Source: Bacteroides sp. AN502(2024)
Lineage (GTDB): Bacteria; Bacteroidota; Bacteroidia; Bacteroidales; Bacteroidaceae
Direction of reading: 5' to 3'
Length of the DNA stretch: 64,000 bases
Assembly: GCF_041227145.1 (NCBI RefSeq)
Contig: NZ_JBGFSP010000003.1
Location: 3,686,583-3,750,582, forward strand
The translations under genes and the position numbers were made by a program. The notes under the pieces were generated by a model. The model was not told the DNA's origin. It made no database searches and saw nothing but the letters and a program-made list of their open reading frames with translations. Positions 1 through 64,000 of this stretch are shown piece by piece. The stretch's first letter is position 1. Every line of letters starts with the position of its first letter.

Positions 1-47
1 CTTGGATAATTATGTGCTATTATATTTGAGTAATAATAAATTAAAGA

Positions 48-947
48 ATGATACAACCAATGATTAAGCGTTTATTAGTTATCTTTTGGGGGTGTTTTTG
101 TCTGCAAATGATTGCCTGCGCGCAGGTAGGAGCGGATAAGCCCGCTTATGTGTTATATGATAATGAGGGGAAAGCGATTACTTACGGCCGGTTGATAGAG
201 CAGCTGGAGAAGTATGATGTCGTTTTCTTGGGTGAGATGCATAATTGCCCCATCACTCACTGGCTGGAATTTGAGATAACCCGTTCGCTTTTCCATATCC
301 ATAAGGACAAACTGATGTTGGGTGAGGAGATGATGGAAAGCGATAACCAACTGATTCTGGATGAATATTTTCAAAATAGAATCTCTTACGAGCGTTTTGA
401 GGCGGAGGCTCGCTTGTGGCCTAATTACAGTACGGATTATTACCCGGTGGTCTATTTCGCGAAAGAGAACCGGATTCCGTTTATTGCCACCAATGTTCCG
501 CGTCGTTATGCCAATGCGGTGAAAAACGGGGGATTTGAGGCTCTGGATTCACTGTCGGATGAGGCTAAAAAATACATTGCCCCTTTGCCGATTTCTTTCA
601 ATTACGATGAGAAGGAGAGTGGGGCGGCTTTTAGTATAATGAATATGATGGGAGGACGAAAATCCGGAGATAATTATAAATTGGCGCAGGCGCAGGCTGT
701 GAAGGATGCTACAATGGGATGGTTTATAGCCCGCAATATGAAAGATAAATTTCTGCATATTAACGGAAGCTATCATTCCGATTGGAAAGGCGGCATTGTT
801 CCCTATCTGCTTCAATATCGTCCGGGGACAAGCGTTGTGACAGTAACCTCTGTGCGTCAGGAAAATACGGACAGGCTGGATGAAGAGAATAAAGGGCGTG
901 CGGATTTTTATATCTGTGTGCCGGAAGATATGGTAACCGGTTATTAA
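48..947 (+). CDS. ChaN-like (DUF399) haem-binding lipoprotein
   Basis: A 299-residue secreted protein. The N-terminus has a positively charged start, a hydrophobic segment and a lipobox-like MIAC, so it is probably a lipoprotein. The GEMHNCPITHWLEF stretch at about residues 57-70 is the typical first motif of the ChaN/DUF399 family, and a second His motif (NGSYHSDWKGG) lies near residue 240. ChaN proteins bind haem cofacially at the outer membrane and are linked to iron uptake; that function is family knowledge, not shown here. A second ATG at 60 is a possible start. A hairpin with a T tract follows, so the gene is probably monocistronic. Confidence 0.8.
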   Translation: MIQPMIKRLLVIFWGCFCLQMIACAQVGADKPAYVLYDNEGKAITYGRLIEQLEKYDVVFLGEMHNCPITHWLEFEITRSLFHIHKDKLMLGEEMMESDNQLILDEYFQNRISYERFEAEARLWPNYSTDYYPVVYFAKENRIPFIATNVPRRYANAVKNGGFEALDSLSDEAKKYIAPLPISFNYDEKESGAAFSIMNMMGGRKSGDNYKLAQAQAVKDATMGWFIARNMKDKFLHINGSYHSDWKGGIVPYLLQYRPGTSVVTVTSVRQENTDRLDEENKGRADFYICVPEDMVTGY

Positions 948-982
948 GAAAACAAAGAAGGCAGGTCTGCTTAATTCACAAA

Positions 983-1017
983 AGGTCTCCATGATGCGAT
1001 GCGTCTGGAGACTTTTT
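983..1017 (+). terminator. Rho-independent terminator of the ChaN-like gene
   Basis: Arms at 983-991 and 1006-1014 pair (core GGTCTCCA with TGGAGACT) around a 14-nt loop, followed by TTTTT. It lies 36 bp after the stop codon. A promoter-like TATCTTCG at 1020-1027 starts the next transcription unit. Confidence 0.7.
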
Positions 1018-1057
1018 CGTATCTTCGCGCCCTTAAACTAACTAAACTTTATTTTTT

Positions 1058-2654
1058 ATGTTTACTGACTTATTGTATTCTTCTTATTTTTCCCTTTTCC
1101 TGATTGTCGCATTGGGGTTTATGCTGGGAAGAATAAAAATCAGAGGATTATCTCTTGATGTGTCGGCAGTTATTTTTATTGCTCTTCTTTTCGGGCATTT
1201 TGGTGTTATCATTCCTAAAGAATTGGGAAACTTCGGTTTGGTGCTCTTCATATTTACCATCGGCATTCAGGCAGGACCCGGATTTTTTGATTCTTTCCGC
1301 AGTAAAGGAAAAACACTCATTCTCATTACTATGCTTATTATTTGTTCCGCCTGCCTGACCGCAGTCGGGTTGAAGTATGCCTTTGATATCGATACACCGA
1401 GTATTGTCGGTTTGATTGCCGGTGCGTTGACCAGTACACCGGGGTTGGCGGTTGCTATCGACAGTACCCATTCTCCTTTGGCATCCATTGCTTACGGTAT
1501 CGCATATCCGTTTGGAGTGATCGGTGTGATTCTGTTTGTCAAGCTGTTACCTAAAATGATGCGGGTGGATTTAGATAAAGAAGCCCGTCGTTTGGAAATA
1601 GAACGTCGCGGGCAATTCCCGGAATTGACTACTTGTATTTACCGTGTCACCCACTCGAATGTGTTTGATCGCAGCCTATTGCAAATTAATGCGCGTGGTA
1701 TGACGGGGGCTGTTATTTCCCGCCTGAAACGCAATGATGAGATATCCATTCCCACAGCTCATACCGTGTTGCGTGAAGGAGACTATATACAAGCCGTAGG
1801 TAGTGAAGAATCACTGGAGCAGCTTGCTGTACTGGTAGGTAAGAGAGAAGAAGGTGAGCTGCCTTTGGATAAAACACAGGGAATAGAATCTTTGCTGCTA
1901 ACCAAAAAGGATATGATAAACAAACAACTGGGTGATTTGAATTTACAGAAAAACTTTGGTTGTACGGTGACTCGTATCCGTCGAAGCGGTATTGATTTGT
2001 CTCCGTCTCCCGATCTTGCTTTAAAATTCGGTGATAAGTTGATGGTGGTCGGTGAGAAAGAGGGAATAAGAGGAATAGCCCGTCTGTTGGGAAACAATGC
2101 GAAGAAACTGTCCGATACGGATTTCTTTCCTATTGCGATGGGGGTTGTATTGGGAGTGCTGTTTGGCAAAATAAATATATCTTTTTCTGATAGTCTGTCG
2201 TTCTCTCCGGGATTGACCGGAGGGGTGCTGATGGTAGCTCTTGTGTTGAGTGCGATGGGTAAGACGGGACCTGTTATCTGGTCTATGTCCGGACATAGAC
2301 CAGTTGTTGCGCCAATTAGGTTTGTTGCTTTTTCTTGCCGAAGTAGGGACTTCTGCCGGTAAGAATCTGGTTGCCACTTTTCAGGAAAGCGGATTGCTTA
2401 TGTTCGGAGTGGGGGCTGCCATCACATTAGTGCCGATGCTTGTTGCGGCCATTGTCGGACGTCTGGTATTTAAAATCAGTCTGCTCGATTTGTTGGGAAC
2501 TATTACGGGCGGTATGACGAGTACTCCGGGATTGGCCGCTGCCGATTCAATGGTGGATAGTAACATACCGAGCGTAGCTTATGCAACTGTTTATCCGATT
2601 GCTATGGTATTCCTGATTCTGTTTATTCAAATCATAGCCTCGGCAGTATATTAA
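1058..2654 (+). pseudogene. AspT/YidE-type transporter, frameshifted
   Basis: Putative membrane transporter of the aspartate:alanine antiporter / YidE-YbjL family. The 5' part (1058 to about 2290) encodes an N-terminal membrane domain and two RCK_C (TrkA-C) domains at about residues 190-265 and 275-345. The second membrane domain continues in another reading frame to 2654 (LLRQLGLLLFLAEVGTSAG onward). The family has the order membrane, RCK_C, RCK_C, membrane, and the two pieces together give that order at about 530 residues. The frame is lost exactly at a perfect 26-bp palindrome (2278-2303). As written the gene yields a protein without its second membrane half. A consensus error cannot be excluded, but the palindrome argues for a real template-switch mutation. 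Confidence 0.85.
2278..2303. repeat. Perfect 26-bp palindrome at a frameshift
   Basis: Left half CTGGTCTATGTCC at 2278-2290 is the exact reverse complement of 2291-2303, with no spacer. It sits inside the transporter coding sequence at the point where the frame changes; the expected protein around it (SMSG then NQLLRQLG) needs two more or one fewer base. Confidence 0.95.
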
Positions 2655-2671
2655 CGGAACTTTGTACAATC

Positions 2672-2703
2672 ATTGATTGTTAAATAAATAGTTTGTATCT
2701 TTG
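2672..2703 (+). promoter_or_regulatory. Bacteroides-type promoter of the His-rich protein gene
   Basis: ATTG at 2672-2675 and TATCTTTG at 2696-2703 are separated by 20 bp, matching the Bacteroides -33 TTTG / -7 TAnnTTTG pattern. It overlaps the in-frame TTG at 2693, which therefore cannot be the translation start; GTG 2726 is preferred. Confidence 0.7.
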
Positions 2704-2725
2704 CCGACTCAAAGCAAGGAATAAG

Positions 2726-3082
2726 GTGAAACGATTGTTATTGAATATTACACGTTACTTCTTACCTATACTGTTTGTGTCGTATCTGGTAAGTTTTACA
2801 TGCTTTCCTCACGTGCATGTGGTCGGTGGCTTGACAATCGTCCATTCGCACCCGTTTAAGAAAGGGGTGGTACATAACCACTCTACCGCCGAACTGCTGC
2901 AGATTCATTTTCTGTCTCACCTGATGACAGACGATGTAGCAGTTGTTTTTGCTCTTTCTCTTTTCACTCCTTTCTTCTTATCTCTTTTGCTCGGACGTTC
3001 GCAATATGCCCGCTATCATAGTCTGTGTCAGGGGGTAGTGGGGCTTAGGGCGCCTCCGGTTATTCATTTCTCCATTCTTTGA
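2726..3082 (+). CDS. Small His-rich membrane protein
   Basis: A protein of about 118 residues starting at GTG 2726, preceded by AAGGAAT as a plausible ribosome binding site. There is a hydrophobic segment near residues 8-25, then a His-rich stretch (FPHVHVV, IVHSHPFKKG, VVHNHS) and a second hydrophobic segment near residues 75-90. No enzyme family is recognised. His clusters in an envelope protein suggest metal or haem handling, and the gene lies directly upstream of a TonB-dependent receptor in the same direction, so a joint role in metal or haem acquisition is plausible. A hairpin at 3091-3126 separates the two. Confidence 0.6.
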   Translation: MKRLLLNITRYFLPILFVSYLVSFTCFPHVHVVGGLTIVHSHPFKKGVVHNHSTAELLQIHFLSHLMTDDVAVVFALSLFTPFFLSLLLGRSQYARYHSLCQGVVGLRAPPVIHFSIL

Positions 3083-3090
3083 ATGACGAT

Positions 3091-3126
3091 GAGGGTGTGT
3101 CAATAAGGGAATTGTGACACGCCCTC
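3091..3126 (+). terminator. Hairpin between His-rich gene and TonB receptor
   Basis: Arms GAGGGTGTGTCA (3091-3102) and TGACACGCCCTC (3115-3126) pair over 12 bp with one G-T wobble and a 12-nt loop. There is no strong T tract, so it may act as a weak terminator or an attenuator ahead of the receptor gene at 3186. Confidence 0.55.
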
Positions 3127-3185
3127 GAGCTAGGGCATTGTCTGTCCGTATGAATACTTATCTAAAAACGAATAACAAACGAAAA

Positions 3186-5513
3186 ATGAAGAAATACATC
3201 TTTCCGCTTGTCTGCTTGTGTTGCGCATTGTTGCCTGCCCTTGAAGGACAAGCCCATGAATATCCGGATCATCCCGAATTACGTAAGTCAGATGCCAATA
3301 TCATTGGCCATATCCTTGATAAAAACACCCAAGAGCATTTGCCCTATATTACCATCGCCTTGAAAGGTACGACCATCGGAACGGTGACCGATGCTACCGG
3401 GCACTATTTCTTGAAGAATCTTCCCGAAGGCAATTTTGTGCTTGAAGTCAGTTCGGTGGGCTATAAGACCGTCAGACGGAACGTGACGCTGAAGAAAGGG
3501 CGTACACTGGAAGAAGATTTCGAAATAGAAGAAGACGCTGTCGCTTTGGATGGCGTAGTAGTGTCTGCCAATCGTAATGAGACCACTCGCCGGCTGGCTC
3601 CGACACTGGTGAATGTCGTGGATTTGAAAATCTTTGAGAATACCAACTCTACTACGCTGGCACAAGGACTGAGCTTTCAGCCGGGCGTCCGTGTGGAGTC
3701 CAATTGTCAGAATTGCGGTTTCCAGCAAGTGCGTATCAACGGACTGGATGGTCCTTACACGCAGATCCTGCTCGATTCCCGCCCTATTTTCAGTGCGCTT
3801 TCCGGAGTATATGGCATCGAGCAGATTCCCGCCAGCATGATAGAACGGGTGGAAGTGATGCGTGGAGGCGGATCGGCTTTGTTCGGATCGTCTGCCATTG
3901 CCGGAACAATTAATATCATCACCAAGGAGCCAATACGCAACTCTGGCATGTTGTCCCATACCCTTACAGGCATTGGCGATGGCGACGCTTTCGATAACAG
4001 CACAGCCTTGAACGCCTCGCTTGTGACGGACGACCAGCGTGCAGGTTTGTATATCTTCGGTCAGAACCGCCATCGTTCTGCGTACGACCATGACGAAGAC
4101 GGGTACTCCGAGATTCCCAAGTTGCATGGTCAGACCATCGGTTTCCGCTCGTTTCTGAAAACAACGACTTATTCGAAACTGACTTTTGAATATCATCACA
4201 TGGAGGAATTCCGCAGAGGGGGAGACTTGCTGAACCGCCCGCCCCACGAAGCGAATGTGGCGGAGCAGACCGAACACTCGATCAATGGCGGAGGAGTGAA
4301 GTTTGATTATTTCTCTCCTGACGAGAAGCATCGTTTCAATCTGTTCGCATCCGCGCAGCACATCAATCGTGACAGCTATTATGGACCGGGTGATAGAGAT
4401 CCGTTAGATGCTTACGGAAATACCACCGACTTAAATTGGATGGCAGGATCGCAATATGTCTACAGTTTCGGAAAATGTATCTTTATGCCTTCCGACCTGA
4501 CTGCCGGAGTCGAATTCAATCAGGACAAACTGGGAGATAACATGTGGGGATATAATCGTACGGTAGACCAGAAAGTGAATATCGGTAGTGCTTTTCTTCA
4601 GAACGAATGGAAGAATAAGCACTGGGGATTCCTTATTGGCGGTCGTCTGGATAAACATAATCTGATTGACCATGTGATATTCAGTCCGCGTGCCAATCTG
4701 CGTTATAATCCGACGGAGAATATCAATCTTCGTTTCAGTTACTCGTCCGGTTTCCGTGCTCCTCAGGCTTTCGACGAAGATTTGCACGTGGAGAATGTGG
4801 GCGGTAATGTGGCGATGGTCGAACTGGCGGACCGTCTGAAAGAGGAAAGGTCGCAGAGCTTGAGTGCTTCTGCGGATATTTATCACCGTTTGGGTGCGTT
4901 TCAGGTTAACTTCCTGTTAGAAGGATTCTATACAAAGTTGTCGGATGTTTTTGCTCTTACCGACGGAGAGGTAGTGAACGGAATCTTGACACGTACACGC
5001 TACAATGCACCGGGAGCCCGTGTGATGGGATTGACATTGGAAGGAAAGGTGGCTTATCTGACTAAATTTCAGATTCAGGCAGGAGTCACTTTGCAACAGA
5101 GCCATTACAATGAACCGCACGTATGGAATAAGAAGGCTCCGGCTGTGAAAAAAATGATGCGTACACCGAATACTTACGGTTATTTTACGGCAACCTACAC
5201 CCCGATAAAACCATTGTCTGTGGCTCTTTCCGGTACGTATACCGGTTCGATGCTGGTTCCCCATGAACCTGTGCCGGGATTCCTTGAACATCCGACAACG
5301 GTGAATACCAACGATTTCTTCGACATCGGTCTGAAGGCTGCTTATGATTTCAAACTTTACAAGTCGACGAACTTGCAGGTGAATGTCGGTATACAGAATA
5401 TTTTCAATGCTTACCAGAACGACTTCGACAAAGGAGCCGACCGTGACTCCGGTTATATTTATGGCCCGTCGTTGCCGAGAAGTTTCTTTGCCGGGGTGAA
5501 GATCAGTTATTAA
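3186..5513 (+). CDS. TonB-dependent outer-membrane receptor
   Basis: A receptor of about 775 residues starting at ATG 3186 (MKKYIFPL), where a clear signal peptide begins; the in-frame codons upstream from 3114 lie in the intergenic hairpin region and are rejected. A carboxypeptidase-regulatory-like domain (IIGHILDKNTQEHLPYITI, about residues 35-115) is followed by a plug domain (INGLDGPYTQILLDSRPIF; RVEVMRGGGSALFG) and a 22-strand-type barrel ending in an aromatic residue. There is no SusD partner. The barrel carries SSGFRAPQAFDEDLH, a FRAP-type box seen in haem and siderophore receptors. The substrate is unknown; the His-rich neighbour and ChaN-like gene favour haem or a metal complex. Confidence 0.85.
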   Translation: MKKYIFPLVCLCCALLPALEGQAHEYPDHPELRKSDANIIGHILDKNTQEHLPYITIALKGTTIGTVTDATGHYFLKNLPEGNFVLEVSSVGYKTVRRNVTLKKGRTLEEDFEIEEDAVALDGVVVSANRNETTRRLAPTLVNVVDLKIFENTNSTTLAQGLSFQPGVRVESNCQNCGFQQVRINGLDGPYTQILLDSRPIFSALSGVYGIEQIPASMIERVEVMRGGGSALFGSSAIAGTINIITKEPIRNSGMLSHTLTGIGDGDAFDNSTALNASLVTDDQRAGLYIFGQNRHRSAYDHDEDGYSEIPKLHGQTIGFRSFLKTTTYSKLTFEYHHMEEFRRGGDLLNRPPHEANVAEQTEHSINGGGVKFDYFSPDEKHRFNLFASAQHINRDSYYGPGDRDPLDAYGNTTDLNWMAGSQYVYSFGKCIFMPSDLTAGVEFNQDKLGDNMWGYNRTVDQKVNIGSAFLQNEWKNKHWGFLIGGRLDKHNLIDHVIFSPRANLRYNPTENINLRFSYSSGFRAPQAFDEDLHVENVGGNVAMVELADRLKEERSQSLSASADIYHRLGAFQVNFLLEGFYTKLSDVFALTDGEVVNGILTRTRYNAPGARVMGLTLEGKVAYLTKFQIQAGVTLQQSHYNEPHVWNKKAPAVKKMMRTPNTYGYFTATYTPIKPLSVALSGTYTGSMLVPHEPVPGFLEHPTTVNTNDFFDIGLKAAYDFKLYKSTNLQVNVGIQNIFNAYQNDFDKGADRDSGYIYGPSLPRSFFAGVKISY

Positions 5514-5580
5514 GGTTCGGGTAAAATCTAAAACATGGCTCGGGACTTTGGGGTTCCAGCCATGAAGCAGTCCGTTTCCA

Positions 5581-5748
5581 GTGTTTGAATTGTATATCAC
5601 ATGCATGATTGACAATGATCCTGTTTTCATGGGGGAATGGCACGGTTTAGAAAAGGATATACAAGAAAAAGTGAAGAATGAAGGAGTATGGCCGAAAATA
5701 GGATGGGAAAATCCCATTCATGATGAGAATTGTAGTGGGACAAGGTAA
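5581..5748 (+). pseudogene. Short coding relic, unknown
   Basis: An open frame of 55 codons starting at GTG, containing MIDNDPVFMGEWHGLEKDI and IGWENPIHDENCSGTR. Composition is protein-like but no family is recognised. An in-frame start in another frame at 5534 (MARDFGVPAMKQ) may be its broken beginning. It lies in an otherwise non-coding stretch between the receptor gene and the IS982 relic. Confidence 0.25.
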
Positions 5749-5756
5749 CATAGTAA

Positions 5757-5835
5757 CATAACGTAAGTTCGATATAAAATCAGGAAATGAAAAGTTACCC
5801 GTCATTGATAAAATTCATATCAATGGCGGGTTGCA
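5757..5835 (-). mobile_element. IS982-type terminal relic
   Basis: Contains an inverted-repeat end (ATAACGTAAGTTCGATATAA near 5760) and, read on the minus strand, a degenerate end of a transposase (PAIDMNFINDG). The same arrangement occurs at 8716-8800 (PAIELDFIKDRQLNLF and a stop, then ATAATGTAAGTTCGA). This is therefore the decayed 3' end of a second IS982 family copy. The 104 bp between it and the 22-bp repeats at 5940 shows nothing recognisable. Confidence 0.6.
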
Positions 5836-5939
5836 TCACACATGACCACATACGCATAAGTAAATCGGTTCTCCGGATTTATTCAATCCGGTTTCTTTTG
5901 ATTGCCTAATCGGATTCATCGCTTTGCCTATTCCAACTT

Positions 5940-6003
5940 CGTATAACTATAGTTTCCCTTGTGCATGACTATAGTCTCCCTTGCGTATAACTATAGTCAT
6001 ACG
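5940..6003. repeat. 22-bp dyad repeat array (short)
   Basis: Three consecutive units with a 22-bp period: CGTATAACTATAGTTTCCC.., TGCATGACTATAGTCTCCC.., CGTATAACTATAGTCATACG. Each has its own internal palindrome (AACTATAGTT, GACTATAGTC). A further inverted copy, ACTATAGTTATACG, lies at 8555-8568 beyond the inserted IS66 element. It resembles the first units of the larger array at 42450-42689. Confidence 0.7.
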
Positions 6004-6097
6004 CAAAGTACGTAAGCATTCAGTAAACCACGTTGCAATTTTTGTGAAATTAGTTCCGAATCGGTGCTATTCGTAGTCGATTCGGAACTAATAGTAT

Positions 6098-7669
6098 CTA
6101 TTCGGAACAAGTTTGATTGGATTTTACCCAATTACGTGGTAGAAGTTCTTCCATATTCTTCTCATCCCTTTCATAATATGGAATTTTGCTCAGGACATCT
6201 TCCATCCAGATTCTGGGGTCTACTTCTGCTGATTTGCAGGTTGAAATCAGTGAGTATACGATGGCAGCCCTGTATGCTGATGCATCGTTTCCGCAGAACA
6301 GATAGTTCTTTCTTCCCAAAGCCAAAGGTCTTATGGCATTTTCTATACGGTTGTCATCAATTTCGATTCTTCCGTCGTTTACGTATCTGGAAAGTCTTGG
6401 AAGGAGCGTGTACGTATATTCGATGGCTTTACCCATACGGCTTTTAGGAAGCACTCTAAGATAGGTGTCCTGCAGCCACTTTTCAAATTCAAGTATCAGC
6501 GGATAGGCCTCACTGATACGTTTTTCCTTACGCTCTTCAGCTGTGAGCCCTGCATCATTGGCTTCAGATTCTATCTTGTACAACTTGCCGATGTAGTGTA
6601 TTGCCTGTGTGGCCAGGGTCCTGTTCTCTTCCAGGGCATCCACGTACTTCCTTCTGACATGTGCCCAACAGCCGACCATAGTGATTCCTTTCACCTGCTC
6701 AAACTGTTCGTAAGCTGCATAGCCGTCACATTGCACAATGCCATGGTAACATCCCAGCAGTTCACGGGCTACAGTCCCCGAACGGCTGCCACGGTCATAA
6801 TGGAACATGACGTCCCCCGTGATGCCGTCGCGTACGCACCACTCATACCCCTTTTTCGCCTTATGTTTCTCATTGTCCAGCACAGGAATGACACTCTCGT
6901 CCACTTGTATATACTCACTGGAGAGTATCTTCTGTTTGAGCAGGTTGTACAGCAACCTGAGTTTCTCCACCGCCATTTCATACCATCCGCACATGGTAGA
7001 TTCGCTTATGCTGATTCCTGATTCGCGATACTGCTGTATCAGACGATAGAACGGGAGATGATACATGAACTTGCCGATGATAATGTCTGTCAGGACCGAG
7101 GCGCCTGCCATACATTTACTGACCGGAACAAGAGGTAGAGGGTGAATCAGGATCTGTCTTTCCTCGGGGTATTTCTCCATATCGGACTTACTTATCACTT
7201 TGTGACGGACAGTCTTCAGGATATACAATTTTGCCGGAACACGTTCCAGGCGTGAACTCTCTTCCTTTCCGATTTCAATGAAATCATCCTTAAGCCTGCC
7301 TTCCTCGTCTGTTGTCCCTTCGGGGTAAAGATCAACAACCTCTACCGCAAGAGAAGATGTATCCAAGGGCTTGCGGGCCGGCTTCTCCTTGACTTTTATG
7401 GTTCTGGTGATTTCTTCATCGCTTTTGCGGACTTCCTCCTCCATCCGGGATATTTCCATGGAGGACATTTCAGCTTTTGAGAACAGGAACAGTTGGTTGG
7501 GATCAAGCGGAAGATTCTTCTCGCTCATCCGGCCAAAGACTTTTTTCCGAAGCCAGTACAGCGACTGTTCCAGTGAGGAAACCCTGCTGATAAGCGCCGC
7601 TTTATCCTGACGGAGCTGCTCTAATTCTTCCAATAAGGCTTTTTCCTGTTCCTCTGTAAGCATCTGCAT
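6098..7669 (-). CDS. tnpC: IS66 transposase TnpC
   Basis: A 523-residue DDE transposase. The N-terminus is a coiled-coil/leucine-rich segment (about residues 5-45), followed by a Cys-poor IS66 zinc-finger-like region, then the catalytic core with YIQVDESVIPVLD near 255 and IVQCDGYAAYEQF near 315. The acidic third region (IDDNRIENAIRPLALGRKN) lies near 450, followed by the IS66 C-terminal element. Length matches the family. It is the last gene of the element, read after tnpA and tnpB. Confidence 0.95.
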   Translation of the reverse strand: MQMLTEEQEKALLEELEQLRQDKAALISRVSSLEQSLYWLRKKVFGRMSEKNLPLDPNQLFLFSKAEMSSMEISRMEEEVRKSDEEITRTIKVKEKPARKPLDTSSLAVEVVDLYPEGTTDEEGRLKDDFIEIGKEESSRLERVPAKLYILKTVRHKVISKSDMEKYPEERQILIHPLPLVPVSKCMAGASVLTDIIIGKFMYHLPFYRLIQQYRESGISISESTMCGWYEMAVEKLRLLYNLLKQKILSSEYIQVDESVIPVLDNEKHKAKKGYEWCVRDGITGDVMFHYDRGSRSGTVARELLGCYHGIVQCDGYAAYEQFEQVKGITMVGCWAHVRRKYVDALEENRTLATQAIHYIGKLYKIESEANDAGLTAEERKEKRISEAYPLILEFEKWLQDTYLRVLPKSRMGKAIEYTYTLLPRLSRYVNDGRIEIDDNRIENAIRPLALGRKNYLFCGNDASAYRAAIVYSLISTCKSAEVDPRIWMEDVLSKIPYYERDEKNMEELLPRNWVKSNQTCSE

Positions 7670-7741
7670 CTCATTTTTTCACAATGTAAATATACTAAAA
7701 TCCAATGACATACAAAAGCAAACAGAGTAAAAAATCCGATA

Positions 7742-8110
7742 CTATTTTCGAAGTTTCTGCAGGTTTTCAAGTCTCGTGCGACGGGAGTCACGGGCTTCCA
7801 TGATACCCTCCACTATCATGACAAGTTCCCGCCATTCTATATTTGTACAGACCTCATTGTCGTTGGCAGAATCAGGTTTACCTAAGGTACCGGCTTCCAG
7901 AAGTTTGGAATATAACACCATGCCGCCAGGCTCCCAATGCAGGAGTTTTATACGGTCACGGGCACGGTTTATGAAGATATACACGTTGCCGTTACAGGGG
8001 TCCTGACCCATGGCGTCGGTGATGATACCGCTGAGGGTATGGAAGCTTTTGCGCATATCAGTTGGGCGGTTATACAACAGATAGCGCATACTGTCATTAA
8101 GGCTGAACAT
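7742..8110 (-). CDS. tnpB: IS66 accessory protein TnpB
   Basis: An IS66 Orf2 family protein of about 122 residues, recognised by the conserved start region (YNRPTDMRKSFHTLSG), GNVYIFINRARDRIKLLHWEP and GMVLYSKLLEAGTL. The start is placed at the ATG at 8110, giving MFSLNDSMRYLL; an earlier in-frame ATG at 8149 would overlap tnpA more. The 14-bp overlap with the tnpA stop (8097) suggests translational coupling. The protein is needed for IS66 transposition in studied relatives. Confidence 0.9.
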   Translation of the reverse strand: MFSLNDSMRYLLYNRPTDMRKSFHTLSGIITDAMGQDPCNGNVYIFINRARDRIKLLHWEPGGMVLYSKLLEAGTLGKPDSANDNEVCTNIEWRELVMIVEGIMEARDSRRTRLENLQKLRK

Positions 8111-8474
8111 GGCTGCAGGCCCGGATGATTGAAAACAGTTCCTTTTCATTTAGCTCACCACAAATGCGTATGGCACTACCGGCCGGTGTACGTATTTCTA
8201 TCTCTTTCAATCCGCTTGGCGTGGTCGGTGTACTTTTCTGTTTCCGTCCGGTTGTACCGGCAAATGAAGGAACCGGAACAAAAAATCCGCTATGCGGAAG
8301 CTCGATAAACTCACCTTGAGCCGTTTTACCAGATGATTGCTCGGCGGCATAACGGGATTTGCTGTCATAAAACCGCCATACAGGGATATTGAGTTCCTCT
8401 AATCTTGACTTATAAGTCACTTTGTGCTCTTTGCAGTAGTTCATTATTTCTACTACTTCTTCTCGTGTCATCAT
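8097..8474 (-). CDS. tnpA: IS66 protein TnpA
   Basis: The 125-residue Orf1 of IS66, first gene of the element. The N-terminus carries a helix-turn-helix-like segment (MTREEVVEIMNYCKEHKVTY; RLEELNIPVWRFYDSKSRY) and the C-terminus the typical IEIRTPAGSAIRICGELNEK segment. It is probably the DNA-binding subunit. About 70 bp separate its start from the right inverted repeat. Confidence 0.85.
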   Translation of the reverse strand: MMTREEVVEIMNYCKEHKVTYKSRLEELNIPVWRFYDSKSRYAAEQSSGKTAQGEFIELPHSGFFVPVPSFAGTTGRKQKSTPTTPSGLKEIEIRTPAGSAIRICGELNEKELFSIIRACSHVQP

Positions 8475-8715
8475 AACTTGGCTTTTTGGACGTAAAGTTA
8501 ATGATGGAAGGTGGAGACGAAAATACGTGGTTTACCGAATGCTTACCAAAGTACACTATAGTTATACGAAATAAAATTGCCTAACGGACAGCATCCTGGC
8601 AGGCAATTGTCCCAATTTAGAGATGCATGTGGGAATCATCATCTATAGAACCGTCTCAACGGGCCCTCATCATGCAATTCTCAATCAGAGAGGCTCCATT
8701 GCCATGGCTCATAAT

Positions 8716-9271
8716 ATAATGTAAGTTCGAAATTACTCAAAACAAATTCAGTTGCCTGTCCTTGATGAAATCCAATTCAATGGCGGGCTTTTTCTCAAAG
8801 AAGCAATACGCTGCGATGGCAGAAAGTGCATTCGCTATAAAGTTGTTGAAAAACCGATGCCTGGAATGCTCTATTTGTGCGATATTCTTCAATTCGTCAT
8901 TTAGGAGATAAGTTTAGGGAACAGGTGGGGCAGATGTTTACTCACATACACCTTGTAATAATGCTTGAAGCATCTGAAACCGCCGGAATGAAACAAGATA
9001 AGAATAACCCTGATTTCCGTATCACTCAACCGGTTTAGCCTTATTACGATGCTTATGATTCTTCTCCGCAACCATATATTTTGCCTGCTGCAATGCAAAT
9101 TCTTTGCAGAAATCATCTGCCATACAATAAATATCTGTAACTTTATCCTCTGAGAACATAGTGGTAATCGTTTAAATGTTATTTGGGGACACTATAAATT
9201 GAATACTTTTATTGCTATGTTCTTATTATTCAAGGATATATTTTAATCTGTTATATCGAACTCACGTTATG
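8716..9271 (-). mobile_element. IS982 family relic with internal deletion
   Basis: On the minus strand from ATG 9159 the sequence encodes the N-terminus of an IS982 transposase (MFSEDKVTDIYCMADDFCKE), then shifts frame near 9035 into RLSDTEIRVILILFHSGGFR through HLFPKLIS (about 8910). It then jumps to the family C-terminus (IAQIEHSRHRFFNNFIANA, PAIELDFIKDRQLNLF, stop at 8737). The central catalytic part is missing. Ends TAATGTAAGTTCGAAATT (about 8718-8735) and, inverted, TTATATCGAACTCACGTTAT (9251-9270) are the likely terminal repeats. The right end overlaps the start codon of the next gene. The 8569-8715 stretch before it holds nothing recognisable. Confidence 0.8.
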
Positions 9272-9748
9272 TTAGATGTTGTTTTGATTGCGATAAGTAC
9301 CGTTTGTTTGATAGCCGGGCTCGTCGGTTGCATACTTCCTATGCTGCCCGGTCCGCCTGTCGCTTATTTGGGATTAGTCATTCTCCATTTTACGGATAAG
9401 GTGCAGTATTCTACCACGCAATTAATCGTGTGGTTATTGATTGTAGCTGTTTTGCAAGTATTGGATTATTTCATTCCGATGTTGGGAAGCAAGTATAGTG
9501 GCGGTAGTAAATGGGGTAATTGGGGATGCATCATCGGAACGTTGGTCGGACTTTTTTTCTTGCCTTGGGGCATTATTCTCGGTCCGTTTTTCGGGGCAAT
9601 GATGGGTGAATTATTAGCGAATAAAGAGTTTTCGCAGGCATTCAAATCAGGTGTGGGCTCTTTACTCGGATTTATATTCGGAACTTTACTGAAGTTGGTT
9701 GTCTGCGGTTATTTCTGCTGTCAATTTATTACAGCTCTTGTTCGATAA
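9269..9748 (+). CDS. DUF456 family membrane protein
   Basis: A 159-residue integral membrane protein of the DUF456 family, with about four transmembrane segments and Gly/Pro-rich loops (GCILPMLPGPPVAYLGLVIL; GSKYSGGSKWGNWG; PWGIILGPFFGAMMGELL). Function is unknown in the family. The start is set at ATG 9269 (MLDVVLIA); the in-frame ATG at 9212 would add residues encoded by IS982 relic sequence. The start codon lies in the terminal repeat of that relic, so transcription and translation signals now come from IS sequence. Confidence 0.8.
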   Translation: MLDVVLIAISTVCLIAGLVGCILPMLPGPPVAYLGLVILHFTDKVQYSTTQLIVWLLIVAVLQVLDYFIPMLGSKYSGGSKWGNWGCIIGTLVGLFFLPWGIILGPFFGAMMGELLANKEFSQAFKSGVGSLLGFIFGTLLKLVVCGYFCCQFITALVR

Positions 9749-9922
9749 CCTGTTTGATGTTGCCCGTCGTTCGTGAGATAAGCTATCGGTTGAAAAATAA
9801 AGCGGCTGCCAAACAGGTATCGGTAATTAGAAGTCAAGGGAGTTTTGACACACTCTTGATTTTCAATCTCTGAGACTTTGTCAGACACTCCCTTTACTTA
9901 TATTCGATTGATATTCAGCTCC

Positions 9923-10357
9923 TTATTTGACCGGAATCTTATCGATACGTTTCTGATGGCGGCCACCCTCAAATTTTGTAGAGAAGAACTCTGTCAGAAT
10001 CATATCCGCTTCTTCCATGTTGATGAAGCGTCCCGGCATCACCAGAACATTCGCGTCATTGTGTTGACGGGCCAGGTGCGCAATTTCTGCATTCCAGCAG
10101 AGCGCAGCGCGAATTTCCCGGTGTTTGTTCAGTGTCATACTGATTCCGTTTCCACTGCCGCAGATTGCGATACCTGGATAACATTCTCCCGATTCTACTG
10201 CAAGAGCCAGTGGATGAGCATAATCCGGATAGTCTACGCTAGCGGTAGAGTTGGTCCCGAAATCCTTGTAAGCCCAGCCTTTTGCTTCCAGCCAGCCGCG
10301 AACAAACTCTTTCAGTTCAAAACCGGCATGGTCGCATGCTAATCCGATTGTTTTCAT
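9923..10357 (-). CDS. rpiB: Ribose-5-phosphate isomerase B
   Basis: A 144-residue RpiB/LacAB family enzyme interconverting ribose-5-phosphate and ribulose-5-phosphate. Hallmarks are CDHAGFELK at the N-terminus, DFGTNS near residue 37, and the active-site Cys loop AICGSGNGISMTLNKH near residues 66-80. Its ATG shares one base with the TAA of the transketolase gene, so the two are translationally coupled. It closes the arabinose block by linking to the non-oxidative pentose phosphate pathway. The 174 bp after the stop contains an inverted AAGGGAGT...ACTCCCTT pair that may terminate transcription. Confidence 0.95.
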   Translation of the reverse strand: MKTIGLACDHAGFELKEFVRGWLEAKGWAYKDFGTNSTASVDYPDYAHPLALAVESGECYPGIAICGSGNGISMTLNKHREIRAALCWNAEIAHLARQHNDANVLVMPGRFINMEEADMILTEFFSTKFEGGRHQKRIDKIPVK

Positions 10358-12375
10358 TAGAGCATTGCTTTTACTTGGTTATATACGTTCTCGGCAGTGA
10401 ATCCCAGTTTCTCATCCAACACTTTGTAAGGAGCGGAGAAACCGAAAGATTCCAATCCCCAGATTTTACCGCGATACCCTACCAACCCTTGAAGATTAAT
10501 GGGCAATCCGGCGGTCATACCGAAAATCTTCGCATCTGACGGAAGAACAGCTTCCTGATATTCTTTCGGTTGGCTGCGGAACAAACCTTCTGACGGAGCA
10601 GATACAATGCGTACCTTCACACCTTCTTTGCGAAGCAACTCTGTGCCGGCTACCAATGTAGCAACTTCAGAACCTGAAGCCACCAGAATCACATCCGGAT
10701 TTTCGTCAGAACCTGCTACAATATAGGCACCCTTGGTAGCTTGTTCGTAATCGGTTCCTGCCGGTAAGTTGGCAATATTCTGGCGGGAGAAGATCAATCC
10801 TGTGGGAGTAGACATATTCTCCATGGCTAGTTTCCATGCAACAGTTGTTTCTTCTGCATCGGCCGGACGAAGTACCAGCATGGAGTTATGCCCCTTGTGG
10901 TTCTTCAGTTTTTCCATCAGGCGGATTTGTGCTTCCTGTTCTACCGGTTCGTGCGTAGGACCGTCTTCACCTACGCGGAAAGCATCGTGTGTCCAGATGA
11001 ATTTCACCGGTTGTTCCATCAATGCAGCCATACGTATGGCGGGTTTCATGTAGTCGGAGAATACGAAGAATGTACCGCAAGCAGCGATTACACCACCGTG
11101 GAGTGACATCCCGATACAGATACAAGCCATTGTCAATTCGGATACGCCTGCCTGGAAGAATGCTCCGCTGAAATCACCCTTCTTGAATGAATGGGTCTTT
11201 TTCAGGAAACCGTCAGTCTTGTCAGAGTTGGAAAGGTCGGCAGAAGCAACGATCATGTTTTCTACTTGTGTGGCAAGTGCGCCCAGTACAGTGGCAGACG
11301 CAGCACGAGTGGCGATACCTGCTTTCTGTTCGATGGCAGCCCAAGCCACTTTCGGAGCTTTGCCCGAGAAGAAGAGTTCCAGTTTTGCGGCTTGTTCCGG
11401 GTTTGCTTTCGCCCATGCAGCTTTTACGGCATATTTCTTTGCTACGATTTTCTTCAGCTCTTCTGCACGTTTGGCATACAGTTCGGCTACTTCCGGGAAT
11501 ATGACGAACGGATGGGTAGGGTCACCACCCAAGTTCTTGATTGTATTTACATAAGCGTCACCGCCGAGAGGGGCACCGTGTGTAGCGCAGTTGGCTTCAT
11601 AGCTGCTGCCATCTGCCTTGCGTGCACCTTTACCCATGACCGTTTTACCGATAATCAGTGTCGGGCGTTCTTTTTCAGCTTGTGCTTCTTGGATTGCTGC
11701 GCGGATTTCGTCAGGATCATTACCGTTGATGCTGAGTACCTTCCATCCCCATGCTTCATATTTCATGGCAGTATCTTCAACGGTTACATCTTTCGTTTCA
11801 GTAGAAAGTTGGATATCGTTGGAGTCATAAAACATGATCAGGTTATCCAATCCCAGTGCACCGGCAACACGTCCGGCACCTTGAGAGATTTCTTCCTGGA
11901 TGCCACCGTCAGAGATGTAAGCATAGATTGTTTGGTTCATCACCTCGTTGAAACGGGCTTTCAGAAACTTGGCAGCAATGGCGGCACCGACTGCAAAAGT
12001 GTGTCCTTGTCCCAATGGACCGGAGGTGTTTTCAATGCCACGCATGATATCCACTTCGGGGTGTCCCGGGGTGGGGCTTCCCCATTGACGGAATTCTTTC
12101 AGTTCGTCCAATGTAAATTTGCCTGTCAACGCCAGTGTAGAATAAAGCATCGGAGACATATGCCCCGGGTCCAGAAAGAAGCGGTCGCGTCCTTCCCAAC
12201 GGGGATTTTCCGGATCGTATACTAGAAATTCAGAGAAGAGCACGTTTACAAAATCAGCACCGCCCATGGCGCCACCCGGGTGACCGGAATTGGCTTTCTC
12301 AACCATTGAAGCGGCAAGAATACGGATGTTATCCGCTGCACGATTCATAAGCTTGTTATCGTTCATATCATTCAT
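10357..12375 (-). CDS. tkt: Transketolase
   Basis: A 672-residue transketolase (E. coli TktA is 663). The thiamine-diphosphate motif region reads ISDGGIQEEISQGAGR near residue 155, with NSGHPGGAMGGAD at the N-terminus and HDAFRVGEDGPTHEPVEQ near residue 465. It transfers two-carbon units from xylulose-5-phosphate, the product of the upstream arabinose pathway. An in-frame ATG three codons downstream (12366) is an alternative start. It has its own promoter at 12404-12434, in addition to possible read-through from the GH51 gene 133 bp upstream. Confidence 0.97.
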   Translation of the reverse strand: MNDMNDNKLMNRAADNIRILAASMVEKANSGHPGGAMGGADFVNVLFSEFLVYDPENPRWEGRDRFFLDPGHMSPMLYSTLALTGKFTLDELKEFRQWGSPTPGHPEVDIMRGIENTSGPLGQGHTFAVGAAIAAKFLKARFNEVMNQTIYAYISDGGIQEEISQGAGRVAGALGLDNLIMFYDSNDIQLSTETKDVTVEDTAMKYEAWGWKVLSINGNDPDEIRAAIQEAQAEKERPTLIIGKTVMGKGARKADGSSYEANCATHGAPLGGDAYVNTIKNLGGDPTHPFVIFPEVAELYAKRAEELKKIVAKKYAVKAAWAKANPEQAAKLELFFSGKAPKVAWAAIEQKAGIATRAASATVLGALATQVENMIVASADLSNSDKTDGFLKKTHSFKKGDFSGAFFQAGVSELTMACICIGMSLHGGVIAACGTFFVFSDYMKPAIRMAALMEQPVKFIWTHDAFRVGEDGPTHEPVEQEAQIRLMEKLKNHKGHNSMLVLRPADAEETTVAWKLAMENMSTPTGLIFSRQNIANLPAGTDYEQATKGAYIVAGSDENPDVILVASGSEVATLVAGTELLRKEGVKVRIVSAPSEGLFRSQPKEYQEAVLPSDAKIFGMTAGLPINLQGLVGYRGKIWGLESFGFSAPYKVLDEKLGFTAENVYNQVKAML

Positions 12376-12403
12376 ATTTAATTGATTTCTGTCAGATTGC
12401 TGG

Positions 12404-12434
12404 CAAAGATAACTCTTTATGCGGATTTAACAAT
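12404..12434 (-). promoter_or_regulatory. Bacteroides-type promoter for tkt-rpiB
   Basis: On the minus strand TATCTTTG (12411-12404) lies 19 bp downstream of ATTG (12434-12431), close to the TTTG-N19-TAnnTTTG consensus. It gives tkt and rpiB expression independent of arabinose control. Confidence 0.7.
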
Positions 12435-12508
12435 CTAAAAGAACCATCTTTTTTATCGGCGGTTTTACAATCCTCTTGTTTGCGATACAATGAGTAAATC
12501 CCCTAAAA

Positions 12509-14053
12509 CTATTGTAGCTCTAAAGTAACAATGGATTTGGCTGGAAGTTTTACCTTCATCGTACCTTTATTGATCTTTACCTCTTTGAACGGTGCCGGCT
12601 TTACCATATCAGGGTTTTCAAAAGAATTGTAATCGGTCAGTTTGGCAGAGGTCAGGATCTCTCCGACCGCCTTTTGGGCTTTCGTATCACCCAGCTTGAT
12701 AGTGATTTCCTGTGCTTCGTCAGCATCTACATTGGAAAGAGAAAGGTGGATCACTCCATCCTTGTTTTGGGAAGCTGTGGCGCTTACCATCGGCACGGTA
12801 CGGTTATCACGTACACTCATTTTTTCGCAAGTCAGGTCGATGGGAAGATAAGTAGCATCCTGATGTACTTTATACATCTTGAAAACATAATAAGTGGGAG
12901 TAAGCACCATTGCTTTGTCTTTCGTCAGGATCATGGATTGAAGTACATTGACAATCTGTGCGATGTTTGCCATCTTCAGGCGGTCTGTGTATTTATGGAA
13001 GACGTCAAGGCTTAAAGAAGCCACGAAAGCATCACGCAATGTGTTCTGCTGATACAGATGTCCTTTGATGGTTCCGGGTTCTTCATCCCACCAGGTTCCC
13101 CATTCATCGAGTAAAAGAGCGATCTTCTTGTCCTTGTCATATTTATCCATGATGGCGCAATGTTTCTTGAGTACATCTTCCACTTCCAGACATTTACCCA
13201 TCGTCCAGTAATAATCATCTTTGTTGAATTGAGTGGCCGATCCTTTACTGCCGCTCCATCCCGTTACGGTGTAATAGTGGAGTGAAATCCCCTGCATACG
13301 ATGTCCTACACGATTCATCAATACGTCTGTCCAGTGATAGTCGTAATCACTTGCACCGCTGGCAATTTTGAACAGGCGGTTGCCGTCGTAGTTGCGGCAA
13401 TAAGTAGAATAACGGCGGTATAGGTCCGCATAATATTCCGGACGCATACTGCCACCACAGCCCCAGCTTTCGTTTCCTACTCCCAAGTACTTGAGTTTCC
13501 ATGCTTTGTCACGACCATTCTTACGACGAAGATTGGCCATGGGAGAGTCTCCGTCCGAGGTTATATACTCCACCCATTTGGCAAGTTCTTCTACGGTGCC
13601 ACTGCCCACATTTCCACTTACATAAGGCTCGCAACCCAGCATCTCGCAAAGATTCAGGAACTCATGTGTACCGAAACTGTTATCTTCAATCGTTCCGCCC
13701 CAGTTGTTATTCACCATCTTCGGGCGTTTTTCTTTCGGACCAATGCCATCCATCCAATGATATTCATCGGCAAAGCAGCCGCCCGGCCAGCGTAGAACGG
13801 GAATGGCCAAGTCTTTTAATGCATTGAATACATCTGTACGGTATCCTTTGATATTGGGTATATCCGAGTTTTCGCCTACCCAAAGACCACCGTAGATACA
13901 TGAGCCCAGGTGTTCGGCAAACTGCCCGTAGATCTCTTTCGGGATAATTTCTTTGCCTTGGTCGACATGTACGGTTAGGGTCGCACTCTTTTGTGCGGAA
14001 AGAGACACTGATGCTGCCAACAAGGCTGTACTGACTAATAGTTTTGTTTTCAT
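12509..14053 (-). CDS. GH51 alpha-L-arabinofuranosidase (514 aa)
   Basis: A secreted GH51 enzyme with a signal peptide ending near SLSAQ (residue 21). The TIM-barrel domain carries the acid/base Glu in GVGNESWG (E195) and the nucleophile Glu in LLLDEWGTWW (E317), followed by a C-terminal beta-sandwich. It releases terminal alpha-L-arabinofuranose from arabinan, arabinogalactan or oligosaccharides. It lies 64 bp after the GH146 gene in the same direction and is part of the arabinose operon. Synteny with the arabinose cluster of B. thetaiotaomicron is from memory. Confidence 0.93.
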   Translation of the reverse strand: MKTKLLVSTALLAASVSLSAQKSATLTVHVDQGKEIIPKEIYGQFAEHLGSCIYGGLWVGENSDIPNIKGYRTDVFNALKDLAIPVLRWPGGCFADEYHWMDGIGPKEKRPKMVNNNWGGTIEDNSFGTHEFLNLCEMLGCEPYVSGNVGSGTVEELAKWVEYITSDGDSPMANLRRKNGRDKAWKLKYLGVGNESWGCGGSMRPEYYADLYRRYSTYCRNYDGNRLFKIASGASDYDYHWTDVLMNRVGHRMQGISLHYYTVTGWSGSKGSATQFNKDDYYWTMGKCLEVEDVLKKHCAIMDKYDKDKKIALLLDEWGTWWDEEPGTIKGHLYQQNTLRDAFVASLSLDVFHKYTDRLKMANIAQIVNVLQSMILTKDKAMVLTPTYYVFKMYKVHQDATYLPIDLTCEKMSVRDNRTVPMVSATASQNKDGVIHLSLSNVDADEAQEITIKLGDTKAQKAVGEILTSAKLTDYNSFENPDMVKPAPFKEVKINKGTMKVKLPAKSIVTLELQ

Positions 14054-14117
14054 AAATGGTATTTGTTTAATGATTATAGATGTTTGATTTTGGTGATGAT
14101 TACTTCTTTTTGAACGT

Positions 14118-16520
14118 TTATTTTAGTAAACGCACTTCGTAAATGGCAGGTGTCCATTCCGTTCCATCCGGAATGAAACGTATCGGGCAACTGCTTGTGT
14201 TCAGTTTTTGAGGCAGGTCGTAAGAAAAGGTGATAAAGTCCTCTTTGTCCGCTTCACTGATCGTTGGCTTAACAGCCAACTTTTCGTTATTCAGAAGAAT
14301 AGTCACTTTGTTACGGTCATCTTTCCGTATTGTAATTAGGAGACGACTTGCTTCCTCTTTCACTTTCAGTTGATAGCCGAACCAGCCTTTGGCACGACGG
14401 AAATGCCGATCTTTATTCATTCCGGTTTCTGCCTGCTCATATTGGATGCCATGGTCGGACTCCGGCTGCTGTTCACCGGGGAAGATAAGATCAATGGTTT
14501 GATTCGCTAATTCGGTTGCTTTTCGTTCAGCTGTTGCCAGTTCTTCCTGAATTGCTTTGGACTGCTCCTCGCTTGCTTGCCGGAAATAAACGGCATAACG
14601 GGAATTATGCAGGCGGAAGAAGGGAATAAGTTCCAATGATTTGCCTTGTGCAGGATAAACATCTCCGTTGTAGCTGAAAGCAATCCGGCTGCTCTGTTTT
14701 TTGTGAAGAGATTTACGGATTGAATCGGGATTTCCTATCAACATCGGAACTTGCTGCAAAGGAATTTGTTGGGCATGGGCGATATGTCCGCCACGACTGT
14801 CATCGGCATATAAACCATCGAGGTGTTCAGTGCCTGTGGAAGCTGCAAGAACGATAGGACCGTATAGGAAAGCATAATAATCTTTCTTGTCGGGAATCTG
14901 TTCCATGCTGACTCTCATCGGTAAATTGAAAGTAACGATATCTCCTTTCTTCCATTTGCGGGAGAGAGGAAGATACTGATTACCTTTTGCCATTATGAAT
15001 ATTTTTCTTTTTCCATTGATGCTGATACTATAACTTTCTGATTGGTTAGCCCATTCCGGGATACGTACCATTAAAGTACGTTTTTTCTGGGGTGCTTCAT
15101 CTATTCGTAAAGTTACTTTGCCGTCATCGGGGAAACGGGTTTCCTGTGTCAAAATGATACCTTGCTCTTTCCAGGTCAGTTGTGAAGGGATGAAGAGATT
15201 GATATAAAGCGTATCTTTCTGATGTGCATAAATAAATTCACCGTATTTGGTATGATTCTCCAAGCCGGAACCAACACAGCACCACATTGATGTTTCCGGT
15301 TGTGAGTACACACGATAGTGTCCCGGGCGCATAGGAGTGAAATAGACAAATCCACCTTTATTCGGTTCTTGGGACGCTAGGATGTGATTGTAAAGCGCAC
15401 GCTCGTAATAATTTACGTAGTTGGGATCGGGTTCGTTTGTCTGATTCGGATTGCGAGAATTCTGATAAAGCATTTTAGTAAGACGGAGCATGTTGTAAGT
15501 ATTACAGGTCTCTGGTCCTTGAATATCGTTCAGCATGGATGTGAAGTCGTCAGACGGGTGGAAATGTTCGCGGACACTATTTCCTCCGATGCAGACGGAA
15601 CGGTGATTGACTACCGTATTCCAAAAGAAACGGGTGGCATGATCCCATTCTGCAGCATGATTCCAATTTTTGTCATCTTGCGAAAGTTCGGCTATTCGTT
15701 TGTAACCGATCACTTTGGGAATCTGTGTGTTGGCGTGCATACCTGTCAGCTTGTCTTCATCTTTGATAAGTGGGTTTAAGATAAGCTTATGAGAGAAACG
15801 GCGTGCCAGCTCCAGATATTTCTTGTCGCCTGTGATTGCAGCCACATCAGCGAAAGTCTCATTTAATCCGCCATGTTCGCTGCGAAGCATATCCTGAATT
15901 TGTTCGTCGCTCAAACCGGAAGTGATGTCAATCATCCAGTCTGTAAGGTCGATCAGCATTTTGCGTGCCAGCTCGCTTCCTGCATGCAGGTAAGCATCCC
16001 GCAGTCCGGCATACGTCTTATGGATATTGTATAGCGGTACCCATTTGCCGTTAAGGTCGAAACCTCCGGCACGGATCTTTCCGGCTTTTATATTTTCCCA
16101 AAGTTGGAGGCTTCCCGGAGTTCCTCCGATGAATCCTGTGCCTACAGCTTGCTGTGCACGATACAACTCATTCAGCATATAACTGAGGCGGTTGTAAACG
16201 GTAGTATCTCCGGTAGCGGCATACATCATGGCGAGTGCGGATAGATAATGTCCGCCGATATGTCCGTCCAGTCCGGTATTTTCCCAGTTGGTGTAGCTAG
16301 GAGCTTTAGGTTGCAATCCTGCTTCGCGTAGAAAAGGAGCGAGCAGACGATCGGGGTTTAAGGCAAGTATATAATGTAAATCAGTCTGTTGGGCTTGCAG
16401 GAACGGGCTATCCAATAGTTTCACATTCTGTAAAGGGAAGTATGACACCTGTGGAGCATTTTGTGCTTTGGCCAGTGAGGTGGACAGGACAAGGGCAAGT
16501 ATGAATGAGGTGGTTTTCAT
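14118..16520 (-). CDS. GH146 (DUF1680-type) beta-L-arabinofuranosidase
   Basis: A secreted enzyme of about 800 residues. The start is set at ATG 16520 (MKTTSFILALVLS), where the signal peptide begins; 15 further in-frame codons upstream come from a hairpin repeat. The catalytic (alpha/alpha)6 barrel shows GHIGGHYLSALAMMY, GPETCNTYNMLRLTK and MWCCVGSGLENHTKYGE; Glu and Cys residues in the last two match the zinc-thiolate active site of GH127/GH146 enzymes. In the B. thetaiotaomicron pectin systems the matching family was shown to be a beta-L-arabinofuranosidase. It probably removes rare beta-linked arabinofuranose from rhamnogalacturonan or arabinan side chains in the periplasm. Confidence 0.88.
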   Translation of the reverse strand: MKTTSFILALVLSTSLAKAQNAPQVSYFPLQNVKLLDSPFLQAQQTDLHYILALNPDRLLAPFLREAGLQPKAPSYTNWENTGLDGHIGGHYLSALAMMYAATGDTTVYNRLSYMLNELYRAQQAVGTGFIGGTPGSLQLWENIKAGKIRAGGFDLNGKWVPLYNIHKTYAGLRDAYLHAGSELARKMLIDLTDWMIDITSGLSDEQIQDMLRSEHGGLNETFADVAAITGDKKYLELARRFSHKLILNPLIKDEDKLTGMHANTQIPKVIGYKRIAELSQDDKNWNHAAEWDHATRFFWNTVVNHRSVCIGGNSVREHFHPSDDFTSMLNDIQGPETCNTYNMLRLTKMLYQNSRNPNQTNEPDPNYVNYYERALYNHILASQEPNKGGFVYFTPMRPGHYRVYSQPETSMWCCVGSGLENHTKYGEFIYAHQKDTLYINLFIPSQLTWKEQGIILTQETRFPDDGKVTLRIDEAPQKKRTLMVRIPEWANQSESYSISINGKRKIFIMAKGNQYLPLSRKWKKGDIVTFNLPMRVSMEQIPDKKDYYAFLYGPIVLAASTGTEHLDGLYADDSRGGHIAHAQQIPLQQVPMLIGNPDSIRKSLHKKQSSRIAFSYNGDVYPAQGKSLELIPFFRLHNSRYAVYFRQASEEQSKAIQEELATAERKATELANQTIDLIFPGEQQPESDHGIQYEQAETGMNKDRHFRRAKGWFGYQLKVKEEASRLLITIRKDDRNKVTILLNNEKLAVKPTISEADKEDFITFSYDLPQKLNTSSCPIRFIPDGTEWTPAIYEVRLLK

Positions 16521-16531
16521 GATCATAGTTT

Positions 16532-16569
16532 CCTCTTGTCCCTCTCCTCTTTGGGAGAGGGACAAGAGG
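16532..16569. repeat. Perfect 16-bp-stem hairpin before GH146
   Basis: Arms CCTCTTGTCCCTCTCC (16532-16547) and its exact complement (16554-16569) flank a 6-nt loop TCTTTG. On the coding strand it ends 12 nt before the GH146 ATG region and would sequester or set off the ribosome binding site. It resembles the dispersed CCCTCTCC...GGAGAGGG palindromes found in many bacterial genomes, so it may be a small mobile repeat. Confidence 0.85.
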
Positions 16570-16730
16570 GTAGTTAATGTTAATATTCAGTGGATTGGGG
16601 TTCTTGATAAACAGCGGTTTGTCGAGGGGATGTCAAAATTTCTTTTTTGAGGAAATTACCCCTGCTATAGCTATCGGTGGCAGGGGTAAATCTTTATATT
16701 TAGGCATTATGACACACTCTTAATTGCCAA

Positions 16731-18338
16731 CTATTTAAATTTGACCGCAGCCTCTTCGATGGGCAATCCTGCCTTGTAGTTTTCGATGTATGTATTAAAA
16801 CCGGCTACATCTTCGGGGGTAGGTGATACCTCGACCCCGGCATCTCCGATAAATACACTTTCATCCAGGAAGTCGGCAAGAGATTGTTGCTTTTTGTTGT
16901 TCACGAGGTAAGAGCCTAACAGGGCGATACCCCAGGCACCACCTTCACCGGCTGTTTCCATTACCGAAATAGGCGAGTTGATGGCTGCTGCGAGGATTCT
17001 TTGACCTACTCCCTTTGTTCTGAACAGTCCTCCATGACCTGTAATTCTATCCACTTTGATTTTTTCTTTGTTGAACAGGATGTCATTACCAATCTTGAGA
17101 ACGCTTATTGAAGCATATAAATGAGCCCGCATAAAGTTGGCCAAATTGAACTTGTCATTGGCAGAACGTACAAACAACGGTCTTCCGTCCGCAAGTCCTG
17201 TTACAGGTTCGCCTGAAATATAGTTGTATGAAAGAAGTCCTCCGCAATCTGCGTCACCGGTAAGTGCGATATGGTAGAGTTTGCTATAGATTTCATCCAT
17301 ATTTACAGGTATGCCCAGAAGTTCCTGATATTCTTTAAACAGGTTGACCCATGCATTGAGATCGGAAGTACAGTTGTTGCAATGTACCATGGCTACGAGG
17401 CTTCCGTCAGGAGTTGTGACCAGGTCGATCATTTCGTACGGCTGGGACAGGTCTTTCTCCAATACAATCATGGAGAATGAAGAAGTACCAGCCGATACGT
17501 TTCCGGTGCGCTGTTTCACAGCATTGGTTGCCACCATACCGGTGCCGGCGTCTCCTTCCGGAGGACAAACGGGTATCCCTGCTTTTAAATGCCCCGATAC
17601 GTCAAGCTTTTTACTTCCTTCCGGTGTGAGGACACCTGCGTTTTCACCTGCCGATAACACTTTAGGCAGAATATCCTGCAGCTTCCAGCTATATTCTTTC
17701 GGAGCGATCAGCTTGTCGAACTTAGCCATCATTTCGGCAGAATAGTTGTGGGTAGTCGGATCTATGGGAAGCATACCCGAGGCATCACCTATTCCCAACA
17801 CCTTTTCACCCGTGATCTGCCAATGCACATAACCAGCCAGAGTGGTCAGGAAATCAATCTCGTTAACGTGTGCCTCATTGTCCAAAATAGCTTGATACAA
17901 GTGGGAAATGCTCCACCGCAGAGGGATATTATAGACAAACAGTTCGGATAAAGCAGCCGCTGCACGACCTGTATTGGTATTTCTCCAAGTGCGGAAAGGC
18001 ACGAGGATTTCCTCTTTTTGGTTGAATGCCATATAACCATGCATCATGGCACTGACGCCGATGGCAGCCAGCGTCTTGATCTCTATGCCGTATGCGTTCT
18101 TTACGTTCGTACGAAGATCGGCATAGCAATCTTGCAGCCCTGACCAGATAGCTTCAATGCTATATGTCCAAAGTCCGTCAACTAGCTGGTTTTCCCAAGT
18201 GTGGCTACCTTGAGCGATTGGCCTGTTTTCCTGGTCAATCAAGACAGCTTTTATTCGTGTTGAACCGAGTTCTATACCAAGAATAGCTTTACCTGCCTCG
18301 ATGGTTGATTTTGCATCTAATTTCATGTTGAAATCCAT
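16731..18338 (-). CDS. araB: FGGY-family L-ribulokinase (annotated often as xylulokinase)
   Basis: A 535-residue carbohydrate kinase of the FGGY family. The N-terminal phosphate motif is AILGIELGSTRIKAVLID and the C-terminal ATPase domain contains GDAGTGMVATNAV, TGHGGLFRTKGV and GEGGAWGIALLGSY. Such genes are often annotated as xylulose kinase, but its place between araA and the arabinosidases, with no xylose isomerase nearby, supports phosphorylation of L-ribulose. It starts 10 bp after the araA stop. The sugar specificity is inferred from context. Confidence 0.88.
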   Translation of the reverse strand: MDFNMKLDAKSTIEAGKAILGIELGSTRIKAVLIDQENRPIAQGSHTWENQLVDGLWTYSIEAIWSGLQDCYADLRTNVKNAYGIEIKTLAAIGVSAMMHGYMAFNQKEEILVPFRTWRNTNTGRAAAALSELFVYNIPLRWSISHLYQAILDNEAHVNEIDFLTTLAGYVHWQITGEKVLGIGDASGMLPIDPTTHNYSAEMMAKFDKLIAPKEYSWKLQDILPKVLSAGENAGVLTPEGSKKLDVSGHLKAGIPVCPPEGDAGTGMVATNAVKQRTGNVSAGTSSFSMIVLEKDLSQPYEMIDLVTTPDGSLVAMVHCNNCTSDLNAWVNLFKEYQELLGIPVNMDEIYSKLYHIALTGDADCGGLLSYNYISGEPVTGLADGRPLFVRSANDKFNLANFMRAHLYASISVLKIGNDILFNKEKIKVDRITGHGGLFRTKGVGQRILAAAINSPISVMETAGEGGAWGIALLGSYLVNNKKQQSLADFLDESVFIGDAGVEVSPTPEDVAGFNTYIENYKAGLPIEEAAVKFK

Positions 18339-18347
18339 ATTTTAGGT

Positions 18348-19874
18348 TTAGCAAAGTGCTTTATTCAACAGGTAATAAACTTCGTTCATGCGGAGTTCTT
18401 TCTTGAAGCAGCTGATCGTAGTATCCTTGTTGATATGCACCATTTCGATACCTGCGATTTCAGCATAATCTTCCCAATATTCTGCTGTCAGGTCGTAAGA
18501 GAAGCAAGAGTGGTGAGTACCACCGGCGAGGATCCATGCACCCGCACCCACTTCAAGGTTTGGCATCGGAATCCAGAGAGCAGAAGCAACCGGTAACTTA
18601 GGCAGCGGTTTCGGTTCGATACATTCTACGTCATTCACGATCAGACGGAAACGGTTACCCATATCTACAACAGTAGCGGTGCAGCCCGTACCTACTTTGG
18701 AAGTGAAGACCAAACGTGCAGTCTGACTCTTGCGGATACCTATACCAAGGAAGTGCACTTCCAGACGAGGTTTGTTGGCCGCGATAAGCGGGCAAACTTC
18801 CAACATGTGTGACTGAAGAATGGAGCTGTTTGCACCATCGAAGTTCAGCGTATAATCTTCCAGGAATGAACAGCCTTTAGGAAGTCCCTGATTCATAACC
18901 CATACGGTGCGGTAAAGAGCAGCCGATTTCCAGTCGCCTTCAGCACCGAATCCGTAACCTTCCGCCATTAGACGTTGTGAAGCGAGCCCCGGGATCTGAT
19001 CGAAACCATTGTATTCGATGTCGCCCAAATCATCGAAGTTGGTAGTGAATCCTTTCGCACCTTTAGCTTTCAGGATAGCACGAAGGGCCAATTCTGCTTT
19101 AGCAGCATTCCATACTTTCCGATAAGCTTCAGTTGATTTATCTTCCAGAGAAGCATCGTGATCGTATTCCTTGAAGTAAGTAGCTACCAATGCATCTACA
19201 TCTTCATTCTTGATGTCCTTGTGATATTCCATCAATTCGCTTACCGGACAGTAATCTACGTGGTAACCCATGCGTTGTTCAGCTTCCACTTTATCGCCAT
19301 CGGTTACAGCAACATTATTCATCTGGTCACCGAAACGGATAATCAGCATATCCTGTGAATCTGCCCAACCGGCACAAACACGCATCCAAACAGCAATCTT
19401 ATGCAAAGTCTCTTCTTCTTTCCAGTAACCTACCACCACTTTACGCCGGATACGCATACGGGTACAGATATGTCCGAATTCGCGGTCACCGTGAGCTGAC
19501 TGGTTCAGGTTCATGAAGTCCATGTCCATTGTATCCCAAGGAATTTCCTTGTTGAATTGAGTATGCAGGTGCAACAGAGGCTTCTTCAACTGTTGCAAAC
19601 CGTGAATCCACATTTTAGCAGGTGAGAACGTATGCATCCAAGTGATAACACCTGCACACTTTTCGTCATTGTTGGCTGCTTTGAAAACAGCTTCCACTTC
19701 TTTAGAAGAATTGACTGTTCCTTTGTATATCACCTTTACAGGGAGTTTACCGGATTCGTTCAATCCGTTAACCATTTCGTTGGAGTGTGCGTCTACTGCG
19801 ATCACTGCGTCGCCTCCGTACAAAAGCTGTGCTCCTGTTACGAACCATACTTCATATTGATCAAATGCGTTCAT
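18348..19874 (-). CDS. araA: L-arabinose isomerase
   Basis: A 508-residue L-arabinose isomerase converting L-arabinose to L-ribulose in the cytoplasm with a divalent metal. Family motifs are VWFVTGAQLLYG at the N-terminus, TWMHTFSPAKMWI, GYGFGAEGDWKSAALYR, FLEDYTLNFDG and GGTHHSCFSYDL; the Glu and His residues in the last three correspond to the metal and catalytic residues of E. coli AraA. It is third in the ara pathway operon, 38 bp after araD. Confidence 0.97.
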   Translation of the reverse strand: MNAFDQYEVWFVTGAQLLYGGDAVIAVDAHSNEMVNGLNESGKLPVKVIYKGTVNSSKEVEAVFKAANNDEKCAGVITWMHTFSPAKMWIHGLQQLKKPLLHLHTQFNKEIPWDTMDMDFMNLNQSAHGDREFGHICTRMRIRRKVVVGYWKEEETLHKIAVWMRVCAGWADSQDMLIIRFGDQMNNVAVTDGDKVEAEQRMGYHVDYCPVSELMEYHKDIKNEDVDALVATYFKEYDHDASLEDKSTEAYRKVWNAAKAELALRAILKAKGAKGFTTNFDDLGDIEYNGFDQIPGLASQRLMAEGYGFGAEGDWKSAALYRTVWVMNQGLPKGCSFLEDYTLNFDGANSSILQSHMLEVCPLIAANKPRLEVHFLGIGIRKSQTARLVFTSKVGTGCTATVVDMGNRFRLIVNDVECIEPKPLPKLPVASALWIPMPNLEVGAGAWILAGGTHHSCFSYDLTAEYWEDYAEIAGIEMVHINKDTTISCFKKELRMNEVYYLLNKALC

Positions 19875-19912
19875 AATGTTATTGCTTTAATTGTTATTAT
19901 TCTAATCTTTAA

Positions 19913-20599
19913 TTATTTCTGTCCGTAATAAGCATTCGGACCATGCTTGCGGCTGAAATGTTTCTCTATCAGCAGCGGATTCATTGTTAATTTGGGATTT
20001 ACCGCATAAGCGATACTTGCCATTTTAGCGACCTGTTCCATAACCACAGCATTGTGTACGGCATCGTGCGCGTCTTTTCCCCAAGAGAAAGGACCGTGAT
20101 TTTTCACCAACACTCCCGGGGTGTGTATAGGATTCAAGCCTTCAAAACGTTTCACTATCACGTTACCGGTTTCCAGCTCGTAAGCACCTTCCACTTCCGC
20201 TTTCGTCATATCCGCTGTGCAGGGAATGGCATCATGGAAGTAATCAGCATGAGTGGTTCCGATATTCGGAATGTCACATCCGGCTTGTGCCCAGGCAGTA
20301 GCATAGGTGGAGTGTGTATGTACCACTCCTCCGATTTCCGGAAATGCTTTGTAAAGTACTACGTGGGTAGGGGTGTCTGAAGACGGTTTCAGTCGGCCTT
20401 CAACGACCTTGCCATTCAGATCCACTACTACCATATCTTCGGCTTTCATGTCATCATAACTTACACCGCTGGGCTTGATTACCACCAGTCTGCTTTCACG
20501 GTCGATAGCAGAAACATTGCCCCAGGTAAAGATGACTAATCCATGCTTTACCAATTCGAGATTGGCATGAAATACTTTTTCTTTTAGATCTTCCAGCAT
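19913..20599 (-). CDS. araD: L-ribulose-5-phosphate 4-epimerase
   Basis: A 228-residue class II aldolase family protein producing D-xylulose-5-phosphate. Zinc-ligand motifs are [17 protein letters not shown] (two His near residues 95-97) and [18 protein letters not shown] (His near 170), with [11 protein letters not shown] between them. The 5' end lies 5 bp after the araR stop, indicating co-transcription. Length and motifs match E. coli AraD (231 residues). Confidence 0.96.
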
Positions 20600-20604
20600 A
20601 ACGA

Positions 20605-21285
20605 TTAGATTTTAAATTTCGGGTCTTTTCGATAGACCTTGCTGTTGAACTTATACAAGGCAGCACCGCGTTTGGAACCCAGTTTGTCAATTTTATCAGT
20701 CTTTTCGATGTAATCCATTTCGGCAACACGTTTGCGGAAGTTCCGTTTATCTATCGTTTCACCGTAAATGGCTTCATATAAACTTTGTAGTTGGGATAGC
20801 GTAAAAAGTTTCGGAAGCAGATTGAATCCGATAGGTTCCACGGATGCCTTCTGTTTCATCAGTTCCCGTGCTTTTTTTACCATTTCAGGATGGTCGAAGA
20901 TAAGCGGGGGAAGTTCGTTCATATTTACCCAGTAGGCGTTGTGTTTCTGAACCAGTCTCCGGTCATACTCATTGATGTTAATCAATGCATAGTAAGCCAC
21001 GGAAATAACTCGTTCACCCGGATCACGGTCAACAGCACCAAAAGCTCCTACCTGTTCCATATAAACGTTTTCCAGTCCGGTAAGCTCATACAAGACACGT
21101 TTGGCGGCATCATCCACACTTTCGCCTTTCTGCACAAATCCTCCCATCAGTGACCATTCCCCCATTGCCGGTTCAAAGTTTCTTTTCAATAAGAGCAAGC
21201 TGATTTCCCCCTCGTTAAAACCGAAGATGATACAGTCTATACCGATATAGAAGGTAGGATTCGAGTTGTAATAGTTGTTCATCAT
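20605..21285 (-). CDS. araR: Nudix-domain transcriptional regulator AraR
   Basis: A 226-residue protein with an N-terminal Nudix-fold domain and a C-terminal winged-helix domain ([27 protein letters not shown]). The Nudix box reads [21 protein letters not shown]: the catalytic REUxEE residues are replaced (RVLYEL), so it is expected to bind a ligand without hydrolysis. This is the arrangement of the Bacteroides AraR described as an arabinose-responsive repressor. It is inside the operon it should control; the candidate operator is at 24233-24247. A second ATG at 21282 is possible. Confidence 0.9.
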
Positions 21286-21306
21286 TAATCGGAATAAGTT
21301 TATTAA

Positions 21307-23001
21307 TTACCAGAAATACCAGTAGAAAGCTCCTGTAATAGCCAGGATAATTGCTGTGTGAATGATATCCCAGTGATTCCAGCTGGCACGGGTAGCCGCC
21401 TTTTGTTCTTTAGTAGCTGTACCGAACACCAGTCCCTGAATCTTTTCTGCTGCCGGGGCCTTTGTTGTCAGGCTGACTACGATTACTACAATGATACAGA
21501 ATAGGAACATCCATCCGCAGAAGAACAGCCAGTTCATATCAAAGAACAAATATTTGAAGGTAGAGTCTGCCACTTCACCAGCGTTGCTATAGTATACTTT
21601 AGCACCCAGGCGCGTCAGGCCGATGACCATACCGGAAATCAATCCCCACATCCCACCTTGAGCTGAAGTACGTTTCCAGCAGACACCCAGCAAGAACGCA
21701 GCGGCAATACCTGGAGCCAAAACAGACTGGACATCCTGCAAATAGGTGTAGAGCACATCACCTACACTACGCATGATAGGAATCCAGAGAATACCTAAAA
21801 TGACGATTACAACTGTTGCAACTTGGCCGATACCGACCAGTCTCTTTTCTGGAGTCTCCGGTCTGAAACGTTTGTAAAAGTCGATAGTGAACAACATGGC
21901 CGATGAGTTGAACAAAGATGCAAGAGAACTCATTAAAGCGGCAAGAATGCCACATACTACCAGACCTTTCACACCGGCAGGAAGTAATTTGGCAACCAAT
22001 GTAGGGAAAGCTGCGTCGGCATTTGCTGTTCCGTTAGCCAGTAGCGGAAGGAAGCCTTCGCCACCGGCACCGATATATTTCTGATGTAATGCAAATGCAA
22101 TCATGCCCGGAATCAGGAAAAGGAATACAGGTAACAGTTTCAGGTAAGCACCGAAGATAGTACCACGACGGGCTTCTTGCTCATTTTTTCCTGAAAGTAC
22201 ACGCTGTACAATAAACTGGTCAGTACACCAGTACCAGAATCCAATGATAGCTGAACCGATCAAAGCGCCCAACCATGGGAAGTTTGCGTCATCATTGCTA
22301 CGAATCAGGTTAGTCATGGTGTCACCATAATCATTTACAGTCACAGCACCGCAGACTCTCATCATTTCATTCCATCCGCCCAGTTCTTTGAAACCAAGCA
22401 CAAGGATAATTAATGACCCTAATAATAGAATCGGAGTTTGAAGAACAGAAGTATAAAGAACAGATTTCATACCTCCGAAGATGGTATAAAGTGCGGTCAA
22501 CACTACCAGACCGATAGCTGCGATCCAAAAGAAATCGATTCCCCACAGTTCTTTGATACCGAATACCTGTTGAAATACCAAGCCGCCGGCATATACGGTT
22601 ACGGCTACTTTAGTCAGTACATAACTTACCAATGAAATAACTGATAAGATTGTACGTGATTGAGGATTATAACGACGTTCGAGAAATTCCGGCATTGTAT
22701 ATACCATGCTGCGTGAATAGAAAGGTACGAATACCCATCCCAAAATCAAAATCATCCATCCCTGAATTTCCCAGTGAGCCATGGCCATACCACTGGACGC
22801 ACCGGCTCCTGCCAGTCCGATCAAGTGTTCCGACCCAATGTTCGATGCGAAAATAGAGGCACCGATCGCAAGCCATGTTGCGTCGCGTCCGCCTAAAAAA
22901 TAATCTGCCGAGTCATTTTGTTTTTGTCTGACTACCCAAATAATAATACCAATCAGAGCCAGGAAAAAGACTCCGATTACCAGCCAATCCAATGCTTCCA
23001 C
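21307..23001 (-). CDS. araP: Sodium/arabinose symporter
   Basis: A 564-residue sodium:solute symporter (SSS) family protein with about 14 transmembrane helices. Signature segments are DSADYFLGGRDATWLAIGASIFASNIGSEH at the N-terminus (split here by description only) and the SSS core around GLVVCGILAALMSSLAS near residue 350. It imports released L-arabinose across the inner membrane with Na+. It lies between galM and araR with short gaps (25 and 21 bp). Substrate is inferred from the operon and from the B. thetaiotaomicron AraR regulon. Confidence 0.9.
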   Translation of the reverse strand: MEALDWLVIGVFFLALIGIIIWVVRQKQNDSADYFLGGRDATWLAIGASIFASNIGSEHLIGLAGAGASSGMAMAHWEIQGWMILILGWVFVPFYSRSMVYTMPEFLERRYNPQSRTILSVISLVSYVLTKVAVTVYAGGLVFQQVFGIKELWGIDFFWIAAIGLVVLTALYTIFGGMKSVLYTSVLQTPILLLGSLIILVLGFKELGGWNEMMRVCGAVTVNDYGDTMTNLIRSNDDANFPWLGALIGSAIIGFWYWCTDQFIVQRVLSGKNEQEARRGTIFGAYLKLLPVFLFLIPGMIAFALHQKYIGAGGEGFLPLLANGTANADAAFPTLVAKLLPAGVKGLVVCGILAALMSSLASLFNSSAMLFTIDFYKRFRPETPEKRLVGIGQVATVVIVILGILWIPIMRSVGDVLYTYLQDVQSVLAPGIAAAFLLGVCWKRTSAQGGMWGLISGMVIGLTRLGAKVYYSNAGEVADSTFKYLFFDMNWLFFCGWMFLFCIIVVIVVSLTTKAPAAEKIQGLVFGTATKEQKAATRASWNHWDIIHTAIILAITGAFYWYFW

Positions 23002-23026
23002 GATAAATATGATTTATGAGTTAATA

Positions 23027-24166
23027 TTATCTCTCTACAGAGAATTTGAAAATACATTCACTGTTGTAAGTCTGTCCCGGTTCCAGAACGACAGACGGCC
23101 AGTCTGCCTTGTTGGGGCTGTCAGGATAGTGCTGTGTTTCCAGGCATACGGAAGCACGCTGGTTGTAAACGATACCTTTCTTACCGGTTACGGTTCCATC
23201 GAGAAAGTTACCTGTATAAACTTGTATACCCGGTTCGTTGGTATATACTTCCAAAGTAATGCCACTTTCGGGTGAAGTAAGTCTGGCGGCTACTTGAGAA
23301 AGATCTCCCGGAGTGTTCAATACCCAGTTATGATCGTATCCGTTTCCATTCTTTAATTGAACGAAATCATAATTATTGATATCTTTACCTACGGCTTTCG
23401 GAGTAGTAAAATCCATCGGGGTGTCCTTAACCGGAGCAATTTCGCCTGTAGTCATAAAGGTGCTGTCTACCGGAGTATAGTAGTCTGCATTCACATACAT
23501 GATATGGTCGGTTGAAATCTTAGACGGATCACCCGAAAGATTGAAATAAGAGTGGTTGGTCATGTTGATGATCGTCTTTTTATCAGTAGTTGCGCTGTAT
23601 TTGATGTCGATAGCGTTGTCATCAGTCAGTTTGTAGGTCACTTTAGCTGTTACATTACCCGGGAAATTAGCATCTCCATCCGGTGAAATACGAGTTAGCT
23701 CCAGTGTTGTCAGATCGATAAGATTGGCTTTATAAACCTGATATTGCCAGCCTTTCGGACCTCCGTGCAAGCAGTGCCCGTAGTTGTTTTGTGGCAACTG
23801 GATCGTATCGCCATCCAATACAAAACGTCCCTGATTGATACGGTTTGCATAGCGTCCGATAGAAGCACCGAAGTCACTGGGAATATTGATATAATCGGCA
23901 ATGCTGTCAAAACCTAAAACAACATCTCGCATCTGACCGTTTTTGTCGGGTACCATGACAGACACGATACGTCCTCCGAAGTTAGTGATACATACTTCCA
24001 TGCCTGCCTTATTCTTTAATGTGTAAAGAGCTGTTTGGGCATTATTCACTTCTGTTTGAAATTTTACCGGGTCAAGACCAGACAAAGTCAGCTCGGAAGC
24101 CGGCTTGTTTTTGCACGAAGCCAGCATCAGCACGGAAATTCCTGCAAGTAGAAAATGTTTTTTCAT
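23027..24166 (-). CDS. galM: Aldose 1-epimerase (mutarotase), lipoprotein
   Basis: A 379-residue GalM-type mutarotase with an N-terminal lipoprotein signal (LMLASC, Cys at about residue 18), so it acts in the periplasm or at the outer membrane. Catalytic segments are NMTNHSYFNLSG (His), NGYDHNWVL and CLETQHYPDSPNK (Glu). It equilibrates anomers of the released sugar for uptake. It is the first gene of the arabinose operon, and its promoter overlaps the AraR operator candidate. Confidence 0.95.
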   Translation of the reverse strand: MKKHFLLAGISVLMLASCKNKPASELTLSGLDPVKFQTEVNNAQTALYTLKNKAGMEVCITNFGGRIVSVMVPDKNGQMRDVVLGFDSIADYINIPSDFGASIGRYANRINQGRFVLDGDTIQLPQNNYGHCLHGGPKGWQYQVYKANLIDLTTLELTRISPDGDANFPGNVTAKVTYKLTDDNAIDIKYSATTDKKTIINMTNHSYFNLSGDPSKISTDHIMYVNADYYTPVDSTFMTTGEIAPVKDTPMDFTTPKAVGKDINNYDFVQLKNGNGYDHNWVLNTPGDLSQVAARLTSPESGITLEVYTNEPGIQVYTGNFLDGTVTGKKGIVYNQRASVCLETQHYPDSPNKADWPSVVLEPGQTYNSECIFKFSVER

Positions 24167-24211
24167 GGTTTTATTTTTAATGTAAATGAGATGTTTACCT
24201 TATTTTGGGTG

Positions 24212-24247
24212 TAAAAGTAACACTTTTGTTTGGTGTATCAAATACAC
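24212..24247 (-). promoter_or_regulatory. galM promoter with candidate AraR operator
   Basis: On the minus strand TTTG (24242-24239) and TACTTTTA (24219-24212) are 19 bp apart, one mismatch from the -33/-7 consensus. The -33 box lies inside the dyad GTGTATCAAATACAC (24233-24247), whose arms GTGTAT and ATACAC are exact complements around CAA. A repressor bound there would block the promoter. The rest of the 375-bp divergent region is AT-rich and holds no gene. Confidence 0.65.
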
Positions 24248-24500
24248 TCTTATATGTTATGCAGCATAAAAGGTATGTTTTATAATTTTTCCACACCTTG
24301 ATTATATATAAATGTACGCTTTCCGGTGTTTCATATTCGTATTATATGATTGTAATGAATAGGTGTTTTTTTATCTGATTTCGTATTATAAATACAGATA
24401 CCGGATGGAAATTTTTACAAATGAATGGATTTTGGTCTTTTTTGACCGATAAACATCTGTTTATGATAAAATCGGGTACGCGGAAAAATGGGAATCTGAT

Positions 24501-24508
24501 TATCTTTG
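24501..24508 (+). promoter_or_regulatory. -7 element of the divergent GH51 gene
   Basis: TATCTTTG matches the Bacteroides -7 box 34 bp before the ATG at 24542. No good TTTG lies 19-20 bp upstream (the region reads CGGGTACGCGG), so the promoter may need an activator. Confidence 0.55.
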
Positions 24509-24541
24509 CAATTTAATTATATATAATTTTTATTGAAAACC

Positions 24542-26527
24542 ATGAGAAGATACACAGAATTACTGGCTACATTAGCCTTATCTGCTGGCATGGCACTTCA
24601 TGCACAAACCAATGAAATAGTGATTCAGACTAAGAAGTTGGGGGCTGAAATCCAACCTACTATGTACGGACTCTTTTTTGAAGACATCAATTATGCTGCC
24701 GATGGCGGATTATACGCGGAACTGGTAAAGAACCGCTCGTTCGAGTTCCCCCAGCATCTGATGGGATGGAATACCTATGGCAAAGTGACTTTGCAGGATG
24801 ACGGCCCTTTTGAGCGCAATCCGCATTATGTGCGTCTTGATAATCCGGGGCATGCTCACAAGCATACCGGACTGGATAACGAAGGCTTTTTCGGTATTGG
24901 CGTCAAGAAAGGAGAGGAGTATCGCTTTTCTGTTTGGGCGCGTTTGCCGCTAGGAAGTACGAAAGAAACATTGAGAATCGAACTTGTCGATACTAAATCA
25001 ATGGGGGAACGTCAGGCTTTTGCTGCGGAGAATCTGACGATTGACTCCAACGAATGGAAAAAGTATCAAGTCATCCTGAAGCCCGGTATTACCCATCCAA
25101 AATCCGTACTCCGCATTTTCCTTACTTCTAAAGGAACGGTTGATTTGGAGCACGTTTCTCTTTTCCCGGTTGATACCTGGAAAGGGCATGAAAATGGTCT
25201 TCGCAAAGATTTAGCACAAGCATTGGCGGATATTCATCCCGGAGTCTTCCGCTTCCCCGGTGGTTGTATCGTAGAAGGTACGGATCTCGAAACCCGTTAT
25301 GACTGGAAGAAATCCGTGGGGCCGGTAGAAAACCGTCCATTGAACGAAAACCGCTGGCAATATACCTTTACCCATCGTTTCTTCCCGGATTATTATCAGA
25401 GCTATGGATTAGGATTCTACGAATACTTCCTATTGTCCGAAGAAATGGGTGCAGCGCCTCTTCCGATCCTGAATTGCGGTCTTTCCTGTCAATATCAGAA
25501 TAATGGTTCGAAAGCTCACGTTGCGGTTTGTGATCTGGATAGCTATATTCAGGATGCACTCGATCTGATCGAATTTGCCAATGGTGACGTTAATACTACA
25601 TGGGGGAAGGTACGTGCCGATATGGGACATCCCACTCCATTTAATCTGCAGTTTATCGGTATCGGTAACGAACAATGGGGAAAAGAATATCCCGAACGTC
25701 TTGAACCGTTTATCAAAGCCATTCGTAAGGCGCATCCGGAAATCAAAATCGTAGGTAGCTCCGGTCCGAACTCCGAAGGAAAAGAATTCGATTACTTGTG
25801 GCCTGAAATGAAGCGTTTGAAAGTAGATCTGGTAGACGAACACTTCTATCGTCCCGAAAGCTGGTTCCTCAGTCAGGGAGCACGCTATGATAATTACGAC
25901 CGCAAAGGACCGAAAGTATTTGCCGGCGAATATGCTTGCCACGGAAAAGGAAAGAAATGGAACCACTTCCATGCTGCCTTGCTCGAAGCTGCATTCATGA
26001 CAGGTTTGGAACGCAATGCTGATGTCGTACACATGGCTACTTATGCCCCGCTTTTCGCTCACGTAGAAGGATGGCAATGGCGTCCTGACATGATCTGGTT
26101 TGACAACAACCGCTCGGTTAAGACCGTAAGCTACTATGTACAGCAGCTTTTTAGCGAGAACAAGGGATCGCATGTACTTCCACTTACAATGGACAATAAA
26201 CCCCTTATGGGAGGAGAGGGGCAGAACGGTCTTTTTGCGAGTGCTGTCTATGATGAGAATCCGGATGAGATTGTGGTAAAGGTGGCCAATACTTCTGACA
26301 CGGCCCAATCACTTGATTTCACCTTCAAAGGGCTGGGCAAGAAACAACGTATCACAGGTATTACAGTCACGACACTTTCCTCTTCAGATCTTGATGCCGA
26401 TAATACTCTTGACGACCCTGAGAAAATAATGCCCTTAGTTGACAGGACTGATATTAATACCACCGAAGGTTGGTCGACAGAAATTGCCCCGAGTACCTTC
26501 TGTGTATTCCGATTCTCAAAAAAATAA
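24542..26527 (+). CDS. GH51 alpha-L-arabinofuranosidase (661 aa)
   Basis: A secreted GH51 enzyme of the longer, CBM-containing type. A signal peptide ends at about ALHAQ (residue 21); a beta-sandwich carbohydrate-binding-like domain covers about residues 80-215; the TIM barrel carries the acid/base Glu in GIGNEQWG (E377) and nucleophile Glu in VFAGEYACHG (E463); a C-terminal beta-domain follows. The start is ATG 24542; the in-frame TTG at 24533 is rejected. It is transcribed away from the arabinose operon and ends in a clear terminator. In B. thetaiotaomicron a similar enzyme belongs to the arabinan utilisation locus, most of which is absent here. Confidence 0.92.
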   Translation: MRRYTELLATLALSAGMALHAQTNEIVIQTKKLGAEIQPTMYGLFFEDINYAADGGLYAELVKNRSFEFPQHLMGWNTYGKVTLQDDGPFERNPHYVRLDNPGHAHKHTGLDNEGFFGIGVKKGEEYRFSVWARLPLGSTKETLRIELVDTKSMGERQAFAAENLTIDSNEWKKYQVILKPGITHPKSVLRIFLTSKGTVDLEHVSLFPVDTWKGHENGLRKDLAQALADIHPGVFRFPGGCIVEGTDLETRYDWKKSVGPVENRPLNENRWQYTFTHRFFPDYYQSYGLGFYEYFLLSEEMGAAPLPILNCGLSCQYQNNGSKAHVAVCDLDSYIQDALDLIEFANGDVNTTWGKVRADMGHPTPFNLQFIGIGNEQWGKEYPERLEPFIKAIRKAHPEIKIVGSSGPNSEGKEFDYLWPEMKRLKVDLVDEHFYRPESWFLSQGARYDNYDRKGPKVFAGEYACHGKGKKWNHFHAALLEAAFMTGLERNADVVHMATYAPLFAHVEGWQWRPDMIWFDNNRSVKTVSYYVQQLFSENKGSHVLPLTMDNKPLMGGEGQNGLFASAVYDENPDEIVVKVANTSDTAQSLDFTFKGLGKKQRITGITVTTLSSSDLDADNTLDDPEKIMPLVDRTDINTTEGWSTEIAPSTFCVFRFSKK

Positions 26528-26584
26528 TCCAATTTGCCTACTGGTATGGATAATTTGGAAACACTTGCAAGACTTTTCGCTCAA

Positions 26585-26623
26585 AGAAGGTGTGTCGTAA
26601 TGAACGATACGCCTTCTTTTTTT
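26585..26623 (+). terminator. Rho-independent terminator after GH51
   Basis: Arms AGAAGGTGTGTCGT (26585-26598) and ACGATACGCCTTCT (26604-26617) pair with two wobbles, followed by seven T. It lies 58 bp after the stop codon. Confidence 0.85.
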
Positions 26624-26653
26624 CATCACCTATAAAGAATCAGTAAACCTTCT

Positions 26654-27046
26654 TCAAGCTGCGCTCTTTTGAAGATTTGTTTGATAAATGTGTTCCCCCC
26701 ATCTGAAAAGAGCGGGTACAAGTTTATAAAACAGTTTAATCATCCAGTCTATACCTTCTTTTCTCATTTTTGCACACATCTTTTTTATATTGAAGGCAAT
26801 GGCCAAGAATGCGAAGTCCATAAAGACCTTCTCCTTTCCAAAATGGCGGAAACGTTTGTAGTTCATATTATATTTTATTTGCCCGAACACAGCTTCCGGT
26901 TCTATACATCTTTGCCCTCTGTGTTTCAGTCCTTCTTCGGAACATAGTAATTCTTTGGCTTTCTGCCTGTATTTCCTGAGTCTGTGATTCAGTTCTATTG
27001 TCCTGTTTCCCTTTGCCTTAAAACATGAAGGTGCGCATTTTGACAC
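26654..27046 (-). mobile_element. IS1182-type transposase 3' relic
   Basis: A 130-codon minus-strand frame encodes the C-terminus of an IS1182 family transposase (RCIEPEAVFGQIKYNMNYKR, FRHFGKEKVFMDFAFLAIAFN, the region with the last catalytic Glu). The N-terminal two thirds are absent; the frame is open to the left of its GTG start (27046), so the relic is a truncation rather than a separate gene. Only relics of other elements follow. Confidence 0.85.
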
Positions 27047-27111
27047 ACCTTCTTTTTGTTGCTTGTGAGGAAATAAAATATAACCTTCACTTTTTGCGGG
27101 GTAGTAGAAAT

Positions 27112-27354
27112 TTAGTGGGGATACCTATAAAGTCTGGTAATACAGCAAATGAAGAAATTCTTGTCGATTACGTCTCTTAGGTTGGATCGGAAAAGTTTAC
27201 TCCGAGCGTTGAACGATTCAGTTATGGCGTTTGAAGCCCTACTGTTATAAAAGTTCAGGGTGTCCTCATCGTATTCACACAGCTCTTCTTTGATGCCAAT
27301 GTTTTTTACTTGACTAAAGCATCGCTTTAGCCGGTCTAAAGCAATGCTTTTCAT
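27112..27354 (-). mobile_element. ISL3/ISAon1-like transposase C-terminal relic
   Basis: An 80-codon minus-strand frame with NFYNSRASNAITESFNARSK and FRSNLRDVIDKNFFI, the C-terminal part of ISL3/ISAon1-type DDE transposases including the Glu region (ITESFNAR). The rest of the gene is missing. A GCTTTAG/CTAAAGC inverted pair surrounds its 5' end (27315-27375). Confidence 0.75.
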
Positions 27355-27460
27355 TCCTTAAAGCTACGCTTTAGAGAGTTAATCAGAGATACATTCATTC
27401 CGAAAGTTTGATGCACGAACGAATGTTATTACCGATCCTCTCCCTATTGATTTCGTCAAT

Positions 27461-27593
27461 TCCTCTTTCATCCTATCACCGTCTTCCTGAAACTCCCTAT
27501 TTATCGTATTTACAGAGCGGTGATAGGTTGTTATTAACCTATCACCTCATCTGTCACCTATCACCGCCTGTTTTTTGACAGCCCGATTTGTTT
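27461..27593. repeat. Left arm of a 133-bp inverted repeat
   Basis: Begins TCCTCTTTCATCC and ends CGATTTGTTT. It is the reverse complement of 29329-29461 with about eight differences. Each arm also has an internal hairpin (GGTGATAGGTT ... AACCTATCACC). The interval between the arms holds the 22-bp repeat array and an inserted IS3 element. Confidence 0.9.
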
Positions 27594-27615
27594 CAAGATG
27601 TTTCAATTGCTTGAA

Positions 27616-27738
27616 AACACTTTGTTTCAATAGGGTGAACACTTTGTTTCAATAGGGTGGAACACTCTGTTTCAACACGGTGAACACTTTGTTCCAAGGC
27701 GCGAAACACTTTGTTCCATGCCGCAAAACACTTTCAAA
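27616..27738 (-). repeat. 22-bp tandem repeat array
   Basis: Five full and one partial unit with 22-23 bp period, consensus AACACTTTGTTTCAA plus 7-8 variable bases (TAGGGTG, CACGGTG, GGCGCGA, GCCGCAA). Read on the minus strand the core is TTGAAACAAAGTGTT, identical to the array at 42450-42689. It forms the loop of the 133-bp inverted repeat. Confidence 0.85.
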
Positions 27739-28017
27739 GGTGACTTATACTAGAAATGGTTGTCACTTTTAGAGGCTAGTTACTAAATAAGTTGTCACAT
27801 TCTGTTATTCATAACTAAAACAGTTGTTAGTTTCTTCCCTTTGCTCCTAAGATAGTTGTCATACGTAAAAACAATGGACAAATCTGAGTGTGCTCGGGCT
27901 CTCGGTAAAAGTCAATAGGGTTCGACACCCTATTGGCTTTTGTGAGACAATGGCTTAAACCGTCATGTCCCGGGTTCTCGGTATCGCAAATATAGTATTT
28001 ATTTATCATATGGAACC

Positions 28018-28860
28018 TTATTTTTTCCACAATGATTTTCCCGGCACCTCTCCATGATATACGTCCATGGGTTTTTTCATACCTATGCTCATATGCGGTC
28101 GTCCATTATTATAGAAGTCAATCATTCGCGTAATCTGCTCCCGTGCCATCTCTTTATCCCTGAACAGCGACATGCCGTATATCCATTCCGTTTTCAGGAT
28201 GCCATTCATCCTTTCTGCTACCGCATTGTCCGTCGGGTTGTAATCTTCAGTCATGCTCACACGTATATGATGAGTGACCAGTGTGTCGATATAGGCATCG
28301 CAGGCATACTGTACCCCCCGGTCGGAATGGTGGATTGTGCCGCAAAGATTGCCACCTCCAGCCTCATTGATGGCCTGTTCCAGTGCCTGTAGCGTATATT
28401 CGGCATGCAAACTGGGAGAGAGCACCCATCCTAAAACGGCATGTGAGTACATGTCCGTTACAAGATGGAGGTAGCATACGCCACCTTCAATCCAGATGTA
28501 AGTGATGTCACATACCCAGATATGGTTCGGGTATTGTGCCGTTACCCCCTTGATCAGATTCGGATACTTCTTGTAAAGATGGTGGGAGTCCGTCGTATGC
28601 CTGGGTTTCTTCGGGGGCAGCATAAGGCGTTCCGAACGCAGCAGATGAAGGAAGGCATCCCGCCCTCCGGTTATCTCGCTTCCATAAAGGGAGCGGAGCT
28701 CATGGTATAATTTCAAACCACCGATGCCCGGAGCCTTTGAGCGGTAGAAGAAGACGGCATCCAAGATGGCTGTTCTGATCTGATGACGCGACAAAAGATT
28801 TTTTTTCTTTTTGTAATAGGCCTGGGAAGACATGCCAAACAGTCCGCAAAGGGTTTTCAC
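28018..28860 (-). CDS. IS3 transposase OrfB
   Basis: A 280-residue catalytic subunit with an rve integrase core: first Asp in WVCDITYIW, second in IHHSDRGVQYACDAY and Glu in NAVAERMNGILKTEW, with the HTH_21-like N-terminal region (APGIGGLKLYHELRS) before it. The frame is open upstream of its GTG and continues back to the orfA slippery site, so it is normally made as an OrfAB fusion by -1 frameshifting. Confidence 0.93.
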   Translation of the reverse strand: MKTLCGLFGMSSQAYYKKKKNLLSRHQIRTAILDAVFFYRSKAPGIGGLKLYHELRSLYGSEITGGRDAFLHLLRSERLMLPPKKPRHTTDSHHLYKKYPNLIKGVTAQYPNHIWVCDITYIWIEGGVCYLHLVTDMYSHAVLGWVLSPSLHAEYTLQALEQAINEAGGGNLCGTIHHSDRGVQYACDAYIDTLVTHHIRVSMTEDYNPTDNAVAERMNGILKTEWIYGMSLFRDKEMAREQITRMIDFYNNGRPHMSIGMKKPMDVYHGEVPGKSLWKK

Positions 28861-28895
28861 ACTGATGTGAGGAAACTCTTCACGAAGGCCGGTGA

Positions 28896-29273
28896 CTATT
28901 TGGCACCATCTTTTTTTAAGATGGAAATCCCTTCTTCTCTTTCTGTGAGTTCAATCAGTCTTTCAAAGGCATGGGAACGAAGTTTTTCAAGTTCCAAAGC
29001 CTTTCTCAGACGCAAATTTTCCGCTTCAAGAAGTTCTTCTTTAGATTTTGATTTTGGATTCTTTTTCATTTGAAGATCTGACAGAAGTTCGGGGGACAAA
29101 GATAAGGAATCCGAATCAATTGCATAACACTTTTGCCAACGCAGAATATAAGTATGGTTGGGTAAACCCCATTTCTTGGCAGTAGCAAACATTGACAAAC
29201 CGCTACTGAAGTAATCACGGAGAACTTCCAATTTGAAAGTCTCAGAATAAATCTTACGAGATAATTTAGACAT
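28896..29273 (-). CDS. IS3 transposase OrfA
   Basis: A 125-residue DNA-binding subunit: helix-turn-helix (FKLEVLRDYFSSGLSMFATA, KKWGLPNHTYILRWQ) followed by a leucine-zipper-like coiled coil (EAENLRLRKALELEKLR). Near its end the coding strand has A AAA AAA G (plus-strand 28910-28917), the classic IS3 slippery site; a -1 shift joins ISILKK to the OrfB frame (RWCQIVTGLREEF). Confidence 0.92.
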   Translation of the reverse strand: MSKLSRKIYSETFKLEVLRDYFSSGLSMFATAKKWGLPNHTYILRWQKCYAIDSDSLSLSPELLSDLQMKKNPKSKSKEELLEAENLRLRKALELEKLRSHAFERLIELTEREEGISILKKDGAK

Positions 29274-29328
29274 AATTTTTCTTTTTTTATGTCTCTAAAA
29301 AGGTGTCAACCTAAATCCGTATAAGACA

Positions 29329-29461
29329 AAACAAATCGGCTTTCAAAAAAATAGGCGGTGATAGGTGATAGATGAGGTGATAGGTTAGTAGCAACCTATC
29401 ACCGCTCTGTAAATACGATGAATAGGGAGTTTCAGGAAGACGGTGATAGGATGAAAGAGGA
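29329..29461. repeat. Right arm of the 133-bp inverted repeat
   Basis: Reverse complement of 27461-27593 at about 94% identity. It begins four bases after the right end of the IS3 element, showing that the IS landed at the edge of the repeat loop. Confidence 0.9.
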
Positions 29462-29699
29462 TTTTCGTTTTTATGTATGAGAGAGCCGTGTATCTCACTG
29501 CCAAAAACTTGATCGGACTCAGCCTCTGTTCTCGTTATAAAATAAGGGCGTTTTTCCGGTCACATCCACCCTCTGCTGGGCAAATAAAGTAACCGGAAAC
29601 TCCACAACAGAAGGTAGTGCTCTTCTACAGTGTACTTTTTTACCTATTCGCTAAGTGCTATACGCGCTTTTTTTTACTTTCTCCCAACTCACACTCTCC

Positions 29700-29992
29700 G
29701 CTCCTGAATGTCGAGGATGCGTTGCGCCTTGATTATGCTGTTTGCTCATTTCTTGTTCAAACAAGGGGAATGCAGGTCCTAGTATACGCGGTATGCCGAT
29801 TGGGTTGCATCACCAATTTTAGCAAATCAACCATTAAATGCTTGATTCCTTTGGGTGAGATAGGATATAGTTGCTTGAGAAGTTCCTCCTTACCTGTATC
29901 TTTGCTAAGAGTAGCGCTATTGAATCGTTGAAAGACTTTTGTGTATGAGCTTGTACAGCACGTGATAAGAAGTAGTAATAGCTGTTTTTCAT
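29700..29992 (-). pseudogene. Coding relic of unknown family
   Basis: On the minus strand, ATG 29992 opens MKNSYYYFLSRAVQAHTQKS and NDSIALLLAKIQ; near 29895 a protein-like sequence continues in a second frame (TGKEELLKQLYPISPKGIK, HLMVDLLKLVMQPNRHTAYT). One frameshift would join them. The family is not recognised. The rest of 29462-29700 shows no gene. Confidence 0.35.
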
Positions 29993-30037
29993 TCAGAGTT
30001 TATTTACGATATGAGTACTAAAAAGCCTTTTTATCCG

Positions 30038-31174
30038 TTACTTCAAAGGAATTACCATATTCCATGATTTTGTAGCGTTATCAAATCCGCCGGGACCATC
30101 CATTGTTGCAAAGAAGGCATGTGTGGCTTTTCCATTCTCAAAGAGAAGGAACGGGCGTTCCAGTTGTCCTTGCATTTCAACTTTTCCATCCTCCCATTCT
30201 ACGGTGCGTGAATAGGCTTTCGGGTCTTTATCTACAGTCCAATGGATGCCGTCGGTTGAGTGAGCCATGACTCCGCCACCTCTTTCGCCAGTATATTTGG
30301 CTACGTGATCTTTGAAAATGGCATGATACCCTTTAGAGTCTTTCCATAAAAACGGATCTTCGGCTTCTCCCTGACCGTCTACTTGGAAGATGGGCTGATC
30401 ATTGTTCAATACCGTATAAGGTCCTTCAATGTTGGGAGCATAAGCGATTCCTAATGCCATGTCCGAGTATTTGCCGTTTTCAGTATGAGCCCTTCCTTTG
30501 AAAATCATCATTACAGAACCGTCTTCTTGAATAACAGGCGAAGGGTTGGATACTAAATAACTATAGAAAGTATTGGCTTTTGTCTTTAATATCGGTTCAT
30601 CGAAACGTTTCCAAGGACCGTAAGGAGAATCTGCAACAGCCAGTCCGATGCGTTTATTGACACGTCCGACGATGCACCATGGGCTGCTTAATGTCAGTTT
30701 ATTATAAGTCGGTTCACCGAATGGGTGGGTGGAACCCATATATATAAGGTAATATTTGTTCTTGTACTTCAGGATACGCGGATTATGAGTGGAGCGTCCG
30801 TCCCAATATTGCGCACCACGTGCCGGCAGGGCAATGTCGCAGAATTGGTAAGGGCCTTCAGGTGTGCCGGATACGGCATGTACGATTTCTGAGGCAATCA
30901 TCCATCCCGGATGGAAAGGTAGTGACTTCGGGAAACGGGAAACAAACATGTGATATTTTCCGTCTTCTCCTTTGATAACAGAGCTTCCCCAACTCCAATA
31001 TCCTTCACATTCAAAAGCCGGAGTGCGGGGAGCTTTGTCCAATCGATGAAACAACTCATTATGCGATTGTTGTTTCATGACCAGTAAGTTTTCTAGTTTT
31101 TGAGCATGAGTATGTATCGCATATAGCACAAAGATTAAGGATAAAAGAGTCGGATGATAAGTTTTCACAGCCAT
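30038..31174 (-). CDS. GH43-like five-bladed propeller glycosidase
   Basis: A 378-residue secreted protein with a signal peptide ending near THAQK (residue 25). The rest reads as a five-bladed beta-propeller of the GH43/GH117 superfamily: blades contain DGKYHMFVSRFP, YYLIYMGSTHPFG, VSNPSPVIQEDGSVMMIFKG and GEAEDPFLWKDSKGYHAIFKD, with Asp/Glu at the expected inverting-glycosidase positions. No specific substrate can be assigned. Its position next to the GH51 enzyme and the hybrid regulator relic suggests arabinan or pectin side-chain processing. It appears intact. Confidence 0.75.
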   Translation of the reverse strand: MAVKTYHPTLLSLIFVLYAIHTHAQKLENLLVMKQQSHNELFHRLDKAPRTPAFECEGYWSWGSSVIKGEDGKYHMFVSRFPKSLPFHPGWMIASEIVHAVSGTPEGPYQFCDIALPARGAQYWDGRSTHNPRILKYKNKYYLIYMGSTHPFGEPTYNKLTLSSPWCIVGRVNKRIGLAVADSPYGPWKRFDEPILKTKANTFYSYLVSNPSPVIQEDGSVMMIFKGRAHTENGKYSDMALGIAYAPNIEGPYTVLNNDQPIFQVDGQGEAEDPFLWKDSKGYHAIFKDHVAKYTGERGGGVMAHSTDGIHWTVDKDPKAYSRTVEWEDGKVEMQGQLERPFLLFENGKATHAFFATMDGPGGFDNATKSWNMVIPLK

Positions 31175-31279
31175 TACTTTAATTTTTAACTAGTTTTCGG
31201 AAGCAAAGAAAGTATTTTTTCTTCTAAAGAAAGTGCTATTTAAGTCCTAAATAAGTGCTTCTTTAATCCAAAAACTGTT

Positions 31280-33030
31280 TTAAACCATCTTTTCGTCACT
31301 TTTTCCTTTTCGATATGCTTGCGGCACTACTTGATATTTTTCTTTGAAACTTTTGCTGAACTGCCGTGGAGACGAAAAGTCTAGTTTGTCGGATATTTCC
31401 GATATATTCAGTTCCGGATGTTCTTTCAATAAGATTGCCGCCCGTTTTAAACGGATAGTCACAATGAAGTCATACGGAGTTTTGCCGGTGATGTCTTTCA
31501 GTTTGGTGAATAGCTTGCTTCGTACGATTCCTATTTCACGGGCAAGCATATCTACATTGAATTCTATGTTGTCTATATGCTGGTCTATAATTTTCATGGC
31601 TTTGTCTATAAACTCCTTGTCCATTGGATTGGTAGCTATAATTTGTGGAGTTTCTTGCGGATGCTTGCTGAATTTTTCTTGTAACATGATCCGGTTGTTT
31701 ATCAGATTGTTGCAACGGGATAACAGAATGTTGACATTGAATGGTTTGGTTATGTAGTCATCGGCACCCAGGCGCAACCCTTCCATACTATGCTCGATAG
31801 ACGTTCTTGCCGTGAGGAGTACCACCGGAATGTGGCAGGTTTCTAAATTCTCCTTGACTAGCTTGCATAAGTCAGTTCCCGACATTTTAGGCATTACAAC
31901 ATCGCTTAGTATAAGATGAGGATGCTCCGATTGTACTTTCTCCCATCCATCTTCTCCATCGCAAGCGGTGAACACTTGATAGAATGGGGCGAATATGTCG
32001 GCGAGCATTTCCATCTGACCGATGATAAGTGTCAATGGAGTACGGGACTCATGGGAGATATTCGTAAAGAAACGGAGTTTCGTCTGGTTAAGCTGTTCAA
32101 TATCTTCCGCATGCTTTTGTTCGTATCTCAGAGACCCTTGAAGTTTGATACGATTCTTATAAGTGCGGACGATGAAATAGAGGATGATACTGATGCAGAG
32201 CGTATAAAGTAGGTAAGACCAAGCGGTGCGGTAGAACGGCGGTAATATTTTAATGTCGAGATGACTTGTTTGTGAATTTGCGGCTGGGGTAGTCCAGAAT
32301 AGAGAACCCGATATCTGTAGTGAATAAGATCTTATTCGGAGAAAGCTCGCATACATCATATACACAGTTACTTCCCAAGCCATTCTTTTGCTCATCGAAG
32401 TTTTCGAAGTCGTTCGTTTCATGCTTATATAAATCGACACCGCTTTCGGAAGTACAGAACCATAGTCTTTTCTGGCTGTCTTCATAGATACGTCCGATAT
32501 GATTGCTGATGATACGATGTTCTAACGCATGGTTATGTTTATAGTTTTCTGTTTTCTTGGTATCGCTCCGATAGGCATAGACACCTTCTCCGTTTCCGCA
32601 GATCCAAAGTGTTCCCTGATAATCTACATGAACTGATACGGTACCTCTAATAGGACTATCTTGACTATCTTGAAATAAAAGGAGTGCCTTTTCAGTTTGG
32701 GGATTAAACAGGCAGACTCCTTTGTGAGTGGCAAGAAGAAGATTGTCTTTGTAAGGAACAATTTCTCGGATAATATTTGAGGGGAGAGTACCCTTGTCGC
32801 TATTTGTATGATACCGGATGAATTTGTTACTGCGAAGATCCAGCTTGTTCAATCCTCCCATGTGGGTGCCTACCCATACTTTCCCTGTAGAATCTTGAAG
32901 ATATTGGTAATGTTCCCTTGTGGAAGGAGATGAACGGGTTCTTGCTTTTTATCGATCCGGAACAGTCCGTGTTCTTCCGTTCTATTAATCAATTCATCTA
33001 AATGAATTATGCGGTTGTACAAGTGTGATT
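31280..33030 (-). pseudogene. Decayed hybrid two-component system regulator
   Basis: Remains of an HTCS. From high to low coordinates: truncated sensor propeller repeats (LFRIDKKQEPVHLLPQGNIT; KVWVGTHMGGLNKLDL; ILFTTDIGFSILDYPS), a transmembrane segment (WSYLLYTLCISIILYFIV), HisKA (FFTNISHESRTPLTLIIGQ), then a receiver domain (LILSDVVMPKMSG; TARTSIEHSMEGLRLGADDYITKPF) and an AraC-type HTH (EISDKLDFSSPRQFSKSF). The frame breaks near 32270 and 32905. The kinase ATPase domain and the start of the receiver are deleted in frame after GQMEML, and the conserved HEFRTP is HESRTP. About half of a normal 1300-1400 residue HTCS is missing, so it cannot signal. Confidence 0.88.
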
Positions 33031-33133
33031 TGATACTTGCCAGTTAGCTATGAAAATAATAGATGGAAGTCATTGCAATTCGTTGATTATTAATTTGATA
33101 TAAGAGAAATACAGCTTTTCTTCAGGAAAAGAC

Positions 33134-33184
33134 AAAAACATCCTATTGTTTTTAGTGAACTTATCTTAAAAATAGGATGTTTTT
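33134..33184. terminator. Bidirectional terminator hairpin
   Basis: Arms AAAAACATCCTATT (33134-33147) and AATAGGATGTTTTT (33171-33184) are perfect complements around 23 nt. It follows the isomerase-like gene on the minus strand and lies before the HTCS relic. Confidence 0.75.
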
Positions 33185-33226
33185 AGGTTTAACTATTTGA
33201 TTATTATCTCTGTGATATTTTGTATT

Positions 33227-33238
33227 CCCCCCCCCCCC
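33227..33238. repeat. C12 homopolymer
   Basis: Twelve consecutive C between the terminator hairpin and the 3' end of the isomerase-like gene (stop at 33277). Such a tract is prone to slippage; no frame or promoter crosses it. Confidence 0.9.
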
Positions 33239-33276
33239 TATAGTACTTAAAAATAATACAAAAATATGGTAAGGGT

Positions 33277-34512
33277 TTATTCGGTTCGCTTACAGGAGTT
33301 TGTCAGAAAGAACTCGTTCAACGCATTTTCATAGTTTCCGTGAACCAGAATGTGATGATTGCCCAATGGATTCTTTAGGAAATACTCAGCGGGAGTATTC
33401 ATACGGATGCGTACTTGCGTGCGGCACATATTGATATAATTCGTATTTTCGGATAATGTTCCGGTAGACAGGTAGTATTCATCCAGACATTCACCGCCGC
33501 ACTTTATGATAGTCACGTCTCCTGTCGGAAGCAATCCCTGAATGGCAATACCTTTTTCCGTCTCGAAATGATTGCGGATAATATACCTTTCCGTTTGTTT
33601 GAGCCCGATGGTACAGTGGGCTAATATAAGTTCGTTGGTACGTGCATTAATCATGGAAGGGTTTGCCATGAATCCGTCTTTTCCGGTCAGAGACTTCACA
33701 GCCAGCAAAGTAAAGATTGATTGAAGATCTCCTTCGCAGCCTGCCATTATGCCATCGTCATTCAGCAAGGACAATGCCAGACAGCCGGTAGTGTCGATTT
33801 GCTCAATCAGTTTGAAGCAACCTAATGTCAATGCTTCCAGCTTCTCTTCTTCGCATACCTTCTTGATAGCCCGGTATAGCCGCATCGCTTTGATGATGTC
33901 TTCGGGAGTTCCCTCGCGGCAGGCAAGAGCTTGCGAAGCGACTGCGGCACAGGAAGCACCTACCTGTTCATCCGTTATTTGTTGAAAATGTTCATAAATC
34001 CGTTCCAATGGAATGTCTATGTATTCGATGCCCCAGCGGCGTTTTGCCAGCAGATAGTCAACATTACTGGCAACCAGCCAAGGTGAAGGAGAACCGATAA
34101 CTCCGATACGTTTACCGAATAAAGAGCGTTGTGCCTGGAAATTATTATAAAGTGTGTGGATACGCAGGATGATGCCTGGTAGTTCACCGTGTAGAATCTC
34201 ACTTTTCATTCCACGTCCCCGCAGCCAGGTAGAGATCTCCAATGCAGCTGCAAGGGAGTTCTGCATACCGTCCGCCAGTAAAATGGCAGGGCGGGGAAGG
34301 TCTTCGAAATGCTGTATGACCAGCCTTTCCACCCCACCGGTTGCGATGAAAATGATTTTGAAATCATCACTATTAAGTTTGTCCATATCTTGATAGTCGA
34401 CTAGCTTTACAGTGTAATATTTTTCAATCTCGCTTAAAATAGCTTTGTGCGAGCCTCTTAGCGAGGACTGTTTGTGAAAGATTGACGCAAATGAGATAAG
34501 GTGTATGGTCAT
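33277..34512 (-). CDS. L-fucose/L-arabinose isomerase-like protein
   Basis: A 411-residue cytoplasmic protein with a Rossmann-like N-terminal part (IIFIATGGVERLVIQHF; FGKRIGVIGSPSPWL) and a C-terminal part like the FucI/AraA fold (GCFKLIEQIDTTGCLALSLLNDDGIMAGCEGDL; AHCTIGLK). It belongs to the fucose isomerase-related group of unassigned specificity; several metal-binding residues of true isomerases are not evident to me. It is monocistronic and separated from the aminotransferase by a divergent promoter region. Confidence 0.65.
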   Translation of the reverse strand: MTIHLISFASIFHKQSSLRGSHKAILSEIEKYYTVKLVDYQDMDKLNSDDFKIIFIATGGVERLVIQHFEDLPRPAILLADGMQNSLAAALEISTWLRGRGMKSEILHGELPGIILRIHTLYNNFQAQRSLFGKRIGVIGSPSPWLVASNVDYLLAKRRWGIEYIDIPLERIYEHFQQITDEQVGASCAAVASQALACREGTPEDIIKAMRLYRAIKKVCEEEKLEALTLGCFKLIEQIDTTGCLALSLLNDDGIMAGCEGDLQSIFTLLAVKSLTGKDGFMANPSMINARTNELILAHCTIGLKQTERYIIRNHFETEKGIAIQGLLPTGDVTIIKCGGECLDEYYLSTGTLSENTNYINMCRTQVRIRMNTPAEYFLKNPLGNHHILVHGNYENALNEFFLTNSCKRTE

Positions 34513-34633
34513 TATGATATTGTTTTAAGTTTTCCGTATTACAAATGTATAGCTTTCTTTTCAAAATCCCATAACGATTTTAATCTTACTAAGGTTTTTA
34601 AAGTTTTTATGTCTCTGTATTCAAATTATTGCG

Positions 34634-34641
34634 TACATTTG
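34634..34641 (+). promoter_or_regulatory. -7 box of the aminotransferase gene
   Basis: TACATTTG matches TAnnTTTG, 52 bp before the ATG. A T-rich stretch (AAGTTTTTATG, near 34600-34610) is at the -33 position. Confidence 0.55.
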
Positions 34642-34692
34642 CAGCTCCAAATAGAAAAAGTAAATAGTAATTAGTAATTTGCAATTAAAATT

Positions 34693-35892
34693 ATGCCAAC
34701 CATATCCATTCGCGGAAACGAGATGCCTGCATCTCCTATTAGAAAACTGGCTCCTTTGGCAGATGCGGCCAAGCAACGCGGAGTCCATGTATTTCACCTG
34801 AACATCGGACAGCCTGATCTGCCCACTCCTCAGGCCGCGATTGACGCGATACGCAATATTGACCGTAAAGTTCTGGAATATAGCCCCAGTGCCGGTTATC
34901 GTAGCTATCGCGAGAAATTAGTGGGATATTATGCGAAGTTTAATATCAATCTGACTGCAGACGATATAATCATTACATCGGGAGGTTCGGAAGCCGTACT
35001 TTTTTCCTTCCTTTCCTGTCTGAATCCGGGAGATGAAATTATCGTTCCGGAACCTGCATATGCTAACTATATGGCATTTGCCATCTCTGCCGGAGCAAAG
35101 ATTCGCACTATTGCTACGACCATTGAAGAGGGTTTTTCCCTTCCGAAAGTAGAAAAGTTTGAAGAACTGATTAATGAACGTACCAAAGCAATCCTGATTT
35201 GTAATCCGAATAATCCGACCGGTTATTTGTATACTCGTCGTGAAATGAATCAGATTCGTGACTTGGTGAAGAAGTATGATCTGTTTCTTTTCTCCGATGA
35301 GGTATATCGTGAGTTTATATATACGGGATCTCCTTATATCTCTGCCTGCCATCTGGAAGGAATTGAGAATAATGTCGTACTGATTGACTCCGTGTCCAAA
35401 CGTTATTCAGAATGTGGTATCCGTATCGGTGCGTTGATTACCAAAAACAAAGAAATACGTGATGCTGTCATGAAGTTCTGCCAGGCACGCCTCAGTCCTC
35501 CATTGATTGGACAGCTTGCCGCAGAGGCCTCTTTAGATGCTCCGGAAGAATATTATCGTGAAACGTATGATGAATACGTTGAGCGTCGTAAATGCCTGAT
35601 TGACGGTTTAAACCGTATTCCCGGTGTTTATTCACCCATTCCGATGGGAGCTTTCTATACAGTGGCTAAGCTTCCGGTGGACGACTCCGATAAGTTCTGT
35701 GCGTGGTGCCTTTCTGATTTTGAGTATGAAGGTCAGACTGTATTCATGGCTCCGGCTTCTGGTTTTTATACCACTCCGGGTTCCGGAATCAATCAGGTTC
35801 GTATTGCTTATGTATTGAAGAAAGAAGATTTAACCCGTGCACTTTTGGTCTTGCAGAAGGCTTTGGAGGAGTATCCGGGAAGAACAGAATAA
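34693..35892 (+). CDS. Class I/II aminotransferase (aspartate aminotransferase-like)
   Basis: A 399-residue PLP-dependent aminotransferase of fold type I. Features are LNIGQPDLPTPQAAIDAI at the N-terminus, the ITSGGSEAVLFSFLSCLNPGDE PLP-phosphate loop, ICNPNNPTGYLY, FSDEVYREF and the Schiff-base Lys in DSVSKRYSECGIRIG near residue 240. Substrate is not certain; aspartate or an aromatic amino acid are the usual ones. It stands alone, with an 88-bp gap to the next gene. Confidence 0.88.
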   Translation: MPTISIRGNEMPASPIRKLAPLADAAKQRGVHVFHLNIGQPDLPTPQAAIDAIRNIDRKVLEYSPSAGYRSYREKLVGYYAKFNINLTADDIIITSGGSEAVLFSFLSCLNPGDEIIVPEPAYANYMAFAISAGAKIRTIATTIEEGFSLPKVEKFEELINERTKAILICNPNNPTGYLYTRREMNQIRDLVKKYDLFLFSDEVYREFIYTGSPYISACHLEGIENNVVLIDSVSKRYSECGIRIGALITKNKEIRDAVMKFCQARLSPPLIGQLAAEASLDAPEEYYRETYDEYVERRKCLIDGLNRIPGVYSPIPMGAFYTVAKLPVDDSDKFCAWCLSDFEYEGQTVFMAPASGFYTTPGSGINQVRIAYVLKKEDLTRALLVLQKALEEYPGRTE

Positions 35893-35980
35893 ATTTACGT
35901 ATTAGGTATTAATCGTAGTTTTCAGGATGTTTGTTGCTGCTATACTTGATACCTAATACTTGAACCTAATACTTAAACAA

Positions 35981-37225
35981 ATGTCTCTATCACTTTTTAT
36001 AGCTCGACGTATCTATCGTGAAAGCGATGGCGGAAAGCAGGTGTCACGTCCTGCAGTCCTCATTGCGATGGCAGGTATTGCTATCGGTTTGGCTGTAATG
36101 ATTATTGCGGTGGCGGTAGTTGTCGGGTTTAAAAGTGAAGTGAGAAATAAAGTTATAGGATTCGGATCGCATATTCAGATTACTAATCTGGATGCGGTCA
36201 GTTCTTACGAAACTCATCCGATTGTGGTAGGAGACAGTATGATGACTGCTCTTGCTGATTATCCGGGGATAAGCCATGTACAGCGTTTTTCTACCAAACC
36301 GGGAATGATTAAGACTGATGATGCTTTTCAGGGAATGGTATTAAAAGGCGTGGGGCCGGAATTTGACCCTCATTTTATAAAGGAATATTTGGTGGAAGGC
36401 GAGATTCCGGTTTTCAGTGATTCTGTTTCTTCCAATCAGGTGCTTATTTCCAAGGCGTTGTCCACTAAGATGAAGTTGAAACAGGGGGACAAGATATACA
36501 CCTATTATATACAGGACGATATCCGTGCCCGACGTCTGACAATTGCCGGAATTTATCAAACGAACTTTTCTGAATACGACAATCTCTTTTTATTGACGGA
36601 TCTTAATCTGGTGAATCGATTGAACGGTTGGCAACCGGAACAGGTGACCGGTGTAGAGTTACAGGTGAAAGATTACGATAAACTGGAGGATATAACATAC
36701 GAAATCGCAACTGACATAGATAGCCAGATGGATAAACTGGGTGGTGTGTATTATGTGCGTAATATCGAACAGTTGAATCCGCAGATCTTTGCTTGGCTTG
36801 ACTTATTGGATTTGAATGTATGGGTCATTCTATTTCTGATGATAGGGGTTGCCGGTTTTACTATGATTTCCGGTCTGTTGATAATCATCATCGAACGAAC
36901 CAATATGATTGGTATTCTAAAAGCATTAGGAGCCAACAATTTCATGATTCGTAGAACCTTTCTTTGGTTTGCAGTCTTTTTGATTGGTAAAGGAATGCTT
37001 TGGGGTAATGCCATTGGTTTGGCATTTTGTGTTCTTCAATCCCGATTCGGACTCTTTAAACTCGATCCGGAGACATACTACGTAGATACTGTTCCGATTT
37101 CTTTTAATATTCTACTTTTTGTTTTGATTAATCTGGGCACTTTGTTTGCTTCTGTATTGATGTTGATCGGTCCTTCATATCTGATTACTAAGATCAATCC
37201 GGCAAGCTCTATGAGATACGAATAA
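35981..37225 (+). CDS. LolC/LolE-like ABC transporter permease
   Basis: A permease of about 414 residues starting at ATG 35981 (MSLSLFIARRIYRESDGG); an in-frame TTG at 35960 is rejected. The N-terminal transmembrane helix (AVLIAMAGIAIGLAVMIIAV) is followed by a MacB-type periplasmic domain (about residues 45-260) and three C-terminal helices with an FtsX domain (GLLIIIIERTNMIGILKALG). This is the layout of LolC/LolE, which extract lipoproteins from the inner membrane. The ATPase partner is not adjacent. Confidence 0.85.
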   Translation: MSLSLFIARRIYRESDGGKQVSRPAVLIAMAGIAIGLAVMIIAVAVVVGFKSEVRNKVIGFGSHIQITNLDAVSSYETHPIVVGDSMMTALADYPGISHVQRFSTKPGMIKTDDAFQGMVLKGVGPEFDPHFIKEYLVEGEIPVFSDSVSSNQVLISKALSTKMKLKQGDKIYTYYIQDDIRARRLTIAGIYQTNFSEYDNLFLLTDLNLVNRLNGWQPEQVTGVELQVKDYDKLEDITYEIATDIDSQMDKLGGVYYVRNIEQLNPQIFAWLDLLDLNVWVILFLMIGVAGFTMISGLLIIIIERTNMIGILKALGANNFMIRRTFLWFAVFLIGKGMLWGNAIGLAFCVLQSRFGLFKLDPETYYVDTVPISFNILLFVLINLGTLFASVLMLIGPSYLITKINPASSMRYE

Positions 37226-37236
37226 TCCTCTTTTTC

Positions 37237-38415
37237 CTATCTTCTCATGAAATCCCCTTTTCCCCGGAAGAAACGGCAGAGTTTGAACTTTAATGACTGT
37301 ACAGGTTGGATCAGGTCGAAAACAGGTAATGAGAAATAGTATTTTCGTCCTCCCCCCATTTCTTTGGTCGTGCAATTGATAATGACAGCTTGTACCGTAA
37401 AGCGCAGTAGCCAGATCAGAAATGCGATACCTGCTACCAACCAGTGGAAATTTAGAATCCCGAATGCAATACCTGCGATACAGGCAATATAGAATAACAA
37501 GCGGGAGAAGGTCTCAAATCCCAGGAGGTAACGCTGTATTCCATGGTAGAATTTGGCAGTAGCCATATAGCTGACTTTTTCTTCTTTCCAATCTTTGTAG
37601 CGATATACGGGTTGTATTCGTGTGGTAGCGTTGAAGTCCGTTTCTACACGGGTATTGGAGGAGGTAGCTAGCTCATTAATGAATAAATCATCTTCTCCAC
37701 GTTGCAGATTCAGGTATTTGGAGAAACCTTTCTGTTGAAAGAATAGTTCTTTCCGGTAAGCCAGGTTGCGTCCGATACCGATATAAGGTTTTCCGGCTAG
37801 AGCAAATCCCAGATAACGCAAAGACTGGAATAAAGTATCGAATGAAGTACGTTTGTGCAACCATCCCTTTGTGCGGTCGTATCCGCTATATCCCAACACG
37901 ATTTGAGTCTGTGGAGTGAAATTACGTGCCATCAGTTTTAACCACTGGTTGCTGGCGGGCATACAGTTTGTTTCCGTAAATACCAGCCAATCATGTTTGC
38001 TGGCTTTGATACCCAACGTTAGAGCCAGTTTCTTATGACTGATATAACGTGCACTTTTGGGCGTAAAACTATGGTAAAGATGAGGATATTTTTCTTCCAT
38101 CACTCCCAGTATATCCTCGGTGTCATCTGTGGAAGCATCATTGATGACAATCACTTCAAATTGCGGATAGTCCTGTTCCAGAATAGCAGGTAGAATTTTA
38201 CGAAGATTTTCAGCCTCATTGCGTGCGCAGAGAATCACGGAAAGTGGAGGCAGTTCTCGTGTGAAATGTGTTTCTTCTTCTTTGCCTACAGCCTTATTGT
38301 GGAGATGTATCCGGTTGTACAGACTGAAATAATAAATGAGCTGAATGATAAAAAGAATACCTGCCGCTGATAAAAGAATCAGTTCGACAGTATTGAATGT
38401 AAATGTTTCCATCAA
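37237..38415 (-). CDS. Membrane-anchored family 2 glycosyltransferase
   Basis: A 392-residue GT2 protein: one N-terminal transmembrane helix (ELILLSAAGILFIIQLIYYF), a GT-A catalytic domain with SVILCARNEAENL, EVIVINDASTDDTEDI, a TETNCMP segment at the DxD position and QRGEDDLFINELA, then two C-terminal helices. Acceptor is unknown. It converges with the permease gene (12 bp between stops). Its start is preceded by a 53-bp gap to the AI-2E family gene, so the two are probably co-transcribed. Confidence 0.85.
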   Translation of the reverse strand: MMETFTFNTVELILLSAAGILFIIQLIYYFSLYNRIHLHNKAVGKEEETHFTRELPPLSVILCARNEAENLRKILPAILEQDYPQFEVIVINDASTDDTEDILGVMEEKYPHLYHSFTPKSARYISHKKLALTLGIKASKHDWLVFTETNCMPASNQWLKLMARNFTPQTQIVLGYSGYDRTKGWLHKRTSFDTLFQSLRYLGFALAGKPYIGIGRNLAYRKELFFQQKGFSKYLNLQRGEDDLFINELATSSNTRVETDFNATTRIQPVYRYKDWKEEKVSYMATAKFYHGIQRYLLGFETFSRLLFYIACIAGIAFGILNFHWLVAGIAFLIWLLRFTVQAVIINCTTKEMGGGRKYYFSLPVFDLIQPVQSLKFKLCRFFRGKGDFMRR

Positions 38416-38468
38416 ATTTTAGTGTCGTTTTTACAGCTGCAAAAGTACACAATTTTTTGGTAGTTCCG

Positions 38469-39494
38469 TTATCTCGATGGGAGGTTATTTCGCAGGTCGA
38501 GATATTCTTTCTTAAACATATCCACAAAAAGAAAGAATAATGAAAGCAACAGCGGACCGAAGATGACTCCCATAAACCCGAATATAGGCAAGCCGATGAC
38601 TACTCCGAAAATAGTGATAAGCGGATGTGTATCCGCCATCTTCTTTTGGAGGATGAACCGAATGAGATTGTCTGATTGCGATACAATGATAGCTCCATAG
38701 CCCAAAAGCCCGATGGCGTTAAACCAGTCTCCATTGATGGCAAGATAAGCGGCTACGGGAAACCATACCAATGCTGTGCCTACCATCGGAATGATAGTTG
38801 CAAAGCTGGTCAGGAATCCCAGCATCAGTATGTTGGGTGCTCCGAAAAGCAGATAGCCTATCATAGCCACGCCTCCCTGGATGATAGCCAGTAAGGGAAT
38901 ACCGATGGCATTGGAACGGACAATCATATTGATTTCTTGAATGACTTCCTGCGTATTGGTTTCATTAAATGGCAGAATGTCATTGACATAAGTTTCCATC
39001 TTTTTTCCTCCGATCAGCATGAAGTAAAGCACAAAGATCATGACGAACAGGTTGATGGCAAGGCTGCTGATGCTTTCCATTATAATTTGTCCGATACGGG
39101 GAAGTATGGACATGATGAATGAAAGCGTATCTTTTCCCAATACATCGTATCCTGTTTTCTCTTTGATGAATTCTGCTACCTGTTGAATAGGTGCAATATA
39201 GGTTTGTGGATCCAGATTGATGTCCTGTAATTTGTTTGCCACCATCCAGACAGTCAATCCCAAAGGGATAAGAAAGACGAAAATCGTTTCTGTGGTAATC
39301 AGCAGTGCGCTGATGCTTCGTTTCAGCTTTCGTTTTTCTACCAGATGATTCATCTGTCCGCGTACTAGAATGTAGATGGTGAGTGCTCCCAGTAATCCCC
39401 CCAAGAAAGGAGTGATTTGGCGGAAGATGATGACTCCCATAAACAGGATGATGACAATGAGGGAATATTTCCAGTATTGTTCTTTGGTGCTCAT
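38469..39494 (-). CDS. AI-2E family (PerM/YdiK) membrane protein
   Basis: A 341-residue polytopic protein of the AI-2E exporter/permease family with seven or eight helices. Typical features are the short N-terminal helix pair, a central soluble stretch (residues 85-150) and the C-terminal FGVVIGLPIFGFMGVIFGPLLLSL motif region. Members export autoinducer-2 or act as Na+/H+ antiporters; neither can be assigned here. Confidence 0.85.
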   Translation of the reverse strand: MSTKEQYWKYSLIVIILFMGVIIFRQITPFLGGLLGALTIYILVRGQMNHLVEKRKLKRSISALLITTETIFVFLIPLGLTVWMVANKLQDINLDPQTYIAPIQQVAEFIKEKTGYDVLGKDTLSFIMSILPRIGQIIMESISSLAINLFVMIFVLYFMLIGGKKMETYVNDILPFNETNTQEVIQEINMIVRSNAIGIPLLAIIQGGVAMIGYLLFGAPNILMLGFLTSFATIIPMVGTALVWFPVAAYLAINGDWFNAIGLLGYGAIIVSQSDNLIRFILQKKMADTHPLITIFGVVIGLPIFGFMGVIFGPLLLSLFFLFVDMFKKEYLDLRNNLPSR

Positions 39495-39693
39495 ATCGTG
39501 TAAAATTCGTTTATATGATAATAAACACTCGAAGGGCGTGAATGGTTTGTTTTACAGTGAAATGTCGATATGAATAATCCCTGAATCTACTCCTTCGGAT
39601 ATTCGTTAATATCCGGTGGAGTTATGTTAAATGTTAACGAATCTGTTTGTTTTATTAAACCATGTTATAAGATATGCCTCTTTACTCCGAAAA

Positions 39694-39797
39694 TTTGGAG
39701 ATATGTGGAAAGTACGTATCTTTGCAACATGTTTTTCATAGTATTAGATTTAAGGTTAATAAAAAAGATTGGCTGTCTGGGATAGATAGCCTTTTTT
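39694..39797 (+). ncRNA. Candidate small RNA or attenuated leader
   Basis: TTTG at 39694-39697 and TATCTTTG at 39717-39724 are 19 bp apart, a consensus promoter. About 45 bp downstream is a terminator: GGCTGTCT (39771-39778), loop, AGATAGCC (39784-39791) and six T. The predicted transcript starts near 39730 and is about 65 nt, with no open frame. It may be a free small RNA or the leader of the decayed gene that follows. The remainder of 39495-39693 shows a small GGATATT/AATATCC hairpin only. Confidence 0.5.
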
Positions 39798-39882
39798 TAT
39801 GCCCTTTATTTTCATTCTATTTTTCAGGATCAGTAGAAAAATAGTGGGGATACATTATTAAGAGATGAAGGGCTGATGGGAT

Positions 39883-40219
39883 TTGCCGATACATTGTGGA
39901 ATGTTATTATTGAACCTTGAACCGTATTTTACTTTCGTTCTTCCTTTCAAAGATGGTAAAACCAAAGCGACTTATATTAGGGAAAGAAATACATTGGATA
40001 AATATGTGAAGCCTTGGATGTGGCAAAGTGTTCGTTGTTTTTATATCGATAAACAAGGTGATAAGTTGAGATGCAAATACCGAATATACATTTACTCAAT
40101 TATTTGCACTAGATTGTTTACAATTTGGTTACCGTGGATGTTATGACAGATTAGAAGAAAATAACATCGATTTGAATCAGGGAGCGGAATCCACCGTTTG
40201 CTATTTGATGGCAATATTG
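39883..40219 (+). pseudogene. Relic of a carbohydrate-active enzyme C-terminus
   Basis: Two frames give protein-like sequence: TKATYIRERNTLDKYVKPWM and FYIDKQGDKLRC (to about 40070), then, after a frameshift, YTFTQLFALDCLQFGYRGCY and NQGAESTVCYLMAIL. The last motif resembles the C-terminus of glycosyltransferase/(alpha/alpha)6-type proteins in Bacteroides, an uncertain assignment. The IS4 element inserted at its very end. Confidence 0.4.
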
Positions 40220-41539
40220 TCCTAAATAAATTGGGGGGAACAAATAAAAAGGAAGTAGAACTAAGGTAAAATGACTACCTTAGTAGCAAGCTACCAACTC
40301 ATCTACTTCCTATGGCAAATATAACACTTTTCGCACAGGTAATATCACATCTCCCGAAAGAAAATATCAGGAAAATCATAAAATCTTCGGGGTCAGACAA
40401 GCATTGCAAGGGCTACAATACATGGAGTCAGTTTGTTAGCATGATTTTCAGCCAATTCTCAGGATGTGATTCAGTCAGAGATATCTCAAACGGGCTGAAA
40501 TCAGCCACCGGCAACCTCAATCATTTGGGAATCAACCGTGCACCATCCAAGTCAACGGTAGCATATCAGAACGCCAACCGAGACAGTTCGGTTTTTCGCG
40601 GCATATTCTACTCGTTGTTTCAGTATTTCGGACAGCAAGCCCTATGGCAACGAAGAAAGTTCCGTTTCAAGATGCCGATAAAACTGCTCGACTCCACATT
40701 GGTGTCATTGACTCTGTCAATATATGACTGGGCACATTACACTACCACCAAGGGGGCGGTCAAGATGCACACGCTATTGGACTATGACAGTCTTTTGCCG
40801 GAGTTCGTGAATATCACCGATGGCAAAACCACCGACAACAAAGCTGCTTTTGATATTGAGTTACATCCGTATAGTATTGTAGTAGCCGACCGAGGCTACT
40901 GTGACTACTCATTGCTGAATAATTGGGACAGCAGCAACGTGTTCTTTGTAGTGCGTCATAAAGACAATATCCGGTACAAAGCCATAGAGGAGTTGCCTTT
41001 GCCTGAAAAACACGCTCAGAATGTACTTATTGACGAAATAATCGAGTTCGAACTCTCGGCGGCCAAATCCAAATATCCCAAACGTTTACGTCGCATCGCA
41101 GTATGGAACGATGAACACGGTTTTGAAATTGAGTTACTCACAAACAACTTCACATTGGCAGCATCAAGCATAGCGGCTCTGTACAAGGCTCGGTGGAACA
41201 TAGAAATCTTCTTTCGCAACCTCAAGCAACTGCTACGCATCAAGAGCTTTATCGGCACATCCCGCAATGCCGTAGAGACCCAAATATGGACTGCTATGAC
41301 TACAATGCTGATTCTGACATGGCTAAAGCACATCGCAAGATACAAATGGGCATTGGCTAACCTTGTGGTCACGCTCCGGCTGAACACATTTACCAAAATC
41401 GACCTCCAAAAATGGCTTGATCAACCATTTACACCACCTCCCGAAACCATCGAAAACGATTAGGGGGGATTGATTTTGAACTCTCGAGGCTATACTTAAC
41501 AGTATAGTCAGTTAGCTCATGCTCAAAATTTATTTAGGA
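40220..41539 (+). mobile_element. IS4 family element
   Basis: A 1.32-kb element with inverted ends TCCTAAATAAATT (from 40220) and AATTTATTTAGGA (to 41539). CAATATTG is duplicated at 40212-40219 and 41540-41547. The exact end is ambiguous by a base because ACAATATTGT is itself palindromic. It carries one intact transposase gene. Confidence 0.88.
40312..41463 (+). CDS. IS4 family transposase (DUF4372 type)
   Basis: A 383-residue transposase. The N-terminal DUF4372 region (SKHCKGYNTWSQFVSMIFSQ, written from residue 29 as DKHCKGYNTW) is followed by the IS4 DDE core: Asp in IKLLDSTLVSL, Asp in IVVADRGYCDY, and the YREK-type Glu region ALYKARWNIEIFFRNLKQLL. It is full length and likely functional. 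Confidence 0.92.
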   Translation: MANITLFAQVISHLPKENIRKIIKSSGSDKHCKGYNTWSQFVSMIFSQFSGCDSVRDISNGLKSATGNLNHLGINRAPSKSTVAYQNANRDSSVFRGIFYSLFQYFGQQALWQRRKFRFKMPIKLLDSTLVSLTLSIYDWAHYTTTKGAVKMHTLLDYDSLLPEFVNITDGKTTDNKAAFDIELHPYSIVVADRGYCDYSLLNNWDSSNVFFVVRHKDNIRYKAIEELPLPEKHAQNVLIDEIIEFELSAAKSKYPKRLRRIAVWNDEHGFEIELLTNNFTLAASSIAALYKARWNIEIFFRNLKQLLRIKSFIGTSRNAVETQIWTAMTTMLILTWLKHIARYKWALANLVVTLRLNTFTKIDLQKWLDQPFTPPPETIEND

Positions 41540-41615
41540 CAATATTGATTTGATGGCGAGATTTTCTCTTTTATCTGATTAATTCCGTATATTTGCAGGC
41601 ATAAACTGCAATATT

Positions 41616-42158
41616 ATGAAACCGGTATTTATTAAGGTGCTTCGTGTACTGATGCTTTTTATAGTTATTGTTTCGTGTGCCATCGGTTATGCTGTTTATG
41701 AGGATACGTTGGTCAGTTGGTGGATACCTGTCGGGGTGGCTTTGGTGATTGCTATTCTTACATTTCCTTTTTATAAAAAGTGGACATGGTTGACGGCAAG
41801 AAGTAATAAATCTCTCAATCTGCTTTGTCATCTGGTTTGTGTGGGAGCTTTCAGCTATGCATTGTTTTTGGTGGGAAACTATTGTCTGGCGGATCCTGCT
41901 TCCACGCAGGACGAAAAAGTTGTTGTACAGAAGAAACTTCAGAAGACGTATAAGAAGACACGGCGGGTAGGTAAGTGGCGTTATGTGTCGGATGGTGTGC
42001 ATAAGGAATATTATTTACAGGTGGCTTTTGAGAATGGAACCGTGGAAACGTTACACGTATCACTTTCTACCTATAATAAGACTCGGCAAGGCAAAACAAA
42101 GATACTGACTTTGCAGAAAGGATTCTTCGGGCTTCCGGTGATAACGAAAGGACTTTAA
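41616..42158 (+). CDS. Hypothetical membrane protein (180 aa)
   Basis: Three predicted transmembrane helices in the N-terminal 95 residues (FIKVLRVLMLFIVIVSCAIG; WWIPVGVALVIAILTF; HLVCVGAFSYALFLVG), then a basic soluble domain of about 80 residues with RVGKWRYVSDGVHKEYYLQV. No family is recognised. A TATATTTG box near 41588 and a short gap suggest its own promoter. Confidence 0.7.
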   Translation: MKPVFIKVLRVLMLFIVIVSCAIGYAVYEDTLVSWWIPVGVALVIAILTFPFYKKWTWLTARSNKSLNLLCHLVCVGAFSYALFLVGNYCLADPASTQDEKVVVQKKLQKTYKKTRRVGKWRYVSDGVHKEYYLQVAFENGTVETLHVSLSTYNKTRQGKTKILTLQKGFFGLPVITKGL

Positions 42159-42159
42159 A

Positions 42160-42300
42160 AATATAATTTGCTGCAGTAACTCCCGGAACTGTTTTCTCTT
42201 GTAGTCTGTTATATTCTTTGCTAAGTTCTTCCAGAATCGTGTGTACCGTTAAATGAGGGATCCGTGTGATACCTTCGTCGTTTCTCTGTTTTACACTTTA
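42160..42300 (-). pseudogene. Short coding relic
   Basis: The minus strand reads VKQRNDEGITRIPHLTVHTI then LEELSKEYNRLQEKTVPGVT without stops, clearly protein-like, but without a start and cut at both ends. Family not recognised. The stretch 42300-42449 holds only a pair of CTATCACC/GGTGATTGG-like motifs related to the 133-bp repeat arms. Confidence 0.3.
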
Positions 42301-42449
42301 TCCAAGTGGCTATCTTATCTCAAAGGATGTGCTATTCCTTATCAGCCTGATCATCGGAGAATCGTAAAAATAGGCGTTAACTGTGATAGTGAGACAAGAA
42401 GTATGGGTGATTGGAAACCGTATAAGTCACCTATCACCTGGATAAAGCC

Positions 42450-42689
42450 TTGAAACTATTAGTTTCCCTGCTTGAAACTACAGTTTCCCCGCCTTGAAAC
42501 AAAGTGTTTTGCGCCTTGAAACAAAGTGTTCACCGTGTTGAAACAAAGTGTTCACCGTGTTGAAACAAAGTGTTCAGCGCTTTGAAACAAAGTGTTCCAC
42601 CATATTGAAACAAAGTGTTCAGCGCTTTGAAAGTGTTCCACCATATTGAAACAAAGTGTTCCACCATATTGAAACAGAGTGGTTTGCTG
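42450..42689 (+). repeat. 22-bp dyad repeat array (11 units)
   Basis: About eleven units with 22-23 bp period. The first two are TTGAAACTATTAGTTTCCC and TTGAAACTACAGTTTCCCC; the others share TTGAAACAAAGTGTT with variable tails (TTGCGCC, CACCGTG, CAGCGCT, CCACCATA). One unit has lost CAAA. Core palindromes are kept while bases change (AAACT..AGTTT, AAACA..TGTTT). Same family as 27616-27738 and 5940-6003. Confidence 0.9.
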
Positions 42690-42782
42690 AAGTAACAACA
42701 AACACAAAATAGCATACGAGTTTACTTGTGGGATTGAAAGAGTAGTTTATCATGTTGTCAGACCATCATGAGCTAAAACAGA

Positions 42783-42883
42783 TATGTTGCAGATACTTGA
42801 CCTGCAACATATCTGCAACAGGTATCTGCAACGCCATAAGCCATTATATTTCAATTAGATACAACGAAATTGTTGCAGATGGC
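42783..42883. repeat. TTGCAGATA inverted repeats
   Basis: GTTGCAGATAC (42786-42796) and GTATCTGCAAC (42822-42832) are exact complements, with nested ATGTTGCA/TGCAACAT and a further GTTGCAGATGG near 42873. They precede the coding relic at 42844-43068. Confidence 0.6.
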
Positions 42884-43068
42884 AGATAATTACCATAAAT
42901 ATATTCTTTTGTGTAGGAATCGGATGTAGGTTCCTCCGCTATTCCTTTCTGACGAAAAATCCTACGAATATATTCCTGTTGTTCAAGCGACAAATCTCCC
43001 TCTTTACGGTAAAAGCGGTAATATATCCCGCGTCCGATAAAGATAATTGACTGACAGACAAACATCAA
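42844..43068 (-). pseudogene. Coding relic (74 codons)
   Basis: The minus-strand frame contains IYYRFYRKEGDLSLEQQEYI and RQKGIAEEPTSDSYTKEYIY, protein-like in composition; both ends run into unrelated sequence. No family recognised. The stretch 43069-43546 shows no other gene. Confidence 0.35.
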
Positions 43069-43546
43069 CCAATTACCCGGCTCGCATTGGACCGGATAAG
43101 GGGCAGTATGGCTATATTTTTATCTTAAATGAGAACCGTGATTGAACACTAAAATTTCTCTATTATTCTTTGGAGGAAATAAAAATAAACACTACTTTTG
43201 CCGCGATAAAATGAGTATTCACCCTTTAAAAACAGATGGAAAGGGTATTAATTATGTTGGAGTTATAATATTATCAAAATTAGGACTAAGTTGTCTTGTC
43301 GGGATGATGAGGCTTTGCAATTTATTGTTTTTACATTGAACCTATGGTTCTTATATTGACCGCAAATCTACTAACAAGCGGTAATGGTTGATTAGTCCTG
43401 CAATCCTTTTTATATTTTAAATTAATCACTTCAATGCGATGGTGGGTATTTCATATCCATATCCAAAAGCATTGGTATCACGTGTATTGCATTATCGTCT
43501 GCCGATGAGGTCGATAGGGAATGCTGTATGCGAACGAAAAAAGAGT

Positions 43547-44944
43547 ATGGGAATACGATTAAAAGATTTAAGCAAACTGGGATACCGGGATAATGTTGCC
43601 CGTAGTCTGGTAGTGGACATTGTGAGCAAACATTGCAAACACGACACTAAAGAACAGATTGAAATGACATTGAGCGATATACTCGAGCATCCCGAATCTT
43701 ACAAAAATAACGAAATTTGGAATAAGCTGGCCGAACGCCTTTCGCCTACTATAATAGCGAAAGAGTTGATAGCTTATGATTTATTGGACGAGCCGTTGAT
43801 GTATAAAACCTATGGAGGTAAATTTATCGAAACGCTTGCTAAACAACAGATGAACTTGGCTATGCGCTTACCCGTAACGGTAGCCGGAGCATTGATGCCT
43901 GACGCTCATGCCGGATACGGGTTACCTATCGGTGGAGTGCTTGCTACGGATAATGCGGTGATTCCGTATGCAGTAGGGGTTGATATCGGCTGTCGAATGA
44001 GTATGACGGTATTTGATGCTAGCGCTGACTTCCTGAAACGATATATCTGTCAGATGAAAGAAGCCTTGAAGGATTTTACTCATTTCGGTATGGATGGCGG
44101 ATTGGGTTTTGAACAGGAACATGAGGTGTTGGATAGGGAAGAATTCCGTTTGACTCCTTTGTTGAGGGATTTGCATGGAAAGGCAGTACGTCAACTGGGG
44201 AGTTCCGGTGGTGGTAACCATTTTGTAGAGTTCGGAGAGATCGCTCTGCAAGAAAATAATGTGTTGAATCTTCCGGAAGGAAATTATCTGGCATTGTTAT
44301 CACATTCCGGTTCACGAGGTTTGGGAGCTGCCATTGCCAAACATTACAGTCTGTTGGCATGTGAGGTGTGCAGGCTTCCACGTGAAGCGCAGCATTTTGC
44401 TTGGTTGGATTTAAACACTGAAGCAGGGCAGGAGTATTGGATGAGTATGAATTTGGCAGGCGATTATGCCCGTGCCTGTCATGAACGGATTCATTTGAAT
44501 TTGGCGAAAGCATTAGGGTTGAAGCCGCTCGCTAATGTCAACAATCATCATAACTTTGCTTGGAGAGAGGAAATAACATCGGGACGTATGGCAATCGTCC
44601 ATCGTAAAGGGGCTACTCCGGCGCAAAAGGGACAAGCGGGATTTATTCCCGGAAGTATGGCCACCCCGGGTTATTTGGTTTGTGGCAAAGGGGCGGAAGA
44701 AGCGTTGAATTCGGCTTCTCATGGAGCCGGTAGGGCGATGTCCCGTCAGAAAGCAAAAGATAGTTTTACGCAATCGGCTTTGAGGAAGCAGCTGTCGCAG
44801 GCGGGAGTGACTTTGATTGGCGGGAGCGTGGAAGAAATGCCACTGGCATATAAGTACATTGACAGAGTGATGTATACTCAGGAGACACTGGTAGAGGTGC
44901 AGGGTAAATTTATGCCTCGCATCGTTCGAATGAATAAGGAGTGA
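43547..44944 (+). CDS. rtcB: RtcB family RNA ligase (RtcB2-type, paired with prfH)
   Basis: A 465-residue RtcB starting at ATG 43547 (MGIRLKDLSKLGY); 36 in-frame codons upstream read like intergenic sequence. RtcB joins RNA 2',3'-cyclic phosphate or 3'-phosphate to 5'-OH using GTP and Mn2+. Visible ligands are DAHAGYGLPIGG, VGVDIGCRM (Cys), GSSGGGNHFVEFGE, LLSHSGSRGLG and NVNNHHNFAWRE; the guanylated His is in ASHGAGRAMSR near residue 405. The prfH gene begins one base after its stop. RtcB-PrfH pairs are known to heal and rescue ribosomes cut in the 16S decoding site by colicin-like nucleases. Confidence 0.95.
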   Translation: MGIRLKDLSKLGYRDNVARSLVVDIVSKHCKHDTKEQIEMTLSDILEHPESYKNNEIWNKLAERLSPTIIAKELIAYDLLDEPLMYKTYGGKFIETLAKQQMNLAMRLPVTVAGALMPDAHAGYGLPIGGVLATDNAVIPYAVGVDIGCRMSMTVFDASADFLKRYICQMKEALKDFTHFGMDGGLGFEQEHEVLDREEFRLTPLLRDLHGKAVRQLGSSGGGNHFVEFGEIALQENNVLNLPEGNYLALLSHSGSRGLGAAIAKHYSLLACEVCRLPREAQHFAWLDLNTEAGQEYWMSMNLAGDYARACHERIHLNLAKALGLKPLANVNNHHNFAWREEITSGRMAIVHRKGATPAQKGQAGFIPGSMATPGYLVCGKGAEEALNSASHGAGRAMSRQKAKDSFTQSALRKQLSQAGVTLIGGSVEEMPLAYKYIDRVMYTQETLVEVQGKFMPRIVRMNKE

Positions 44945-44945
44945 T

Positions 44946-45569
44946 ATGATGAAAGAAAAAGTATATTTACAGATCACTTCCGGTAGGGGACCTGCCGAGT
45001 GTTGCCGGGTAGTGGCATTGGTGTTCGAAAGAATAGTGAGACAAGCGCAAGCGAGAGGATTGAAGGTGGAAATGATAGAGCGGAAAGTAGGTCCGGTGAA
45101 CCGGACATTGCTCTCAGTTGTCATTTCCCTCCAAGGAGTGGCTTGTGGTGAAGTAGTGGATGAATGGGAAGGAACTGTGCAATGGATAGCTCAAAGTCCG
45201 TATCGCATTTATCACAAACGGAAAAACTGGTTTGTCAGTGTTCATTCATTTGTCTTGTCCGAGAATCAGGAGGTTACGGAACGAGATTTTCGTTACGAAA
45301 CCTTGCGTGCCTCGGGACCTGGCGGACAACACGTCAACAAGACAGAGTCGGCAGTCCGTGCGGTGCATATTCCTACGGGAATGAGTGTGGTAGCTTCCGA
45401 CCAACGCTCGCAATGGCAGAATAAGAAACTGGCAACGGAACGTTTGTTGGTGAAACTCTCGTCCTGGACGATGGAGCAGGCAATGATTCAGGCACAGGAG
45501 AACTGGGACAATCACAATCATCTGAAACGGGGAAATCCGGTGAAGGTGATTCAGGAGTCACTCATTTAA
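44946..45569 (+). CDS. prfH: Peptide chain release factor homologue PrfH
   Basis: A 207-residue class I release factor-like protein lacking the N-terminal and codon-recognition domains of RF1/RF2. It keeps the catalytic GGQ (residues 126-128, ASGPGGQHVNKTESAVRAVH). It is thought to hydrolyse peptidyl-tRNA on ribosomes with damaged decoding centres before RtcB repairs the rRNA. The start (two consecutive ATG at 44946 and 44949) lies directly after rtcB, so translation is coupled. Confidence 0.93.
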   Translation: MMKEKVYLQITSGRGPAECCRVVALVFERIVRQAQARGLKVEMIERKVGPVNRTLLSVVISLQGVACGEVVDEWEGTVQWIAQSPYRIYHKRKNWFVSVHSFVLSENQEVTERDFRYETLRASGPGGQHVNKTESAVRAVHIPTGMSVVASDQRSQWQNKKLATERLLVKLSSWTMEQAMIQAQENWDNHNHLKRGNPVKVIQESLI

Positions 45570-45609
45570 CTATGTGGGAAGAATTTAGTATTTAATTAAA
45601 AAGAAGAAA

Positions 45610-46317
45610 ATGATGTCAGAGAAATATGGTCGTACTTATCACTATCCATTCTCTCCCGGAACGACTAGTGACGACCGGATTAACCATACGTATTGGGAGG
45701 ACATCCAACGGATTCGAACATTGGTGCATACCGAGAAGCTGGATGGAGAGAATAATTGTTTAAGTCAGTGGGGTGTCTTTGCCCGTTCGCATGTTGCTCC
45801 CACTACTTCCCCCTGGACGAGGCAATTGCGTGAGCGTTGGGAATTGATAAAGAATGATTTGGGTGATATAGAAATCTTTGGAGAGAATCTATATGCTGTT
45901 CATTCCATAGAATATCAGCGATTAGAAACGCATTTTTATGTCTTTGCAGTCCGTTGTATGGATCAGTGGCTGTCATGGGAAGAAGTAAAGTTTTATGCAG
46001 CTTTATTTGACTTTCCTACTGTTCCGGAGTTGAAGATAGAGCCTGTTTCCGGTTTGACACCGGAACTTTTAAAACAGGAAATCATCCGTATGTCACAAGA
46101 ACCGGCTATCTTCGGCTCTTGTGATCCGTGGATGAAAGAGCCTTGTAGTCGTGAAGGAGTAGTCAGCCGCAATATCGCGGAATATCCGGTAAGCGAATTT
46201 GCACATAATGTGTTTAAGTATGTGCGAAAAGGACATGTTAGAACAGACGAGCATTGGACACGTAACTGGAAGCGCGCTCCGCTTGTTTGGGAGTTTAATA
46301 ATGAAAAGGAGAAATAA
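45610..46317 (+). CDS. Rnl2-like ATP-dependent RNA ligase
   Basis: A 235-residue nucleotidyltransferase of the RNA_ligase (Rnl2/Rnl5-like) family. Motif I is TEKLDGENN with adenylated Lys43; motif Ia/III regions are FARSHV and IEIFGENLYAVHSI; motif IV is SREGVVSRN; motif V is VFKYVRKGH. It should seal 3'-OH/5'-phosphate ends. The family usually has about 240-330 residues, so this is a minimal version without a large C-terminal domain. The HD/PNK gene begins 2 bp after its stop, giving the end-processing partner it needs. A second ATG at 45613 is possible. Confidence 0.88.
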   Translation: MMSEKYGRTYHYPFSPGTTSDDRINHTYWEDIQRIRTLVHTEKLDGENNCLSQWGVFARSHVAPTTSPWTRQLRERWELIKNDLGDIEIFGENLYAVHSIEYQRLETHFYVFAVRCMDQWLSWEEVKFYAALFDFPTVPELKIEPVSGLTPELLKQEIIRMSQEPAIFGSCDPWMKEPCSREGVVSRNIAEYPVSEFAHNVFKYVRKGHVRTDEHWTRNWKRAPLVWEFNNEKEK

Positions 46318-46319
46318 AG

Positions 46320-47429
46320 ATGAATTGGAAATTGATAGAAGATAAATCGTGGTGTTCACTCGAACAACAGTTCGGGTGGGTACGCGAAATGAATACTGTT
46401 CCGCAGGATATTCGCTATCATGCGGAGGGCAGTGTAGCCGAACATACCCGTATGGTATTGAAGGCATTGCAGCAGTCTTCTGCTTATCATTCTCTTTCTA
46501 CTTTGGAGAAGGAAATCATTTGGACATCTGCCTTGTTGCATGATGTTGAAAAACGTTCAACTTCCGTGAATGAAGGAAAGGGGCGGGTATCTGCTAAAGG
46601 ACACGCCAGAAAAGGAGAGTACACTGCCCGTACTATTTTATACCGGGATTGCCTTGTTCCATTCCATATCCGGGAACAGATTGTATCTTTAGTTCGGTAT
46701 CATGGATTGCCTGTTTGGTTGATGGAGAGACCTGACCCTGTAAAGAAACTATGTGAAGCTTCTTTACGGGTAGATACTTCATTGCTGAAGATGTTGGCCG
46801 ACGCTGATATCAGAGGACGTATTTGTGAAGATCAGAACGAACTGCTGGAAGCATTGGAGCTGTTTGAGATTTTCTGCCGTGAACAGGATTGTTGGAAGAA
46901 ACCGAGAGATTTTGCCACTGATTATGCACGTTTTCATTACTTCCATACTGAAGGCAGTTATATTGATTATATCCCTCACGAGCAGTTTAAATGTGAAGTG
47001 ACAATGTTGTCGGGACTTCCGGGAATGGGGAAAGATTATTATATTCAATCAGCTGGCATAGATGTTCCGGTGGTGAGTTTGGACATCATTCGTCGAAAAC
47101 ACAAATTGAGTCCCACGGATAAGTTTGCGAATGGATGGGTGGTGCAAACTGCGAAAGAGGAAGCCAGAACGTATCTTCGCAAAGGACAGGACTTTGTTTG
47201 GAATGCTACTAACATAACTCGTCTGATGCGTGCCCAACTGATTGATTTGTTTGTTGATTATGGTGCAAAAGTAAAGATAGTCTATTTGGAACAACCATAC
47301 CACATTTGGCGTCAGCAAAATAAAAGTAGGGAATATGCACTTTCTGAATCTGTATTGGATAAGATGTTGGATAAACTGGAGGTTCCTCAACTGACGGAAG
47401 CCCATGAAGTGGTATATCATGTGGTATAA
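46320..47429 (+). CDS. HD-phosphohydrolase / polynucleotide-kinase fusion
   Basis: A 369-residue two-domain protein. The N-terminal HD domain (about 25-190) has RYHAEGSVAEHTRMV and SALLHDVEK, the metal-binding His and HD pair. The C-terminal P-loop kinase domain (about 225-369) has LSGLPGMGKDYY (Walker A), VVSLDIIRRKHKLSPTD, an NATNITRLMRAQL segment and a lid with IWRQQNKSRE, as in T4-type polynucleotide kinases. The kinase should phosphorylate 5'-OH ends; the HD domain probably removes 3'-terminal or cyclic phosphates. Together they prepare ends for the Rnl2-like ligase encoded directly upstream. The pairing is a prediction made in comparative work on RNA-repair systems. Confidence 0.85.
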   Translation: MNWKLIEDKSWCSLEQQFGWVREMNTVPQDIRYHAEGSVAEHTRMVLKALQQSSAYHSLSTLEKEIIWTSALLHDVEKRSTSVNEGKGRVSAKGHARKGEYTARTILYRDCLVPFHIREQIVSLVRYHGLPVWLMERPDPVKKLCEASLRVDTSLLKMLADADIRGRICEDQNELLEALELFEIFCREQDCWKKPRDFATDYARFHYFHTEGSYIDYIPHEQFKCEVTMLSGLPGMGKDYYIQSAGIDVPVVSLDIIRRKHKLSPTDKFANGWVVQTAKEEARTYLRKGQDFVWNATNITRLMRAQLIDLFVDYGAKVKIVYLEQPYHIWRQQNKSREYALSESVLDKMLDKLEVPQLTEAHEVVYHVV

Positions 47430-47636
47430 AAGTAACGTGAGACGCAGGATGTACCTTAAAGTATTGTTATCTCTTTTCTGATATAATATCTGAATTATAT
47501 GTGTGGTATACAGGTAAAAAGGCTATTAAAAGTGGTATAAAGAATTTTAATAAAGGTGATGCGAGATATGGGATTTATTGGCTAATTTTACACCGATTTT
47601 GAAACAATATGAAAACTAACAATGCTGAGAAATAGA

Positions 47637-47750
47637 ATGAACATATTATCAAAGGTCACAATTTGGGGTAATAAACGCCCTGAGTTTGTGTCGGATGTTC
47701 ATGTCTTCGACATTGAACCTCGTTTTGTAAATACTTTCCAACGAACATAA
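47637..47750 (+). CDS. Very small frame or relic
   Basis: A 37-codon frame from ATG reads SKVTIWGNKRPEFVSDVHVF DIEPRF in part, with a protein-like composition but no known family. It may be a fragment. The rest of 47430-47944 is AT-rich with no other gene. It is followed by a terminator. Confidence 0.3.
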   Translation: MNILSKVTIWGNKRPEFVSDVHVFDIEPRFVNTFQRT

Positions 47751-47790
47751 TAAGGTACATTTTACTGTACTTTGATTTAGAATAGAGCAG

Positions 47791-47835
47791 AAATAGTTGG
47801 GGAGTCCTTACCAAACTTTCCAACTATTTTGTTTT
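47791..47835 (+). terminator. Rho-independent terminator
   Basis: AAATAGTTGG (47791-47800) pairs with CCAACTATTT (47820-47829), followed by TGTTTT. It separates the HD/PNK gene and the small relic from the phosphoesterase genes. Confidence 0.75.
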
Positions 47836-47944
47836 ATACCCATTTGTGGTAGTTGTCTTTGTGATGCTCCTCTGTCGTTTCCGTCTGATGGGTACTTGAT
47901 AACTTGATTATTAACGTGCAGTGACGCACATAAATTGAGAAGAA

Positions 47945-48523
47945 ATGAATTACAAATTTGATGGTAGCAAGGTGTTCTTTACATCTGATACACACTTTTA
48001 TCACGGGAATATCATTCGTTTCTGTAACAGACCGTTTAAGGATGTGGAAATGATGAATGAAACTATTATCTCCAATTGGAATAATACGGTTGGGCAGAAT
48101 AATATTGTTTTTCACTTGGGTGACTTTTGTCTTGGAGGTTCCGCTGAATGGACTAAAATACTTGACAGACTGAACGGCAAGATATATCTGATTATGGGCA
48201 ACCACGATTTGAAGAATATGCGTCAGGGCTATGTCGATAGATTTGAACATGTAGCAATGCAAATGCACATAGAAGTGAACAAGCAGAAAATATATTTGAA
48301 TCATTATCCGTTTCTGTGTTTTGATGGCGGATACAAAGATGTGTGGCAATTGTTTGGTCATGTGCATACAAGAAAGAATAATACCGGAGTTGATGCCTTT
48401 CGGCTTCAGTACCTTTATCCGACACAGTATGATGTCGGGGTAGATAACAACAACTTCACACCTGTATCATTTGAACAGGTTAAGAGAACTATAAATAAGC
48501 AAATAGAAGATGGAGGAAAGTAA
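47945..48523 (+). CDS. Calcineurin-like metallophosphoesterase 1
   Basis: A 192-residue protein with all metallophosphoesterase motifs: TSDTHFYHGNII (D-x-H), HLGDFCLGG (GD), MGNHDLKN (GNHD), LNHYPFLCF and LFGHVHTRKN (GHxH). The family hydrolyses phosphomonoesters or cyclic phosphodiesters with two metals. It lies downstream of the RNA-repair genes, in the same direction after a terminator. A role in removing RNA end phosphates is possible but not shown. Confidence 0.85.
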   Translation: MNYKFDGSKVFFTSDTHFYHGNIIRFCNRPFKDVEMMNETIISNWNNTVGQNNIVFHLGDFCLGGSAEWTKILDRLNGKIYLIMGNHDLKNMRQGYVDRFEHVAMQMHIEVNKQKIYLNHYPFLCFDGGYKDVWQLFGHVHTRKNNTGVDAFRLQYLYPTQYDVGVDNNNFTPVSFEQVKRTINKQIEDGGK

Positions 48524-48524
48524 A

Positions 48525-49292
48525 ATGAAGATACAATATATGAGCGACCTGCATTTGGAGTTTAGTGATAACAGTAGGTGGTTGCAACATAATGAATTGC
48601 CTGTGATGGGAGACATACTGGTACTTGCAGGTGATATATTTTATTTAAAGAATAAGATTGAGCCTTTGACGAATTTTTGGAAATGGGCATCAGCCAATTA
48701 TCGTCAGGTACTTATTGTTCCCGGAAACCATGAATATTACAATTATTGTGATGTGATGGATAGGGGATTACAGTGGAAATGGATGTTCAAGGAAAATGTC
48801 GGGTATTATCAGAATCAAGTGATACGGATAGATGACACAGATTTTATCATGAGTACTTTGTGGTCTCAAATTTCTCTTGTTGATGAATATTTTGTGTGGA
48901 AAGGCATGAATGATTTTCGACAGATAATGTATCACGGGAAACTGCTTCAGACAGAAGAATTCAACCAGATGCATACTTTCTGTTTGGATTTCATCAAGCA
49001 AAGTCTGGCAGAAAGTACCGCAAGACACATTGTGGTTGTGACACATCATCTTCCGACATTGGAGGTGGTAGCCAATCATCATAAGGGATCTGTGTTGAAT
49101 AGTGCATTTGCCACCGATTTGAGCAGACTTATATCCGATAACGATATTGATGCATGGATTTATGGTCATTCACATACCAATATTGATGTTGAAATAAATG
49201 GTACAAAGGTGGTTTGTAATCAAATGGGATATGTCTTTCAAAATGAACATACAACCAATGGCTTTGACCCAAGCAAACGTATAGTTTTGTGA
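48525..49292 (+). CDS. Calcineurin-like metallophosphoesterase 2
   Basis: A 255-residue protein starting at ATG 48525 (MKIQYMSDLHLEF), preceded by GGAGGAAAG as a strong ribosome binding site; the ATG at 48510 lies inside the previous gene and is rejected. Motifs are MSDLHLEFS, LAGDIFYL, PGNHEYYNY, VVTHHLP and IYGHSHTNID. It follows the first phosphoesterase by one base, so they form a coupled pair. The two are only distantly alike and probably have different substrates. Confidence 0.87.
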   Translation: MKIQYMSDLHLEFSDNSRWLQHNELPVMGDILVLAGDIFYLKNKIEPLTNFWKWASANYRQVLIVPGNHEYYNYCDVMDRGLQWKWMFKENVGYYQNQVIRIDDTDFIMSTLWSQISLVDEYFVWKGMNDFRQIMYHGKLLQTEEFNQMHTFCLDFIKQSLAESTARHIVVVTHHLPTLEVVANHHKGSVLNSAFATDLSRLISDNDIDAWIYGHSHTNIDVEINGTKVVCNQMGYVFQNEHTTNGFDPSKRIVL

Positions 49293-49410
49293 TAGGTGAT
49301 TGCTTATCCAGCAATTAGTCTAATGCCTTAATATGTGTTATATAGTAAAATGTTGGATATCTTTATCTGCTCAAAACCAAGGTGGATAGGGAATATGTTA
49401 TTTTCTTCCA

Positions 49411-50528
49411 TCATCTTGTAGTATTATTAGAATTATAGACGGTCAAGCCTTTAACTGTCAGAAGGTATTTCTGGCGGGGATGGCGAGGCTTGTCAGGGTG
49501 GAGCATAGAAACAAATCCCTCTTTTATGGCTGGATTAAGTGAATATTCCATAAAATTTTCACGATCCTTTAATCCTACGGCAGCCATCATTTCTTTGACG
49601 GATAATTTGTTGTTTGCAATAGCTGTTATTAAGCGACAGATATTCTCGTTATCTATCTGCAATAGATTATATGAATTTGTCTGGGTGCTTGTCGGGGTGG
49701 AGACCACTATGTTTTCAGGAGTATTGACGATCAAAAAACGATTTCTTAATTCATTACCTCTTCCATCAATAGATTACGAAAGAATCGTTCCAAATACATA
49801 GAATCCCTTTTTATCCCTTTTTGGATGTTTTGGTAATTGGCTCTTACTAAAGCATTACGGAAATACCAAGAATGTTTAGCGAAAAGGTCATTTTCAACAT
49901 TGAATCCCATTGAACGTAAATATTGAATGATAAACACTGCTGTAGTTCGGGTATTACCTTCCCCAAACGGATGAATCTGCCACAACCCGGATACAAATTG
50001 GGTGATATGATTGACTATTTGATAAATGTCCAATCCGGTATAATCAAACGCCTTTTCTTGTTCGAAGTCATATTCTATGGCTCTGCGGATGTCTGGAGCG
50101 GAGACATAGAATACGGTATCACCACGAAGCACCCATTCCTTTTTGGTAATATTGTAATCTCTAATTTGTCCGGCAAACTTGAATACACCATTGAATATTC
50201 TTCGATGTATGGCGGTTAGTCCAGCTACGGTAAAAGCAAATGAACGCTCATTCAATAGCTTGGTAATATTGGCTGATACCTTGTCCGCTTCCTCTGTTTT
50301 GTTATCCTTTTCTGTACGAACATCTTTTGATTCATAGTAACTATTGATAAGTTGTTGTACTTCATCAATCGTTATATCCCCTTCAATATGCTTACGAGCT
50401 GTTTCAATGAGATATTCAGAGGGTTTTAAGCCATCTACCGCCTGAAGTCCTATTGCTGTTTGCCAGGCATAGCCTTTTTCACGCTTTTGTGGCTCACCTT
50501 GTTGGATGTATTCGTTGAAGTTAATCAT
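49411..50528 (-). pseudogene. Fic protein with C-terminal winged helix, frameshifted
   Basis: The core from ATG 50528 (MINFNEYIQQ) contains the Fic motif IHPFGEGNTRTTAVF (His186 to Arg194), with GVFKFAGQIRDYNI as the flap region. Fic enzymes AMPylate or otherwise modify target proteins. The frame ends at FFRNLLMEEVMN (49746), but the next frame carries the natural continuation NELRNRFLIV and a winged-helix domain (LITAIANNKLSVKEMMAAVG) to 49411. One missing G in GAGGTAATG (about 49765) restores a 370-residue protein. It starts 10 bp after the Argonaute gene with AGGA as ribosome binding site. I see no clear inhibitory [ST]xxxE[GN] motif. Confidence 0.8.
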
Positions 50529-50538
50529 TCCTAAATTT

Positions 50539-52354
50539 TTATATGAAATAACGATAATCATATGTGATGCCATTGTAATCTCTCAATAGATTTCCTATTT
50601 GAGCAAGAGTGTTAGAAGTATCTATTGTTGCTGGCAATTTTGTATATAAATTAAATGAGTTCCAATTCATTTTAGTGAATCCTATAATTTCTTTGGCAAT
50701 AGTTGCCAAGTCACCATGACCATAATATTTAGTTATCTTTAGTGGTGATGGTATACAGCGGCCTCCTTGATAATACCTTCTGTTTTCTTTTATAGATGGA
50801 ACTACTCCATGAGTCCATAATAAGGCATTTCTTCCTGATAATTTAATACAAGTACCTCTATCTATAGGATACCAATCTGATGTTAATTGTCTGTTGCTAA
50901 TTCTTTGAGCAATAAATTTTATATTGTATTCTTGTGTAATTGTTATCAAATCTATTTTAGTGATTCCTGCTTGTTTTAATGCATTTGTTATCCCTTCGAT
51001 TTCTTCCTCTCTAAATGGAGTACGTTTATGAATTACCACTCTTTGAGGAAGTTTATCCATTGCACATTGGAATAGATTAAGAATATCCATTCCAAACTTA
51101 TATGCTTCTTCAAAATTTAAATACGGATTTTTCTTTTTATCAAATTGAAGATGGTCAACTTTTGATAGTTTATATCTTAATCCTTGTCCTTGTGCATTAT
51201 ATATGTGGCTACATCCAAGAACAACCTCTGTCTTTCCGTTAGGACGTTTTTTTATACTGTAACCAATCCCCGCATAAGCGGTATTTGTGTCTAAGTCTGC
51301 TAATGTCCAAGGAGTTCTTAGAGTTTTACGAATAAAGCCAATGACAACCACCATGCTATCTCACATTCCATTTTGTCGTATAGAGTGTTCTCTTCTATAA
51401 TTTGAGTTGTGAAATTATGTTGGGCAGCAAATGCTTTAATGTAATTGTGTAAATCAAAAAATTCTCCGTTATGATAAAACTGCCTATAATTACTCCAAGA
51501 GTTTGGTATAAATATGGTTATTACAATTCCCGGAAAATGTTTTGCAAGGCTTTTAGAACTCATGCAAATATATCTTACTAGCTCCACAGCATTTATAGGG
51601 TTATCAGTTGTAGATATCCACCTTTCAGAATTTATATCTGGAATATCCAATCTACAATTATAAATGCTGTTAAAAGCGATGTAATCATGGATGTAATCAG
51701 AAGATTTTGATGTGAATATTGTAGTATTTAACTTTTTAATAAAGGTGTTGAATTTTTTAGCAAAAGAAACGGGACATACAATACCAAGACGTACATCTTG
51801 AGGGAAAATATCATAGTGATTTGCGTCATATGGCTTGTGATTTGATAATCCTCTCATTGGATTGTCATCATAGAAGGGCCTATTAATAATGGAGTTTACA
51901 AATTCAAGTTTAGGCTCATCAATTTGTATCCCATGATATATAGACTGATTTGTATTGTATGTTTGAGGTGTATCGATTCTAATATGATTTTGTCCATTAT
52001 AATGTATTTCAGCGAAACCACGATTAGGGGATAACTGAAATTTAAATCCGCTATTTGAGTTTACAGGAATATCGAATGATATTCTGTTATTTTCAAATAA
52101 AATATTGCACCACATTTGAAGTTTTTCTTCATATTCCTGATTTCTCATTTTATCCAAATATCTGCGGCTATATTCTTGCTTTTTTTCTTTTTCAATAACT
52201 TTGTTTGATTCAAGGTATATTGATGGTGTTATTGAAAATAGAGCATACTTTTGTTGTTGTGGAATAAACGATAATCCACATTCAATCGCTTCGTGGACAG
52301 ATATATCTTGTTCGCTAAACAAAATTTTGTCTCTCCATAATAAGTTTCGTTTGC
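50539..52354 (-). pseudogene. APAZ-MID-PIWI Argonaute, truncated and frameshifted
   Basis: From high to low coordinates: a partial APAZ domain (ISVHEAIECGLSFIPQQQKY, RNQEYEEKLQMWCNILFE), the MID domain opening IDEPKLEFVNS, PMRGLSNHKPYD and FPQDVRLGIV, then after a frameshift the PIWI domain (TLADLDTNTAYAGIGYS; RVVIHKRTPFREEEIEGI; GFTKMNWNSFNLYTKLPATI). The HK-RTPF segment stands where active Argonautes have Asp, so it is nuclease-dead as in short pAgos, which signal through a partner effector. A missing A in the run at 51324-51327 causes the frameshift. The 5' end is lost at about 52355, where the Mu-like prophage begins; the effector is not in the window. Confidence 0.82.
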
Positions 52355-52371
52355 TGTTGATTATAATCGCG

Positions 52372-52415
52372 AAAACGAAACGTACAATTTTCTAAAACGA
52401 AACGTACAATTTTCA
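52372..52415. repeat. Tandem 22-bp repeats at prophage end (MuA-like sites)
   Basis: Two adjacent 22-bp copies, 52372-52393 and 52394-52415, both AAAACGAAACGTACAATTTT plus two bases (CT, CA). In Mu the terminal transposase sites are also 22 bp long, contain CGAAA and are adjacent at the right end. Confidence 0.75.
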
Positions 52416-52438
52416 CTATTTTTTCAGCCCATCAAAGC

Positions 52439-52480
52439 AAAGGCATTTAATCACCATTCAAGCGGTAATTAAATGCCTTT
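52439..52480 (-). terminator. Terminator after mom
   Basis: Arms AAAGGCATTTAAT (52439-52451) and ATTAAATGCCTTT (52468-52480) are perfect 13-bp complements around 16 nt. It lies 144 bp beyond the mom stop, between the gene and the phage end. Confidence 0.75.
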
Positions 52481-52540
52481 TGAACATATGCAAAAAGCGC
52501 GAAAAACGTTGTTTTTCATCTGCATTTTGTCTGCACTTTA

Positions 52541-52572
52541 TTTGTTCAATTCGTAGAAAACCACTATCTTTG
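52541..52572 (+). promoter_or_regulatory. Promoter pointing into the mom 3' end
   Basis: TTTG (52541-52544) and TATCTTTG (52565-52572) with 20 bp spacing match the Bacteroides consensus. Transcription would start near 52580 and run antisense to mom, whose stop is at 52624. No plus-strand gene follows. Confidence 0.55.
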
Positions 52573-52623
52573 CTTAGTAATTAAGAGATCGTTTTGCATA
52601 GGTTTGCCCCGTTAGCAAGCCTT

Positions 52624-53376
52624 TTATGTAACCAGCTTATCAAGCAGGCGAACAATGTTTGCCTTTATCTTGTGCCTGTCTCTTTGCCACTCTATTTGTT
52701 CCATCCCTTTGTCATATTCGGGATAAGGCTTTTCTTTCATCTTAAACTGAAAATGCTTGCACAAAGGATAAATGTAACGGTAGGTTTTCACCACGAACAC
52801 ATCCAGGTCACCAAGCAAGAAGGCTACATTTGAACGCACGTAGCCGGATGGTGATGTCGTATTTGTGAGTATTTGGTTATGGATAAACTCGCCCGTTCGC
52901 CTATTGCGCAGAAAACGCGTGTAATGAAAGCCGTAATATTTGAAGTTGGCCGCCTTGTAAATTGTTCCGCAGCCTAAACGACCATCGGCGAAACTTTGTA
53001 TAGCCACGATATTCTCATCCATTTTGCGGATCAACTTGATGCTGGCGGCAATTAGCACGGTTTCCGCATTCTTCCCGAGGCAGTCGCCAATCCACAAACG
53101 GTTTAATTCGCATATCCACGCTTTCGGACTCGGGTGATGGAATAATCTTACTTTGGGATTCTTCATGTAACCGTAAACCGCAACACCGAGGCATTTGTCC
53201 GGTTCATCGGCGCGGAAGATACTGAAGTTAAACACTCCAAAGCCGCCAAAGTTCCATTTATGGGAATAATGGTGTTCAAGCACCATTTGGCGGGCAAGTT
53301 CCTTTGTCACGGGTTTGATAAGCAGGTCGCCGAGCGATGAGGTTTGTTTCAGGACAAACAGATTTTCTTTAATCAT
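52624..53376 (-). CDS. mom: Mom-like DNA adenine modification protein
   Basis: A 250-residue GNAT-fold protein related to phage Mu Mom, which converts adenine in phage DNA to a methylcarbamoyl-type derivative and protects it from restriction. Recognisable segments are LEHHYSHKWNFGGFGVFNF, LGVAVYGYMKNPKV, ICELNRLWIGDCLGKNAET and IQSFADGRLGCGTIYKAANF. As in Mu it is the last gene before the right end. Its ATG overlaps the stop of the preceding small frame by ATGA, like com-mom coupling in Mu. Confidence 0.82.
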   Translation of the reverse strand: MIKENLFVLKQTSSLGDLLIKPVTKELARQMVLEHHYSHKWNFGGFGVFNFSIFRADEPDKCLGVAVYGYMKNPKVRLFHHPSPKAWICELNRLWIGDCLGKNAETVLIAASIKLIRKMDENIVAIQSFADGRLGCGTIYKAANFKYYGFHYTRFLRNRRTGEFIHNQILTNTTSPSGYVRSNVAFLLGDLDVFVVKTYRYIYPLCKHFQFKMKEKPYPEYDKGMEQIEWQRDRHKIKANIVRLLDKLVT

Positions 53377-53697
53377 TCAGCATATTGATAGCGTTTTAAT
53401 GTTTCATGAATATTTCCCTCACGATCCTTTTGCCGGGTGGCGCACGATGAGTGGTTCCTGCGGGTTGTCGGGTGGAGCCGTGATAGCGACGAACGATCGC
53501 AAGAGATACGGTGACTGTTCCGGCGCATGGCATCGGGCCACACTCCGCACGTTGAACGAGCGGATGATACCGTTTTTTCTTTCTTCATCCCCCGTCGCCA
53601 TGTGGACATGGAGCGCAAAACCGCGCAGCATGGCGGAATCATCACGGACTGTCCGCGGTGATGCGCCAATTGAGAATGTACGGATGATCGGTTTCAT
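53373..53697 (-). pseudogene. Small phage protein upstream of mom, frameshifted
   Basis: Starts at ATG 53697 (MKPIIRTFSIGASPR), five bases after the fibre gene stop, and runs to IVRHPAKGS (stop 53419). In another frame protein-like sequence continues as KDREGNIHETLKRYQYAE and stops in ATGA overlapping the mom start. A missing A in GCAAAAGG would join them into about 107 residues. No family recognised; it does not look like the Mu Com zinc finger (one Cys only). Confidence 0.5.
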
Positions 53698-53700
53698 TGC

Positions 53701-55563
53701 TTACTGTTTACGGGCTATTATTTTAAATTGGCAATAACGGTCGTTCATCACACTCTTGCACAGTTTTTCGGCGTATCCGCCATCGCTTTGAGGCTGATAG
53801 GAGCGGTTGTTACCCGAGGAGACGGGGATGCCGTCATCATCATACTGTACCACGCCGCCGGACTTGCAGACAAAGTAGTCGCCGAAGAGTTGTGCGGGTA
53901 TCCACGGCTGTGCGGGCACCCGTGTGTCGTCGAACATGATGGCGATGCGGTATTCGGGATCATCGGCGGGCGGTATGAATGTGTCGGTATCGTTGGCCGC
54001 CACGAAACTCTCGTCGGGCACAACGGTCCGTCCGCGGTATCGGATGGGGCTCTCACCCGTGTTGAGATAGACACCACCGCTTTGCAGGGAGTCTGCCGCC
54101 TGCAGCGTGGAGAATATGACGGGGGTCGAGCGCAGGTAGCACACGTTTTCGATGTTGGGGTCTTCGAGTGTGTGAAGTGTACCCGTATCCGTGCCGTTAA
54201 GCCCGGATACGAACGTGGTACCCTCCTCGTCAACCGCCAGCACGTTTCCCGTGACATAAACGGCGTTGCGGTATGCCACGTTTCCATCTACTACGTACCG
54301 GCCTTGCGGCAGGAGGTCTCCGGGGGCGAATGTGCGGTCGGTCACGGGGCGGTCGTTGAGTACGATGCCGTGCGAACCGAACAGGGAGGTGAACGATGCG
54401 AGTATACCGGTAACGGATGCCCGTGCGGTGTCGAGTCTGATGATTTTACTGAGCACTTCGCCCACCGTGTCGCTGCTTGTCTCATCCAGACAGATGGCTC
54501 CGCCTACAATGGTGAGTATGCCGGCCGCACTCTGCTCGTCCCATGTGCCGGCTATACCTATACTGTTATCCATGATGGGTATGGAGAGTGCGGGAGGCAA
54601 GGCACCCAGATAGGAATCGGTAATGCCCGGCAGGAATCCGGCGGGATTGGCGGCCGGGCTGTCGGCTCGAAGTGTCAGATCACCTGCTCCGGGATTGTTA
54701 AAAAGTTCTTCCGCCGTTTGCGCTGTGAAGATGCAGCGGGTGAACACGGGCATGAGTTCCTCTCTCACACCCCGTCCGCGGCATTGCCCGAGCAGACTGT
54801 CACGTCGCGCTTCTCCCCCGGATGCTTCGGTAATGAGTTCCTCACCGTCGAGGAACCAGCGGCAATCGGCAGTGAACAGGCACTCCTCGAAACGCAACGG
54901 TTCGTCGGCGTAGAAATCGCACCGGGCAAGAATGCTTGTACGGATAATTTCGATGCCGTACGATTCCCGCCTACGGTGTCCGATGGGGACGTTATGGACA
55001 GTGAAGTGAGACACTTCTCCATTACCCGCATAGCATATTTTCCTATCTCCGCAGATCTTGGGGCTGTCTATCACCACATGGTGTATGCCTCTTTTCCCGC
55101 CGATGCACCCCATGTATAAGGGTGAGTTGCGTATGATAACGCTATGGTCGCCCACACCCCATGAGTGCTGCGTCCACCCGAAATATCCTCCCCAGGCACG
55201 TCCCACCCCGGCATATCCCCATGCGCCGTATCGTATCATGGCGGTGTAGGTGGCCGGCGCGCAATTCTCCACGATGATGTCATTCAGCGTGAAGCCATGA
55301 ATGAGATAGGTGTCTTGCCCGTCGAATGTGGCCGCTCCCATGTAGTCTCCTTGTATGCGGGTATCGTGGTCTCCATCGGACATGTCCTCGCAGAATCGTC
55401 CTCGGCAGATGATTTCTTTCGCCGCGGTTCCGTGTCCCCTATACGCCTTTCCCAGTGTCTGATAGGGATTATCCGGGGTTCCTGTGCCGATGAGGTCGTT
55501 TCCCGCGTATGAGTCCACATAGACACACCGGGCGTTTCGTGTCCGCCACAAATAAGGTCTCAT
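53701..55563 (-). CDS. Phage tail fibre/spike with right-handed beta-helix
   Basis: A 620-residue protein. The N-terminal third has repeated short strands typical of a right-handed beta-helix (YLIHGFTLNDIIVENCAP; HSVIIRNSPLYMG; GIHHVVIDSPKI; VSHFTVHNVPIGH) and starts with YVDSYAGNDLIGTGTPDNPY, the usual opening of pectate-lyase-like DUF1565 folds. It is probably a spike that binds or degrades surface polysaccharide. No catalytic residues can be assigned. Near-overlap with the next gene (55560) shows operon coupling. Confidence 0.7.
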   Translation of the reverse strand: MRPYLWRTRNARCVYVDSYAGNDLIGTGTPDNPYQTLGKAYRGHGTAAKEIICRGRFCEDMSDGDHDTRIQGDYMGAATFDGQDTYLIHGFTLNDIIVENCAPATYTAMIRYGAWGYAGVGRAWGGYFGWTQHSWGVGDHSVIIRNSPLYMGCIGGKRGIHHVVIDSPKICGDRKICYAGNGEVSHFTVHNVPIGHRRRESYGIEIIRTSILARCDFYADEPLRFEECLFTADCRWFLDGEELITEASGGEARRDSLLGQCRGRGVREELMPVFTRCIFTAQTAEELFNNPGAGDLTLRADSPAANPAGFLPGITDSYLGALPPALSIPIMDNSIGIAGTWDEQSAAGILTIVGGAICLDETSSDTVGEVLSKIIRLDTARASVTGILASFTSLFGSHGIVLNDRPVTDRTFAPGDLLPQGRYVVDGNVAYRNAVYVTGNVLAVDEEGTTFVSGLNGTDTGTLHTLEDPNIENVCYLRSTPVIFSTLQAADSLQSGGVYLNTGESPIRYRGRTVVPDESFVAANDTDTFIPPADDPEYRIAIMFDDTRVPAQPWIPAQLFGDYFVCKSGGVVQYDDDGIPVSSGNNRSYQPQSDGGYAEKLCKSVMNDRYCQFKIIARKQ

Positions 55564-55856
55564 TCCTCACCTCCTTTCACCGTTTCCACATTGATGACAT
55601 CCCCGCGTCGTCCCCATGTGGGTTGTTGCGGGTCGATATACTCGCGGCGGATGGTTACACGCCACGCCTTATTTTCAATCACCCACCTTATGGGGCGCCC
55701 GAACCGGTCGGTTTGAGGCATGACCTTTCCCGTTTCTTCGGTATTCATGGCCAGAAGAGGATAGATTTCTTCGTATATCCACCTCATGGCGGATTCGGTT
55801 TGCGAAGTGTGGGGGTCTGTCTGCCACGTCACTCCTTCTTTTATTTTGATTTCCAT
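55560..55856 (-). CDS. Small phage tail-associated protein
   Basis: A 98-residue protein (WIYEEIYPLLAMNTEETGKV; TDRFGRPIRWVIENKAWRV). No family recognised. Its stop overlaps the start of the spike gene by 4 bp and it follows the 324-residue structural gene by 18 bp. It may be a spike chaperone or adaptor. Confidence 0.55.
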   Translation of the reverse strand: MEIKIKEGVTWQTDPHTSQTESAMRWIYEEIYPLLAMNTEETGKVMPQTDRFGRPIRWVIENKAWRVTIRREYIDPQQPTWGRRGDVINVETVKGGEE

Positions 55857-55874
55857 TCGATATTGGTTTAGAGA

Positions 55875-56849
55875 TTATACATCAGAGGCACGCCGGTGAG
55901 GCCGGCTCATCACACATCTTATTCCGACGGCCGCCGCGGCTTCGTTGACGCGTTGGATTTCCCATGTGGCGAGTTGTCCCGGTTCAATCAGTATCGCCTG
56001 CGGGTTTTCGGGATCGACCTCCCGGCGTACCGTGTTCCCGGCGGTTATCCACAGGTGTGCCACGTTGAACAGACGCACCTCTTTCATCGTCACCGCATAC
56101 GCCTCCATGTTGACATCCTGAATGGCGACTCCCGTCTGCCCGAAGTCGAGCGTGTAGCTGCGGTCGGCAAGCGAGTCGCGCAGGTTCTCGAGGGTCTTTC
56201 TCAAGCCTTCCTCGGCATCGGTGGCACGTTTTGTCTCATCGCTTATTTCTTCGTGACAAGCGGTCGCGATGGTTTTCCGTAGTTCTTCCAGCATGCCGGT
56301 CAGCGTCTCCGCATCGGTCACCCCTTGGAGAAACGCTTCCATCTCCCGCCATCGGTTGATCGTACTGTCGGCCGTGTCCTTTGCTTCCAAAAAGGTCTTA
56401 ATTGTATTCGCCAAAGCCCATAACGTGCTGTAATTCGCGCCCAAAGCGGAAAACGTGCTTTCCAGAGAAGCGCAGGGATCCGTGGGGTGCAGACACCCTC
56501 GCAGGCTTTCCGCATCGGCGTTGGCCGTGTCGATCTCCGCCTGCTGTCGTATGTCCGTGGCTTGCAAGTCGTCCATGTCGTCCGAAACGCGCCTGAACTC
56601 TTTCTCGGCCACGGCTGTATGTTGGTCGAACTCCGTGCGCAGCATACTGTGTCTTTTTTCCAAAGCCACACCGGAGGAGTGGTCGTATTTCGCATTTAGC
56701 TGTTCAGGGAGATCCTCCACGTTGGCAAGGGGCAGTTTGTCTTCCGTCTTATGCAGAAAACTGTCTATCCAGTCCGCGAACTGTTCTTCAATCGGGTATT
56801 TTCCGCGTTTGAACCATTGTTTTAATGTTGAACGTAATCTGATAGCCAT
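55875..56849 (-). CDS. Coiled-coil phage tail structural protein
   Basis: A 324-residue protein. The N-terminus RLRSTLKQWFKRGKYPIEEQ and FADWIDSFLHKTED is a conserved opening of Bacteroides phage tail proteins. It is followed by long alpha-helical, charged stretches (residues 60-230, coiled coil likely) and a C-terminal beta-rich part (YTLDFGQTGVAIQD; ATWEIQRVNEAAAAVG). Probably a tail-fibre shaft or connector. Confidence 0.6.
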   Translation of the reverse strand: MAIRLRSTLKQWFKRGKYPIEEQFADWIDSFLHKTEDKLPLANVEDLPEQLNAKYDHSSGVALEKRHSMLRTEFDQHTAVAEKEFRRVSDDMDDLQATDIRQQAEIDTANADAESLRGCLHPTDPCASLESTFSALGANYSTLWALANTIKTFLEAKDTADSTINRWREMEAFLQGVTDAETLTGMLEELRKTIATACHEEISDETKRATDAEEGLRKTLENLRDSLADRSYTLDFGQTGVAIQDVNMEAYAVTMKEVRLFNVAHLWITAGNTVRREVDPENPQAILIEPGQLATWEIQRVNEAAAAVGIRCVMSRPHRRASDV

Positions 56850-56860
56850 TGTGATATTAT

Positions 56861-57844
56861 TTATTTAAGTCGCATGATATAAGCCAGAACATAATACGGG
56901 GGACGGTTTTCATGTTGCGCACCACCGCCCTTGCCTTCCGTGTCATGCCTGTAATAGAACAGATGCTTGTTGTCATAATCCGTATCATTTGACCCGATAT
57001 TGTTGTTCGTCACGATGGTGTCGTAGTTCTGGCCGTCGTGGGCTTCCGGATAATAATAATCCTTGAACGTATGCGCATGGTTCGGCATTTCATTGATGGT
57101 AAGGGCATGTTTTTTCTCACCGCCTGCCGTGCCTTTCGTCTTGTAGTCATTATCACTGTCGTGGTAGCCCACGACAAAACGGCCGCGCAGATCGGGAAGA
57201 CGGAAAAAGCCGCTGGTCGTAGTGTACCGTGTACCGTTGGCACTGTAAGCATTGTTAAAGGTCGTACCCAAAGCCTTGTACAGGTCGGGATAGTCCTTTG
57301 TGCTTAATTGCCGCCCGTCACAAAGGGCGTAACCGTCAGGCTCGGTTTTTCCCGCCCATAGCAGCACGATACCCAAAGGTGCGGGGGTGAATTTTGCCGC
57401 CTCCTCTTGCAGGTCTTCTTTCAGGTCGGCAATAGCCTGATTAAGTGCGTCAGAAGTCTGCACATTCTTGAAGTCCTCCCATCTGAAATTTTCATAGCCC
57501 ACACCCGCGGCAAGCGTCCGTTTCGTGTAGGCTTTCGGATAATCGTATCCTTGCGCCGTCACGGGTATATCCTCTTGTTTCACATACATGCCGCTGCCGA
57601 CCGCACCGCCCTCGAAACGCAAAACTTCACCGGCGGGAAAAGCCGCCGTCCGTACAAATACATAACCCTCGGAACGCTTTGTGCCGTCCTGTGAAAGGTC
57701 GCAGCCGCGCAGGATTACTTTGTCGCCGGCGATGTTGCCCAATATAGCGACAAGCGCGATATTGGTCTGCAAGGCGTCCAGCGTCTCACAGTCCAGCGGA
57801 AAATCCTTGTTTCCCTGTGTCAGGTAATTACCTGTGATTTTATC
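56861..57844 (-). CDS. Phage tail collar-domain protein
   Basis: Start set at ATG 57844 (MDKITGNYLTQGNKDFP), which overlaps the previous gene stop at 57856 least; 11 codons upstream are also open. The C-terminal half is a tail collar domain (GIVLLWAGKTEPDGYALCDG; RLPDLRGRFVVGYHDSD; INEMPNHAHTFKDYY; ENRPPYYVLAYIMRL) as in short tail fibres and microcystin-dependent proteins. It probably contributes to host recognition. Confidence 0.82.
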   Translation of the reverse strand, partial: DKITGNYLTQGNKDFPLDCETLDALQTNIALVAILGNIAGDKVILRGCDLSQDGTKRSEGYVFVRTAAFPAGEVLRFEGGAVGSGMYVKQEDIPVTAQGYDYPKAYTKRTLAAGVGYENFRWEDFKNVQTSDALNQAIADLKEDLQEEAAKFTPAPLGIVLLWAGKTEPDGYALCDGRQLSTKDYPDLYKALGTTFNNAYSANGTRYTTTSGFFRLPDLRGRFVVGYHDSDNDYKTKGTAGGEKKHALTINEMPNHAHTFKDYYYPEAHDGQNYDTIVTNNNIGSNDTDYDNKHLFYYRHDTEGKGGGAQHENRPPYYVLAYIMRLK

Positions 57845-57855
57845 CATTATCTTTT

Positions 57856-58350
57856 TTATTTGTAGTTTATAGTCCAACGTTTTGAAGCAAGTTTGTAAGT
57901 GTCCACGATTGCGTTCATACGATTTTCATCCACCCGGTCGCGCAGGCTTATCGGTACCGTGACCCAAAAATCGTAACCATTCACACCACCGAAGCCGCGG
58001 CGGTTAAGGATAAAAGCAGTTCCCATGATATGCGAAGGTAGCAGTATGAACCGCTCCTGCTCGCGTTGGAAAATGCGTTGTCCCTGCAATGACACGCTCC
58101 ATTCGTCCTCCACCAGAATACGGCGTTCCACAGGGTCGAACGTGTCATTCAGGACGGCACGCAGGTGGCACACCTGCCCGTTATGCGACAGCCTGTATTG
58201 CTTATCCTGACGCCAGCGCATGAAATTTCCGTAAACGATGTTCACACCCTGCACCATGCTTTGCGCAAAGGCGGCAATCAGAGGCCTGCGGTAGTGCGTG
58301 GGCAGCAACAGCAACGCCAGACGTTTTATTTTAAGGTCATAGAGGCTCAT
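57856..58350 (-). CDS. Phage tail protein (gpI-like position)
   Basis: A 164-residue protein (LALLLLPTHYRRPLIAAFAQ; VNIVYGNFMRWRQDKQYRLS; VERRILVEDEW). It occupies the place of P2 gpI/Mu gp48 between baseplate J and the fibre genes, but the sequence family is not certain. It overlaps the J gene by 4 bp. Confidence 0.6.
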   Translation of the reverse strand: MSLYDLKIKRLALLLLPTHYRRPLIAAFAQSMVQGVNIVYGNFMRWRQDKQYRLSHNGQVCHLRAVLNDTFDPVERRILVEDEWSVSLQGQRIFQREQERFILLPSHIMGTAFILNRRGFGGVNGYDFWVTVPISLRDRVDENRMNAIVDTYKLASKRWTINYK

Positions 58351-59185
58351 TTGTAAGGTGTCATGTTAAGTTTGATATTTCCAGCTTTGAAATAACCCGA
58401 CGCAGGTGTGTAACGGGCGTTTATCTTCGTGGGCGTACCCTCGCCGCTTACCATCGTTTCAGACCCGCGCAACTCGACAATGCGCACCCCGTCGATGGCT
58501 TGCAGACAATCCACAAGTGCCATGTTGGTGTATTCACCGTTGAAAGGCAGGTTTTCGATATAGGCGATAATGGCTTCACGGCAGGCCGTCTCGACATTTT
58601 CGGACAGCAGCATCGCGTCAAAATATACGTCCGCCTCGCAATTGAATGCGTCAGGAGGCCGGTTTACGAGGTTCACACGCACGCCGGCGTCTTTTATTTC
58701 CGCAATGTAGGCCGCAAGCTGCCCCTCCGTATCGGTATCGAGCGGCTGCCGCTTTCCCCGGCATCACCCGCCACCTTGATGGTAAGGATGGAGGCATCGG
58801 CATTTTCTGTGGCCGCGGCATATTTTACCACGTGGGCGGTCTCGATGTCACCGTCACTCATGCCCTCCGTGTCGTAGTGATCCGTATCGGGAACGAGGGT
58901 TTTGTCTTTTATGAAACCCAGCACCTTGTCCCTGTACCATTTGGGGCGGTGAGGCATGATAGCCTCGATGCGTTCCTCCACGTCCTTTTTATGCCTGTCA
59001 AAAAGGTTTTCAAGTACCCATGTGGCACAAGCCACGATATAGAACAGCAGGCTCTCAACGCTTACCTTGCTGAAATGCGAGGAAAAAGCCGTCCCCGTCT
59101 CAAAACCATAGGCGCGCGCAACATCCGAATTGCGCATGAAGTCGGTCGTCATACTGTCTTTTATGTCCGAGATTGTTCTTGCCAT
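58347..59185 (-). pseudogene. Baseplate J-like protein, frameshifted
   Basis: The 5' part (59185 to about 58745) encodes VARAYGFETGTAFSSHFSKV and SLLFYIVACATWVLENLFD; the 3' part continues in another frame as LDTDTEGQLAAYIAEIKDAG, VRVNLVNRPPDAFNCEADVY and so on to 58347. One missing base in GCGGCAGCCG restores a protein of about 279 residues with the baseplate J / wedge protein layout (IAEIKDAGVRVNL is the typical joint). Confidence 0.72.
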
Positions 59186-59196
59186 ATCCCAATTAT

Positions 59197-59490
59197 TTAG
59201 CTTACAATAAAATCTATTTCTATTCCCATGAAGTTGATGCCCTCCTGTGCGAGTGCGGCCATTTCGTCCGCACTCAATGCCGTGGCGGGTTGCAGGTTCT
59301 GCACACTGTAACGGCGCACCGTGTCGGCATTTTCGACGGCAACCGTATCAAGAACCTGCCCGTCCTGCAAGGTATCTGTCAGGCTTATGCCGTTTGCTTC
59401 GGAAAGCCTGAAAGCGGCTTCCATGCTGCCCGAAGTCTCCACGGCCATGTCGAGCAGGCTCTGTCTGTCCTTTACTGTTACTTCCATCAT
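59197..59490 (-). CDS. Small phage tail protein (gpX/LysM-like)
   Basis: A 97-residue protein beginning MMEVTVKDRQSLLDMAVETS and containing GQVLDTVAVENADTVRRYSV. The sequence DRQSLLDMAVETSGSMEAAF resembles LysM-like tail protein X. Its ATG overlaps the stop of the gp25-like gene (ATGA). Confidence 0.6.
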   Translation of the reverse strand: MMEVTVKDRQSLLDMAVETSGSMEAAFRLSEANGISLTDTLQDGQVLDTVAVENADTVRRYSVQNLQPATALSADEMAALAQEGINFMGIEIDFIVS

Positions 59491-59766
59491 TCCACTGTTA
59501 TAATGTTATCTTCCGTTATGCTCACTTTCCGGACGTCAAGCCCGCAGGCCTCCAGCATTTTTTTTGACCTGACCCCGCCACATGACATCCACCTCGCCGC
59601 CAAGCATTTTTTTCACTTCGCCGCCAATAAGCGGAAATTCTTTCCACTCGCCACGCATGACAATAAGGACACCCTCGACAATCTGGCTGTCAGTGTTACC
59701 GATTACGACACTGCCGCGCTCTATCAGCAGGTCGCCACTTTCCGCGTCTATCAGTATGCCGTTCAT
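59487..59766 (-). pseudogene. gp25/gpW-like baseplate wedge protein, frameshifted
   Basis: MNGILIDAESGDLLIERGSV, IVEGVLIVMRGEWKEFPLIG and GGEVDVMWRGQVKK identify the GPW/gp25 family. At an A8 run (plus-strand T8 near 59558-59565) the frame is lost; with seven A it continues MLEACGLDVRKVSITEDNI to the stop at 59487, giving about 93 residues. The A8/A7 ambiguity may be a sequencing error. Confidence 0.72.
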
Positions 59767-60377
59767 CCGTGTTTCACTTTTTCGTTTTCATAATCACCCC
59801 GCTGTGTAGGCGTCAGCAGGTTGCCCGCCCAGTTCCCCGTCAATGCGGATAACGCCGCACCGCCATCCTGCGGAACGGCCACCCATGCGGAAAAGATGTT
59901 TTTCAACTCGTTGATGTCATTCTCTATGGCGTTGAAATGTTCAGTCAGCTGCTCGACCTTAACCGTGCCGCCGAAGCCGCCGCTGTTCAGTGTTATGCCC
60001 TCTGTTGTCAGTTCCGCACCGGTATCGTCGCCCATCAGCACGCGCACACCGTCTTTGTCGGCTGAAATCCGGGCGGTGTCGCCACTGATTACCACCTCGA
60101 CGCTTTCCACTTCGTCGGTTAGCAACACCACCCCCGCAGCACCGTCGGCCACAAAACCGACAACCACATAACTACCCACTTTCGGGTACGTCACCACTCC
60201 GAACGTGCTTTCCTGATTGGCTTGCAGGTTCACGCCCAGAAGCGGCGCGCTTTCGTCCAATGGCGTGCAGTCCACCGTGCGCGCCGTCTTGTCCACGGTG
60301 TCCACCGTGCAGACAAGGCTCGCGCTCTGGCGGCCGCCCTGTGCCAACTGCCTGATGGTTTCTTTTATATTGTTCAT
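59763..60377 (-). CDS. Baseplate assembly protein V-like (spike)
   Basis: A 204-residue protein with an OB-fold region (ASLVCTVDTVDKTARTVDCT; VTYPKVGSYVVVGFVADGAA) and a beta-helical tail (GDTARISADKDGVRVLMGDD; TEGITLNSGGFGGTVKVEQL). It matches the gpV/gp45 central spike layout. It overlaps the D-like gene by 4 bp and the gp25-like gene by 4 bp. Confidence 0.75.
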   Translation of the reverse strand: MNNIKETIRQLAQGGRQSASLVCTVDTVDKTARTVDCTPLDESAPLLGVNLQANQESTFGVVTYPKVGSYVVVGFVADGAAGVVLLTDEVESVEVVISGDTARISADKDGVRVLMGDDTGAELTTEGITLNSGGFGGTVKVEQLTEHFNAIENDINELKNIFSAWVAVPQDGGAALSALTGNWAGNLLTPTQRGDYENEKVKHG

Positions 60378-61329
60378 TCTTCTACTCGTTGGCCGAGCGT
60401 GATTTCCTGACGGAAGCCGCCCGTGCCGTATTTGATTATATTTTTCTTTACCTGATAGACACCTTTTTTCTCGCCGTCTATCTTGATGCCGATGGCGTCC
60501 AGCTTATCGAGCAGACTGTAACCGAACGTCTTGAAACTGCCCGTAAGGCCGTCACGTTTAAGACGCTTGATTTCCTGCTGCGCCCACGCTTTGAGTTCGG
60601 CTTCCTGCTTGTTGTAGGTATGGAGGGTACGGTGTTCGCCGTCGGCGTCGCCCACCTCCACCCTGATTTTTTTGTTATTCGGCATTAGGCTGACCGCTTT
60701 GATGCGCAGCCGCATGTTTTCAGCCTTTTGCTGTTCCAGGTTCCGGTCGTCGATGATATTTACACCCGTGGCGAAAACCTGCGTCGGGCGGCTGTCCCTC
60801 TCGAACAGGACACTGCAATAAAGCACGGGGCTGCCGTCCTCGTAGCGGAAGAACGAGCGGACGCCGTTTTCCTGCAAGTGGCCGAGAAGCGATGCCACGG
60901 TGTCCGCCGTGACACGGTACTGGCCGAGGTTCTGTTCACCCATCACGCGCAGCGGGTAGTTCAGGCCTTGTTCTTTCAACAGGGTTTCAAGGTTCACGCT
61001 CTTGTAGGCTTTCTTCTGTGCCTGCATCTGTTTCAACTTGAACATTTCGTCCTCGCAGGTAATAACGACGGGCGTCTTAAAACCTACGTCACGCACGTAA
61101 CCCACAAAGGTCAACTGCAAATCCCCGTCGTAGCCCAGCCACACTTTCACCCCGTCGCCGCGCTGCACGGGTATCTCGGCAGCACCGTCCCACTTGATTT
61201 TTTTGGGCAATGTCAGACGGCATTCATCCGTCACTTTTCGGTGTCGCGGGTGATTTCCACCTCCGTGACCTTTTCAAGCCGCCAAGACTTCGCGCCTGTG
61301 ATTTCTATTTTTGCCGTCAGCCTGTACAT
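60374..61329 (-). pseudogene. Late control D-like tail protein, frameshifted at 5' end
   Basis: The main frame (from about 61234) reads TLPKKIKWDGAAEIPVQRGD, VWLGYDGDLQLTFVGYVRDV, TYNKQEAELKAWAQQEIKRL, typical of gpD/gp44-like hub proteins. The start is at ATG 61329 (MYRLTAKIEITGAKSWRLEK) in another frame; one missing G in GAAAAGTGACGG (near 61234) joins EITRDTEK to TDECRL, giving about 318 residues. Confidence 0.75.
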
Positions 61330-61354
61330 CGTTTGAATGCCGTTTAATTACTGT

Positions 61355-61952
61355 TTAATACTCTGTACTGTACACGTTATAATCCCCGTCGCTCATGGCC
61401 GAAATGCTCGCGCTTTGGTAGTTGCTCGCCGTGTCCTGCGATACAGAAAAACTCTTTATCACGATACTACCGATGTCGAATATCTCTAAAAAGACGCTGT
61501 GCACGTCGATGGCCGCCTTTTCGTCGAAAAAGGCGCGAAGCTCGCGCAGCCCGTCTTCGGGTGTATTCGTCCAGCGATGACTCGCTCGGACAGCGACCAC
61601 ACCGACAACGATGTTTATCTGGTAGTCGCCCTCGTTGATGTATTCTTTCACCGTGCCGTCCATGCCGACCATACTGCGTGGTGACGATGTTTTTCGCGCG
61701 GCTGATGGCGCCACGTCGTAGGTGGCGAGCGTCTGGCCGTCTGCTCGCGCAGTGCATTTCGCATAACGCATACCGCCCCTCCCAATAACTTTTATCGGTT
61801 ATCGGGCTGCTGACCTCGTGCGGAGTGATACCGCCACCGTGGCCGTCCCAATTAGGGGCTTGCCCCGTGCGCGAGGGTTGCATCCTGTACAGCAGCCCTT
61901 TCGCCTGTGTGGCCGCGCCCGCAGCTATGAACATGAAACTTATCGGTGTCAT
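61355..61952 (-). pseudogene. DUF6046-like phage tail protein, frameshifted
   Basis: The N-terminal part from ATG 61952 reads AKGLLYRMQPSRTGQAPNWD and GGITPHEVSSPITDKSYWEG; near 61770 the frame changes to YAKCTARADGQTLATYDVAP and EYINEGDYQINIVVGVVAV to the stop at 61355. About 198 residues when joined. It lies between the tape measure and the D-like hub, where tail-tube initiation proteins are encoded. Family assignment is tentative. Confidence 0.6.
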
Positions 61953-61953
61953 A

Positions 61954-64000
61954 CTACATTGCCAAATTTACGTCGTTAAGGGCGGACAACAGGGCTTCGC
62001 CCACCATGTCCTTGACCTTTCCCAAGTCTTCGGACAGATTGGTGGTGTGTATCTCGAAACGCTCCACCAGCTTGTCCACATTGACCGTTATATTCCTGAT
62101 TTTACCGCTGCCGTCGCTTTTGCCGCCGCCGACAGTTCCGAGGCTGCCGCCCGTCGGGTCGGGTGACGTGACAGTCGGCGCGTCCACCGTGGGAACCTCC
62201 CCGCCTGCCGCGTTCGGGTCGGGTTTGCCTTTCTTTTTGGCCTCCTCCCGCTTTCTTGCTGGCGGCCATTTCGGCGTTATAGGCGTCATAGAACGCCTTG
62301 CCGACGTTCGTGCCGAACTCGAAACCGCCTTTAAGCCTGTTTATGGCGTCCTTGATGCCCTTACCGTCGAGGGAGAAAGCAGCCTTTATCAGTCGCCGAT
62401 GCTGCAAAAACGTTTCCACCATCCCCAGTACCTAAACGTGGCGACAAAACTCACCGGGCGGCTTTTTAAGGTAGCGCGGAACTTCGCCGACGTGTTCCAG
62501 AAGTAAACACCCAGAGCGACAAGGGCGGCAATGGCCGCGGCTATCCACCCGATGATCGGGATGTTCATGATGGCCACACTGACCGCGCGGCAGGCGGTAA
62601 CAGCCGCCAGACTGAACGCACCAAAAGAGGCGGAGGCGACACTCGCGAAAGTGGCCGAAGCTGTCCCACCCGTGACAAAGGACAGAACCAGCGCGCCCAG
62701 ACCTTGAGGCTTGAAATCCCCACTGGCGAACCAGAGCACCAGCCACATGGCGCAGAGTGATGTTGATTAAAAATCCGTTGGAGGCGAACTGCCCCGTAAT
62801 CAGTTCACGGTTCATGAATGCCATTACCACGGCGGCATAAATGAAGCCCTGAATGTGCGACCACATGGCCGCCCACTGCAAACCCTTTATCCACGTCATA
62901 AGGTTGCCCATACCGATAAGCAGCGGCATAAGCTGCGAAAGCGGAACGAGTGCGCCCGTCGGGTGAAAGCCAGATACCGAGGTCACCATAGCCTGAAAAA
63001 TGCTTATCTTGAAGTCCTCGAACTGCTGGTTTATACGCGCCTGACGTTCGGCGTAACTCTCCATGATGATGGCTGCCTGTTCCTCAGCTGAGGACGTGCC
63101 TGTAACCGCGTCCGTGAAGTCCTGCAAACTTTCAGTGCCGTTTATCAGGGCAAGGGCGGCGTTCGCGTTTTCACGGCCAAACAGGGCAGGAGACAGCAGC
63201 GCATCGTCTTTCAGCAACGGTTTGAGCGTTTCCAGACGTTCTTTCAGCGGCTTTGTCTTATCTGTCAGGGAAGACACGTTGATGCCAGCCTTTTGCAGTT
63301 CCTCCTGCGTCTTTTCGGGCAGGAAGCGGCCTGCGGCAAGGGTGGACAGCACGTTACGCAGGGCGACGCCGCCCTCCGAACCTTTCTTGCCCGCCTTGTC
63401 AAGTACCTGAATGGCGGCGTTCGTTTCCTCAAAACTGACGTTGACGCTTTCGCCAGCCATACCGCACTGCTGTAATGCCGCTTTGATGGCGGGGCTGCGC
63501 GGCAAACTGGCAGGGCCATGACGTTCCGGCTGGTGCAGGCACCCATCACGCTGGCTTTCATCGGGTCGTCAACTGCCATGCCGTACTGGTTGATCAGCGG
63601 TGGTGGCACCGAGCCACCGCCAGCGCCGTCACCATCCCCATCAGTTTGCTGGTGGTGGCGATGCGGATACCCATCGCCTGGAAGGCCTGATCTGCCCGAG
63701 TTCAGGCAACAACTGCGAAAGCAGAAGTTTGTAGCCCTCGACAGCCTGCGAGGCGTCGATACCGAAAGCCTTTGCACTGCTGCGGGCGTACCCCTCGATC
63801 TGTTTCAGGCTGTCACCCGTAACACCTGCGACGGCACTCAAATCGTGCGATTGTAAAGGCAGTAAGCCGTGCTATGCCCGAAGAAAGGCTGCCCAGCGTA
63901 TCGTTAAACTCTGGCTGCGTTACTGGCCAGATCCCAAACTGCAAGCGTCTGCCCCAATTTGCCGAGCCAGCTGTGCGTACCCTCCACGGCGGCATTGAAA
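61954..64000 (-). pseudogene. Phage tail tape measure protein, multiply frameshifted, partial
   Basis: Pieces in at least five frame segments: VTGDSLKQIEGYARSSAKAF (63.8 kb), SRNVMALPVCR (63.5 kb), VNVSFEETNAAIQVLDKAGK and GGVALRNVLSTLAAGRFLPE (63.2-63.5 kb), helical hydrophobic segments (IMNIPIIGWIAAAIAALVAL, 62.5 kb) and the C-terminal ITVNVDKLVERFEIHTTNLS to the stop at 61954. The VSFEETNAAI/LRNVLS pattern is the TP901-type tape measure core. The 5' end lies beyond the window. The density of frame changes (about one per 300 bp) is unusual. Confidence 0.75.

Follow-up and report, generated by a model that had tools for sequence, protein, structure and literature searches.

The bacterium Bacteroides sp. 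AN502(2024) carries a packed set of four genes, rtcB, prfH, a gene for an ATP-dependent RNA ligase and one for HD-Pnk, which probably make up a single operon for RNA repair and ribosome rescue, with two end chemistries and an attenuator-like leader RNA. Within the window, i.e. the whole stretch of 64,000 nucleotides that was analysed, these genes follow each other with gaps of exactly 1, 40 and 2 nt (Table 1), as the sequence-only reading had described them, and the Pfam or TIGR matches of PrfH, the ligase and HD-Pnk lie above their cut-offs. The four genes are presumably co-transcribed. That reading had also recognised the cluster as one of two chemistries, but it missed the conserved leader RNA and the mini-ORF. 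Upstream of these features, Pfam marks a transposase gene (40312-41463) and a DUF2500-like gene (41616-42158).

Table 1. Features of the repair locus, in window positions.
Feature	Position	Strand	Basis and remarks
Bacteroides-type promoter-like sequence, TTTG ... TAcTTTTG	43169..43200	+	Pattern scan, alignment
Leader, ~340 nt	about 43207-43546	+	Conserved, precedes rtcB
P0 hairpin, CCCTTT/AAAGGG	43222..43245	+	Alignments; 3' arm is the SD-like AAAGGG of the mini-ORF
Ultra-short ORF, ATG TTG GAG TTA TAA (M-L-E-L-stop)	43254..43268	+	Conserved among leaders
Structured core	43280..43401	+	Covariation, covariance model, conservation
P1	43282-43289/43392-43399	+	In structured core
P3 hairpin	43293-43300/43306-43313	+	In structured core
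P4 hairpin	43359-43363/43378-43382	+	In structured core
P5 helix (predicted), CAATGC/GCATTG	43432..43474	+	RNAalifold, 18 leaders; 3' part of leader
rtcB	43547-44944	+	Pfam RtcB, 260 bits; RNA ligase gene of the operon lineage
prfH	44946-45569	+	TIGR03072 equivalog; release factor H with GGQ motif
Minimal ATP-dependent RNA ligase, 235 aa	45610-46317	+	Pfam RNA_ligase; motif I KLDGEN
HD-Pnk, fusion of HD phosphohydrolase and P-loop polynucleotide kinase	46320-47429	+	Pfam HD, AAA_33
Phosphoesterase 1	47945-48523	+	Metallophos, 41 bits
Phosphoesterase 2	48525-49292 (or from 48510)	+	Metallophos, 59 bits

RtcB enzymes join 3'-phosphate or 2',3'-cyclic-phosphate ends directly to 5'-OH ends, and PrfH frees the peptide from ribosomes with a cut decoding site, making the subunit repairable. 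The window RtcB keeps the six metal and guanylate residues, equivalent to D95, C98, H203, H234, H329 and H404 in the numbering that we assume for this family. A longer rtcB ORF from 43439 was considered as well, but 43547 is the preferred start because the RtcB of relatives begins at MGIRLKDL, the sequence encoded from there. PrfH scores 318 bits against TIGR03072 (cut-off 166.65) and has relatives in the PDB (9mor, 7sa4); together with the 1-nt gap to rtcB this makes the pair an RtcB-PrfH (RFH) module. The module that had been claimed is therefore present, though its RtcB is not RtcB2, the type with shown colicin E3 protection, and falls below both RtcB2 cut-offs (129.9 against 271.8 bits for TIGR03073, 159.1 against 407 bits for PRK09588).

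The second route runs through different ends. HD-Pnk converts 2',3'-cyclic-phosphate or 3'-phosphate/5'-OH ends to 3'-OH and 5'-phosphate, which an ATP-dependent ligase then seals. The ligase of the window reaches 100 bits against Pfam RNA_ligase (cut-off 27), and K43, D45 and G46 of the K-x-D-G motif I, with its catalytic lysine, are invariant in 36 aligned sequences; as a single-sequence query it gave no PDB sequence match up to E 0.1, and its chain of 235 aa is only nucleotidyltransferase-sized. The label 'Rnl2-like', given in the sequence-only reading, agrees with this motif I and is otherwise tentative. Its neighbour combines an HD domain (27.7 bits, cut-off 22) with a P-loop kinase (AAA_33, 69 bits, cut-off 27) in one protein, and this fusion, encoded next to an ATP-dependent ligase, identifies it as HD-Pnk. 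Across 20 sequences H74-D75, H95 and H128 are invariant and the P-loop GLPGMGKD nearly so. The activities of these enzymes, which follow from what is known of their families, and the toxins that they would counter are inferred: breaks of the ribotoxin-nuclease type would be closed by two independent routes, RtcB on the one hand and HD-Pnk plus ligase on the other, while PrfH would be an optional addition specific to ribosomes.

Judging by its distribution, the ligase and HD-Pnk form a widespread pair. In each of 80 named loci (the best 80 of 547) the ligase gene precedes HD-Pnk in the same orientation, in 77 of them overlapping it or at most 34 nt away, and at 211, 753 and 787 nt in the others. 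Since the co-occurrence of HD-Pnk and PrfH was statistically weak in a Bacteroidaceae sample (n = 221; HD-Pnk in 4, PrfH in 10, both in 1), a genus sample was needed. Among 149 Bacteroides genomes HD-Pnk occurs in 22, and RtcB lies directly upstream of it in 19 of these, so that chance cannot account for the cluster. Only a minority of the 22 loci, 7 in number, hold all four genes, and 12 have RtcB without PrfH; PrfH itself occurs in 15 genomes and adjoins RtcB in all 15. Among 28 PrfH loci of a phylum sample (3.6 kb each), ligase and HD-Pnk follow PrfH only in the window's own locus. PrfH is accordingly a member of the unit in 7 Bacteroides loci, but a dispensable one.

Could RtcB-PrfH and ligase-HD-Pnk be independent cassettes that share a hot spot or a promoter, without any joint function? 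Such sharing is frequent in defence islands, and 57 of the 80 named loci (best 80 of 547) have no RtcB match in the flanking DNA examined, PrfH stands without the ligase in 27 of the 28 phylum loci, two Bacteroides genomes (G741, G711) carry the two cassettes on separate contigs, and another (G677) retains ligase and HD-Pnk only in decayed form. We nevertheless regard this explanation as improbable, given that tight same-strand spacing is kept across diverged Bacteroides, that RtcB, ligase and HD-Pnk are retained together after loss of PrfH, and that the combination was assembled separately in Serratia, Mucilaginibacter, Taibaiella and Bacteroidales. Trees of RtcB and of HD-Pnk indeed place their joining at more than one occasion. 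The Serratia combination uses RtcB2 (584 bits against a cut-off of 272; two of five loci were scanned and both pass), and one of the five (L092), with a shortened RtcB ORF that lacks the D95/C98 positions, was excluded from the RtcB tree. PrfH has been lost repeatedly, leaving scars in three species that kept the other three genes. Median dN/dS of RtcB is 0.04-0.07 with PrfH and 0.04 without it, in groups of which some hold only 2-6 pairs and in which recent losers still share history with PrfH; the low value after PrfH loss is therefore only supportive. The claim of two repair chemistries in one operon-like cluster is thereby borne out, being conserved in Bacteroides and re-assembled elsewhere, with those catalytic motifs of the window that were checked intact.

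The two phosphoesterases downstream, which had been counted as members of the unit, do not appear to belong to it. A six-gene island would fit their position next to the cluster on the same strand, but they begin only after a gap of 515 nt beyond HD-Pnk, and relatives of either were found neither in the 80 named HD-Pnk loci (best 80 of 547; up to 10 kb per side, E 1e-8) nor in 29 Bacteroides loci (L126-L154, E 1e-5). Furthermore, the DNA downstream of HD-Pnk is not common to close relatives: the first 1.5 kb 3' of the window HD-Pnk had no blastn match in the 4 kb 3' of HD-Pnk in eight of them. We consider such an island very improbable indeed. In a scan of viral loci the first phosphoesterase had no relative and the second a single distant one (L125, 32% identity).

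A viral origin of the operon was considered and rejected. Twelve viral contigs encode distant HD-Pnk proteins (35-46% identity), with a ligase nearby in eight, and RtcB or PrfH was found in none of the twelve. Plasmids yielded only relatives below 60% identity, in 40 records, and the three matches in phage records are two distant ones and a 54-residue end fragment at 94%. Because these relatives are distant, fragmentary or without RtcB and PrfH, the operon of the window is not plainly mobile. In Xenorhabdus, the neighbours of ligase-HD-Pnk are, by eye, core genes (dnaB-, alr- and aminotransferase-like). Pfam matches in single representatives place Tpt1/KptA beside ligase-HD-Pnk in Dysgonomonas-like loci, and TROVE/Ro60, WYL and M41-like genes in some Bacteroidota; all of these are absent from the window, and they are extensions of the RNA-repair theme.

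The leader upstream of rtcB is conserved well above the level of neutral sites, with identities of 0.71-0.92 compared with 0.33-0.69 at four-fold sites of RtcB. Its promoter-like sequence, scanned for with what we take to be the Bacteroides promoter consensus, recurs in full at a comparable position in 11 of 15 leaders (one of the four misses is cut by a contig end), and the TA..TTTG part is invariant in 18 of 18 aligned leaders. Covariation supports the structured core: both sides changed in 28 cells, compared with 9.3 in shuffles, and the score is 0.313 against 0.171 for shuffled and at most 0.086 for slid alignments. The count of further pair types is ordinary, with 68 of 500 shuffles equally high, and the single-sequence fold is no more stable than shuffles (z -0.31). 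One clade (L135, L138, L140, L142, L143) has no P4 in its aligned leaders. A covariance model of the leader matches in 26 of the 149 Bacteroides genomes, namely all 25 with the RtcB lineage of the window and one operon-less relic; outside those 25 genomes the leader is present as two relics only, and samples of the order and class added one leader in total. A further 20 Bacteroides genomes bear RtcB without the leader, and they carry other RtcB types, since their best match to the window RtcB reaches only 175 bits and 39% identity and the others score lower. The leader persists where an operon has lost PrfH, and is thus not tied to that gene. The idea that the leader mimics rRNA or tRNA was dropped, as by eye no complementarity seemed to be kept across clades.

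Within the leader, the mini-ORF is found in all 29 readable cases, mostly as Met-Leu-Glu-x-stop, and always with a Shine-Dalgarno-like AAAGGG 7-9 nt 5' of its ATG. Its length varies by whole codons (4, 5 or 6), so that the frame is kept. Of the changes inferred in codons 2 and 3, 8 of 11 are silent; on the RtcB tree, six changes of codon 2 alter the amino acid once, and five of codon 3 alter it twice. This pattern suggests translation of the mini-ORF. A 5-bp hairpin, ATTAT/ATAAT, overlaps the mini-ORF and could be the source of part of its conservation. It is quite unlikely, however, that the mini-ORF is an accident of this hairpin in a leader conserved purely for structure: the pairing across it is kept in 15 of the 29 leaders and broken in 14, yet start, frame and stop are kept in every one, and the silent changes and in-frame lengths also speak against such an accident.

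A leader-ORF attenuator would have a conserved, translated mini-ORF upstream of alternative RNA structures; in the leader RNA of the window, the mini-ORF and one structure are supported by conservation and covariation. In translational attenuators and minigenes, translation of a very short ORF governs the region downstream. We propose that the leader sets expression of the operon as follows. Ribosomes would load on the mini-ORF via AAAGGG-N7-9-ATG, translate its 4-6 codons and arrive at the stop, about 8-13 nt before the 5' strand of P1 begins. A healthy ribosome would terminate and depart, upon which P1-P3-P4 folds. One that is unable to terminate, having a cut decoding centre or facing damaged tRNAs, would stay at the stop and cover the 5' strand of P1, and the altered fold of the leader would turn up the repair genes. 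Both a regulatory role of the leader and this direction of control are our interpretation, and its sensing of ribosomes unable to terminate is a hypothesis. No terminator after P1 was found by eye, and with neither a clear terminator nor a sequestered start site in evidence, the switch itself cannot be seen.

Alternatively, the two-chemistry unit may be real and its leader a riboswitch, or an autoregulatory RNA bound by a protein such as RtcB, in which the mini-ORF just sets ribosome loading. A multi-helix leader with covarying helices would suit this, and so would its retention wherever the RtcB lineage of the window occurs in the genus sample, including a genome that has RtcB alone (G689), which fits binding by RtcB. 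Against it, the coding-type conservation and whole-codon length changes of the mini-ORF, seen over all 29 leaders, suggest that translation belongs to the mechanism, and no known Rfam family matches the leader: Rfam 15 gave nothing at the gathering threshold, and up to E 5 three chance-level hits far below gathering scores. We hold this alternative to be possible, if on the unlikely side. Our own tentative suggestion is that mini-ORF and folded core act as an RNA sensor of ribosome integrity, in which stalled ribosomes hold the leader open and switch on the remedies PrfH, RtcB and HD-Pnk/ligase.

The locus bears on how bacteria detect damage to the apparatus of translation and on why some of them maintain two chemically distinct routes of RNA ligation. 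For both questions it is a compact natural system, available in gut Bacteroides that are in culture (the loci found include those of B. xylanisolvens XB1A and B. acidifaciens DSM 15896). In the genus sample a single leader corresponds one-to-one to a single RtcB operon, and species that have or lack PrfH can serve as natural deletion strains. Should the leader indeed report failed termination, it would represent a new class of regulatory RNA, ready for use as a biosensor of ribotoxins and of drugs that target the ribosome; as a sensor of ribosome integrity it would amount to a damage-sensing attenuator for RNA repair.

Modular RNA-repair systems were reportedly surveyed by Burroughs and Aravind in 2016. 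The HD-Pnk of Runella slithyformis is said to join an N-terminal HD domain and a C-terminal P-loop kinase in one chain, with an ATP-dependent ligase as neighbour; the window has the same fusion and neighbour, but places the pair behind RtcB-PrfH. For RtcB-PrfH itself, the core is described as gathering accessory repair genes and spreading sporadically (Burroughs and Aravind 2019, PMC6514570), which is also the layout seen here. Section 2.4 of that paper names TPR, Pol-beta nucleotidyltransferase, zinc-ribbon and charged-helix proteins, the complete list being in its supplement, and the ATP-dependent ligase, HD-Pnk and leader RNA of the window are absent from that section. The RtcB2-PrfH module of E. 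coli ATCC25922, which, in the part of PMC9223846 drawn on here, protects against colicin E3 and not against tRNA-targeting toxins, likewise has rtcB directly before prfH and a PrfH of TIGR03072; the window differs in an RtcB below the RtcB2 cut-offs and adds the ligase, HD-Pnk and leader RNA. A regulated RtcB repair operon is known in RtcBA under RtcR, as far as the part of PMC7790460 used here describes it, whereas the two scanned genes upstream in the window (40312-41463 and 41616-42158) are not RtcR-like by Pfam. Unlike such protein control, control of the present operon appears to lie in its leader RNA, which has apparently not been described before. A counterpart in form is the two-codon minigene of axe-txe, a very short translated ORF that controls what lies downstream according to the portion of PMC8708949 cited here; the mini-ORF of the window differs in having 4-6 codons across leaders, mostly Met-Leu-Glu-x, in preceding a folded core and in heading genes for RNA repair.

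Four closely packed RNA-repair genes had been proposed from sequence alone, and these are present: rtcB, prfH, an ATP-dependent RNA ligase gene and HD-Pnk (a fusion of HD phosphohydrolase and P-loop polynucleotide kinase) follow one another on the same strand with gaps of 1, 40 and 2 nt, each with a match to its family. Six metal/guanylate positions of RtcB are intact, as are the active-site motif KLDGEN of the ligase, and H74-D75 and the P-loop GLPGMGKD of HD-Pnk. The 4.8-Mb genome is Bacteroides-like; its nearest named relatives by HD-Pnk, among the best 80 of 547 matches, are B. xylanisolvens XB1A and B. acidifaciens. RtcB seals 3'-phosphate or cyclic phosphate to 5'-OH ends, HD-Pnk heals RNA ends and the ligase seals them, while PrfH targets ribosomes cut in the decoding site. 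We consider it highly probable that the operon forms a repair unit.

Features of the window, with family matches
Feature	Position	Strand	Remark
DDE transposase with DUF4372	40312-41463	+	5' of operon
Short imperfect repeats	42450-42700		type TTGAAACAAAGTGTT; 5' of leader
Promoter-like TTTG...TA..TTTG	43169-43200		
Leader mini-ORF	43254-43268		
rtcB	43547-44944	+	RtcB family, 260 bits
prfH	44946-45569	+	PrfH family, 318 bits (cut-off 167)
RNA ligase	45610-46317	+	RNA_ligase, 100 bits
HD-Pnk	46320-47429	+	HD, 27.7 bits; AAA_33, 69 bits
Metallophosphoesterase MPE1	47945-48523		starts 515 nt past HD-Pnk
Metallophosphoesterase MPE2	48525-49292		downstream of MPE1
Fic protein	49746-50573		PADLOC PDC-S72, 425 bits
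Two overlapping ORFs, different frames	50539-52322	-	argonaute profile 449-774 and 773-1030
Prophage-like stretch	52624-63505	-	
Mom DNA-modification protein	52624-53376	-	prophage-like stretch
Tail collar protein	56861-57877	-	prophage-like stretch
Minor tail protein	62432-63505	-	prophage-like stretch

The two phosphoesterases, which the sequence-only reading had included in the unit, are neighbours rather than members. We rejected them because of the 515-nt gap and the absence of relatives from 80 named HD-Pnk loci (best 80 of 547; E 1e-8) and from 29 Bacteroides loci (E 1e-5). Furthermore, a blastn comparison of the 1.5 kb 3' of the window's HD-Pnk with the DNA behind HD-Pnk of eight close relatives gave no match. 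On the viral side, three of the contigs read (L119, L120 and L125) carry an MPE1-like gene, and L125 an MPE2-like gene as well.

Conservation of the cluster as a unit, which the sequence-only reading had named as a check, holds for part of it. A profile search of named genomes, from which the best 80 of 547 HD-Pnk relatives were kept, placed a ligase homologue upstream on the same strand in 80/80, overlapping or within 34 nt in 77 of these and at 211, 753 and 787 nt in the others. Among 149 Bacteroides genomes, HD-Pnk was found in 22, PrfH in 15 and RtcB in 45. Judged by coordinates and reading of loci, RtcB lies directly 5' of ligase-HD-Pnk at 19 of the 22 HD-Pnk loci, with the full order of four genes at 7 and PrfH missing from 12; RtcB adjoins all 15 PrfH genes. 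Two genomes (G741 and G711) carry RtcB-PrfH on another contig than HD-Pnk, and one (G621) has a distant HD-Pnk without RtcB or a ligase match. Outside the genus sample, 221 Bacteroidaceae genomes yielded HD-Pnk in 4, PrfH in 10 and both in 1, which is no strong link, and in the phylum sample ligase-HD-Pnk stood beside PrfH at 1 of 28 loci of 3.6 kb each, namely the window itself. As such, the four-gene combination is a Bacteroides habit that is sporadic elsewhere. Three same-genus genomes (L150, L151, L152) have a second, distant RtcB-PrfH pair, its RtcB scoring 80-84 bits to the window's, with no ligase, HD-Pnk or leader match. At four further loci (L065, L077, L084, L103) RtcB and ligase-HD-Pnk share a neighbourhood without PrfH; at L084 Pfam further identifies an M41-like protein and a TROVE/Ro60 gene, whose clustered relatives occur at some of the other three, while WYL-type genes cluster close to L065, L077 and also L084.

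Several loci without PrfH retain its traces between RtcB and ligase. Such scraps were kept in three species: 25 codons near the prfH start (L034/L128), 9 codons (L126), and, in L035/L132, a few bases of the start together with 12 codons close to the end. L129, L131 and L133 match only the spacer 3' of prfH, apart from 17 nt around the prfH start in L131, and six loci (L135, L138, L140, L143, L144, L145) gave no significant prfH-region match there. In the RtcB tree L126 and L128 are paired with L127 and L130, respectively, which both have PrfH, so PrfH was lost repeatedly. Median dN/dS of RtcB was 0.042 and 0.069 for pairs with PrfH and 0.044 and 0.038 for pairs without, values whose comparison is limited by shared history, and which point to strong constraint on RtcB with or without PrfH. 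Conversely, genome G677 has RtcB-PrfH intact and its ligase and HD-Pnk decayed. Therefore RtcB persists beside either partner, and possession of all four genes is not obligatory.

The same order, RtcB-PrfH before ligase-HD-Pnk, recurs in five Serratia loci, Taibaiella and Mucilaginibacter lacusdianchii, and, with extra genes in between, in Dysgonomonas and Tannerella. The two Serratia proteins scanned belong to the RtcB2 equivalog (584 bits against a cut-off of 272), to which neither the window's RtcB nor five other Bacteroidota RtcB scanned belong; in Serratia locus L092 the RtcB ORF is shortened. On the HD-Pnk tree RtcB presence needs at least seven changes, five of them forced by well-supported branches, and in the RtcB tree the Mucilaginibacter and Taibaiella sequences cluster with RtcB-PrfH pairs lacking ligase-HD-Pnk (3.6-kb loci), neither tree telling gain from loss. 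Separate joinings with different RtcB types are nevertheless hard to avoid. Larger operons also exist: L186 (G876:C1:16000-30000, order sample) has the order leader-RtcB-exonuclease (RNase_T)-PrfH-Tpt1-ligase-HD-Pnk and, behind it, a train of NAD/ADP-ribose genes (NUDIX, NADAR, ADP-ribosylglycohydrolase, macro domain) with a radical SAM gene after NUDIX, and L042 likewise has Tpt1/KptA between PrfH and ligase, with NUDIX and NADAR downstream.

A leader of about 340 nt, its transcript start assumed, lies between rtcB and an element that resembles the Bacteroides promoter consensus; of 15 leaders scanned, 11 have its full pattern. Leaders of the close clade are 0.90-0.92 identical (36 pairs), compared with 0.69 at four-fold degenerate rtcB sites; for distant clades (6 pairs each) the two figures are 0.71-0.87 and 0.33-0.43. 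An alignment of 15 leaders, leaving out the one clade in which P4 is missing, yielded helices P1, P3 and P4, in which 94.5% of cells pair and 10 of 21 pairs changed on both sides. Such double changes number 28 cells against 9.3 in shuffles, and the covariation score reaches 0.313, compared with 0.171 after shuffling and no more than 0.086 after sliding; further pair types are not unusual (68/500 shuffles as high), and the window leader's single-sequence fold is no more stable than shuffles (z -0.31).

R1, a covariance model of the leader core, gave 18 matches in 46 sources, all at loci of the operon's RtcB lineage; the Taibaiella, Mucilaginibacter and Serratia loci included had no match. Of the 149 Bacteroides genomes, 26 were matched, with 27 matches in all, of which 14 are rows that went into building the model. 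Just 5' of this RtcB lineage lie 25 of the 27, covering 25/25 genomes that have it; the others are relic leaders, in G703, where the operon is gone, and in G711, beside transposase-like genes identified by eye. R1 matched none of the other 20 RtcB-bearing Bacteroides genomes, in which the protein closest to the window's RtcB scores 175 bits (39% identity), compared with 797-1012 bits in the operon lineage. Beyond the genus, R1 was found in 2/295 genomes of the order sample (the window's own and G876) and in 1/247 of the class sample, the window's own.

Within the leader, all 29 copies read (counting one contig a single time and leaving out L148, which a contig end truncates) carry AAAGGG, 7-9 nt, ATG and then a stop. 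The resulting mini-ORF has four sense codons in 22, five in 6 and six in 1, mostly Met-Leu-Glu-x, with TTG/CTG/TTA as codon 2 in 25/29 and GAG/GAA as codon 3 in 24/29. Over the 27 loci holding both leader and RtcB, the RtcB tree implies six changes of codon 2, one altering the amino acid, five of codon 3, two altering it, and two changes of length, by whole codons. Because the codon changes are mostly silent although only 3 of the 18 possible single-base substitutions in TTG and GAG would be synonymous, the substitutions follow the pattern that translation leaves. A competing hairpin, ATTAT/ATAAT, over the mini-ORF is kept in 15/29 leaders and broken in 14/29. Very probably the leader is a genuine structured RNA element whose mini-ORF is translated.

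So what might such a leader do? P1 starts about 8-13 nt past the mini-ORF stop codon and, given the size of a ribosome's footprint, a ribosome held at that stop would be close enough to cover the 5' strand of P1. Ribosomes would read the leader as an attenuator, and the most fitting signal would be a ribosome unable to terminate, which would be the lesion that the operon repairs. We put forward this role as damage sensor tentatively, and lean somewhat against it.

The surroundings deserve separate mention. The repeats 5' of the leader were noted by eye, and similar letters stand near the orphan leader of L182. Next to the Fic gene, two ORFs match consecutive parts of one prokaryotic argonaute profile, and for this reason look like a split argonaute gene whose N-terminal part is missing from both. 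HD-Pnk relatives occur on twelve viral contigs (L113-L124), ten of them >50 kb, with a related ligase nearby in 8/12 and no RtcB or PrfH match in the twelve. Phage record MT835908.1 (15.6 kb, human faeces) opens with the C-terminal 54 residues of an HD-Pnk, at 94% identity to that of the window, as if a provirus lay directly behind such an operon.

RtcB-PrfH is an already known module, and ligase-HD-Pnk is an already known pair. Rfam has no family matching the leader, and among the papers listed by literature searches, judged on titles and abstract openings, we recognised no description of the four-gene set or of the leader, an RNA that looks undescribed. The main text of a Bacteroides transcriptome map (PMC7366714) does not mention rtcB or RNA ligase. 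In a table of PMC10434189, B. thetaiotaomicron BT0726-27, annotated as RtcB family protein and hypothetical protein, rise 2.7-3.6-fold on iron depletion (P 8E-05 to 0.437). RtcB2-PrfH acts against colicin E3, according to PMC9223846. Burroughs and Aravind (2019) give other accessory genes for RtcB-PrfH systems in their section 2.4 (PMC6514570); neither ligase nor HD-Pnk is among those of that section.
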